A stretch of DNA of 35,816 nt. Origin: a virus. Position numbers and translations under genes: made by a program. The stretch spans positions 1-35,816 of IMG/VR virus record IMGVR_UViG_3300045242_000030; one strand, given 5' to 3'. Shown here piece by piece: positions 1 to 35,816 of the stretch (the stretch's first letter is position 1; each line of letters begins with the position of its first letter). A model generated the notes under the pieces. That model saw nothing but the letters and a program-made list of their open reading frames with translations, searched no databases and had not been told where the DNA came from.

Positions 1-286
1 CGTTCTCACCCATCGTGAGCAGACCCTTGGCGATCTGCGGAGCTTTCGCAGCAGCCGCTATCGGGAGCACGTTGCCGGCGAACTCACCGACATTGCCCAA
101 GAGGCCATTGGTCGGGCGCGTGAGGCCCTGCTGCTGCATCCAGTCAGACCCGCCCACGGGGTTCTGCCCGATGACATCCCCAAGCCCGGCTTTACGCATC
201 AGCCACGAGATGCCATCGACCGGAGCGGAGACGGTGGAGGCTGCGGCGTTGTTGAGGCCGTTGACGAAATCGAGAAGTCCGCTCAT
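1..286 (-). CDS. Large virion-type protein, N-terminal part only (cut by window edge)
   Basis: The first 95 residues of a minus-strand gene are visible and it runs off the left edge without a stop. The ATG at 286-284 overlaps the TGA of the lysozyme gene by four bases (ATGA), which fixes the start. The N-terminus begins MSGLLDFVNG, then has SAPVDGI, a GGSDWMQQQG stretch and an alanine-rich segment ending in APQIAKGLL. I recognise this type of N-terminus from large proteins at the end of late operons in podovirus-like phages, some of which are internal virion or polyvalent effector proteins, but the defining domains would lie outside the window. It is the last visible gene of the late block. 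A virion-associated protein is the best guess; function not established. Confidence 0.75.
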   Translation of the reverse strand, partial: MSGLLDFVNGLNNAAASTVSAPVDGISWLMRKAGLGDVIGQNPVGGSDWMQQQGLTRPTNGLLGNVGEFAGNVLPIAAAAKAPQIAKGLLTMGEN

Positions 287-684
287 GTCAGGTAGAGATT
301 GCGTTCAGACTCACGACGACGCACCAGTCCCAAGACCACTCGACCGCCAGCCTTGTCCCACATCAGGAAGGCGTTGGCCGCGGCCTCGAAGTTGCCCGCC
401 TTGTGCATTCGCAGGACGGTCGAGTTGTCCAAGGACTGCTTGCCGATGTTCCAGGCCAGGCACTGCATGGCCGAGATTTGGTTCTCGGTCCCCTCGCAGT
501 CGGGCTTGTAGTCCTCGAGCTCGGTCAGGAGTCGGGCGTCAGCCTCGGGAACGGTCATCTTGTCGTCGGGCTTCACGTCCTTGGTAAAGCCGTAGCCAAT
601 CGTCCACTTGCCAACCATGTCCCGATAGGCGTCCGCCCTGAAGCCTTCGTAGTGCTTCAGGAGGTCTAGTCCTGCTTGGTTCAT
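283..684 (-). CDS. Endolysin, GH24 (T4-type) lysozyme
   Basis: This 133-aa protein cleaves the peptidoglycan glycan strand at the end of infection. The T4-lysozyme catalytic pattern Glu-x8-Asp-x5-Thr is present as E13, D22 and T28, in HYEG, RDMVG and WTIGYG. The C-terminal GLVRRRESERNLYL stretch is the usual end of the family. No signal peptide or signal-arrest-release helix is seen, so it should stay cytoplasmic and need a holin for release. Its ATG at 684 follows the small secreted protein at 728-907 by about 43 bases, and its stop overlaps the next gene by four bases. Two membrane proteins and a lipoprotein lie just upstream, forming a lysis cassette. The family assignment is secure; dependence on a holin is inferred. 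Confidence 0.95.
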   Translation of the reverse strand: MNQAGLDLLKHYEGFRADAYRDMVGKWTIGYGFTKDVKPDDKMTVPEADARLLTELEDYKPDCEGTENQISAMQCLAWNIGKQSLDNSTVLRMHKAGNFEAAANAFLMWDKAGGRVVLGLVRRRESERNLYLT

Positions 685-727
685 TTGATCCTCGGGAGCC
701 TCTTGCTGTGCAGGAGGTGGAACAGGG

Positions 728-907
728 CTAGGTCTCCGCGCGCATTTCCATGCAGACGTACTTCACCCCCGAGGGGGCCCAGAAGTCCGCCTGATGCTGG
801 GCCTGCCTTGCTGCGATCTGGCAGTTTTCGAGGCTTGCGAACGGCTTGACGATCTTTGGGGCGTCCGTCGCCAGGGTCGCCCAAGTCAGGACAGCCAAGA
901 AGAACAT
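728..907 (-). CDS. Small secreted or membrane-anchored protein of the lysis cassette
   Basis: A 59-aa protein. It opens with a hydrophobic stretch, MFFLAVLTWATLA, that could be a signal peptide or membrane anchor, followed by a soluble part with two cysteines (in ENCQ and YVCM) that could form a disulfide in the periplasm. The ATG at 907 overlaps the previous stop by one base (TGATG); a GTG at 910 directly before it is an alternative. It lies between a 63-aa protein and the lysozyme. Position and topology suggest a role in lysis or envelope passage, but no lipobox or other diagnostic spanin feature is seen. No family recognised. Confidence 0.7.
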   Translation of the reverse strand: MFFLAVLTWATLATDAPKIVKPFASLENCQIAARQAQHQADFWAPSGVKYVCMEMRAET

Positions 908-1098
908 CACACCAACTTCTGGCCGGCTGCTTTGTGGGCATCAATCGCTGACTGGAAAGCAGTCAACTGCGTGCCGAGCGAGTCGAGCATCGCGGTCACG
1001 TCGGCGTCGGTGATCGTTCCCTTGGCCGCGCGGTCTTGGTAGTCCGCCCACTGCTTGAGGCCCATGCTCACGAGGGCTTCGATAAGTACCGGGTCCAT
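907..1098 (-). CDS. Small helical protein of unknown function
   Basis: A 63-aa soluble protein, predicted mostly helical, with an acidic middle (TITDADVTAMLDSLG) and no membrane segment, cysteines or recognisable motif. The ATG at 1098 shares one base with the TAA of the lipoprotein gene (TAATG), and its own stop overlaps the next start, so translation is probably coupled along the cassette. It sits between a lipoprotein and a small secreted protein upstream of the endolysin. Proteins of this size and composition are common near lysis genes in phages of Burkholderiales (my impression), but I cannot assign a role. Confidence 0.75.
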   Translation of the reverse strand: MDPVLIEALVSMGLKQWADYQDRAAKGTITDADVTAMLDSLGTQLTAFQSAIDAHKAAGQKLV

Positions 1099-1430
1099 TA
1101 CTTGCCTCCTTGCTTGGCGACGAGGGATGCCGTCAGCGCGTCGAGAGCGGCAGCGGCAGAGCGGAGATAGTTGGCCGAGGCCGTCGTGTCACCGGCAGCG
1201 GCAGCGGTCCTCGATGCCTTGACGAAGCCGAAGATGGCGTTGAGGCTGTCCTCGGTTGCCTGGGCTTGGGCGTCGGTCAGCTTGTTGGCTGCGTAGAGGG
1301 TCTGCGCGACTTGCAGGGCAGCGTTCAAGCCCTGCACGATGTCAGCGTCAGTCGCGTTCGGCGTGGTTCCGGTGGTCGCACAGCCAGCGATGGCGATGAC
1401 GAGGCCGGCGAAGATCAGTCTCAATTTCAT
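1098..1430 (-). CDS. Phage lipoprotein in the lysis cassette
   Basis: A 110-aa protein with a clear type II signal peptide: a basic start (MKLRL), a hydrophobic core and a lipobox IAGC with the lipidated cysteine at residue 17. The mature part is Ala/Thr-rich and helical. The ATG at 1430 is chosen because the lipobox follows at the right distance and because it overlaps the upstream stop by four bases (ATGA); a longer reading upstream has no signal peptide. A lipoprotein beside holin-like genes and an endolysin could be an outer-membrane spanin subunit. It is longer and less Pro-rich than typical o-spanins, so a simple envelope lipoprotein is equally possible. Confidence 0.85.
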   Translation of the reverse strand: MKLRLIFAGLVIAIAGCATTGTTPNATDADIVQGLNAALQVAQTLYAANKLTDAQAQATEDSLNAIFGFVKASRTAAAAGDTTASANYLRSAAAALDALTASLVAKQGGK

Positions 1431-1648
1431 GGTTTCTCCGTGGTGGTGGTGGGGTCGGGCTTCGGCGTCCCGTCGAAGAAGTAGGCGAATGCGGTTCCAA
1501 CGTCCTTGCCTACGAGGGTGACGATGGAGGTCAGGATTGCTATCTGCGTGGTGTTGAGGCTCGCCCCCATCAGGATCACGAGGACCCCGAAGGCAACGAC
1601 CGCAAGAAGGGCCAGGACAGCGAGCCATGCGCGGGTGCAGTCAGTCAT
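1427..1648 (-). CDS. Two-helix membrane protein, probable holin
   Basis: A 73-aa protein with two hydrophobic segments, about residues 8-28 and 31-55, a short turn between them and a charged Pro/Thr-rich tail (GTPKPDPTTTTEKP). Two-helix topology, small size and position just upstream of an endolysin match class II-type holins, which open the inner membrane to let endolysin through. The ATG at 1648 lies inside the end of the preceding gene (8-base overlap) and avoids an unlikely charged N-terminal extension. The neighbouring 71-aa membrane protein could be a partner (antiholin or second holin), so which one makes the hole is open. Confidence 0.75.
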   Translation of the reverse strand: MTDCTRAWLAVLALLAVVAFGVLVILMGASLNTTQIAILTSIVTLVGKDVGTAFAYFFDGTPKPDPTTTTEKP

Positions 1649-1856
1649 ACCAGTAATCCTCCGGGGTTCTGATCCAGCCCATGTGTTTTGCAAAAGGCTT
1701 TATTGCCTTCTTCCACAGCCATTCGCTGAGAAGGACAATCGACAGCACAGCCGCCGCGTACTTCCCTGCGGTCGGGAGCCAGTCGAGCCACGCGAGGCTT
1801 ACCCACGAGCCGATGCCCACGCTGGCCTTGATGACGGGGTGGTGGATGTCGTCCAT
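1641..1856 (-). CDS. Single-helix membrane protein, holin or antiholin candidate
   Basis: A 71-aa protein with one clear membrane segment around residues 33-48 (AAAVLSIVLLSEWLW) and a weaker hydrophobic stretch before it (SWVSLAWLDWL), then a basic stretch and a tryptophan-rich end. The ATG at 1856 shares one base with the TGA of the tailspike gene (TGATG); a GTG lies one codon earlier. It is the first gene of the lysis cassette after the tailspike. The small size and location suit a holin-type protein or a holin regulator. No family is recognised with confidence. Confidence 0.7.
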   Translation of the reverse strand: MDDIHHPVIKASVGIGSWVSLAWLDWLPTAGKYAAAVLSIVLLSEWLWKKAIKPFAKHMGWIRTPEDYWYD

Positions 1857-3481
1857 CACGCGCCCCAGATCACTACTTGAACGATGTCGTCCGCTGCTGC
1901 GTCGGTGCTTCGGTTGAACGCCTTGAACCGACACGTAGTCGCGGAGGCTCCAGCACTGGTGACGTAGGTCGTCTGCCCGGTTGCGATGACGCAAGCAGTC
2001 GTGGCGCCTGTCGCAAGGTTCGTACTGAACGTCAGCGTCACATCGCCCGTACCGTTGCGGGTGAGGCCGAGACCAGGATCAGACGAGGAGACAATCGTCC
2101 CGCTTGAGGCGGTGTTGATGATTGCCCACCCCTTCGGGACCAATGCTGCGGAGTACGTCGTGTCTAGGTACTTGAGCGGGTCGGAGGCGTTGCCCGAGAT
2201 GCGGCAGTCCTTGAAGACGTGCAGGTTCAGCGCCGCGCCGGTGGGGAGATGGGCCGAGGTCGTCGCAGACTTGTAGGTGAAAGCCGCCGAGCCGGTAACG
2301 ATGTCTGCGTCTTCCACCAAGAGCGGCGCGTCGTCGGTGGCGCGGAACATCGCCGACCCCGATGGCATCGCGCCACCGTTGTACTGACCGCCGACGATCT
2401 TCATCCGTCCCCGACTCTGGTTGAAGTCGAAAAGGGACGTTGCGTGTACCGAGCCCTCGGTGTAGCAATTCAGGAGCAGCGTGTTCTGGACGTTGCTGCA
2501 AAAGAGATTGCGTCCGTTGTTCGTGAAGTCGCAGTTCACGAATGTCAGAATCATCCCGTTGTCGAAGTGAACGGCGTCTACCGTGGTCCCGCCGTTGAAG
2601 AACTTGCAGCGGGTGAACAGGTTGACGTTTGTGTTATTCCCGCCTCCGTGTACGGATACGACCGCCTGGAAATTGGCGTTCGCTGCCGTCTGGTTGAAGT
2701 AGCCGAACGTGCAGTCCTCTGCGTCGAGATAGATCAGGTTCGCATTGATGCCCGTTGCGAGATCAGCCTCGAAATGGACGTTCCGGAGCGTGAGTCCAGA
2801 GAGATAGTTGGTGTACCCGCCCCCTCCATCAGTGATCCCCTGTCCTCCCGCGCCGCCTAGGCGAAGGTTCTCGATCAGAGGGTTCTCGCTGCCGCCGACA
2901 ATATCGAAGACCGAGCCAGGAATCGTGTTGCGGATGATCGTGCCTACCCCCTCCTCTCCGGTGAGATGCGAGGTGGATTGGAGCTCCACGAAACTAGTGA
3001 TCTTGTAGAACGTGGGCGGCTTCGGGAAGAACACCGTCTTGCGGGTATCCACAGCCGCCTGGATCGCCGCCGTATCGTCGGTCGTCCCGTCACCCTTGGC
3101 GCCGAAATCAACGACGCTCACGGTGTCGCGGAGCTTGTCCTGTACCGTTCGTGGTACAGCCCCAGAGCCGGCTTGGAGGAAGCCGATCAGCGAAGCACCA
3201 CCCGAGCCGAGGAAGTCGCCCGTCACGTTATCGACGTCGTAAATGACGACCGCCGAGGCGTCCTTCAGGATCATCCGGTAGGAGGCTGTGCCGAGATAGA
3301 CGCTGGCCTGCCCGTCTGCATCGCAGAGCACGGGGTTGCTGTTGGGCGATCCCCCGCCCTGGTCCGTGTAGGTGGCGAGCGGAGTCAGCCCACCAGCGGC
3401 GTAGGTGAAGAGCTGCGCGCCGGGAACGACACCCCCTGCGTTGATCGCCTGGAAGATGCCGCCATTGAAAAGTACAGCCAT
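1856..3481 (-). CDS. Tailspike with pectate-lyase-like beta-helix
   Basis: A 541-aa receptor-binding or depolymerase protein at the P22 gene 9 position, after the ejection genes. Residues 1-90 (MAVLFNGGIF, then ADGQASVYLG and YRMILKDA) look like the head-binding domain shared by podovirus tailspikes. At 118-145 comes the linker and first turn typical of pectate-lyase-3 spikes, VVDFGAKGDGTTDDTAAIQ. A long Asn/Gly-rich repetitive region consistent with a right-handed beta-helix fills 150-430, and a small beta domain closes the protein, perhaps for trimer assembly. It probably binds and may cleave a host surface polysaccharide; no catalytic residues can be assigned by eye. A terminator-like hairpin ends 16 bases before its ATG, so its expression may be controlled separately. 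Confidence 0.92.
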   Translation of the reverse strand: MAVLFNGGIFQAINAGGVVPGAQLFTYAAGGLTPLATYTDQGGGSPNSNPVLCDADGQASVYLGTASYRMILKDASAVVIYDVDNVTGDFLGSGGASLIGFLQAGSGAVPRTVQDKLRDTVSVVDFGAKGDGTTDDTAAIQAAVDTRKTVFFPKPPTFYKITSFVELQSTSHLTGEEGVGTIIRNTIPGSVFDIVGGSENPLIENLRLGGAGGQGITDGGGGYTNYLSGLTLRNVHFEADLATGINANLIYLDAEDCTFGYFNQTAANANFQAVVSVHGGGNNTNVNLFTRCKFFNGGTTVDAVHFDNGMILTFVNCDFTNNGRNLFCSNVQNTLLLNCYTEGSVHATSLFDFNQSRGRMKIVGGQYNGGAMPSGSAMFRATDDAPLLVEDADIVTGSAAFTYKSATTSAHLPTGAALNLHVFKDCRISGNASDPLKYLDTTYSAALVPKGWAIINTASSGTIVSSSDPGLGLTRNGTGDVTLTFSTNLATGATTACVIATGQTTYVTSAGASATTCRFKAFNRSTDAAADDIVQVVIWGA

Positions 3482-3496
3482 GGGTGCCTTGAAATG

Positions 3497-3517
3497 AAAA
3501 AGGCTCCCGGAGGAGCC
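3497..3517 (-). terminator. Intrinsic terminator or attenuator just before the tailspike gene
   Basis: Read on the minus strand: a 6-bp perfect stem GGCTCC/GGAGCC (3512-3517 with 3502-3507), a TCCG tetraloop, then five T (3501-3497). This is a compact rho-independent terminator. It lies after the gene ending at 3599 and only 16 bases before the tailspike ATG, so it would cut off late transcription before the tailspike unless antiterminated. Confidence 0.75.
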
Positions 3518-3528
3518 ATAATGGATGC

Positions 3529-3666
3529 GTGGAGTACGTCTGGGTCTACTTCTGGGGCGCGGTCGGTTACCTCGTCCTAGCCTTCATCTACGGCTTCCTC
3601 AGGGCGATTGCTGCGCGCCGGCACGAGGCAGAGCGCGAAAGGCCGCAGGCCCGGCGAGCGCGTTAA
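3529..3666 (+). CDS. Tiny plus-strand membrane protein between ejection and tailspike genes
   Basis: A 45-aa reading frame opposite to all neighbours, from a GTG at 3529 to a TAA at 3664-3666. It encodes one strong membrane segment (VWVYFWGAVGYLVLAFIYGF) followed by a basic tail (RAIAARRHEAERERPQARRAR), so the C-terminus should stay in the cytoplasm. Nearly every codon of the first half ends in C or G. A GGAGGAG lies 13 bases before the GTG, inside the terminator hairpin. The last 68 bases are antisense to the end of the 494-aa gene. In P22 the interval between gene 16 and gene 9 holds plus-type accessory genes such as sieA (inner-membrane superinfection exclusion), so a similar accessory role is a reasonable inference. 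No homologue recognised. Confidence 0.5.
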   Translation: MEYVWVYFWGAVGYLVLAFIYGFLRAIAARRHEAERERPQARRAR

Positions 3667-5083
3667 GCTGGGGCGCGTTCTGCACCGCCGAGTTGATCGC
3701 TCGAGCGGCCAGGGACTTGAATGCCGCGCTCCTGTCCGCCATGAACGCCAGCATCCCAGCAGGGTTGTGAGCCAGAGAGGCTAGCCCCAGCGGGTTCTTG
3801 TTCGCGTCCAGCAGCACCCGCCTCTCCGTAACGTCGAGCGTCGAGAGCAGCCGGGACTCCTCTGCGTTCCACGGCCCGACCTCTGGGACGGCTGTCGAAA
3901 TCTCGTCCTTCAGGCCCCGGGCCAGGGCTTTCTGGGCTTCTGTCGATGCGCTTCCCTGCTCCCCGTACTTGCCCCGGAGCACGTTGTAAGTCCCCGTCTT
4001 CAGGTCTTGAGCCTGTTGCACGGGGATCGCGTCACCAGCCGGCAGCGAAGGATGGTTCATGAAGTCCGCCCCGGCGCCGGCAATGGCATCCGTGTCAGCG
4101 GTCGGGCTGACCTGGTTGCTGAACTTCTCCAGCGTGCCCTTGAGGGCATTGAGCACCTTCGTCTTGCTGACCGTGGCGTCTGATGCGCTGATCGCTCCCG
4201 ACACCTTGTCGTTCAGGTCCGAGATCAAGCCTTGCAGCTTGTTGACGCCCGCCTTCGTGGGGTTGATGCCGTAGTCAAGGAGCGTCTGCACTGCGGTGTC
4301 CGCCTGCCCACTCGAGCGCTGCGCCAGGGTCGGCTTTAGCGCGCTCTGCATCAGCCACTTGGCGAACTCCTCGCTCTTGTCTGCGAGAGCACCACCAGCG
4401 GCCCCCACGACCTTCAGGGCGCCCGGGAGAGCGCCGCCGATAGCAACACCGGTCCCTGCGCTTCCGGGGTCTACAAGCCCAACCTGAGTGCCGCCCGCAA
4501 CCGCGCCAGCGCCAGTACGAAGAGCAAGATTGCCCGCAGCCGCCGCGAGCCCGGGGGCAGCAGCAGTGCCAGTAGTAAGCCCGTTCGACGCAAGCGCACT
4601 GACAACCTCCGGGGCCGCGCCGACCATCTTGGCGCCGCCCGCGAGGACGCCACCCGCACCAGCCGTTCCGGCGCCCTCGGCCGTGAGTTTACCCAGCTTG
4701 TACTCGGTGGACGTGGGATCGGCGCCGAGGTTCTGCGTGGCGTCGGTCATCGCCTGCCGTCTGTCTGTCCTGCCGATGCCGGTGATGTTGTTGGGGTCCG
4801 CACCGAGCGCGCGAGCGGCAGCGTCTACCGGAGTCAGGAGCGTGGCACCGATAGAGCCAGCACCACGAATCGCACCCATCCCCGCGTTGTAGACGCCACG
4901 CAGGGACATCCCGCCGAGCGACGGGCTCCGCATGTCCAGCACGGAATCCAGGGCGGACGGCTGTTGAGGCTGTAGCCCCGACACATCGTGGCCGTTCGCC
5001 TGCAACTTCGCCACCAGATCGGCACGACTCATCCCATCGGGCACGCCTTGGATGACGGTCCCATCTGGCATCTGAACGTCCAT
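3599..5083 (-). CDS. Internal virion / DNA ejection protein (gp16 position)
   Basis: A 494-aa protein. The N-terminus, MPDGTVIQGVPDGMSRADL, is a short beta/helix motif found at the start of many phage internal or structural proteins. Residues 60-230 are very rich in Ala and Gly with several weakly hydrophobic segments, as expected for a protein that leaves the capsid and inserts in or crosses the cell envelope. The C-terminal half is helical. It follows two other ejection-type genes and precedes the tailspike, the place of P22 gene 16. The ATG at 5083 directly abuts the TAG of the upstream gene. Family similarity is inferred from composition and order, not from a strong motif. Confidence 0.75.
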   Translation of the reverse strand: MDVQMPDGTVIQGVPDGMSRADLVAKLQANGHDVSGLQPQQPSALDSVLDMRSPSLGGMSLRGVYNAGMGAIRGAGSIGATLLTPVDAAARALGADPNNITGIGRTDRRQAMTDATQNLGADPTSTEYKLGKLTAEGAGTAGAGGVLAGGAKMVGAAPEVVSALASNGLTTGTAAAPGLAAAAGNLALRTGAGAVAGGTQVGLVDPGSAGTGVAIGGALPGALKVVGAAGGALADKSEEFAKWLMQSALKPTLAQRSSGQADTAVQTLLDYGINPTKAGVNKLQGLISDLNDKVSGAISASDATVSKTKVLNALKGTLEKFSNQVSPTADTDAIAGAGADFMNHPSLPAGDAIPVQQAQDLKTGTYNVLRGKYGEQGSASTEAQKALARGLKDEISTAVPEVGPWNAEESRLLSTLDVTERRVLLDANKNPLGLASLAHNPAGMLAFMADRSAAFKSLAARAINSAVQNAPQLNALAGPAAFRALPRAGAQQSP

Positions 5084-6433
5084 CTATTTCAGGTCCGAGA
5101 AGTTGACGACCTTGCCGGGAGCCGCCGCAGGTTGTGCGTAGTTCGGGAGCGTGGAGTCGGGAAGTCCCGCCGCCTGCCTCTGCTGGAGCAGCGCGTCGTG
5201 CTGCGCGGACATCAGGTTGCGGTATTGCGTGATTACGCCCTTGAGCTGCGCTGGGCTCTTGGCCTTGTCGAGCGAGTCCTTGAGTTCCTGCCGCTCCGCA
5301 ACACCACCACCACCAGCGACGATTGCCTTCACCACCTCCTTGCTCACGATGTCCTTGGCGGCGTCGAAGTTGGTCGGAGCGGGGTTGCCGGTCTGCGTGG
5401 CGACGGTCTGCGCGACCTTGTTGATGAGTTGGATGTTGCCGTTGTCGAGCGCGTCCGCGAGTTGTCCGAGTTGGTCCAGATGCTGCCCGGCGACCGCAAA
5501 GGAGCGTAGCGAGTTGCCCTGTGGCCCGGAGGTGAACGCCTTCGCCGCCGCAGCCTTCGCTCCGTAGGTCGTGGCGTCGTAGTCGGGATTGATCTGCATG
5601 ACGCGGGCCATGACTTGCTGCCCGGCAGGACGCGCGAGGGCGAAGCCGCTCAAGGGTGCAATCTCTCCCTTGGCAATCGCTTGAGCCATCGACTCCACGT
5701 TCCCATTGACGGAGCCATCCGTATTGAGACCGGCAATCTGGAGATCCTTGGTGATGTTCGCCCGGTTGTTTGCGGTAGACGTGGCGTTGGTCATCGCCGT
5801 CGTCTGGACGTGCGTGGCGTTGGTCGCGTTCACGTTCTGCTGCGTCATGTTCTGACCGCGCAGAGCCGTTTGGTTCTGGATGTACTTGTCCATCCCCATC
5901 GCGTTCTTTTGCAGGAAGTCCTGGAACTGCGCGGGGTCGGTGGGGACTTGAGCAAGCACCTGATCCTTCGGGCCGAAGGACTGCGCGACACCGGCTGTGC
6001 GGGGATCGCTATAGAGGCCGCTCACCCATTGCGCGTACTGCTGCGGGTTCTGCACGTTCGGCAGCATCGAGCGATAGGACGAGAGCGCAGACTCCGTGGC
6101 CTTCGCGTTCGCCTCTGTGCCCTGCCCCCTGAACTTCTCGGTCTCGGCCTGTTCTTTCTGCTGCGAGATGATCTGCTGCCTGATCTTCAGCGCCCCGAGC
6201 GGGTCCGCCTGAGTCAAAGCGGCCATGCCCTCGGGCGTATTCGGATCGGCCCCACCAGAGAGCGCCGCGCGCAACGCCTGGTTCGCATTGAAGTCGCTCT
6301 GCGCCTGCTGGATCTGGATGCCGCTGTGGGCAAGGTTGGCCTGGGCCAGGGCGTTCTGCGTGAGACCCGCCTGCACCTGCATCGGCGAGACCTGCTGGAG
6401 CGGATTGGCGGCGAAGATGTTCTGTACGGGCAC
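5084..6433 (-). CDS. DNA ejection / internal virion protein (gp20 position)
   Basis: A 449-aa protein rich in Gln, Ala and Asn and predicted to be largely helical (LTQNALAQANLAHSGIQIQQ near the start and a long Gln/Asn/Thr region at 170-230). No signal peptide or catalytic motif is seen. It lies between the 433-aa and 494-aa proteins, which together match the gp7-gp20-gp16 ejection set of P22 in order; length is close to P22 gp20 (471 aa). Such proteins sit inside the head and are expelled into the host to carry DNA across the envelope. Start at 6433, two bases after the preceding gene. Role inferred from context. Confidence 0.75.
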   Translation of the reverse strand: MPVQNIFAANPLQQVSPMQVQAGLTQNALAQANLAHSGIQIQQAQSDFNANQALRAALSGGADPNTPEGMAALTQADPLGALKIRQQIISQQKEQAETEKFRGQGTEANAKATESALSSYRSMLPNVQNPQQYAQWVSGLYSDPRTAGVAQSFGPKDQVLAQVPTDPAQFQDFLQKNAMGMDKYIQNQTALRGQNMTQQNVNATNATHVQTTAMTNATSTANNRANITKDLQIAGLNTDGSVNGNVESMAQAIAKGEIAPLSGFALARPAGQQVMARVMQINPDYDATTYGAKAAAAKAFTSGPQGNSLRSFAVAGQHLDQLGQLADALDNGNIQLINKVAQTVATQTGNPAPTNFDAAKDIVSKEVVKAIVAGGGGVAERQELKDSLDKAKSPAQLKGVITQYRNLMSAQHDALLQQRQAAGLPDSTLPNYAQPAAAPGKVVNFSDLK

Positions 6434-6435
6434 GT

Positions 6436-7737
6436 TCAGCCTCCGATGGTCTTGCGGGTGCCGTAGAGGCTGTTATTGAACTGCGCGTAGGGGCTGTTCC
6501 CGTAGTTGAAATTGCCCAATGCGTTGTTCACCTGGTTCTCGACGTTGGTCCCGGTGCTGAGGTCAGCACTGCCCACCGCACTCCCCAAGCCCGTGAGGTT
6601 GTTGGAGATGTTCGTCGTCCCTGTGGCTCCAAGCTGGGCGGCTCCGGTGTACCTGCCGAGGATCGAGTTGAACTGGTTGTTGGCGTAGTTCTGCCCGTAC
6701 TGCTGCGAAGCCTTCATCTGGGCGCCGCTGTAGAGCCCTCCCTTCGATGCTGCGGAGCGGTCGAGAGCCGTCTGTCCCTGGTTCAGATTGAACTGATACC
6801 CCGGATCGCTCGTGATGGACGAGGGGTTGTCGAGGAGACCTTGTGCGGTGTTGAGGTTCTTCGCCCCGAAAGCGGCATAGGGCGCCCACATCGCGTTCGC
6901 CTGATTCGTGGCGTTCTGTAGAGCCCCGGTGGCCTTGTTGGTCGAGTAGAGCCCGATCAGGCTATTGATGAGCCCGCCGCCGACGTTGGTCAAGCCGGGG
7001 TTGCTCTTGAGGAAGCTGCCGATGTCTCCGAGCGTGCTGGAACCCGCCCCACCCGCACCACCCGCCGCCGCGTTGGCGTTCTCCAGAGCACCGTAAGCCG
7101 TCTGATCTGCCGTGAGGCCAGATGCTCCCGCGTCGGTGCTCAATCCACCCGGGCCCGCCGCGTAACCGGGGGCCGAACCTGCCCCGGTGTAAGCCGCATA
7201 GCCGGGGAGATCCGTGCCCGCCATCCCACCACCAGTCGCAGGCGCGCCCGCAGCGCCGCCGCCCATGTCGATGCCCTCGAAGGCGCTCGGCGCAGAACTA
7301 GCTGCCGTGGGTGCGCTACTGAGCAACCCAGCCCCAGCAGCACCGCCGTACAGGCCCATCAAGGCCATCGCGCCAGCGAAGGAGCCGTCGTCCTGCTGGA
7401 GATTGGCCGCGAACTGATCGCTTACGGGGTTGCCGCTCTGGTCGAACAGTTGCTGCGTTGCCTGGTTCTGCCCCGGCGCCGCTTGCTGCCCGAGCTTCCA
7501 GCCCTTGCTGTTGAGGAAGTCCTGCCACGAACCCATCGAGCTCGTGTCATACGGGTTATCGACCCCGCTGAACGCCTGATTCTGGGTCGGGGAGTAGCCC
7601 TGCGACTGCGCCCACGAAATCAGGTCGGGGCTGATGCCGTCCGCCCCAGCGAGGCGGGAGGTCTGCTGTGCGCCATCCTGTCCCGAGGTTTGCCCGGTGT
7701 TGATGACGAACTGCGGGTTTGCTAGTGCGTTGAACAT
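6436..7737 (-). CDS. DNA transfer / ejection protein (gp7 position)
   Basis: A 433-aa protein. The middle (about residues 120-245) is Gly/Ala-rich low complexity with candidate membrane-active segments. The C-terminal 160 residues carry the conserved part I recognise from phage DNA-injection proteins: MWAPYAAFG, then DPGYQFNLNQGQTALDRSAA, KGGLYSGA and YANNQFNSILGRY. It starts at 7737 immediately after the stop of the 155-aa gene. In P22 terms it occupies the place of gene 7. It is probably packaged in the head and released at infection. Confidence 0.8.
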   Translation of the reverse strand: MFNALANPQFVINTGQTSGQDGAQQTSRLAGADGISPDLISWAQSQGYSPTQNQAFSGVDNPYDTSSMGSWQDFLNSKGWKLGQQAAPGQNQATQQLFDQSGNPVSDQFAANLQQDDGSFAGAMALMGLYGGAAGAGLLSSAPTAASSAPSAFEGIDMGGGAAGAPATGGGMAGTDLPGYAAYTGAGSAPGYAAGPGGLSTDAGASGLTADQTAYGALENANAAAGGAGGAGSSTLGDIGSFLKSNPGLTNVGGGLINSLIGLYSTNKATGALQNATNQANAMWAPYAAFGAKNLNTAQGLLDNPSSITSDPGYQFNLNQGQTALDRSAASKGGLYSGAQMKASQQYGQNYANNQFNSILGRYTGAAQLGATGTTNISNNLTGLGSAVGSADLSTGTNVENQVNNALGNFNYGNSPYAQFNNSLYGTRKTIGG

Positions 7738-8205
7738 TTACTCTCCACCAGCCCCACCGCCCGGCGATTCGACCGGGGGAGGAGGGGTAACTTCTTGTCT
7801 GACGAGGACCACCGGAGGGACAGCCGCGACACTCGTCAAGCCCTGGACGACTTGTCTCAAAGCTTCGAGGGATTGGGCGTTCGCGGCGTTCTGCTGGTCC
7901 TGTGTGGCCGTCACTTGGGCCTGCACCGAAGATATCTGCGAGGTCAACTGGCTTTGCGTCACCACCTCTGGTAGAGATGGAAAAGCCGCCCCGCCGAGCT
8001 TTCTCGCACCGAGGTCCTTGATGTGGCCCCACCAGTCGTCATTGATCATCACCGGCTTGGTCTTGTCGCCGTTGATGTAGCCGATTGGAACTCCGGGATG
8101 CGGTCTCCACTTCTTCTTGACTGGAGCCGTGACCAGCGCAATCGTGGCCGTACTCGCCCCTCGCAGCGGGAGGAGTGCCGCGAACGTCGTGGAGGTCGTT
8201 GCCAT
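7738..8205 (-). CDS. Tail-associated protein with coiled-coil, unknown function
   Basis: A 155-aa protein. Residues 25-75 hold a compact segment with GVPIGYINGDKT and INDDWWGHIKDLG; residues 80-120 form a Gln-rich helical stretch likely to be a coiled coil; the tail is Pro/Gly-rich (TPPPPVESPGGGAGGE). Its ATG shares one base with the previous stop (TGATG) and its stop abuts the next start, so it is embedded in the late operon between a beta-rich tail protein and the ejection genes. The position is that of the P22 needle and gp14 genes, and the coiled coil would suit a tail-needle-like or assembly protein, but I do not recognise the family. Confidence 0.75.
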   Translation of the reverse strand: MATTSTTFAALLPLRGASTATIALVTAPVKKKWRPHPGVPIGYINGDKTKPVMINDDWWGHIKDLGARKLGGAAFPSLPEVVTQSQLTSQISSVQAQVTATQDQQNAANAQSLEALRQVVQGLTSVAAVPPVVLVRQEVTPPPPVESPGGGAGGE

Positions 8206-8786
8206 CAGTCAGGGACAGAAAGCGAGCCAGCGGTGACGGTATGTGTCCCTTGTACCGAGTGGACTTGTTCTGTAATCGCAACCACCCAACAACCTGAACC
8301 AGCACCAGAGGAGAGGTCGAGAGCCGTCCCACCCGAAGTCGCAGCTACAGCGAAGGTGTCCGTCAGGGCATCCCTTACGAAGTAAGTCACGCCCTCGGTA
8401 ATCCCCCCAGGAGGCGCCCCGAAGAAGACGATCTTCTGCGTGTCCGAGTACCCGTGTCCCGTGGCGTAGACAAGATCGAGGGACGGACTGACCACGAAGT
8501 TCTTATACAGGCCCCCACCGTTGGGGATGGCGAACTTGAACGAACCCGCGCCCCAGACTCCAATCCACTTGATCGTGCAGGCCGGAACGTCGAAGGCCAC
8601 GGAGGCATTGAGAAGACGCGCCCCACCGCTCGAGGCGTTGAACGTCGCAGCTTCTCTCGCGTAGGCAGGAGAGCCACCCGTCACCTCGCTCGCGCCCGTG
8701 GTGCCGGGATAGTCGGTGTGCAGGGACAACTGATCCATGATCACGCCGTCGAGGGCTTGATTCTTTGCTACGGTCGCGAACGTCAT
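8205..8786 (-). CDS. Beta-rich minor structural protein
   Basis: A 193-aa protein, probably mostly beta strand. It opens with MTFATVAKNQALDGV and contains DYPGTTGASEVTGG and a repeat-like segment GITEGVTYFVRDALTDTFAVA, a pattern I know from small phage tail or fibre-associated proteins. No enzyme motif or signal peptide. It overlaps the gp10-like gene by four bases upstream (ATGA) and the next gene by one base. It follows the head-tail connector and precedes the ejection genes, so it is probably part of the tail machine. Confidence 0.78.
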   Translation of the reverse strand: MTFATVAKNQALDGVIMDQLSLHTDYPGTTGASEVTGGSPAYAREAATFNASSGGARLLNASVAFDVPACTIKWIGVWGAGSFKFAIPNGGGLYKNFVVSPSLDLVYATGHGYSDTQKIVFFGAPPGGITEGVTYFVRDALTDTFAVAATSGGTALDLSSGAGSGCWVVAITEQVHSVQGTHTVTAGSLSVPD

Positions 8787-10168
8787 GACCTACCCTGCGC
8801 GCTCTCGAGTTGAGCATCCACGATGTCGAAACGTGCGTTCCCGGTGAAGCGCACCTTCCAGGCACGGTGTTTCGACCGCCCCAACATGCGCCAGATCAGG
8901 ACCGCGAACTTCTCCCCCACCCGTCCGAGTTCCTGGACGATGGGGTTAGACCACGACTTCCCGGAGTTGTCCGTCCACGAGAGCTCGACCAGCGGGATCT
9001 CGCCCTGCGGTGTTTCCCCGGTCGTGCAGTTCAGGTGGAAGGCTCCGTAGAACGTCCAGCCCATCGAGTCGTAGTACGGAGAGATCCGTTCCCGTACCAG
9101 CGGGTCGCCCGCCTTCTGATGAACGTCGCTGTCCAGGGCGTATACCTTGCCGTCCGAAGCCCCCAGCAGGTGCTTCCCGAAGGCAGACGAATGACACACC
9201 GCCCGATCCGGGGTGAACTGACCCACCCCGTCCAGATCGACTCGCTCGTGCCACTCCCCGGCCCTGATTTCATAGACCCACGTAGACGTTAGACCGGGCG
9301 CATTGAGGGCATAGAAGGTCGCGCCGTTCTCCTGGTAGCAGTAGGCGTTGGCCTCCGAGACATCCGAAGCCTGTAGGGCCTCCTCCACAGCCACGTTGCT
9401 GATCCGCACCGCCTGGTATCCGTTCAGGCGATAGACGACTCCGACCCCGTTTCTGTCCTGTCCGACCCAGAAGGCAGAGTTGTCAACTGCGCGAACAGAG
9501 TGGGGAGCCATGCAGCCCACTTCGATGGTAGTTCCCTCTCTCTCGAAGGGAAAGAGAGCCGCCCCGGAGTTGAACCAGACCTCTGTACTCGTCTGCCCGA
9601 GGAGGATCACCCGCCTCTGGACAGCCACGATCCCCACGAGGTCGTCAGGCTGGCTCTCCGCGGTGGCGAAGTCGAGGGGGTCTTCCGTGGTCGCGTCGTT
9701 GATCCCGGAGATGTAGAACTGTCCCGTACCGGGTCGCCTGAAGAAGAAGTAATTGTCCGAAAAGCAGACCGTCTCCGAGCCGTAGAAGCCCGGGGAATCG
9801 ATCTGGGTAAATGTGTTCGTCGCGAGGGAAAGGACGTACCCGTTGGGACCGTCCACGATGACCAGTTGGCTGATCCCGTACGCCATCTCCACGACGCCCG
9901 AGGAGGTCTGGAGCACACCCCGATTCGTCGCTACGCCGTTGCTGTCTAGCTCATAGAGTGAGCCACCCGCCACGAAGAACACCCGGTCGTTGGTCGCCAG
10001 CGTCCCACGGACCACGGACCCGAGATCGGCGAAGACCGTATACCCGGGGACGGATTGGAGAACCGCCCCCTTCTCTGCGCCCTCGAGTGGGACGAGATAC
10101 ATCCCCACCGTCCGCTCGATGGACGCCTTCTTGAGCGCCAGCGAGTACGACGAGCCGAGGAAGTTCAC
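8783..10168 (-). CDS. gp10-like packaged-DNA stabilisation / tail accessory factor
   Basis: A 461-aa protein made of repeated beta-strand units that suggest a propeller. It resembles the P22 gp10 family in length (P22 gp10 is about 472 aa), in repeated segments such as LVIVDGPNGYVLSL, FYISGINDATT and STEVWFNSG, and in position after the gp4-like gene. In P22, gp10 joins gp4 under the portal to close the filled head and forms the platform for needle and spikes. I choose the GTG at 10168 because it overlaps the upstream TGA by four bases (GTGA) and reads MNFLGSSYSL; longer versions begin inside the upstream coding sequence. Family assignment is from memory of the pattern. Confidence 0.82.
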   Translation of the reverse strand: MNFLGSSYSLALKKASIERTVGMYLVPLEGAEKGAVLQSVPGYTVFADLGSVVRGTLATNDRVFFVAGGSLYELDSNGVATNRGVLQTSSGVVEMAYGISQLVIVDGPNGYVLSLATNTFTQIDSPGFYGSETVCFSDNYFFFRRPGTGQFYISGINDATTEDPLDFATAESQPDDLVGIVAVQRRVILLGQTSTEVWFNSGAALFPFEREGTTIEVGCMAPHSVRAVDNSAFWVGQDRNGVGVVYRLNGYQAVRISNVAVEEALQASDVSEANAYCYQENGATFYALNAPGLTSTWVYEIRAGEWHERVDLDGVGQFTPDRAVCHSSAFGKHLLGASDGKVYALDSDVHQKAGDPLVRERISPYYDSMGWTFYGAFHLNCTTGETPQGEIPLVELSWTDNSGKSWSNPIVQELGRVGEKFAVLIWRMLGRSKHRAWKVRFTGNARFDIVDAQLESAQGRS

Positions 10169-10527
10169 TTTTGCCGCCACAGCGCCCGCGCCATCTTGCA
10201 GTTCCTGCCGTCGTAGTCCTTGGAGCACTCCTCAGCGACGACCTCGCACATCTTCTTTCCAGCATCGATGAAGACGAAGTAGTCCTCAGCCTGGAACCGC
10301 CCAACTCCTGCGACAAGAATCCCGTTCGGATAGAGGAGCTTGAAAGCCGCTATACGTTCATCCCTGGTCCCGATTGGCACCCTGTTCCCCATTCCTTCGA
10401 CCCGACAGCCGTTCGCCATCGCGTCACGGCACTCCCTGACCATATGAGCTATGAGGTCGCGTTGTTCGGGGGTTGCGGGGGCGGCTTGTGCCAGGCTGAC
10501 GAACAGGAGCAGCAGGAGTGCTTTCAC
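10165..10527 (-). CDS. Secreted cysteine-rich protein of unknown function
   Basis: A 120-aa protein with a textbook signal peptide, MKALLLLLFVSLAQA, probably cleaved before APATPEQ. The mature part has five cysteines (33, 41, 94, 101, 110) that could form disulfides in the periplasm. It is wedged between the G8-domain gene and the gp10-like gene and overlaps both by four bases. A secreted soluble protein is unusual inside a tail-gene block, where products normally assemble in the cytoplasm. It could act on the envelope late in infection, block a second phage, or inhibit a host periplasmic enzyme. No family recognised. Confidence 0.75.
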   Translation of the reverse strand: MKALLLLLFVSLAQAAPATPEQRDLIAHMVRECRDAMANGCRVEGMGNRVPIGTRDERIAAFKLLYPNGILVAGVGRFQAEDYFVFIDAGKKMCEVVAEECSKDYDGRNCKMARALWRQK

Positions 10528-13493
10528 TGGCGGACCTCGAGGGCGAAGTTGTAGTCCTCGGTCTGGCTGTAGTTGCCGACCGTGACCTGATTGAAGGGAC
10601 CCGAGGGCTGGAACAGCTTCACCCAGAGGACGTTATTGGTCGTGTCCCGCCAGTAAGCCGTCGTCACCGAGGCAAGCAGGATCGCTTTCGATGCAGCAGA
10701 GGGAACCGCCGTACCCGTCCCAGCGGTGTAGATGTTGGAGGGGATGACGCCTACGCTCGTCAGGGGCGCGGCATTCGCCCACGGGAGACCGACATAGACG
10801 AAATCCGCTACGTTGTCGAATCCCTTGATGAACTGATATCGCCCGCGCTTGATTGCGTGAGTCGTGGAGGGCATCGTGAACCGCACCGCCCCACCAATCG
10901 GAATCGAGCAGATGCCCCCGGGGAAGTTCTGCCCCCCCGTGGGGTCGGTGTCATACGTCGCCAGCGAAACATCCGCGAGAGCTGTCGTGTCCACCCGCTG
11001 CCAGAGGATGCGGTCCCGGGAGATGTCGTTCGGAACCGTGTCGATGGGACCAATCCCCGCATTGCTGCCGAGGTTGTCCATCGGATAGATACCGATCTGC
11101 TGCGTCGTCGCGGCGCGCATGCCGATGGGGATTCCGTTCGCCGTCAGGGCTGTGGTCGTCTGCCCCGTCGTGAAGAAGGGCATGTCCGGGATGCAGGTAA
11201 TCCCAGCCCCCGCATTGAACATTGTCCCCCAATGGTCATAGAACGCAGTGCACATCGCGTTCCACGGGGAGCCGTTGAACATCGAGCCACCCGACCATGT
11301 ATTGAATGGCGGAAGGTTCTGGATGTTCGGGCCCGGCGTCATGTACATCGCAAAGCCGACCCCAATCCTCCAGTTGGTGAAGTCCTTGGAGAAACTGAAA
11401 TAAGGCTGCGTGTAATTATCGAATCCGCCGAAGAAGCAGCGCATCCACAGATGGCTCCGCGCATCCCGCCCGAGGGGAGCGGGAGTGGTCGGTGCGTACC
11501 CGATGGCCGTCAGGTCGCGGATGTGGAAAGTCCCGTGGTAGGAGACCGCGCCGTTCGGAATGCCGTAGTCCACCCCCTCGTCGTTGAGCGACTTCTCGAT
11601 GAAGGTAAATCCAGTCCCCGAGCCGAACTGCGTCGTCCCGTGCAGCGAGAAGCCGAAGTTGTCGGCGAACCGAAACCCGGTATAGACGGGGATGTAGACG
11701 GTGTGGTGGTAGCCACTCCCCGACCCGAAGGTAATGGCTCCCCCGCCGTTCTTCCAATAGAAGTCGTTGCTCTGGACCCAGGGGACCTCGGGGCCACCCA
11801 TCGTTCCATCGGAGGTGGGACGGAGCTTGCCCGGGCTTCCGAGGTTTCCCTCCTCATCGGCTTGGGAGAGAAGCCCTTCCCGACCATGGACCCGGCCGCT
11901 GTGGCCCTCGTTGCTGTCCCACGTCAGGGGCGCGTAAGCCTCGGGGAAGATGTTGACCTTCGAACTGACGCCCCAGCAAGCGGCGGTGGCGCCGGAGGTG
12001 CTCGTTCGCGAGATCGAATTCCAGATTCCAGGTCCAACCGTATCCCCGCAGACGTTGCGGTTCACGTTGTTGTTCATGTTGGTGATCCAGATCCCCGCGG
12101 GGCCCTGGAGATCGTCCCAACTAAACGTCCCATCGTGCTTCTTGATCCGATAGCCTCTGGGTGCATAGGCAATCTGTGCCGGGGTGTCTCCCGTGCCCGG
12201 GTCGTTGGTCCTGTAGACCCGACAGTCCTCGAGCGTGTTCAGCATCTCCGAGGCGTCCTCGAAGAAGAACGCATGCCCGTAGATGTTCCACGCATAGCAG
12301 CGACGAACCTGAACGCCCCGACAGCCGTGGAGGGTCACGGCCCGGTTCATGCTGTTGGTAAACGTGCAGTCCTGAATGACCGCATTCCCTGCGGGATAGT
12401 CCCCCAGTACCGCCCCGGTGGCGATGACATAGCTCGTCATGTGGAAGTGGAAGGGATACCTCCCCTGCAATCCACCTTGGCCGGCGTTGTCCCACTGGAC
12501 GCCCTGGAGAATGATGACGCTCGTCGGGGCACCAGATCCCTGCATCACCATGTCGTGAGAGCCGAACCGTTTGTTCGTGAGCTCGGCGTCGTTGAATCCC
12601 TGGACCTTGTGCCTGCGGGAGACGTGGAGAACACGCGCTCTCTGATCCAGTGTCGCGGGGATGTTCGTGGTGGCTCTCAGTCCTCCCGTCCCGGTCGTGA
12701 ACCCCGTGGAAGCGTCTACGGTCAGGGTGTTGTTGTCGTTGAGGTACTGGACCTTCGCCCAACGCGAAAACCCAAGGCCGGGAGTGATCGTGACACTAGC
12801 GAGCCCGTTCGTGTCCGCGACGACGGTGAACTTCTCCGTCCGGTGAGTTACGGGATCGATGTAAAAGCCTGTAGGGCCGATGATGATCTGGTCCCCCGCC
12901 TTCCAGTCCACGCCCCTGTCGAGGGGGATGACCGTGGTCCCGTTCGGCAGCGAGTTGGGTCCACCGATGGCCGAGAGGTTTACCCGTGCCTCGGTGACCG
13001 AGGGGACGAAGCCGTAAATCTTGTACTGAAAGCCATCGGACATCAGGAAGCCGCGAATGGCTCCCGCCGATCCGTTGATGCCCCCCGAGTCGCCTGGATA
13101 GCTCGCAGTCGGCGTGTTTCCAGAGTGCGACGGCCCAGGGTTGTTCCCAACGAGAGCCGTCCCGTACATCGTCCGCGTATGGACGCGAAGGTTCGGGGTC
13201 GAGGAGGTGCCCGAGAGATAACGACCCGTGCTCGAGCCGATGAGCTGCTGCACGCGAAGCTCGGTGTCTACCGACGTGGAGACGATCAGGTCTCCCGAGA
13301 TCGTGAGGCTGTTGAGGATCGGCGTCGTGACATCGAGGACGACGGCCGTCCCATGAGGAATCGTGATGTTGTCGCCGGCCAGCGGGAGAGATCCACCCCA
13401 CGTCGCCGGGTCCGACCACAGCGTTCCCGTGGGAGGAGGTGGCGGAGGAGGAGCGACCGGAGGTGGCCGCTTGTGGTTCCCGGAGAGAAGCAT
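10524..13493 (-). CDS. G8-domain, CEMIP/TMEM2-like beta-helix tail protein (putative polysaccharide depolymerase)
   Basis: A 989-aa protein. After a short basic start and a polyproline linker (residues 10-21), a G8 domain begins at about 26: WSDPATWGG, AGDNITIPHGTAVVLDV and LTISGDL. Further on come segments that match, in order, landmarks of animal CEMIP (KIAA1199) and TMEM2: GRYPFHFHM (344-352), NRAVTLHG (383-390), GHAFFFEDASE (406-416), IWITNMNNNVNRN (468-480) and a late LWVKLFQP. Those proteins carry a G8 domain and a right-handed beta-helix and depolymerise hyaluronan. Here it sits among tail genes, so I infer a capsule- or glycan-degrading adhesin. Start chosen at 13493, where TGATG links it to the fibre gene; an ATG at 13541 would lie inside that gene. 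It lacks an obvious virion-binding N-terminal domain. Confidence 0.85.
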   Translation of the reverse strand: MLLSGNHKRPPPVAPPPPPPPTGTLWSDPATWGGSLPLAGDNITIPHGTAVVLDVTTPILNSLTISGDLIVSTSVDTELRVQQLIGSSTGRYLSGTSSTPNLRVHTRTMYGTALVGNNPGPSHSGNTPTASYPGDSGGINGSAGAIRGFLMSDGFQYKIYGFVPSVTEARVNLSAIGGPNSLPNGTTVIPLDRGVDWKAGDQIIIGPTGFYIDPVTHRTEKFTVVADTNGLASVTITPGLGFSRWAKVQYLNDNNTLTVDASTGFTTGTGGLRATTNIPATLDQRARVLHVSRRHKVQGFNDAELTNKRFGSHDMVMQGSGAPTSVIILQGVQWDNAGQGGLQGRYPFHFHMTSYVIATGAVLGDYPAGNAVIQDCTFTNSMNRAVTLHGCRGVQVRRCYAWNIYGHAFFFEDASEMLNTLEDCRVYRTNDPGTGDTPAQIAYAPRGYRIKKHDGTFSWDDLQGPAGIWITNMNNNVNRNVCGDTVGPGIWNSISRTSTSGATAACWGVSSKVNIFPEAYAPLTWDSNEGHSGRVHGREGLLSQADEEGNLGSPGKLRPTSDGTMGGPEVPWVQSNDFYWKNGGGAITFGSGSGYHHTVYIPVYTGFRFADNFGFSLHGTTQFGSGTGFTFIEKSLNDEGVDYGIPNGAVSYHGTFHIRDLTAIGYAPTTPAPLGRDARSHLWMRCFFGGFDNYTQPYFSFSKDFTNWRIGVGFAMYMTPGPNIQNLPPFNTWSGGSMFNGSPWNAMCTAFYDHWGTMFNAGAGITCIPDMPFFTTGQTTTALTANGIPIGMRAATTQQIGIYPMDNLGSNAGIGPIDTVPNDISRDRILWQRVDTTALADVSLATYDTDPTGGQNFPGGICSIPIGGAVRFTMPSTTHAIKRGRYQFIKGFDNVADFVYVGLPWANAAPLTSVGVIPSNIYTAGTGTAVPSAASKAILLASVTTAYWRDTTNNVLWVKLFQPSGPFNQVTVGNYSQTEDYNFALEVRQ

Positions 13494-15214
13494 CAGGAGC
13501 CCACGTCGTACCGGATGGCTTGCAGGAAGATCGGAACCCAACGACCAGCGGTGCCCGTCTCGAGATCGACCGTGAGCGTTCCGCCTGTCGTCGGGCGGTA
13601 GCTGATGACCCGATCAAACGGGCTGATCCCGAACTGGTGCGTATTGGTGAAGGTCTCCACCAGAGGACCCGCGCTCCCATCGCTGAGGGTGCAAGTCAGG
13701 CGACCGACCGTGACCGTGCTTGCTGCGGGCTCGTCGGAGTCTTCGTAGAAGCCGAACACCAGGCCGAGCTTGCTGAGAACACCCGTGGTGGACGTGACCG
13801 TGAAGCGAATCCTCGTGGTCCCCGCCTCGGTGGTGACGTTGTACGAGAATGCGTGGTCCCCGTCTCCGTTCGCGGCTCCAAAATCGTTCTCGGCCAGCGT
13901 GAACGGCGTGGTGTAGGAGGTTCCCGCATAGTCGGAACTGATCGAGGTAACACTGCCCCGTGTGAGGTTCGTGAGCGAAAGCGTTCCGATTGCCGTCCCG
14001 CCCGTCTTGCCGGCGTTGTCTCCTCCGTCTACGTAGCCCCAATCGCTTGCCCCGACGAGGGTCATCGCGGCGGCACCGAAAGGAGCGCTGCTCAAGACCG
14101 GAGAACCGCCCCCACCCCCCGCAGGGATCGGGATCGTGTTGGTCGTGAACGTCGTGGGCGTGAAGGTGCAGCCGATGGAGTGGCTGGCGTCACCCGAGAC
14201 GAGGAGGTACGTGCTCGCGGTCGCGCTCGAGATGTTCGAGCCGTCGCGCGTCCACTGGAAAGTCCCGGTCCAACCAGAGGCAGGAGTACAGGTCAGCGTC
14301 GAACCGACCGTTGCACTACCAGTGACCGTGGCGAGCGTGAAAGTCCCGCCCCCTCCTCCGCTGTTGCTCGGAATGGCTGAACGCCAGGCACTCCCATTCC
14401 ACTCAAAGCCGCCGATCTCGTTCGGATTAAGCGTGAGCTTGTAGCCTGTGGCAGCAGACGCTCCGGTGAACGTCATCACCCCACTCGCACCCGCGTGGGT
14501 GACGGTGATGAACGTCCCGTTGGTGGGAGAGCCACCGGCGCTGATCGGGAAGGTGGTATCGAGGGTGCCGTGCCAGAAGTTGGCGCGGTCGCCGTTGTTG
14601 GCCGCCGTCAGCGTTACCGTCCCCGTGCCGAGATCGACTGCACCGAGGATGTCCGCCTTGAGGGCAATTGCAGCCGCCTGGAGCGTGCTGACGGGCTTGT
14701 CCGTGTCTGCGGTGTTATCGACACTCCCGAGCCCGACGTGGACCTTGGTGACACCGGAAACGGTGCCGGTGAAGACGGGGCTTGCCGTGGGAGCTTTGGC
14801 GTTCAGGGCCGCTTGTTGGGCTGCGCTGACGGGCTTGGAGTTGTCCGAAGTGTTGTCTACGTTCGCAAGTCCGACCGTCGTCTTGGTGATCCCCGAGACG
14901 GTGCCGGTGAACGTCGGGTTCGCGGTCGGAGCCTTCGCCGCAAGAGCGGCAGACAAGGGCGCGTTGGTCGTCGGCAAAGGAACGGTGGACGAGTCCGTCA
15001 GATCGACGTATCTCGATGCGCCTCCACCACCACCACCCGTGCCCGTGACGTAACCCAAGAGGTTCCACGTAGTTACGCCGTCACCGATCTTGAGCTTGTT
15101 GGTGTCGGTCTCGAAGCCCTGCTGTCCCGCCAGGAGAACCGGGTTCTGGGTGGCCCATGCGGCAGCGGTCTTGTTGGCGATCTGGATCGGGCCATGAATG
15201 GCTGCGGTGCTCAT
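13493..15214 (-). CDS. Tail fibre with tropism-type N-terminus, tandem repeats and Ig-like domain
   Basis: A 573-aa modular fibre. Residues 20-55 hold the short beta motif common at the start of phage fibres (LLAGQQGFETDTNKLKIGDG, TTWNLLGY), then a poly-Gly linker. Two 46-residue repeats follow at 96-141 and 142-187, each with PTFTGTVSG or PVFTGTVSG, VGL and VDNT, as in many phage fibre shafts. Residues 291-357 form an Ig-like domain (TLTCTPASGWTGTFQW, VSGDASHSIGCTFTPT). A Gly linker leads to a C-terminal beta domain of about 200 residues, the likely receptor-binding tip. It overlaps the gp4-like gene by four bases and the G8 gene by one. It may anchor the G8 protein to the virion (inference). 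Confidence 0.88.
   Translation of the reverse strand: MSTAAIHGPIQIANKTAAAWATQNPVLLAGQQGFETDTNKLKIGDGVTTWNLLGYVTGTGGGGGGASRYVDLTDSSTVPLPTTNAPLSAALAAKAPTANPTFTGTVSGITKTTVGLANVDNTSDNSKPVSAAQQAALNAKAPTASPVFTGTVSGVTKVHVGLGSVDNTADTDKPVSTLQAAAIALKADILGAVDLGTGTVTLTAANNGDRANFWHGTLDTTFPISAGGSPTNGTFITVTHAGASGVMTFTGASAATGYKLTLNPNEIGGFEWNGSAWRSAIPSNSGGGGGTFTLATVTGSATVGSTLTCTPASGWTGTFQWTRDGSNISSATASTYLLVSGDASHSIGCTFTPTTFTTNTIPIPAGGGGGSPVLSSAPFGAAAMTLVGASDWGYVDGGDNAGKTGGTAIGTLSLTNLTRGSVTSISSDYAGTSYTTPFTLAENDFGAANGDGDHAFSYNVTTEAGTTRIRFTVTSTTGVLSKLGLVFGFYEDSDEPAASTVTVGRLTCTLSDGSAGPLVETFTNTHQFGISPFDRVISYRPTTGGTLTVDLETGTAGRWVPIFLQAIRYDVGS
14654..14929. repeat. Two tandem 138-bp coding repeats in the fibre gene
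   Basis: Two consecutive 46-codon units (14929-14792 and 14791-14654, read on the minus strand) encode near-identical fibre-shaft modules sharing FTGTVSG, TK, VGL and VDNT. They probably arose by internal duplication and could change number by recombination. Confidence 0.75.
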
Positions 15215-15921
15215 GTGTTGTCGATTGCGCCGTCGTAGTTGTCGCCGGAGAAGCCCGGGGGATAGAGGGAGCCACCAGCGGACTCGTAGCCCTCGAGTTG
15301 CGGGGTGACGTGGTTGCTACGCTTGAGCACCCGTCTCGCCCTCAAGGCTCTCTGCTCGAGCGTGGGAGGAAGAGGCCGGGAGAAGTCGTCCGCGAGGTCT
15401 TCGGCCAGGGAAAGCTGAAGACATCTCCTCGTGCCCGGCCTCAGCACAACGTCGGTATTGAGGGAGGTGAACTCCGAGAGCCGGCTGTACACCCCGACGT
15501 GGATCTCCACATGGGAGGGGACCGGGTAGAGAGAGAAGATGCCCGACCCGTCGTCGTAGTAACCGACCCGAGGCCATGGCCCTAGAACGCTCTTGAGCGA
15601 GATCGAGGCGAACTCGTCGTAGTTCACCAGGTCTATCTGGCGGTCAATGTTGGAGAAACGCGCGAAGGCGTGTTCCAGTCTCAAAGGCACGAAGGGGACG
15701 ACGATGGTCCCCGTGGGTCCGATGGTGATCGTGGAAGCCGTCGCAAACCCGCTGTATTCGTTCGTGGAGAACGCATAGAGCGATTCGATGGCCCACGCAT
15801 CGAGCATGTCGTTCAGGCGCTCGAGGCCGAGTTGCGCCTCTTCGGGACCGAGGCTCTGCCCCGCCTGCTTGACGCCGATGATGCTCAGGGCACTCTCGAC
15901 TATGGTTCGCGCGGTGGTCAT
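15211..15921 (-). CDS. gp4-like head completion / tail accessory factor
   Basis: A 236-aa protein. The N-terminal helices (MTTARTIVESALSIIGV, then EEAQLGLERLNDMLDAWAIE) are the hallmark of the P22 gp4-type head-completion family, which binds under the portal and starts tail assembly. The remainder is beta-rich, with FARFSNIDRQIDLVNYDEF and a late stretch rich in Arg. P22 gp4 is shorter (about 166 aa). It overlaps the glycosyltransferase gene by four bases (ATGA at 15921-15918) and the fibre gene by four. It is encoded after the coat gene, as in P22. I am fairly sure of the family. Confidence 0.85.
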   Translation of the reverse strand: MTTARTIVESALSIIGVKQAGQSLGPEEAQLGLERLNDMLDAWAIESLYAFSTNEYSGFATASTITIGPTGTIVVPFVPLRLEHAFARFSNIDRQIDLVNYDEFASISLKSVLGPWPRVGYYDDGSGIFSLYPVPSHVEIHVGVYSRLSEFTSLNTDVVLRPGTRRCLQLSLAEDLADDFSRPLPPTLEQRALRARRVLKRSNHVTPQLEGYESAGGSLYPPGFSGDNYDGAIDNT

Positions 15922-16631
15922 ACGTAGGTCGTGTTCTCGTCACACACGGGCGAGTCGGACTCGGAGCCCCCCGCTTGGCGCAGGAGGTAGTTGTGGAAGT
16001 TCCCGGGAAAGACTGCGGTCGGCGTGTGGTGGTTGATCTGGAGCTTGGGAAGAATCCAGATGTCTCCACACTTCTCGTTCCAGTTCCGGCTGAACGCGTA
16101 GTCCTCGCCGTACCAGATTCCCTTGTGCACCCCGTGGTTGAAGAGGTCCACGCACAAGGTCCCCTGCTCCAGATACTGAAGTTCGGGATAGAAATACATG
16201 AAGCGATTGATCCCCGCGCGCGTGATGCGAAGGAATCCCGCAGGAATCGTTGCCGCCCGCACCGCACCATCGGCGCGGACCTGGGGCTTCCCGTCAATGC
16301 CCGCAAAGAGCGCCCCCATGTACTCTTCCGGCCCATTCTTGAACCGGTAAGTACCCGCGACGACATCGCCCTCCGCATGGAGCAGTGACAGCATGTCCTC
16401 GGGGCGCCACGAAACGTCGTGGTCGATGAAGACGATGGCGTCGGCGTTCACCGCCAGGGCTTTGCGGAGCATGTTGGCTCTCGCAGCCGAGATGTAGGGG
16501 CATCCGACCTCGTAGACGGATGCGTCCTCCCACCCCGCCTCGTTCAAAAGCGGGAGGGAGGCTTGCAGGCTGTCTAAGCAAACCTGATACGGTCGGGTGA
16601 TCGTGGGTATGCAGAAGACAACCTTCTTCAT
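15918..16631 (-). CDS. GT-A-type glycosyltransferase inside the head-tail gene block
   Basis: A 237-aa enzyme expected to transfer a sugar from a nucleotide-sugar donor. The start MKKVVFCIPTITRPY is the first strand of a GT-A Rossmann-like fold. The metal-binding DxD motif is DHD at residues 70-72 (IVFIDHDVSWRPEDM). A GEDYAF segment at 175-180 matches the acidic catalytic or acceptor motif of GT2-like enzymes, and a late His pair (201-202) may help bind metal. No membrane segment, so it acts in the cytoplasm. It sits between a small head protein and the gp4-like gene, overlapping both neighbours, which suggests a virion protein as target; host polysaccharide modification is the alternative. 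Confidence 0.88.
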   Translation of the reverse strand: MKKVVFCIPTITRPYQVCLDSLQASLPLLNEAGWEDASVYEVGCPYISAARANMLRKALAVNADAIVFIDHDVSWRPEDMLSLLHAEGDVVAGTYRFKNGPEEYMGALFAGIDGKPQVRADGAVRAATIPAGFLRITRAGINRFMYFYPELQYLEQGTLCVDLFNHGVHKGIWYGEDYAFSRNWNEKCGDIWILPKLQINHHTPTAVFPGNFHNYLLRQAGGSESDSPVCDENTTYV

Positions 16632-16867
16632 CAGCTCGTAGCCCAGACGCCCAAGCCGATCAGCGTGTTCTGGATCTCCTGGATCGTCGCGAGTTGAGTC
16701 GCGCCGAAGGAGGCAGAAGTCGCTTGTGCGCTCGTGGCGTGAACCGCCGAGCTGTAGGGACGCTGAACGACTGGAACCGCGCCGTAGAAGGCAATCTTCT
16801 CCAGCGGGCCCTGCGCGATGATCGCGCCGTCAGGGCTGTTGTAGGTAACTTGCTCGTATGAGGCCAT
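16631..16867 (-). CDS. Small head-associated protein (decoration or head-fibre type)
   Basis: A 78-aa protein directly after the coat gene. It has the N-terminal pattern NSPDGAIIAQGPLEKIAFYGAVPVV-type (residues 10-34), followed by an Ala/Ser/Thr-rich stretch and a helix TIQEIQNTLIGLGVW. I know this layout from many small phage proteins in which a beta motif (SPDG, FYG, PVVQR) is followed by a short trimeric helix; they are usually placed next to the coat gene and are thought to decorate heads. Preceded by GAAAGAGAGAC as a purine-rich ribosome site, and separated from the coat gene by a strong hairpin. Its stop shares one base with the glycosyltransferase start. Confidence 0.75.
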   Translation of the reverse strand: MASYEQVTYNSPDGAIIAQGPLEKIAFYGAVPVVQRPYSSAVHATSAQATSASFGATQLATIQEIQNTLIGLGVWATS

Positions 16868-16889
16868 GTCTCTCTTTCAGAAGTTGGAA

Positions 16890-16911
16890 GACAGGGGCCG
16901 AAGCCCCCGTC
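16890..16911 (-). terminator. Strong hairpin after the coat gene (weak terminator or mRNA stabiliser)
   Basis: On the minus strand GGGGC-TTCG-GCCCC forms a stem with the very stable UUCG loop, extended by GAC/GTC across a G-T wobble. It lies 5 bases after the coat stop. Only a poor T run follows, so it may protect the 3' end of coat mRNA or reduce read-through rather than stop transcription fully. Confidence 0.55.
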
Positions 16912-16915
16912 AAGA

Positions 16916-18154
16916 TCACGAAGCGGCAGCGCCCACCATGCGGCAAGCCCACTCCGGACGGAGCGAGGCGAAGCCGTAGAGGATGTCGATACGCATCAGT
17001 TGCTCGTCGTTGCGGATGTCCGACGCTTGCCAGACGCGCATGGACAGACCGTCCTGAACCCGGCGCACGCACTTGGAGGCGTCGTCCATGATCGGCAGGT
17101 CTGCCGTCACGAACTGGAAAGCCTCTTTGTGGTACATCAGGCCCATCGGGTAGTTCGTGCTGGCCGAACCAACGAACGTCAGCGTTGCGCTGTTGAACGT
17201 GGTCGTGGTCAGGAGCGCACCCGCCGACGAGCACACGTTCTGCCTCGGACCCGACAGGTAGATCGTCGGGCTGACCGTGGACAGGCTCGCGCCAATCGCC
17301 GTGATGGTGAACTGCTGGAGCGCCGGATAGGCCGCCTTGGTCTCCGGATGACAGGCGTAGACGCCCGCAATCGTGAAGACCTCGCCAACCGTCTGCGCCG
17401 CCACGGCAACCGTGGTGTGCATGTCGATGGTGTTGTACGAACCATCAGCCGCAGCCGTACCCAGACCCGTCGAGTCCGTGGTGCCGGTCACGTCCGAGCC
17501 GTTCGCCATCGTCCAGATGCGCTCGTTCTCGTAGTAGTCCGCCATCGCGGTCCGGGCTACCAGACCTTCGGTGAACTGCTTGGAGATCGCGCCGCTCGGG
17601 TTGAAGTACGCAGCCATGCCGTTCACCAGCCCGGCCATCGTCCCCGAGTCGAACTGGATCGCGCGGTTCTGGTCCTTCGGGGCAAGGCCGCGGTTCAGCT
17701 TGGTACGCGCATCACCGGGGACCTGGAGCGTGGTGATCGCAGTACCAGCCGTGCCAGCGACGTTGTAGGTCGCCTTGGTCGATGCCGCGAGGTAGTCCGA
17801 CTCAATGCCCGAGACGAGCGTCTTCACGGCCGGCTCGATATAGCGCGTCGAGAAGTCATCGATGGACAGGGCGAGTTCAACGGAGTTGAAGCGCATGTCC
17901 ACGTGATCCTGCGTCGCGACAGTGATCGACTGGCTGACTTCGGACTGGTCCTGCACGTCCATGACGCGCGAGCCTTTGGTACGGGTGTACTGGTTGGGCT
18001 TGCGAACACGGAGGGCGGTGCCGATCTTTGCACCAGTGCGACCGAACGAGTCGTCGTACTGACGGTCGGTGGTTGCGATGAAAGCGCAAGACTCGTGCGC
18101 AACGCGCAGAACCTCGCGGGTGACCATGTCAATGGTCAAGACTGAGTTAGCCAC
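16916..18154 (-). CDS. Major capsid protein, P22 coat-like
   Basis: A 412-aa coat protein. The N-terminus MANSVLTIDMVTREVLRVAH is characteristic of the P22 coat family (HK97 fold with an inserted domain; P22 coat is 430 aa). Other landmarks are RVRKPNQYTRTKGS near 52-65, HVDMRFNSVELALSIDDF near 84-101, and a C-terminal RIDILYGFASLRPEWACRM. The order scaffold then coat, 9 bases apart, is that of P22. A stem-loop follows the stop. It should be the most abundant late product. Family assignment is strong from pattern and context. Confidence 0.93.
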   Translation of the reverse strand: MANSVLTIDMVTREVLRVAHESCAFIATTDRQYDDSFGRTGAKIGTALRVRKPNQYTRTKGSRVMDVQDQSEVSQSITVATQDHVDMRFNSVELALSIDDFSTRYIEPAVKTLVSGIESDYLAASTKATYNVAGTAGTAITTLQVPGDARTKLNRGLAPKDQNRAIQFDSGTMAGLVNGMAAYFNPSGAISKQFTEGLVARTAMADYYENERIWTMANGSDVTGTTDSTGLGTAAADGSYNTIDMHTTVAVAAQTVGEVFTIAGVYACHPETKAAYPALQQFTITAIGASLSTVSPTIYLSGPRQNVCSSAGALLTTTTFNSATLTFVGSASTNYPMGLMYHKEAFQFVTADLPIMDDASKCVRRVQDGLSMRVWQASDIRNDEQLMRIDILYGFASLRPEWACRMVGAAAS

Positions 18155-18163
18155 AAAAATTCC

Positions 18164-18919
18164 TTACTTTTTGCGCTGCGCCTCTCGCCATTTCCGGTAC
18201 TGCGCGTCGGTCATCTCCGGGGAGTAACCAATCGGCGCACCAGACTTGCCCGATACGGGCTCGATAGGCTTTGGAGCAGCAGATACCTTGGGTTTCGCAG
18301 CCATCTCGTGTTGGATAGCTGCGAGCTTTAGCCCTAAGCGGGCCGTTGAAAGTCCGTCGAGTTCCGCCGCAATCTCGGGGTGCTTGCCGAGGTACTGAAT
18401 GAGCTTTGCGGGTGCGTCGGTCGAGAGAAGCACGTCACCAAGGGGCGTCGGAGAACCGTCCGGTCCTACGATTGGCCCCGCCTCTTCAATCAGCGCGTTC
18501 AGCGAGTCGGAGAAGTCCGAGAACTCCTTCTTTCCCTCTGCTGCCACGCGATTGCAGTTGGCGTCGAACTCCCTCTGCGAAGCGATCCGCTCTGCCAGGG
18601 TCAATGCCTCGCGCTCGAAAGCCTTCGCTAGATCCGGCTCTTTGGGAGCGGCATCTGCTGGCTGGGGAGCGGGTTGCGCTTGTCTAAAGCGCGCCAGTTC
18701 TGCGTCTCGCTGCTGAAGCTCCTGATGCATCCGGCCTTGCGTGCGGTCACGCTTGGTCAAAGCCCTTCGGAGGCGTTCAATCTCGATCTGCTCTGGTGTC
18801 TTCTCTGGGGGGGTTTCTTTAGCGCCCTCAGTCGCTACCTCTGGTGCCGCTTCTTCAGTGGCTTCCTCTGCATCGTTTTCGATCTCGGCAGGGGTCTCGA
18901 TCAGTTCGTTCGTGGACAT
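18164..18919 (-). CDS. Scaffolding protein
   Basis: A 251-aa, highly charged and mostly helical protein. The first 40 residues are strongly acidic; a coiled-coil-like region follows (IEIERLRRALTKRDRTQGR); the C-terminus is basic (QYRKWREAQRKK), as in P22-type scaffolds, whose basic C-terminal helix-turn-helix binds coat. It lies just upstream of the coat gene. Scaffold guides procapsid assembly and then leaves. The ATG at 18919 is about 45 bases after a minus-strand terminator, so scaffold-coat expression may depend on read-through or a local promoter. Confidence 0.9.
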   Translation of the reverse strand: MSTNELIETPAEIENDAEEATEEAAPEVATEGAKETPPEKTPEQIEIERLRRALTKRDRTQGRMHQELQQRDAELARFRQAQPAPQPADAAPKEPDLAKAFEREALTLAERIASQREFDANCNRVAAEGKKEFSDFSDSLNALIEEAGPIVGPDGSPTPLGDVLLSTDAPAKLIQYLGKHPEIAAELDGLSTARLGLKLAAIQHEMAAKPKVSAAPKPIEPVSGKSGAPIGYSPEMTDAQYRKWREAQRKK

Positions 18920-18963
18920 GCGTTTCCGCGTTTCGGCCGACTAGTCCCGGCGCGATAGACATG

Positions 18964-18989
18964 AAAAAAGCCACCCGGAGGTGGCCTTT
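18964..18989 (-). terminator. Intrinsic terminator between the accessory cassette and scaffold-coat
   Basis: On the minus strand: GCCACC-TCCG-GGTGGC (18985-18970) followed by six T (18969-18964). This is a well-formed rho-independent terminator with the same TCCG loop as the one before the tailspike. It stands 17 bases after the 57-aa gene and 45 bases before the scaffold ATG. Confidence 0.8.
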
Positions 18990-19005
18990 GTTGGAAAGGG
19001 GTTGA

Positions 19006-19179
19006 CTACTTCTTCAAGACCTTCTCGGCCTTGGCTTTGACAGCCGCAGGATTAGCTGCGTACTTGGACAGCATGATTGCCGCCCGAGCATGTTTCTTGT
19101 CCTCCACCGGGAAGGACCGATTCGGGCCGGCGAACTTGTCGCCCGCGAGCGCATTCCGAGACTTCGTGGTGAGTTTCAC
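19006..19179 (-). CDS. 57-aa basic protein of the phage 'FAGPxRSFP' type
   Basis: A small minus-strand gene starting with GTG at 19179, which overlaps the TGA of the 282-aa gene by four bases (GTGA), and ending at TAG 19006. The protein is Lys-rich and contains LAGDKFAGPNRSFPVEDKKH followed by ARAAIMLSKYA. I recognise this motif from small phage and bacterial proteins (the DUF6582-like pattern, where a Phe-Ala-Gly-Pro segment precedes a helix rich in Ala). It is the last gene before the terminator upstream of scaffold. Molecular role unknown. Strong third-position G/C and the overlapping start support it as a gene. Confidence 0.75.
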   Translation of the reverse strand: MKLTTKSRNALAGDKFAGPNRSFPVEDKKHARAAIMLSKYAANPAAVKAKAEKVLKK

Positions 19180-20024
19180 AGCATGTCCTTGATAATCTGG
19201 AGGATGAAGGCCAACTCCTTCTCGTCCTCGGTCGGCTCCGCTTTCTTCTTGGTCTTCTTGACCTTCGGAGCCGTCGGGGTCTTGTCTTCCTGCGCTTCCT
19301 TGATGCGCTGCGCCCGTGACTTCGGGGGCTTGTGCGGCTTGTGTACGTGCCCGCCACCGCCGCCATGAGAAGGCGGAATGACCGGCGAGCCGCCCTGCCC
19401 GTCCATTGCATCGACGGCGTTCAGTCCCTCGCTCACACCATCCGAGTAGGCAAAGACCGCCGAACTCGCATCGGAGATCGTCCCCGACTCAGAGACATCC
19501 CCGGTCGTCCCGCCACCACCCGACACGTTCGCATCGCTGACCCCGACCGTCTCGAGCGAGACCGCCGAGAATGACTGGTTCGCCACGAGGGAGTCCAGCA
19601 CCGTCAGAGCATCGGAGAAGTTGCCGATCAGCGGCGGGATAACCAGGATCGCCTCTGCCTGCCTCCAGACAATCGGCGGGTTTCTTCCTCTGTAGAACGC
19701 CTGCCCCAAGGCGGTGAACGGGTAGACCTCGGAGTCCGAGAGCGTCAGCGCCTCAACAGAGGCCACGCTCCCCACGTAGATCGCGTTTACCGCATCGACA
19801 AGGGTCGGGCTCTCCGAGATCCCGGAGGCGAACCCGCTCGAATTGAACGTGCGCCGCCAGGTGATCGGGTGGCGCCGCGAGTGCCGGTACGAAGCTGCCG
19901 GCCCGATGACGGAGAAGGAGTCTGTAAGGGTCGCAGACTCCGCTGTGTCAGAACTTAGGCTGCTCGGGATGTGAGTGACTGAGCGCCAGACAATCTGGCG
20001 GTGCCGGGCACGGAGGATATGCAC
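19176..20024 (-). CDS. Repeat-containing accessory structural protein
   Basis: A 282-aa protein built of degenerate repeats. A motif of the form E-x-x-T-L-x-D-S recurs about seven times (near residues 29, 71, 91, 138, 158, 179 and 198), and a Pro-Ile-x-Trp-Arg motif recurs at 10-14, 53-57 and 117-121. After residue 210 comes a Gly/His-rich linker and a very basic Lys/Pro tail ending in an acidic helix. The start is a GTG at 20024, one base after the previous stop. It lies between portal and scaffold in a cassette of fibre-like genes, so it is probably a virion surface or assembly protein. No family recognised. Confidence 0.7.
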   Translation of the reverse strand: MHILRARHRQIVWRSVTHIPSSLSSDTAESATLTDSFSVIGPAASYRHSRRHPITWRRTFNSSGFASGISESPTLVDAVNAIYVGSVASVEALTLSDSEVYPFTALGQAFYRGRNPPIVWRQAEAILVIPPLIGNFSDALTVLDSLVANQSFSAVSLETVGVSDANVSGGGGTTGDVSESGTISDASSAVFAYSDGVSEGLNAVDAMDGQGGSPVIPPSHGGGGGHVHKPHKPPKSRAQRIKEAQEDKTPTAPKVKKTKKKAEPTEDEKELAFILQIIKDML

Positions 20025-20025
20025 A

Positions 20026-20766
20026 TCACGGCTCGAGCGTGAAGGTCACGAACAGGTCGTCACAACCCGTCGCCGTCGCCCGAAGCGTCACCACGTTCCC
20101 GTTCAGGTCCGCAGCAGGGAGGTCCGTGTAGTAGACGCCGTTCGCCAGTTCCGTCACTGCGCCCAGAGTACCGGCACCGAAGGCGCCGCCGTCGATGGAG
20201 CGGGTGATGGAGACCGTCTTGCCTGTCGCGGGCGCATGGGTGCTCGAGTCGGTCATCACGAACTCAAACTTGGAAAGGCTCTGGTTCTTCTTGGAGCTCG
20301 TCTGGATCTTGACGCTGTTGTTGGCGTCACAGGTCGGCAGTCCACCGTTCGCCGCTGCGTTGGCGTTCGGGAGAGCCGTGAGACCACCCCGCGTGCTGTC
20401 CTGGTTGTCCCAGCCGGTGAGTTCGATCTCAAGAGGCAGCGGAGCCATGTTCGCTGCACCCGAGAGGTGGATGCTCACGAACCGTCCGGAGGCAATCGCT
20501 GCGTTGGGGAGGTCCAGCCGATACCACCCCTTCATGTTGGTAGCGTCGATCTCCTTGAAACCACCGGAGGTGTATGCCGTGGTGACAGCAGCAAGTGTGA
20601 CCAGCGTGATCTGGGCCGAGGCAGACAGGGGCAGCGCGTAGTAGGCGATCAGGCCGGAGGTGTTGAAGACCAGCCCCGAAAGACCCGCGCCCGTGGTCGA
20701 GGTGCTGTCCTGGATGAAGACGTTGACCGTCTGCGAGGTCGCGCCGGCCTTGATGGATAGTTTCAT
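20026..20766 (-). CDS. Fibre-associated structural protein
   Basis: A 246-aa protein with an N-terminal domain of a type common in phage virion proteins: MKLSIKAGATSQTVNVFIQD, then GLVFNTSGLIAYY, GGFKEIDATNMKGWYRLDLP and a close such as SIHLSGAANM. This resembles the beta domain found in baseplate or fibre-linked proteins. The second half (from about residue 135) is a further beta-rich segment with KTVSITRSIDGGAF. No enzyme motif. It belongs to the accessory cassette between portal and scaffold. It may be an adaptor that fixes adhesins to the virion (inference). Confidence 0.75.
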   Translation of the reverse strand: MKLSIKAGATSQTVNVFIQDSTSTTGAGLSGLVFNTSGLIAYYALPLSASAQITLVTLAAVTTAYTSGGFKEIDATNMKGWYRLDLPNAAIASGRFVSIHLSGAANMAPLPLEIELTGWDNQDSTRGGLTALPNANAAANGGLPTCDANNSVKIQTSSKKNQSLSKFEFVMTDSSTHAPATGKTVSITRSIDGGAFGAGTLGAVTELANGVYYTDLPAADLNGNVVTLRATATGCDDLFVTFTLEP

Positions 20767-20772
20767 AGTGCC

Positions 20773-21558
20773 TTACTGGAGCGGGTTTTGGAAGAACGGG
20801 CCACCAGAGCCGAGTCCTGAGAGACCACCGGGGCGAAAGAACCCGCCAGCCGGAGCGTTGAAGAGGGTCGAGAACCAGTCGTTCGATCCGTCCCCGTGCA
20901 GGGACTGCATCTCCGCAAGGCTGAGTGCCTTGTTGAAGCAGGCCATGACGTGGTAGTTGCCCGGAGCATTTCCTAGCCCCGTCTTGCCGCCGAACGAGTT
21001 CGGAATGAATTGGCCCGGGAAGTCCGAGTCCGTGGCTGTGCCGTCCGATGCGAGGGAGCCAGACTCCAATCCGTAGTAGATGGTCTTCTGTCCACCCGCT
21101 ACGTAATTGCCGCCGTAGGAGAACTTCGTCGTTCCGTTCGTCGGGAGCGCCGTACCACCGGCTTGCTTCGTCGCGCCCGAGAAAATCCACGTTCCCGAAC
21201 TCGAGGCGCTTGCCCGACCTAGACCCCGGTCGTCGCCCGTGCCGTCGTAGATCGAGTACATGTACCCACCAGCACCTGTGCCCACCGTCATCCCGGAGCA
21301 GGCGCAGAAGAGGCCAACACCCGGCGCGGTGAAACTCATCGTCGGACCCGTCACCACGCTGATCGGCGTCACGCTGGAGTTGGTCGTGAAGTAACCCCGC
21401 GAGTTACCCTTCCATGTCCCGGAGCCACGGGTCACCCCTGAATCAATCGTGAGGGTCAGGTTGGAGACGAACTCCTTGATCGTGGTCCCGTCACTGTCTA
21501 CAGCGATGCACAGCGTCAGGTTGGTCGCAATGCCGGAGGATTTGAGGGTATAGCTCAT
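20773..21558 (-). CDS. LamG/concanavalin-like lectin domain protein
   Basis: A 261-aa beta-sandwich protein. The C-terminal FNKALSLAEMQSLHGDG is the terminal signature of LamG/ConA-like domains (asparagine or tyrosine-Lys-Ala-Leu-Ser plus a short helix), and the alternating Gly/Ser/Thr strands before it, including YMYSIYDGTG and TKFSYGGNYVAGG, fit such a fold. It would bind carbohydrate or another surface ligand. The ATG at 21558 overlaps the stop of the 902-aa adhesin by four bases, so the two are probably made together. Probable virion adhesin; domain type moderately certain. Confidence 0.75.
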   Translation of the reverse strand: MSYTLKSSGIATNLTLCIAVDSDGTTIKEFVSNLTLTIDSGVTRGSGTWKGNSRGYFTTNSSVTPISVVTGPTMSFTAPGVGLFCACSGMTVGTGAGGYMYSIYDGTGDDRGLGRASASSSGTWIFSGATKQAGGTALPTNGTTKFSYGGNYVAGGQKTIYYGLESGSLASDGTATDSDFPGQFIPNSFGGKTGLGNAPGNYHVMACFNKALSLAEMQSLHGDGSNDWFSTLFNAPAGGFFRPGGLSGLGSGGPFFQNPLQ

Positions 21559-24263
21559 GCGTGTTTGTAGAGATACATCGTCCCGCCAGTCCCCGTGAGT
21601 TGCGAGATCGCGGCAACCACCCCGTAGTCAGGGATCGAGCACCACGAGACGCTTCCCCCGGCCTGCGTGGGGTTGTTGACACCGGCAGGAGGCGCCCGAC
21701 TGCCTGTCTGCTGGGTCCAAGTACCCGAACCCGTGGGATTCAGTTCCCACAGCTGCCCAGCGGACAGCAGGAGGAAATTGCCCGTAACGGGATCGGAACA
21801 AATGATCCCGCTTTCCAGGCCCATTCCGCTTGCCGGAACACTCGGCATAGCGGTGTGCGTGCCGTCAGAGTTCAGCCGGTAAGCCAGCGTCGTGTTCCCG
21901 TTCCCGCCACCGTACAGAGCCACGTTCTTCTTCGGGCTGTACGCCATCACCGAGTTGTAGCAAGAGGCGTATCCGCTCGGGGTGACGCTCGTGAGGGTCG
22001 AGAGCCATCCGGGGACGGTCGGGTCGTAGATCGCGATCTCGCCGTTCTGGGAGATCGGGTTCGACGCGCCCGAGTTGAACAGCATGTACGCACCCTGAGC
22101 CCCAAGGGTGCGCCCGGTGAAAGGCCCCGACCACCAGCAGGAACCGAGGGCAACCTGGGAGTCACCGGAGGACACGTCCGTCTGATGGACGAGGGTCGTG
22201 TTCCCCAGCGTACAGGTCCACATCGGGATCACGCTGTTCGTGTGGTTGAACGCCGGATAGTGGAAGATGTCTCCCGTATACGGATTTACCTGTGTGTGCC
22301 CGTAGCCGTGCTCTGGCGTTCCTCCGTGCAACCCATCATCTAGAGCAGCAACCGCAAACGTTCCCGTCGTGTCGTTGAAGCGGGCGTAGAGTTGAGGAAG
22401 GGCACCGGGAGTGGTGTGGTCCTGCCCCATGATCTCAATGCGTCTAGCGATGGGATTCCACGGGAAATAGGTGCAGAAGTTGACCGCACTCCCCGAGACG
22501 CCGGTCTGACCGCCCAGCACCGAGTCCTGTCCGGTGCTCGTGACTTGCGCCCACGTCCCCGGCGCCATCGCTGCCGCTATGTCTCCTATCTTGCTCACCC
22601 CCAGCGGCAATCCACCGCTCGGGGCGATGATCGGATACCGGCTGACGATGGCGTCGTTGTAGTTGATCTGCGTATCAGGACGACCGGAGGCAATCGTCAC
22701 CGTGTCCGTGACCGTCCCGCTCGGAAGTGATCCGGGCGCGATCTCCAGCACCACGTAGCTGTCACCCGCACTGGTGACGTTGATACGCAGGATGCCGTTG
22801 GCGTTGCTGAATCCCCGCGACGAGCCGAATGACTCGCCGTTGCCGTGCCACCGGAATAGACCCGTGCTCGAGACGTACTCCAGCGTTCCGTTCCCTGTCG
22901 GCGTTCCGTTCCCCACCGCGAGGATCGTTGCCCCCGTGATGTTGCTCGTGCGCGAGGAGACGTGATTGCCGCCCGCGATGCGGTTCGTCACATAGGGCAG
23001 CAGCCACAGGTTGTCGTAGTTGTTGTAGACCCCCTGCTTGACGATTGCCCCGGTGTCGATCAGCTTGGTATACCCGCCACCGCTCGCCCGCTCGGCCCAG
23101 ACCATATAGCGGCTCGTCGCTGTTCCCGAGATCCCCCGGGCGACCCGGAAGGTGATGCAGACCCACTCATCGGGGTAGAGCCTGAAACCACCAGAGAGCG
23201 GATCACCAAGACCGGGCTGGTATTGCCCCAGACTCTTCGCTGAGTACAGGCCGCCGTATCTCGCCCGGTCCTGGGCACAGGATGACCAGGCAGAACCCGT
23301 CTCCGGATCGGTCCCGGTCAGCGGATTCGCCCCGTGGTCTACGAGGTTCTGCCACCTGAAATCCGTGCTCGAGCAGTTCGTGACTGCCGGCTGGTCGTAG
23401 GGGACGAAACCACCCAGCCCGTCCTGTGCATACGCCTCGAGAAGCCCTCCGTTGTAATCCATCTGGACCACGAACTCGTTCCCGACGCTCGAGGAGCCGT
23501 GATAGCTCATGATCGAGAGCTTGTTCCCCGCGTCCCCCGATGACTTCGGCCAGGACTGGAAGGCAAACGCTCTCGGAGCCCTGACCAGATACGAGCCCCA
23601 GATCACATCCCCGTCGCCAATCGTGGTGACCGACGAGAAGTTGATTCCGACGTTGCCAGAGTTGGCGTTGTCCGTGTTCAGCACCGCGAACTTGACCGAA
23701 GCAAGAGCGGTCCCGTGCGAGACAGTCGTGTCACGCGATACGTTCCCAACGAGCGGGTCGTTGAGGATGTACGCACCGACCGCCGTGCTGGTGTCCGTGA
23801 CCACCGGCAGCGTCCCATCCAGGCGATCCGCCCAGATGATGTTTCCTGCGCTCCGGGTGCTCCAGTTATCCGTCGCGCCCGCTGCTACCGTCTGCGGCGC
23901 GCTGGTACTGTTCGCGCTCCCTACGCTATTGGTGGCGATCTCCCGCACCCGCAGCAGATGGGTGACATCCCCCGAGACTGGCGTGTACGTGGAACCAGTG
24001 GCCCCGCTGATATCGACAGCATCCAGCGTCCACTGCTGCGTGATCGTCGGCGTTGGGGAGCCCAAGACCGTCCCCAGCGTGTACGAGCTCGCAACACCCG
24101 CTTGGGGAGTGCTCCCGATGGACGGCGCGACACTGAACGAGGGCGCCGTGAGGACGATGGAGCTGGTCGAATCGACCGGGGTCAGCGACTCGGCAACGTC
24201 TGGGTTGGGAATCCCCGCACGCGAGCCAACCCCGCGCCGAACGAAGGGCGATCTACGGTGCAC
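21555..24263 (-). CDS. Large modular adhesin/fibre with Ig-like and propeller-like domains
   Basis: A 902-aa protein. A basic start and an ESLTPVDSTSS motif (similar to the repeats in the 282-aa neighbour) lead to an Ig-like domain at about 70-128 (ITQQWTLDAVDISGATGSTY, NSVGSANST). Residues 135-480 resemble a jelly-roll lectin-like domain with several Cys. The last 350 residues read like a beta-propeller with short repeats such as MAYSPKKNVALYGGGNG, IICSDPVTGNFLLLSAGQLW and VSWCSIPDYGVVAA. The start is a GTG directly after the previous TAA; no ribosome site is obvious, so the exact start is uncertain. Probably binds a host glycan or receptor. Confidence 0.8.
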   Translation of the reverse strand: MHRRSPFVRRGVGSRAGIPNPDVAESLTPVDSTSSIVLTAPSFSVAPSIGSTPQAGVASSYTLGTVLGSPTPTITQQWTLDAVDISGATGSTYTPVSGDVTHLLRVREIATNSVGSANSTSAPQTVAAGATDNWSTRSAGNIIWADRLDGTLPVVTDTSTAVGAYILNDPLVGNVSRDTTVSHGTALASVKFAVLNTDNANSGNVGINFSSVTTIGDGDVIWGSYLVRAPRAFAFQSWPKSSGDAGNKLSIMSYHGSSSVGNEFVVQMDYNGGLLEAYAQDGLGGFVPYDQPAVTNCSSTDFRWQNLVDHGANPLTGTDPETGSAWSSCAQDRARYGGLYSAKSLGQYQPGLGDPLSGGFRLYPDEWVCITFRVARGISGTATSRYMVWAERASGGGYTKLIDTGAIVKQGVYNNYDNLWLLPYVTNRIAGGNHVSSRTSNITGATILAVGNGTPTGNGTLEYVSSTGLFRWHGNGESFGSSRGFSNANGILRINVTSAGDSYVVLEIAPGSLPSGTVTDTVTIASGRPDTQINYNDAIVSRYPIIAPSGGLPLGVSKIGDIAAAMAPGTWAQVTSTGQDSVLGGQTGVSGSAVNFCTYFPWNPIARRIEIMGQDHTTPGALPQLYARFNDTTGTFAVAALDDGLHGGTPEHGYGHTQVNPYTGDIFHYPAFNHTNSVIPMWTCTLGNTTLVHQTDVSSGDSQVALGSCWWSGPFTGRTLGAQGAYMLFNSGASNPISQNGEIAIYDPTVPGWLSTLTSVTPSGYASCYNSVMAYSPKKNVALYGGGNGNTTLAYRLNSDGTHTAMPSVPASGMGLESGIICSDPVTGNFLLLSAGQLWELNPTGSGTWTQQTGSRAPPAGVNNPTQAGGSVSWCSIPDYGVVAAISQLTGTGGTMYLYKHA

Positions 24264-24779
24264 TTACAGGCTGAGGGTGTAGGTGACGGTCAGGCTGTCC
24301 GAACTGGCAACAGTTCTTGCCCCACCCGAGAACGTCCCGACCGAGAACAACGTGCCCGTGGTGTTGTCTACCGCGGTCGTGCCGTTGATGTTCAGGAAAG
24401 CCCCATCTACCGTTCCACCACTGGTAAAGGCGAAGGTGTACGTCCCAGAACTTGCCTTGCTTCTGCTGCCGGCGCCGGAGCCCGAGGCCGAGGCCCAGGA
24501 GACCGTCTTTCTCGTTCCTGTATAGGCAGGAGCATTCGCGCTCCCGACCTCGTTCCAGCCCGCGTGCGAGGTCTGGGTGTCAGCGACGACAGCAGACCCA
24601 GAGCCCTTCAGCCCGAGGTACGTCGATGCAACGTAGGACGAGCCGGCAAGGATGGTGTCGAGCAGGAGCTTGGCCCCTACGTCGGTCACGAGGTTGGGAC
24701 ACTCGATGGTCTCGAGGAGGTCGCCGGCACCGTTGCGGTGCTCGATGACGTAGTGACCGACGACTTTCAGTGGTTCCAT
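24264..24779 (-). CDS. Small beta-rich virion protein next to portal
   Basis: A 171-aa protein. The N-terminal part (HYVIEHRNGAGDLLETIECP, then NLVTDVGAKLLLDTILAGSS and YLGLKGSG) matches a pattern I know from small tail-fibre-associated proteins in many phages, with a helix followed by beta strands. The rest is Ser/Thr/Gly-rich beta. Its ATG shares one base with the portal stop (TAATG). It begins the accessory adhesin cassette that separates portal from scaffold. Confidence 0.75.
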   Translation of the reverse strand: MEPLKVVGHYVIEHRNGAGDLLETIECPNLVTDVGAKLLLDTILAGSSYVASTYLGLKGSGSAVVADTQTSHAGWNEVGSANAPAYTGTRKTVSWASASGSGAGSRSKASSGTYTFAFTSGGTVDGAFLNINGTTAVDNTTGTLFSVGTFSGGARTVASSDSLTVTYTLSL

Positions 24780-27160
24780 TAGGCTTCGACCTTATCGACG
24801 GCGTACGAGCCATCGGGTTGTTTCTTGATGCTGATGCTCGACTTCTTGGGCTTGGAGATGTGCTGCCTGACCTCTTCCAAGCCCTTCTGGAGCTTCTCCA
24901 GATGCGGGGTGAGGTCGGGTGCTTTCGGCTCTGGAGGCTTCGCCGCTGCGGCTTTCTCGTCTGCCGCCCTCTGATCTGCGGCTTGCTTGTCCGCCTGTTG
25001 AGCAGAATGGACGGCCAGTTGCTTCTGGGTGTCGGTCTTGTTCTGCTCTTTGGCGAGGTCGGCGGTGATCCGTTGTCCCTCGAGCACCTGGTCTGCCTCT
25101 CGAGCCTGTGCCGCCTGTTGGGCGTCCGCTTGGGCCAGGATGAGCTGGACCTCGGCATTGAGCCGGGCGATACGCTCTGCGCTGGCGTCCTTCTCGCGCT
25201 GGATGGCAAGCTGGAGGTTGGCCTCGGTCGCGCTCTTCTGCTTCTCGAAGGCGAACTCCGCAGCCTTGATCTGCTGCTCGCCCTGAATCCGCATCTGCTC
25301 GACGCTGCCCTTGGCCTTGGCGTCCTGAGTGAGGCTGACCACTTGCCCGTGAGCACCCTGGAGCGCGTCCTCGAGCTGGGCGATGTGCTGCTGGAGCGCC
25401 GCCATTTGGGCTTGAGCCGCGGGCGGGATCTCCTGACCGTCGTCGCTCTCCGCTTGCTGGATCTGCGGCGGGAGCATCATCTGGAGGCGCTTTTGGGCTT
25501 TCTCAGCCTCGGGCCAGTCCTGCGCCCCCACCCACAGATCGGCAAGGATCGGCGTCAGGTCCGGAGCCGCTTGCATGATCTGCGCGAGGTTGTCCGCCTG
25601 CTCCTCACGCAAGGAGGCAAAGGCAGGACCAGACTTCACCCGCACGTCATACGAGCCGATGCTGGGGTTGATCGCGACAGTCCGCTTGCCTTGCTTGATG
25701 CTCGGCTGGCGCATGTCGGGCTCGATGCTCACGAAGTCGTGGCTGTCGTCCTCCTCGACAATGCGGGCCTGCCGCTGCGTGTCGAACACACGGGGGATCA
25801 TGTCCAGGCAGACCATCGCGAGGCGCTCGATGGCCCTGTCGCGGTTGTCCACGTAGTGGAAGTTCGCCGTGTCGCCCTGCTTCTCGCGGTTCCTGATCGC
25901 GATGCCGCTGGTCTCGTTGCCCTGCTGCCCGAGGTTCGCCTTGAACATGCCCAGCGAGGCTTCCATGTCCTGCGAGGCGATCTGCGCCGCATTGGCGAAG
26001 GCCACAGGGAAGGCGGGCGGGGCTAGGCGTGTAGGAGCCGGGATCGGGTTGTTGTCGCTCGAGATGGAGTTGTACGGCAGGTATGCCGGATTGCTCGAGT
26101 TCAGTTGCTTCCAGTCGTCCTCGAAGCCTTCCACGCCCTCGAAGGGCACGATGAAAGGAGCTTTGGGCTGCAACGCCAGGCTCTCGGTCAGCGCCGATTG
26201 CATGTAGTTGTAATGCCTCTGCGGGTCCATCATCCGGCGCGTCATCCCGCACAGATACCGCTTGCCGTCGATCCAGACCTCATACCCAAGACCGGGGACG
26301 AGCGGGATGTACTGGCTCGGGAACAAGGTCTCCTCGAGCACCTCGGCGCCGGTCATCTTGATCCACGAGACCTTGCGGTCCTTGTGGGTGAAGTTGGACA
26401 GCAACTGAGCACCCGCGGGCTTGGCGTTCCGGTGGTAGTCCTCCTCGCCGTAGGTGCTGGTCTGCCCGTTCAGGGTCGCAACGATGCGGTTGGACTTCTT
26501 CTCGTCTACGCAGAAGTACTCGCAGATCCGCACGTTGTCCTCGGTGAACCAGCCACCGTCTGACTCGCCCTCCCAGCTCTGGTCCTTGGCCTTGGGGTAC
26601 AGGGCCTTGAACTGAGACTTGCTGTAGACGGTCTCCGCAAACCCGTGCATTGCGTCAGAGCCGTCCTGCGTGCTCCACCCGGCCTGGAGCATCACCGACT
26701 TGGGGTCGTGGACCCGCATGATGCGGATCTCTTGCTCGTTCGTTTCGGGACGCATGATCTGCGGCACCACGCGGAGCCAGCCCAGACCCACGCGGGCCTG
26801 CTGCTCGATGAGCATGTCATAGGCCGCCGCAGCCCTCGAGACGTACTCGATGTGCCTGAAGCTGCCGTTCAGCTTCTCGGCAACCTCAATGTCCGCCTTG
26901 CTGTCCACGGGCATGACGTGGATGCTGGGCTTGTTCTGCCGAGCGTCGTTGACGACCTGGGAGATGAACTGGTTCGTGCGGTCGAAGGTCAGGCACGGGC
27001 GGCCCTTGCGGACCTGGAGCGCGGTCTCGTCCCACTGCTTCGGATCAGCAGGGTTGGAGAAGCGCAAGTCCTCGGTCATGCGACGATGCTGCTCGTGCAT
27101 GTCGTCGCGAGCGTCCTTATAGGCCTCCTTCGCGCTAGTGAGTAGGTCTTGCTGTGCCAT
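24779..27160 (-). CDS. Portal protein, P22-like
   Basis: A 793-aa portal, the ring through which DNA is packaged and ejected. The start (AYKDARDDMHEQHRRMTEDL, RFSNPADPKQW) and segments such as RPCLTFDRTNQFISQVVNDA, RVGLGWLRVV and YKSKSQF-like VYSKSQFKALYP are those of the P22-type portal family. Residues 560-780 are a long Gln/Ala/Lys-rich helical region, as in the extended C-terminal barrel of P22 gp1 (725 aa), here longer. It follows the terminase genes, and its ATG lies 26 bases inside the end of a small 54-aa gene. Family is secure. Confidence 0.93.
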   Translation of the reverse strand: MAQQDLLTSAKEAYKDARDDMHEQHRRMTEDLRFSNPADPKQWDETALQVRKGRPCLTFDRTNQFISQVVNDARQNKPSIHVMPVDSKADIEVAEKLNGSFRHIEYVSRAAAAYDMLIEQQARVGLGWLRVVPQIMRPETNEQEIRIMRVHDPKSVMLQAGWSTQDGSDAMHGFAETVYSKSQFKALYPKAKDQSWEGESDGGWFTEDNVRICEYFCVDEKKSNRIVATLNGQTSTYGEEDYHRNAKPAGAQLLSNFTHKDRKVSWIKMTGAEVLEETLFPSQYIPLVPGLGYEVWIDGKRYLCGMTRRMMDPQRHYNYMQSALTESLALQPKAPFIVPFEGVEGFEDDWKQLNSSNPAYLPYNSISSDNNPIPAPTRLAPPAFPVAFANAAQIASQDMEASLGMFKANLGQQGNETSGIAIRNREKQGDTANFHYVDNRDRAIERLAMVCLDMIPRVFDTQRQARIVEEDDSHDFVSIEPDMRQPSIKQGKRTVAINPSIGSYDVRVKSGPAFASLREEQADNLAQIMQAAPDLTPILADLWVGAQDWPEAEKAQKRLQMMLPPQIQQAESDDGQEIPPAAQAQMAALQQHIAQLEDALQGAHGQVVSLTQDAKAKGSVEQMRIQGEQQIKAAEFAFEKQKSATEANLQLAIQREKDASAERIARLNAEVQLILAQADAQQAAQAREADQVLEGQRITADLAKEQNKTDTQKQLAVHSAQQADKQAADQRAADEKAAAAKPPEPKAPDLTPHLEKLQKGLEEVRQHISKPKKSSISIKKQPDGSYAVDKVEA

Positions 27161-27299
27161 TCAGTCTTTCGTACCCATTGGCCCACTGGCGCATCTCTTC
27201 AGCCATGCGCGCGTACCACTGCTCGCGGGTCTCGTCCTCGCGCTGCTTGAGGCGCTCGCACCGAGCCTCGTAGCTCTCGCCCGTGTAGAAGCCCGACAT
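27135..27299 (-). CDS. 54-aa helical protein between terminase and portal
   Basis: A short minus-strand gene (ATG at 27299, TAG ending at 27135) that fills the gap between the terminase stop and the portal start and overlaps the portal start by 26 bases. The protein is charged and helical, with EARCERLKQREDETREQWY then MAEEMRQWANGYERL, resembling a single coiled coil. Codon third positions are mostly G or C. Tiny proteins of this look often sit between terL and portal in related phages (my impression). Role unknown; a portal or terminase assembly helper is possible. Confidence 0.7.
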   Translation of the reverse strand: MSGFYTGESYEARCERLKQREDETREQWYARMAEEMRQWANGYERLNGTARPTH

Positions 27300-27302
27300 G
27301 AC

Positions 27303-28586
27303 CTAAGCCGCCATCCAGTTAGCGGGTGCTTGCATGCGCTCTCGAGGCGCTCTCGGCTGCTCGTCCCTGTGCCCGACGCAGAGATACCGGAAGGCGTCTG
27401 CCGCGTGGCTGGTCCAGTCGTGGAGCGGGCCCATGCTCACCTGACGCTTCTCATCGATCTTCTCGCGGTACTGCCTGAGAGCATCAACACCAGTCGCGGT
27501 CTTCACCTTGTCGAACCACATCCGGGGGATGGTCAGCCGCGCCGCACCAATGCCGTCAGCCACCTCCATCTGCTTGACCACCGTGAAGGTGACGCCAAGC
27601 GAACGGGCCACTTCCCATCGGCTCTTGCCAGTACCAAGCTCGCGTACCTGTATGTCGTGCGGCCCATAGTGCTGCCCGTACAGGTAAGGCTTGCTCTGTA
27701 GCAGCCGAACGTAATGGTCCAGGCCGTATCCCGAGGCTTCGTAATAGTCGATCACCCTCAGTTCACGGCCCACGCTCTGATAAAACCAGATCGACATGGA
27801 GTCGCTGATCCCGAGGTCCCACGCGGTGTGGGTCTTGAGCATCGGATCGTGAGGGACCGTGCTGATCCGTCCCGCAGCCTCAGCTTCCCTCAGCTCCTTG
27901 GCGAAGTAAGCCCCGGTAATCGCGGCTTCGAACGAGCATTCCATCTCTTGGTCGTACTCGTTCTCGGGCATCATCTTGCGCAGGGTCGCGAGCTCCTCGG
28001 GGTCGAGAATCCCGGTCTCCGATGCCTTCAGCGTCTGGTGGAACCAATCGCTGTCCGTCTGCGCGGTCTTGAACGTGTCCCCGAGCAGGTTGCCCCAGCC
28101 CTTGGGCGTGCCGCTGATGTCGAGCCAACCCTTGCGGTCAGCCAAGGCGGGGAGAATGATGGCCGTGAGGGTCGAGGTGGGAACTGCTTGCCCCTCGTCC
28201 ACCACAACGCCGTCGAAGTACAGCCCCCGCATCCGCTCGGCGTTCTCCGCGCCGTAGAGCCTGATCGTGGCCCCGTTGTGCGGGTAGACGACCGACAGCT
28301 CGGACTCGGAGACCTTGCCACCCATTGCCAGGATCGGCTGGCTGTAGTGCTTGAGGTACAGCCAGGCGATGTCCTTGGCCTGGGTGTAGGTCGGGGCTAG
28401 ATAGCCGAAGCGGGGGCGGTCCTTCTTGCAGAGAGCCGCAGCCCTGATGAGCTTGTTGATCCGCGCCACCGTCTTGCCGGCGCGGCGATGCGCTACTGTG
28501 ACGCTGTAGCGCTTGTCTGCTTCGTGGTATGAGGCGAACGCGGGCCGGGGAAGATAGGGGATCGTTACGAGCTTTGGCTCAACCAT
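27303..28586 (-). CDS. Terminase large subunit
   Basis: A 427-aa DNA-packaging motor. The ATPase half shows a Walker A-like AHRRAGKT (32-39), an adenine-binding region before it, a Walker B VVVDE (127-131) and the coupling motif ISGTPKG (157-163). The nuclease half has the first metal-binding Asp in TAWDLGISDS (D257) and a late HDWTSHAADAFRYL with another candidate Asp. It cuts the concatemer and drives DNA into the procapsid through the portal. It overlaps the small subunit by 22 bases. Assignment secure; whether packaging is headful (as in P22) cannot be read from the sequence. Confidence 0.95.
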   Translation of the reverse strand: MVEPKLVTIPYLPRPAFASYHEADKRYSVTVAHRRAGKTVARINKLIRAAALCKKDRPRFGYLAPTYTQAKDIAWLYLKHYSQPILAMGGKVSESELSVVYPHNGATIRLYGAENAERMRGLYFDGVVVDEGQAVPTSTLTAIILPALADRKGWLDISGTPKGWGNLLGDTFKTAQTDSDWFHQTLKASETGILDPEELATLRKMMPENEYDQEMECSFEAAITGAYFAKELREAEAAGRISTVPHDPMLKTHTAWDLGISDSMSIWFYQSVGRELRVIDYYEASGYGLDHYVRLLQSKPYLYGQHYGPHDIQVRELGTGKSRWEVARSLGVTFTVVKQMEVADGIGAARLTIPRMWFDKVKTATGVDALRQYREKIDEKRQVSMGPLHDWTSHAADAFRYLCVGHRDEQPRAPRERMQAPANWMAA

Positions 28587-28870
28587 CCGAACAGGATCTC
28601 GCCCGCCGCACCCTCGCCGCCCACCGTCAAAGGCAGGAGCTTGGGATAGATCGAGCTCCAGAACAGGCGCTCGTTCTGCGGCTCTTCCTGCGCCCAGGCG
28701 ATCAATCTCTCGGTGCCACCCAGACCCTCAGCCGCGAGCGCTATCGCCTCCTTGGCGGCTGTAGTGGCCTTGTTGGGCACTCCCTTGGGACGACCCGGGC
28801 CGGGCGTGCCTTTGCCGATTCCAGCCGTTACTTTTTCGGGCTCGTGGGCGGGATCGGCGTAGATCGGCAT
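28565..28870 (-). CDS. Terminase small subunit (probable)
   Basis: A 101-aa protein immediately upstream of, and overlapping, the large subunit. It has the motif GPGRPKGVPNKAT near residues 24-36, common in small packaging proteins with a basic AT-hook-like start, then a helical middle and ERLFWSSIYPKLLPL near 67-81. These features occur together just before terL in many phages of Proteobacteria. It would recognise the packaging site and regulate the large subunit. Short for a complete classical TerS, so the call rests on motif and position. Confidence 0.78.
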   Translation of the reverse strand: MPIYADPAHEPEKVTAGIGKGTPGPGRPKGVPNKATTAAKEAIALAAEGLGGTERLIAWAQEEPQNERLFWSSIYPKLLPLTVGGEGAAGEILFGWLSQSS

Positions 28871-28871
28871 C

Positions 28872-29117
28872 TCAGTGCAGCGTTCGTCCGCCGTCGTTGT
28901 CCCATGCGGTCTGGGCTCGCATCCGTTCGGTCATCTCCGCGAACGCATGCTCAAGTGCGTGCTTGAATGCCCACGCCAAACCACGTAGCGCCGCCTCTTC
29001 CTTCTGCTCAAGAAGCCACGCAGCCGTTCCCACGTCGATGGCGTTACTGTCGGCGCTCGCCTTCACGCGGAGGGCGAATTGCGGCTCCAGCGTTGCCAGG
29101 AACTCCTGCTCAGTCAT
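28872..29117 (-). CDS. Small acidic helical protein upstream of terminase
   Basis: An 81-aa protein with a helix-rich sequence (EFLATLEPQFALRVKASADS, TAAWLLEQKEEAALRGLAW) and no cysteines or membrane segment. Its ATG shares one base with the TAA of the preceding gene (TAATG) and its stop lies one base before the terminase small-subunit start. No family recognised. Co-expression with packaging genes suggests a virion-assembly or packaging helper. Confidence 0.72.
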   Translation of the reverse strand: MTEQEFLATLEPQFALRVKASADSNAIDVGTAAWLLEQKEEAALRGLAWAFKHALEHAFAEMTERMRAQTAWDNDGGRTLH

Positions 29118-29440
29118 TACGCAGCCGGCGCAGCGGCAGCAGCGGGGTCGATGGCGTCGAGTGCAGCCTTGCCAGCCACGAGTTGGGCGGTGACCGCAGC
29201 CAGGTCGGCATCGGTAGCAGCAGCGGGGACGATTGCGGCAACGCGGGCAGCGAGGGCAGCGATGGCGTCAGCTTCGGCTTGTGCGGCGGCTTGGAGGTCG
29301 GTGAGCGAGGACATGAGTTTCTCCAGAATGGCGTGGTTGGCTTGGAAGAGCGCGATTAGCTGGCCCAGGTATGAGTCGGGCGGATCACGGTGGAAGAAGC
29401 GCCGGCAACTGCGAAGGAGCGGGCGAAGGGGATTGCACAT
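29117..29440 (-). CDS. Small helical Ala-rich protein
   Basis: A 107-aa protein. I take the ATG at 29440, which overlaps the stop of the zinc-ribbon gene by one base (TGATG) and gives a basic N-terminus followed by SYLGQLIALFQANHAILEKL. A second ATG at 29314, preceded by GGAGA at 6 bases, would give a 65-aa version starting MSSLTDLQAAAQ; both might be made. The C-terminal half is Ala-rich and coiled-coil-like (AIAALAARVAAI, LAAVTAQLVAG) and ends in a run of Ala-Pro. No membrane segment is evident. Function unknown. Confidence 0.65.
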   Translation of the reverse strand: MCNPLRPLLRSCRRFFHRDPPDSYLGQLIALFQANHAILEKLMSSLTDLQAAAQAEADAIAALAARVAAIVPAAATDADLAAVTAQLVAGKAALDAIDPAAAAAPAA

Positions 29441-29592
29441 CAATGCAGAGGGTTCGTGTCGCAGTAGTCGCAGAAGCCGCGAGGGTCGAGCTGGCGACCG
29501 CACCTCTGGCACTCGGTCTCGATCTGCTCTGCGTATGCACTTGCCTTGAGCAAGACGTAACAGAGGACGAAGGCCAGGAGCAGATTGACCAT
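29440..29592 (-). CDS. 50-aa membrane-anchored zinc-ribbon protein
   Basis: A tiny first gene of the late block. The protein has an N-terminal membrane segment (VNLLLAFVLCYVLLKASAYA) followed by a short cytoplasmic or periplasmic tail with two CxxC pairs, C28/C31 (CQRC) and C41/C44 (CDYC), a minimal zinc-ribbon. It runs from ATG 29592 to TGA 29440 and overlaps the next start by one base. No good ribosome site is seen before the ATG. Third positions are mostly G/C. Cys-pair spacing supports metal binding; function not known. Confidence 0.6.
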   Translation of the reverse strand: MVNLLLAFVLCYVLLKASAYAEQIETECQRCGRQLDPRGFCDYCDTNPLH

Positions 29593-29624
29593 TTGTAAAG
29601 TTGGCCGGTGTTACACAAATCTAC

Positions 29625-29653
29625 TTGACTGCGGGTGATTGCGGTAATACATT
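29625..29653 (+). promoter_or_regulatory. Sigma70-type promoter for two small plus-strand genes
   Basis: TTGACT (29625-29630) is followed after 17 bases by TACATT (29648-29653), a fair -35/-10 pair. It lies 26 bases before the start codon at 29679, in the AT-richer gap between divergent genes. Confidence 0.5.
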
Positions 29654-29678
29654 GGAGTCACACCAACCGGAGAACATG

Positions 29679-29831
29679 ATGACCAAGACCCAAGCGATCA
29701 GCCTCCTGCTCCAGGCCTCTATCCAAGCCCACGGTGGCGACGTTCAAAAGGGCTTCGACGCGATCATGGGCGAAGGCGCCTACCTGAAGCTGGCCGGCGA
29801 AGTCTGGACCGCCCTCCGCGCCAAGGCCTGA
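29679..29831 (+). CDS. 50-aa plus-strand protein of unknown function
   Basis: Two ATG codons lie in tandem (29676 and 29679); GGAG at 29669-29672 is 6 bases from the second, so I use 29679. The protein starts MTKTQAISLLLQASIQ and has a helical pattern with FDAIMGEGAYLKLAGEVW and a basic end. It is the first of two plus-strand genes that interrupt the minus-strand blocks and is 7 bases from the next. No family recognised. Plausibly an accessory gene expressed on its own promoter, perhaps also in the lysogen. Confidence 0.65.
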   Translation: MTKTQAISLLLQASIQAHGGDVQKGFDAIMGEGAYLKLAGEVWTALRAKA

Positions 29832-29838
29832 GGGCCTT

Positions 29839-30126
29839 ATGAGCACCAAACTCGAACGCATCTACGCAACTCAATGCACATGCAGCGCGTGGAAGCCCGG
29901 GCTTTGTGGCTTCTGCGAATCTACGGGCCGCCCTTGGCACTGCGAGAGCTATGCCAATCCACCTCCACGCCCGCCCAACGACCGAGGACAGGGGCGCAAG
30001 CCCCTCCCCCCCGCCGATAAGCTCGTTGTCGGCTCCGTGCGCCTGTCCCCCGCTCAGTGGGAGAAGCTGGAGAAGCTGGGCGGCGCCAAGTGGCTCCGTG
30101 AGCGCATCGACCGCGCCCGTCTGTAG
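29839..30126 (+). CDS. 95-aa Cys-rich protein with conserved C-terminal helix module
   Basis: The N-terminal half has five cysteines (13, 15, 23, 26, 35), including CGFC, and could bind zinc. The C-terminal half, GRKPLPPADKLVVGSVRLSP then AQWEKLEKLGGAKWLRERID, looks like a small DNA-binding beta-helix module seen in short phage proteins (a strand followed by two helices, as in ribbon-helix-helix folds). GAGG before the ATG at 29839 serves as ribosome site. Forms a short operon with the 50-aa gene. A regulatory role is possible but unproven. Confidence 0.7.
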   Translation: MSTKLERIYATQCTCSAWKPGLCGFCESTGRPWHCESYANPPPRPPNDRGQGRKPLPPADKLVVGSVRLSPAQWEKLEKLGGAKWLRERIDRARL

Positions 30127-30210
30127 GTGCTCCCGCACAACGGTCAACCGCCTCTATGCACTAAGACGGCAGTAACAGGCGCGATCCGGGCGGGAGCTGA
30201 AACGACAGAA

Positions 30211-30226
30211 GCCACTCTCGGGTGGC
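30211..30226. terminator. Hairpin between convergent operons (possible bidirectional terminator)
   Basis: GCCACT-CTCG-GGTGGC forms a 6-bp stem (one T-G pair) in the 186-base gap where the plus-strand pair and the early minus-strand operon face each other. Neither side has a clean T run, so it is a weak terminator at best. The stem closely resembles the terminators at 18970 and 34822. Confidence 0.4.
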
Positions 30227-30266
30227 TCCTGGGATGGCGCAGCCTGCCTCCAGGCAAGTGCAACCA

Positions 30267-30279
30267 CTGAATGATTCAG
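30267..30279. promoter_or_regulatory. 13-bp perfect palindrome, possible protein-binding site
   Basis: CTGAAT-G-ATTCAG is perfectly symmetric and lies in the gap downstream of the late-regulator candidate. It has the size of a dimer-binding site. No promoter is evident beside it. Confidence 0.3.
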
Positions 30280-30312
30280 ATCGCGCGAGTCTGCCACACC
30301 TGAATCCGCTTG

Positions 30313-30678
30313 TCAAGCCCTGTTTTTCAGCATTGACCGGCCGTCGTGGATCAGCAGCGCCAGCCCCAGCCTTGTTACCGCCAGGCTCCGCTGCACCTTG
30401 CCCGGGTGGACGCGCCAGAAGACGTAATGCCAGCGGATGGCGTCCCGGTTCTTCGCCGGTAGCTGGGCTACCTGCTTCTCGATCTGGTGCCCGTCCAAGG
30501 TATCCACGGGCGTCTTGGCGGTCGATACCCACACCTCCGACGAACGGTAATGGCGGAACATCGGGGCGCAGGCCGAGCCGGGGCGGACGGTGACGTACCG
30601 GCTCCAGTTCATGAGCCTGTCGTGAATTGCCAGGTGCTCGTCCCTGACCTCATGTAAGTCAGAGTCCTCCCGCTTCAT
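30313..30678 (-). CDS. Candidate late regulator with sigma-region-4-like HTH
   Basis: A 121-aa protein, last gene of the early minus-strand operon. Residues 66-115 read as two helix pairs, IEKQVAQLPAKNRDAIRWHY and VQRSLAVTRLGLALLIHDG, with the LP..NR..I..HY pattern of sigma-70 region 4 and of phage antitermination or late-activator proteins. It abuts the nuclease gene. Late regulators (Q-type antiterminators, or gp23 in P22) sit at this place, between replication and late genes, so I infer that it switches on the late block. The two terminators inside that block would need such a factor. Confidence 0.6.
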   Translation of the reverse strand: MKREDSDLHEVRDEHLAIHDRLMNWSRYVTVRPGSACAPMFRHYRSSEVWVSTAKTPVDTLDGHQIEKQVAQLPAKNRDAIRWHYVFWRVHPGKVQRSLAVTRLGLALLIHDGRSMLKNRA

Positions 30679-31086
30679 TCAGCCATACCCATAGGTCAGC
30701 CCGTTCAGCGTCTCCGGATAGCTGGCGTACAGCCGCGCCCATTTCTCGCGGATGTGCTCTGCGGCGCCGATCAGGCTCACCTCCCGGTGCCCGTCCACCG
30801 TCTTGAGCAGGAAGCGCCAGGGCTTGTAGTTCTGCCGGAAGGCGAGGATGGGTTCGACCCGCAGATCCTCTGCCTGCGCGCAGGCTTGCCGCCACCACGC
30901 GGGGATTGCAAGCCGCTCCACCCGCTTCACCTCGATGCAGAAGCCAAGCACCTCCAGGCAGTCGCCGCCGCCCTCCCGGCTCTGGACGAGGTTGCGCTTG
31001 AGCGATTGCCCGAGCTCATCCCCGAGCACCTTGAAGCATTCGAGCTCGCCGCGGGCGCCCTTGGTGCGGGATCGCTTGCCGCTCAT
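30679..31086 (-). CDS. PDDEXK-type nuclease, probable Holliday junction resolvase
   Basis: A 135-aa protein with the restriction-nuclease-fold pattern: E14 in KGARGELEC, D42 in GGGDCLEV and the pair E52/K54 in FCIEVKR, followed by a helix with WWRQACAQA and ILAFRQNYKPWRFLL. This arrangement, preceded by a basic RSRTKG start, matches the small phage resolvase-like or VRR-NUC-like nucleases that replace RusA in early operons. It would cut branched recombination or replication intermediates before packaging. It overlaps the 55-aa gene by four bases. Enzyme class fairly sure; substrate inferred. Confidence 0.78.
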   Translation of the reverse strand: MSGKRSRTKGARGELECFKVLGDELGQSLKRNLVQSREGGGDCLEVLGFCIEVKRVERLAIPAWWRQACAQAEDLRVEPILAFRQNYKPWRFLLKTVDGHREVSLIGAAEHIREKWARLYASYPETLNGLTYGYG

Positions 31087-31250
31087 TCAGGCTCGGCCTC
31101 AACGACAGGCAGCGGAACGAGGCGATCCCTGAACGGGGCCACGTCAAGCGCGAACTGAGCGCGCAGGTTGACGCATCGCTTGATGAGATCGGGGTACGGG
31201 AATTCGGTAACGTGCTTCTCGAGCTCGTCCAGGTCATCGAGGGACTTCAT
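31083..31250 (-). CDS. 55-aa acidic protein of the early operon
   Basis: A small minus-strand gene from ATG 31250 to TGA 31083, overlapping the nuclease start by four bases (ATGA) and the end of the winged-helix gene by 17. The protein is acidic at the start (MKSLDDLDELEKHV), then EFPYPDLIKRCVNLRAQF, then a Pro/Val-rich tail. Good third-position G/C. No family recognised; may work with the nuclease or replication proteins. Confidence 0.65.
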   Translation of the reverse strand: MKSLDDLDELEKHVTEFPYPDLIKRCVNLRAQFALDVAPFRDRLVPLPVVEAEPE

Positions 31251-31473
31251 CCATTACCTCCACCAGTCGCGGGCCGGCAGAGTAATAAGCGAAGTTGCCG
31301 TCCTTGCCGTAAGACAGCCACCCCAACCTCACCGCGCTCCTGAGCCGATGCCATACCAGCCGGCTAGAGACGTTGAGGCTTTTCTGGATCTCGTCCGAGA
31401 ACACGACCGCGCCACGCTCCCTGCGGACGAGCAGGAGGCATAGACGAAAAGGGATGCCGTCGAGATGCATCAT
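31234..31473 (-). CDS. Small winged-helix-like protein
   Basis: A 79-aa protein with a helix-turn-helix pattern in the middle (SDEIQKSLNVSSRLVWHRLR) and a wing-like end (LGWLSYGKDGNFAYYSAG). The ATG at 31473 overlaps the preceding stop by four bases. It is the second of two adjacent small HTH proteins in the early operon and could bind DNA for transcription or replication control. No specific family. Confidence 0.68.
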   Translation of the reverse strand: MMHLDGIPFRLCLLLVRRERGAVVFSDEIQKSLNVSSRLVWHRLRSAVRLGWLSYGKDGNFAYYSAGPRLVEVMDEVPR

Positions 31474-31640
31474 TGCGGCATCCAGATCCGGGCGCTCTCG
31501 ACCGTCGCGTGGTGGATGTGAACCGCGCCTTGAGACTCGAGCGCCACGAGGATCGTGTAGACCTCCTCGTGCGACAGGCCGAGGGCTTCGCGCACCTCGA
31601 GAGCTGTAGCCGGGAGTTGGGACAGGACTCGCTCAGTCAT
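31470..31640 (-). CDS. 56-aa winged-helix-like regulator
   Basis: The protein reads as a minimal MarR-like winged helix: LSQLPATALEVREALGLSHE, then EVYTILVALESQGAVHIHHA and a short end. The ATG at 31640 overlaps the stop of the zinc-finger gene by four bases. A longer upstream extension in the same frame is antisense-like Arg-rich sequence inside other genes and is not used. Neighbour of a second HTH gene; probably a DNA-binding accessory protein of replication or regulation. Confidence 0.68.
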   Translation of the reverse strand: MTERVLSQLPATALEVREALGLSHEEVYTILVALESQGAVHIHHATVESARIWMPQ

Positions 31641-31942
31641 TTCTCGTCTCCCAGCACTGCGCGCCACATCGTTTTCTGAGCACCAGACAAGCCACCGAAG
31701 CGTTCGCGGGCTTTGAGGGAATGCGCCCATGCGCGATCGCCGTACTTTTCCTTGTCCACGAATGGCCCGGATGGCACCTGCTCCACCACATACGCCTCGT
31801 AGCACTGGAAGCATCGGGAGCCGTAGTTGCCGAGCGTTTCCTTGAGCGTGGTCTTCGAGCAGACCTGACAGGGCCCGAAGTAGACGGGTTTCCCGTCCTG
31901 CTGCTCGTTGAGCTTTTCGACGGTGTTGCGGTAGCTGCTCAT
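31637..31942 (-). CDS. Zinc-finger protein of the replication module
   Basis: A 101-aa protein with two CxxC pairs, C25/C28 (CQVC) and C44/C47 (CFQC), 16 residues apart, a likely single zinc-binding domain. The remainder is helical and charged, ending in GGLSGAQKTMWRAVLGDE. The ATG at 31942 overlaps the replication gene by four bases (ATGA). Cys4 zinc domains of this kind occur in small phage replication helpers next to DUF1376 or helicase-loader genes. DNA or RNA binding is plausible; not demonstrated. Confidence 0.72.
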   Translation of the reverse strand: MSSYRNTVEKLNEQQDGKPVYFGPCQVCSKTTLKETLGNYGSRCFQCYEAYVVEQVPSGPFVDKEKYGDRAWAHSLKARERFGGLSGAQKTMWRAVLGDEK

Positions 31943-32655
31943 GCGGCCCTTTCTGCGGCTTTTCCAAGCCAGTTCGACCATGACTGTCGCCACCCCCGGC
32001 GCGTCTTGCGTCTGCCGGCCCCCTTCGCCGCGGTCCAGTACTGCCGGAACCGCTCGCTCTCGGTGAGGATGCGAGCGCGGGGAAAGCCAAGAGCCTCGGC
32101 GTCGGTGCCCCACTCCTCCGGAAGATCGAAGGTTTTGCCTAGAGGAACGACGGCGCGTTCCGGGATGTCTCGGGCATTACTTCCATCAAAAGCAGGTGGG
32201 GACGGCGGGACGGCGCGAAGCGACGACTCCGCTATCTCTTTCTTTGGTTCTTGGTTATTGGTTACTGGTTCTTGGTTAGGGTTCGATTCGGTTAGCGTCT
32301 GGAAACCGTCTGGGTTCTTTGTGGGTTCTTCGTGGGTTGTCTTCGGCCTGCCGCCCAGCTTCCCAACCTCTCTATTGCGCTCTGCCTTGGCTTTGTAGGC
32401 GGCGATCTCTCGCTCGCATCTGGGTTGTGCCCAGAGGCCCGCTACTTCCACGAAGAAGTCGTGCAGCACCATCTCCAGGGCCTCGTGCTCGTCGGCTGTC
32501 TTGGCCCCGATCAGCCGCGCGGCAGTAGCCTCATCCAGCGGCTTCTCGGTCGTGTAGTAGAGGTCGAGCAGCCGCGCATAGACACCGTGCTCCAGCAGCG
32601 ACAGATGCGACGTGTCCCGGAGGTAGTCGCCTATGTGCCGGCTGTAGTAGTTCAT
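31939..32655 (-). CDS. DUF1376/YdaU-type replication protein
   Basis: A 238-aa protein. The first 90 residues are the DUF1376 domain: MNYYSRHIGDYLRDTSHLSL, HGVYARLLDLYYTTEKPL and a following helix. A low-complexity Asn/Gln/Pro/Thr linker (about 105-140) separates it from a C-terminal DNA-binding-like end (FRQYWTAAKGAG, RGWRQSWSNWLGKA) typical of phage replication initiators and DnaT-like proteins. It probably opens the phage origin and recruits the host helicase, like lambda O or P22 gp18. The linker-coding DNA contains tandem repeats. The ATG at 32655 lies 4 bases after a 31-aa gene. Confidence 0.85.
   Translation of the reverse strand: MNYYSRHIGDYLRDTSHLSLLEHGVYARLLDLYYTTEKPLDEATAARLIGAKTADEHEALEMVLHDFFVEVAGLWAQPRCEREIAAYKAKAERNREVGKLGGRPKTTHEEPTKNPDGFQTLTESNPNQEPVTNNQEPKKEIAESSLRAVPPSPPAFDGSNARDIPERAVVPLGKTFDLPEEWGTDAEALGFPRARILTESERFRQYWTAAKGAGRRKTRRGWRQSWSNWLGKAAERAA
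32245..32345. repeat. Tandem short repeats inside the replication gene, candidate origin
   Basis: Five 7-bp units of the form TGGTTNN run from 32245 to 32279 (TGGTTCT, TGGTTAT, TGGTTAC, TGGTTCT, TGGTTAG), so a 13-bp block recurs exactly 21 bases apart. After 32 bases come GGGTTCTTTGT and GGGTTCTTCGT (32312-32333) and a partial third unit. The stretch is AT-richer than its surroundings. Lambda-type phages place their origin iterons within the O gene. Confidence 0.5.
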
Positions 32656-32659
32656 CGCT

Positions 32660-32755
32660 TCAGCGCAGGCACCACCAGATCACCCACGCATACATCGCCG
32701 CAGCGAGCGTCATGTAGATCAGCCAAAAGAGGCCAACAGGGTTCGGCGTTTTCAT
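32660..32755 (-). CDS. 31-aa membrane peptide
   Basis: A very small minus-strand gene with a strong ribosome site: AGGAGG ends 8 bases before the ATG at 32755. It encodes one membrane helix, GLFWLIYMTLAAAMYAWVIW, with a basic end, and stops 4 bases before the replication gene. The strong ribosome site and tight coupling argue that it is translated. Single-helix peptides in early operons may act on the host membrane or serve as leader peptides. Function unknown. Confidence 0.6.
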   Translation of the reverse strand: MKTPNPVGLFWLIYMTLAAAMYAWVIWWCLR

Positions 32756-32810
32756 GTCAGCGTCCTCCTACAGCGGTATGTAACTTGCGTGGTCCCATGT
32801 TCGCGGGGGG

Positions 32811-33044
32811 TCACTCGGAGAGTTCGCCCCACTCCGTCTGGATTTCGATTCCATTGCCACGAATCAGGCGCTGGATGAGACTGCTCTCATGGACCCGACC
32901 AGCAGCCCACTCATCGAATATCTCGGCCCCCAATTTGTTCTTGGCGACCCGCCGAGACTTGGCTACGGCGTCGAAGACATTGAAGACCTTGCGCGAGACA
33001 AAGAAGCGCATCTCGACCAGTTCCTCTGCGGAGTCAGAAGCCAT
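32811..33044 (-). CDS. Small ribbon-helix-helix-like protein
   Basis: A 77-aa protein. After an acidic start it reads MRFFVSRKVFNVFDAVAKSR, a strand followed by helices in the style of Arc/MetJ-type repressors, then a charged middle and SSLIQRLIRG. I use the ATG at 33044, preceded by GGTGAG at 8 bases; a GTG at 33056 in frame is possible. It follows the HNH-like gene by about 110 bases, a gap in which I see no minus-strand gene. Fold is a guess from pattern. Confidence 0.6.
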   Translation of the reverse strand: MASDSAEELVEMRFFVSRKVFNVFDAVAKSRRVAKNKLGAEIFDEWAAGRVHESSLIQRLIRGNGIEIQTEWGELSE

Positions 33045-33158
33045 GGATAGGCTCACCGATACGTCCGTCCAAGCAGTCGATGCTCAGGACTTGGCATGGG
33101 CCAAGAAGGCGACGGCGGAAGTGGTCCGTCGGGTCTTGCTGGGGCTGCTGGCTGATGC

Positions 33159-33866
33159 CTATGCACGGGCTGTTGATTCACTCGGAGACTCCCCATGAAT
33201 GGTTGCTCGGTAGGCTTCGCGCGCTGCGAGCGCCTCTGTCTCTGTGGCGTAAAGGCCGAGCGACTTCTTGCCGAGCTTGGACAGCCATGGCGTGGCCAGC
33301 CCCGGGTAGAGAAAATAGACCCCCCGGTTGGCCTTGGTCTTGCCGCGCCACTTGGCTACGGCCTCCCGGCTGTTCTCTACGCACGATTGGATGTGGACGT
33401 TGCCCATCTCATAGGCGCCGTCATCACGGATGCGCGACATACAGTAAAAACTCTTGCCGCGCCCATGCAGTCCGAGCCTCCCGCTGGACTCCCAGATGGA
33501 GTACCACTCCGGGAACGTCAGGTGGAACCCGATGCCGCGACTGCCCGCACTACAGCGCTGATGCGCGAATCGTTGAAGGGAGCCGTCTTTTCGGTGCGTG
33601 CGCCACGTAGCGAGATCAATCCCCCACTTTTGGCGGACCCGCAATTCCATGGCGCCGGTCTTGCGCGCCAGCTTCGCGGAGGCCGAGCGATGTATGCCGC
33701 CGTCGATGCGAGAAAGGCCCACCTTCTTGAGCAGTTGGCGGACACGCTCGCGCGTGATGCCGTACTGCTGTCCGATCTTTTCGCACGTGATGCCCTGCCT
33801 GTACATCGCGGCCATCTGCTGCGTACGAGGCTCGGTCGCGTGGTCCTTCTTGGGCCGGGCCATCAT
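33159..33866 (-). CDS. HTH / HNH-like / AP2-domain protein (homing-endonuclease type)
   Basis: A 235-aa protein in three parts. Residues 18-50 form a sigma-region-4-like HTH (MAAMYRQGITCEKIGQQYGI, TRERVRQLLKKVGL). Residues 103-165 carry the landmark of a class of phage HNH-like endonucleases: GFHLTFPEW, then YCMSRIRDDGAYEMGNVHIQ. Residues 181-222 resemble an AP2 DNA-binding domain: RGVYFLYPGLATPWLSKLG, KKSLGLYATETEALAAREAY. HNH plus AP2 is a known arrangement of mobile homing endonucleases. The ATG at 33866 overlaps the cro stop by four bases. Third-position composition looks more AT than its neighbours, consistent with acquisition. A regulator without nuclease activity is possible. Confidence 0.75.
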   Translation of the reverse strand: MMARPKKDHATEPRTQQMAAMYRQGITCEKIGQQYGITRERVRQLLKKVGLSRIDGGIHRSASAKLARKTGAMELRVRQKWGIDLATWRTHRKDGSLQRFAHQRCSAGSRGIGFHLTFPEWYSIWESSGRLGLHGRGKSFYCMSRIRDDGAYEMGNVHIQSCVENSREAVAKWRGKTKANRGVYFLYPGLATPWLSKLGKKSLGLYATETEALAAREAYRATIHGESPSESTARA

Positions 33867-34066
33867 TCGCCTCGCAGCACGCCCCACGCAACGTCGGGGC
33901 GGAGCTCCTCGCAGCGGACGCCAGTCAGGCGCTCGATGTCGGGACAGGCTTCGGCCGGAATGCGCTTCTTCCAGTGATTGAGGGTTTGGCGTGACCTACC
34001 TAGCTTTGTCGCCAGGGCTTGCATCCCGCCCGCCGCCGCGAATGCCCGCGCAATTGGAGTTTCCAC
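33863..34066 (-). CDS. Cro-type repressor, YdaS-like HTH
   Basis: A 67-aa DNA-binding protein with the YdaS/Cro signature: ARAFAAAGGMQALATKLGRS, then RQTLNHWKKRIPAEACPDIE and VRCEELRPDVAW. It is divergent from the CI-like repressor and first in the early minus-strand operon. The GTG at 34066 is used; an in-frame TTG at 34096 lies upstream of the predicted -10 and cannot be on the transcript. The transcript start predicted from the promoter coincides with the GTG, so the mRNA may be leaderless. It should bind the shared operators and shut the repressor promoter during lytic growth. Confidence 0.85.
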   Translation of the reverse strand: METPIARAFAAAGGMQALATKLGRSRQTLNHWKKRIPAEACPDIERLTGVRCEELRPDVAWGVLRGE

Positions 34067-34071
34067 GCAGC

Positions 34072-34102
34072 GAGTATCGCATATCGGGACTCGCAAAGTC
34101 CA
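34072..34102 (-). promoter_or_regulatory. Early minus-strand promoter (Pcro) with embedded operator
   Basis: On the minus strand TGGACT (34102-34097), an 18-base spacer and GATACT (34078-34073). The spacer plus -10 share a 20-base block (34091-34072) with the plus-strand promoter at 34920, differing at one base. Arms GCGAGT and ACTCGC, 13 bases apart, make it a likely operator. Confidence 0.65.
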
Positions 34103-34125
34103 GACTTTCGGTACAAACCGTTTGT
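34095..34125. promoter_or_regulatory. Operator dyads between cro and the repressor gene
   Basis: Two perfect palindromes: AAAGTC-CA-GACTTT (34095-34108), covering the Pcro -35, and ACAAAC-C-GTTTGT (34113-34125). A further dyad GGACT-N5-AGTCC spans 34087-34101. Such sites in a CI/Cro intergenic region are expected to bind one or both repressors. Confidence 0.6.
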
Positions 34126-34167
34126 CATAACGAACCCGTCCGTTACGCCCCGGCGTACCCTTCGCTA

Positions 34168-34563
34168 ATGGCGTTCGGGGAAAGGCTTCGGGGGCTGCGG
34201 CAGGTCGCTCAAATGAGCGGCACGGCCTTGGGCGCCCGACTGAGCCTGTCGAAGCAGACCATCTCCCATTGGGAGAACGGACATCACGAGCCGAACATCG
34301 CGCAGATCGGCCAGATCTGCGACATCTTCAATATCAGCGCCGACTACCTGCTGCGCGGGATCAAGACGGGCTCCCTCGGCCCGGAAACGCAGCGCTGGGC
34401 AGAGCACTTCCAGGCCCTCCTGCCCCACGAGCGCGACAAGTGGACAACCATGCTGGCGATGGCGAGGGACGGCCCCGCAACCGAGCTGGGTCATAGCGAC
34501 ATGATGGATCTCGACCTAGAACTTCCATTTGGAGAGGAGGAGATGAAACGTGCCAAGCGATAA
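34168..34563 (+). CDS. CI-type repressor without peptidase domain
   Basis: A 131-aa HTH_3 protein, the likely lysogeny repressor. Residues 4-63 form the XRE/CI domain: FGERLRGLRQVAQMSGTAL, then SLSKQTISHWENGHHEPNIA and FNISADYLL. The remainder is a short helical and acidic tail (LDLELPFGEEEMKRAKR) with no S24/LexA-type peptidase, so induction by RecA-stimulated self-cleavage is unlikely. The ATG at 34168 is chosen because the HTH starts at once and earlier sequence is operator DNA; no ribosome site is visible. It overlaps the next gene by 14 bases and shares its terminator. Confidence 0.85.
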   Translation: MAFGERLRGLRQVAQMSGTALGARLSLSKQTISHWENGHHEPNIAQIGQICDIFNISADYLLRGIKTGSLGPETQRWAEHFQALLPHERDKWTTMLAMARDGPATELGHSDMMDLDLELPFGEEEMKRAKR

Positions 34564-34801
34564 GCCCACCCTCGAGCTTCTGCCCGACCACGTATCGCAT
34601 GACACCGTGGAATGCCTAGTCACCCTGCTTGAGCGCGCCAGGGCCGGTGAGGTGACGGGGATTGCCTACGCTGTGGTGCTCCACCGACGACGCTACGTCG
34701 TGGACACTGCAGGCGCCGCCAGGCGCTATCCGACCTTCTCGCGGGGAATGATCCACGCCCTGGACGACAAGCTGGCCGAGATGATCCGCCCTCGGGAATA
34801 G
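34550..34801 (+). CDS. 83-aa protein co-expressed with the repressor
   Basis: The gene starts with GTG at 34550, 9 bases after AGGAGG, and overlaps the end of the repressor gene. The protein reads VECLVTLLERARAGEVTGIAY-type in its first half (a helix then a beta strand), followed by RRRYVVDTAGAARRYPTFSR and a helix ALDDKLAEMI. Small proteins of this layout are common in phages and plasmids and are often annotated as hypothetical. Expression with the repressor suggests a role in the lysogen. Confidence 0.72.
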   Translation: MPSDKPTLELLPDHVSHDTVECLVTLLERARAGEVTGIAYAVVLHRRRYVVDTAGAARRYPTFSRGMIHALDDKLAEMIRPRE

Positions 34802-34821
34802 TCCACACCCCGCGCCGCGCC

Positions 34822-34844
34822 GCCACCTTCGGGTGGCATTTTTT
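34822..34844 (+). terminator. Intrinsic terminator of the repressor operon
   Basis: GCCACC-TTCG-GGTGGC then A and six T. A classic stable UUCG-capped rho-independent terminator 20 bases after the stop of the 83-aa gene. Confidence 0.9.
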
Positions 34845-34862
34845 CGTCCTAATCCCGTAAAC

Positions 34863-34905
34863 CGAGACTTTCCCGGTCTCGTCATTACGAGACTGTCTGT
34901 CTGTC
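34863..34905. promoter_or_regulatory. CGAGAC repeats upstream of the second early promoter
   Basis: CGAGAC-N7-GTCTCG (34863-34881) is a perfect dyad; a third CGAGAC follows at 34888-34893, then tandem CTGT units to 34905. They lie 15-57 bases upstream of the -35 at 34920, where a regulator would act. Confidence 0.5.
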
Positions 34906-34919
34906 GTGTCCCGAATTGC

Positions 34920-34950
34920 TTGACCTCGTTAGTCCCGATAAGCGATACTC
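34920..34950 (+). promoter_or_regulatory. Second early promoter, near-copy of Pcro
   Basis: TTGACC (34920-34925), an 18-base spacer and GATACT (34944-34949). The block 34931-34950 matches the Pcro block in 19 of 20 bases. It precedes the plus-strand gene at 34988 by about 38 bases. Confidence 0.7.
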
Positions 34951-34987
34951 TCGGCATGCACTCAGGGTGGGTGCAAGGAGAGACCGG

Positions 34988-35158
34988 ATGACCCCCATCG
35001 AGTACTTCCTAGCCGCAGATCCGAACCTTGCGGAGGCCTTCAGGCGCGCATTCCCGAAACGGCCCGGGACCGATTGGGACCAGCTCGCACAGGACGACCG
35101 CGACACGTTCGATGCGAGGCTTGACGCGATGCCCGAACCGCTCGGAGGCGACGAATGA
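34988..35158 (+). CDS. 56-aa protein, first gene of the rightward early operon
   Basis: The ATG at 34988 has AAGGAGA 7 bases upstream and lies just after the promoter. The protein starts MTPIEYFLAADPNLAEAFRR, then TDWDQLAQDDRDTFDARLD, and is acidic and helical. An upstream extension in the same frame would run through the promoter and is not used. Small acidic proteins first in an early operon are sometimes host-takeover or DNA-mimic proteins; here this is only a possibility. It overlaps a possible start of the next gene. Confidence 0.7.
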   Translation: MTPIEYFLAADPNLAEAFRRAFPKRPGTDWDQLAQDDRDTFDARLDAMPEPLGGDE

Positions 35159-35217
35159 TGCTCATGCCCGGACACACGATTGACATCGGCCATCTACCCA
35201 AACGCTTGGAGAACGCG

Positions 35218-35499
35218 ATGAGTAAGCACACGCCGGGAGAGTGGAAGTTGGCCTCGGACGAGGGCGCCGGATTCGTGTATTCGCTCAATGCGCGCGGTGT
35301 TAATCGCTTCTGGTTCAACGTCAGCCCTGGCAACCTTGACGACAAGTCGCGCACACCGGACGAGGAGTGCATGGCAAACGCCCGACTCTGCGCCGCCGCG
35401 CCAGAACTGCTGCGAGCGCTGAAACGGTGCCTCCCCTTGATTGAGGGCGAAGTGCCGATGGAAGCAATCGCCGCCATTGCCAAAGCGGAGGGAGCATGA
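35218..35499 (+). CDS. 93-aa phage protein of the 'KHTPGEW' type
   Basis: The N-terminus MSKHTPGEWKL is the typical start of a widespread family of small phage proteins, followed by beta-rich sequence and a C-terminal helix ANARLCAAAPELLRALKRCL. TTGGAGA lies 7 bases before the ATG at 35218. An ATG at 35155, overlapping the previous stop (ATGA), would add 21 residues and cannot be excluded. The family's function is not established; members cluster in early operons. Confidence 0.8.
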   Translation: MSKHTPGEWKLASDEGAGFVYSLNARGVNRFWFNVSPGNLDDKSRTPDEECMANARLCAAAPELLRALKRCLPLIEGEVPMEAIAAIAKAEGA

Positions 35500-35783
35500 A
35501 CGAATACAAAGCGATGCTGGGTGACACAGAGGTCACTGTCCGCTTCGAATTCGAGCCGGCGTGCCCCGGCCACGGAGCGCATCCCGACTACGACGCCTAC
35601 GTGACCATCGAAGAGGTCTGCATCGGCGGCGTGTGGGTCGGCTCCAACTTCATCGCGCCTGACTGGTGCTCGGAAACCGAGGACTTGATCCTTGCCGATC
35701 AGGGCCGCTCGCTCCAAGAGGAGGCCGCGATGTGCCGGTGGGAGCAGGAACAGGAGTATTTGATGGAAAGGAATTATCCATGA
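35496..35783 (+). CDS. 95-aa acidic hypothetical protein
   Basis: The ATG at 35496 overlaps the previous stop by four bases. The protein is acidic, with beta-like MLGDTEVTVRFEFEPACPG, TIEEVCIGGVWVGS and a helical, Glu-rich end (EEAAMCRWEQEQEYLMERN). Four cysteines. No family recognised. Part of the rightward early operon. Confidence 0.72.
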   Translation: MNEYKAMLGDTEVTVRFEFEPACPGHGAHPDYDAYVTIEEVCIGGVWVGSNFIAPDWCSETEDLILADQGRSLQEEAAMCRWEQEQEYLMERNYP

Positions 35784-35816
35784 GTCACTTCAAGACCAAG
35801 GACTGGCGCTTCGGCG
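35780..35816 (+). CDS. Early gene, first 12 codons (cut by window edge)
   Basis: An ATG at 35780 overlaps the previous TGA (ATGA) and opens a frame reading MSHFKTKDWRFG to the window end. Only the N-terminus is visible, so the product cannot be identified; the overlap indicates it belongs to the rightward early operon. Confidence 0.6.
   Translation, partial: MSHFKTKDWRFG

Follow-up and report, generated by a model that had tools for sequence, protein, structure and literature searches.

What does a phage do with a protein built like human TMEM2 and CEMIP? The question is posed by a gene at positions 10524-13493 of a viral record from IMG/VR (35,816 bases, here called the window). A sequence-only reading had placed the gene product in the G8/CEMIP family and had proposed that it is carried on the virion as a depolymerase of a hyaluronan-like capsule or another glycan. 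We examined the family, the predicted fold, the gene neighborhood and the relatives of this protein, and we describe a small exported partner encoded beside it.

A G8/CEMIP-type gene in the late cassette of a P22-like podovirus

The window is a P22-like podovirus, as indicated by the order of its terminase, P22-like portal, coat, adaptor and Hc3 genes. Read along the minus strand, the full series runs terminase, P22-like portal, coat, adaptor, Mtd_N fiber, G8 gene, small gene, Hc3, DNA ejection protein, and tailspike-like gene. The portal and Hc3 proteins are nearest to those of phages of Pseudomonadota and of uncultured phages, and the nearest named portal relatives infect Pseudomonadota.

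The 989-amino-acid (aa) frame described previously is present at exactly 10524-13493. It lies on the minus strand, a strand not having been given before, and it starts at an ATG. The landmarks WSDPATWGG, AGDNITIPHG, GRYPFHFHM, RAVTLHG, GHAFFFEDASE, NMNNNVNRN and LWVKLFQP all occur in the order in which they had been quoted, and a profile alignment bears out that TMEM2 has the same order (the comparison here is with TMEM2). A 1027-aa frame on the plus strand of the same stretch was interpreted as an antisense reading frame in high-GC DNA.

Family membership is upheld by two Pfam matches, found in the right order and above the curated cut-offs. The G8 domain (PF10162) covers residues 31-111 (13161-13403, minus strand), the first turns of the beta-helix, with 43.1 bits against a cut-off of 22.9; the CEMIP beta-helix (PF24606) covers residues 310-536 (11886-12566, minus strand) with 122.5 bits against a cut-off of 27.3. 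In the PDB, a single-sequence query returned TMEM2 (8c6i) as its only sequence match (E = 2.1e-14), and a profile built from 26 relatives matched the same entry with an E value of 1.6e-150. The protein has no match in NCBIfam or among the PHROGs (E 0.1). A tblastn search of GenBank phage records recovered no G8 relative; with relatives as queries, the only matches were to a tail-fiber domain inserted in some copies, discussed below, or to the SLH region at the N-terminus of a bacterial copy. The earlier remark that no such use of the fold was known as a described phage system agrees with our searches, which found none.

The gene had also been said to lie among tail genes, and it does sit in the structural module, between the adaptor and fiber genes on one side and the Hc3 gene on the other (all on the minus strand). 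Upstream are a tail adaptor (15211-15921; phrog_12985, with an SU10 adaptor match below the Pfam cut-off) and a 573-aa fiber-type protein with an Mtd_N virion domain (13493-15214), which meets the G8 gene in a TGATG overlap. Downstream, beyond the small gene, is the head closure protein Hc3, or packaged-DNA stabilization protein (8783-10228; Pfam and PHROG). The G8 gene overlaps its neighbors by 1 and 4 nucleotides (nt), as in a phage late operon, and genes 15214-13493, 13493-10524 and 10527-10165 form a start/stop-coupled late cassette. The same phage has a second tailspike-like gene at 1856-3481. The adaptor-type gene is followed immediately by Hc3 in Rhodoferax phage P26218 and phage DSL-LC05; MW202573 has an unrelated gene of 679 aa between the two. 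Since this slot is empty or otherwise filled in relatives, the G8 gene occupies a position of variable content.

The predicted fold matches TMEM2 without its lectin-like domains

A model of the G8 protein was generated with AlphaFold2 (mean pLDDT 67.5; mostly 80-97 over residues 30-540 except in loops, and mostly below 50 over residues 669-893). Compared with TMEM2, it aligned over 733 residues with a Z score of 31.2 and an rmsd of 4.5 Å, against Z scores of 17-19.5 for the next-best folds (AlgG, AlgE4, NosD and phage tailspikes). Phage tailspikes and capsule depolymerases are among these weaker matches. As modeled, the resemblance to TMEM2 goes far beyond chance or a generic beta-helix likeness. 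The known beta-helix tailspikes and depolymerases of phages (P22, Sf6, CBA120, Klebsiella K1 lyase) share with the G8 protein a right-handed beta-helix and a neighborhood of tail genes, but they reach a Z score of only about 17-18, versus 31 for TMEM2, and lack the G8/CEMIP signature. The phage hyaluronidases of PHROG 2332 and PHROG 38417 are alike in being phage proteins called hyaluronidases, yet the G8 protein matches neither, and only the adjoining fiber shares an N-terminal stretch with them.

The phage protein and human TMEM2/CEMIP2 (8c6i) have in common the G8 turns, the CEMIP beta-helix and the domain X region; the C-terminal part, residues about 560-989 (10527-11816, minus strand), corresponds partly to the end of the TMEM2 beta-helix and domain X in a largely low-confidence portion of the model. 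Unlike TMEM2, the protein is phage encoded, has no membrane anchor or signal, and is without lectin-like domains 1 (about residues 249-416) and 2. Between profile positions 165 and 170, the alignment passes from TMEM2 chain position 166 to 335 and skips chain positions 167-334 (residues 249-416), so that the domain bearing R265, D273 and D286 in TMEM2 has no counterpart in the phage family. At the other end, the profile match stops at TMEM2 chain position 1064 of 1301, and the model aligns only as far as residue 1156 of 1381; lectin-like domain 2 is absent. The phage protein is therefore the helix and the domain X region without the lectin parts.

What this architecture can do depends on how TMEM2 is read, and there is disagreement over whether TMEM2 has enzyme activity at all. 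The mutations reported to abolish its degradation of hyaluronan (R265, D273, D286) all fall within lectin-like domain 1 (PMC10206443). The TMEM2 study itself found no activity and could not assign an active site (PMC10206443). A second group agrees that TMEM2 has no hyaluronidase activity (PMC10276149), whereas a third finds it active on hyaluronan (PMC10474455).

A conserved H-x-H/H/E ladder is a candidate active or metal site

Four residues, H349, H351, H389 and E412, do not vary across the alignment of 26 members. The pattern GRYPxHFH had served for retrieval, which biases its own conservation, and the count was repeated on 25 sequences retrieved by HMM, a set with many near relatives and one protein counted twice. 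There, G344 varies (A in 17) and F350 varies (W in 18), and H349, H351, H389 and E412 are unvaried. The H-x-H motif reads HAH in viral copy L099 and HWH in L098, and H407 is replaced by Q in L013. TMEM2 has the corresponding residues in the same order: H550, H552, H585, H603 (for H407) and E608, numbered as chain index plus 82 and checked against the unpaired Cys554 (PMC10206443).

In the model, strands 348-351, 386-389 and 409-411 place H349/H351, H389 and E412 at, or immediately beyond, the equivalent strand in consecutive turns, and from these strand positions the residues would form a ladder on one face of the helix. Kept in phages, bacteria and TMEM2, the set H349, H351, H389, (H407) and E412 (12258-12449, minus strand) is a candidate active or metal site.

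This conservation also bears on the possibility that the protein is a virion-borne carbohydrate-binding appendage without catalysis, whose beta-helix recognizes a surface glycan as a receptor-binding protein. The G8 fold could be a binder only, given the dispute over TMEM2 catalysis and the two studies that saw no hyaluronidase activity, and a position beside the fiber gene in a variable slot suits receptor binding. However, retention of H349, H351, H389 and E412 from phages and bacteria to TMEM2 is expected of a chemical or metal site and not of a changing receptor-binding face, and we consider pure binding unlikely.

The G8 gene recurs in viral tail modules

To find viral relatives, we ran motif scans over 2.9 million viral contigs (IMG/VR). 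Five further contigs with a G8 gene were identified (L003/L011, L004/L012, L008/L013, L098 and L099); they were found with motif patterns and alignment, and a back-translated scan of viral contigs with the single protein found nothing. Proteins with GRYPxHFH in L005, L006, L007 and L009 are much more distant and were left aside. Phage terminase, portal, capsid or tail genes are borne by L003, L004/L012, L008/L013 and L099, and tail or capsid genes adjoin the G8 gene in L003, L008, L012 and L099. The last of these has a major tail protein gene together with packaging genes of other PHROGs, which indicates that carriers of the G8 gene include phages of more than one kind.

Phylogenetic analysis placed the four complete signal-less phage proteins in one clade (99/93) and all six viral proteins, including L098 and L099, likewise in one (98/87). 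The viral clade adjoins two proteins from Deinococcales metagenome-assembled genomes (L014, L015) and a Vitreoscilla plasmid protein (100/100). TMEM2 falls elsewhere among bacterial proteins, at a place that is not firm since it was represented by a fragment only. Among bacteria, relatives are frequent in Deinococcota (38 of 111 genomes above the cut-off) and scarce in Gammaproteobacteria (4 of 274, seed genome included), and are also present in Planctomycetota and others. These G8 proteins of Deinococcota, Planctomycetota and Pseudomonadota belong to the same family and show long-range similarity to the phage protein, but unlike the phage copies most of them lie among chromosomal genes and have a signal peptide or lipobox at the N-terminus.

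A clear secretion signal is lacking in five of the six viral copies. As judged by simple hydropathy and by eye, the window, L011, L012 and L013 copies open with a short stretch that is basic or rich in proline and have no hydrophobic segment there; the L099 copy has no clear signal peptide. A signal peptide is present in L098, which makes export the probable fate of at least one viral copy. An overlap of 1 or 4 nt between the G8 gene and the end of a large fiber- or tail-type gene is seen in five of five contigs (the window, L003, L012, L013 and L099). The L013 copy has an insert of ~75 residues that is also found in tail fiber proteins of Rhizobium, Sinorhizobium and Leptospira phages, and the same tail-fiber domain occurs both in the L011 copy and in the tail-type gene upstream of it (L003), at 61.7% identity. 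Pfam and PHROG recognized no virion-anchor domain in the G8 protein of the window. Because most copies are signal-less, overlap a fiber- or tail-type gene and in some cases carry a tail-fiber insert, the G8 protein is likely part of the virion. Taken together, these genes make up a genuine branch of the G8/CEMIP family that is adapted to phages and recurs in their tail modules.

The position of the cassette within the late region differs between phages. This variation would suit a cargo gene whose product is made late, stays out of the virion and, once lysis releases it, acts as a soluble depolymerase of extracellular polysaccharide that aids the spread of progeny, as would the unrelated gene in the related slot of MW202573 and a G8 protein with neither anchor domain nor signal peptide. 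The tight coupling to a fiber- or tail-type gene in every one of the five contigs and the tail-fiber domain inserted in two copies (L011, L013) argue against cargo, which we regard as quite improbable.

A small exported partner is encoded beside the G8 gene

Directly downstream, at 10165-10527 on the minus strand and joined to the G8 gene by a GTGA overlap, is a gene for a 120-aa protein with a signal peptide and five conserved cysteines. The sequence-only reading had missed this conserved gene. Homologues occur in L011, L012 and L013, so placed that the partner lies directly downstream of the G8 gene in all four testable signal-less copies (these three and the window). The junction is a 4-nt overlap in the window and in L011, a 1-nt overlap in L013, and, counted from the likely start codon, a 1-nt gap in L012. 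The partner proteins are about 101-120 aa long, the five cysteines are conserved, and by eye all four N-termini are hydrophobic in the manner typical of signal peptides. Their mature parts are homologous: in three pairs, 0 of 5,000 shuffles reached the observed score.

Mutual BLAST of the four contigs showed that the G8 gene and the partner are the only pair common to all. L011 and L013 share 64% identity in the G8 protein and 93% in the partner and have few other genes in common; the two genes thus seem to travel as a unit. No homology links the upstream genes of the four phages to one another, and these genes lie outside the conserved pair.

Unlike the phage pair, the bacterial G8 genes are without a partner in the genomes tested (seven G8-bearing bacterial genomes). 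The partner was likewise not found in L098, nor in L099, whose contig ends inside the G8 gene. A partner-specific motif was present in viral contigs only in L003 and L008. A pattern search with the partner gave 599 pattern matches and 0 confirmed relatives, a negative that we do not trust, as the search missed three known copies. No Pfam, PHROG or PDB match was obtained for the partner. Its predicted model, based on an alignment of four sequences only, is helical (mean pLDDT 78.9), and no fold match was found for it. What is new here is a conserved phage pair: a G8 gene and a five-cysteine signal-peptide protein of no known family or fold.

An exported protein encoded beside a non-exported tail protein recalls, by analogy only, Spackle of phage T4, which acts in the periplasm to block the gp5 tail lysozyme of phages that arrive later (PMC7677548). 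Like Spackle, the partner is small, exported, predicted to be helical and cysteine bearing (PMC7677548), but its cysteine pattern differs and there is no significant sequence or fold match. The closest sequence comparison reached only E = 0.2, in the signal-peptide region of one copy, and homology to Spackle is not supported.

A proposed virion-borne glycan depolymerase with a periplasmic partner

The best reading, to which we assign a probability of roughly one-half (0.52), is a virion-borne glycan depolymerase, the tail G8 protein, with a periplasmic partner. It builds on the computed family, fold, operon and conserved pair, and on the signal that is absent from the G8 protein and present in the partner; virion incorporation, catalysis and the partner's role are what we infer from these. 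The fiber (15214-13493) would supply the virion-attachment domain. The G8 protein, a minimal TMEM2/CEMIP-type right-handed beta-helix with no secretion signal, would be assembled into the tail as an appendage, sitting with or through the fiber. There it would bind and cleave a host envelope, capsule or slime polysaccharide, with chemistry at the conserved H349/H351/H389/E412 ladder. The partner, a small disulfide-type protein, would be exported to the periplasm and have a function linked to the G8 protein; perhaps it blocks that protein at superinfection or protects the producing cell. Against the depolymerase reading we counted the other tailspike-like gene (1856-3481), the signal peptide of L098, the lack of a recognized anchor domain and of a PHROG family, and a C-terminal third much of which is modeled with low confidence.

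The more specific proposal of a true hyaluronan or hyaluronan-like capsule depolymerase has the family name and the TMEM2 fold in its favor, but hyaluronan is not favored as the substrate, and we consider it very improbable, because the lectin-like domain with the residues reported as necessary for activity (R265, D273, D286; PMC10206443) is missing, the enzyme status of TMEM2 is disputed, and no link to hyaluronan was seen for the bacteria in which relatives occur.

A further, tentative possibility, which we think unlikely, follows by analogy: the pair could be a mobile module in which a virion-borne TMEM2-type enzyme, keeping the minimal active site (H-x-H/H/E) of the entire TMEM2/CEMIP family, is accompanied by a cognate exported inhibitor with which an infected cell shuts out further phages that have the same enzyme. 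If true, this would be a Spackle-like logic carried out with unrelated proteins.

These findings add a G8-type protein to the kinds of beta-helix used by phages and reveal a small exported protein, overlooked until now, whose gene accompanies that of the G8 protein. The candidate ladder points to where the active site of human TMEM2/CEMIP may lie, and the phage and bacterial family, which is without both lectin-like domains, would provide a small, soluble, bacterially made test case for that site.

Glycan-acting candidates and other genes of the phage

The DNA at 1856-3481 (minus strand) also codes for a beta-helix tailspike-like protein, the second in the window, so this phage carries two candidate glycan-acting proteins; the N-terminal part of the one at 1856-3481 resembles colanidase and tailspike PHROGs. 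Another gene encodes a 193-aa chimeric protein (8205-8786, minus strand), which joins an N-terminus of head-protein PHROG 240 to a C-terminal part held in common with tail fibre PHROG 9370. Between the portal and scaffold genes lies a gene for a 902-aa protein (21555-24263, minus strand), whose only match is a short one to a major tail protein, over residues 41-122. In phage DSL-LC05, the place comparable to that of this gene is taken by a tailspike.

The G8 slot and viral copies elsewhere

In the nearest GenBank relative, MW202573, the place of the G8 gene is occupied by a 679-aa protein (15617-17656) annotated as a DNA repair protein, an annotation that looks doubtful. On viral contig L012, a tailspike is encoded downstream of the G8 cassette (13860-15935) and, judged by eye, appears to share the fibre-type insert of the L011 and L013 viral G8 proteins. 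Another viral contig, L098, encodes a G8 protein with a signal peptide (1918-4629), followed within a few bases by a small lipoprotein-like gene (4633-5013) that is unrelated to the five-cysteine partner encoded downstream of the window's G8 gene.

Bacterial relatives

At least one CEMIP_beta-hel gene was present in about a third of the Deinococcota sampled, and a single Deinococcales MAG (G001, the source of G8 protein L015) holds five. On a Croceibacterium plasmid (L059), a TonB-dependent receptor gene and two DUF6152 genes lie between two G8 genes, a neighborhood that might hint at the substrate or at a metal.
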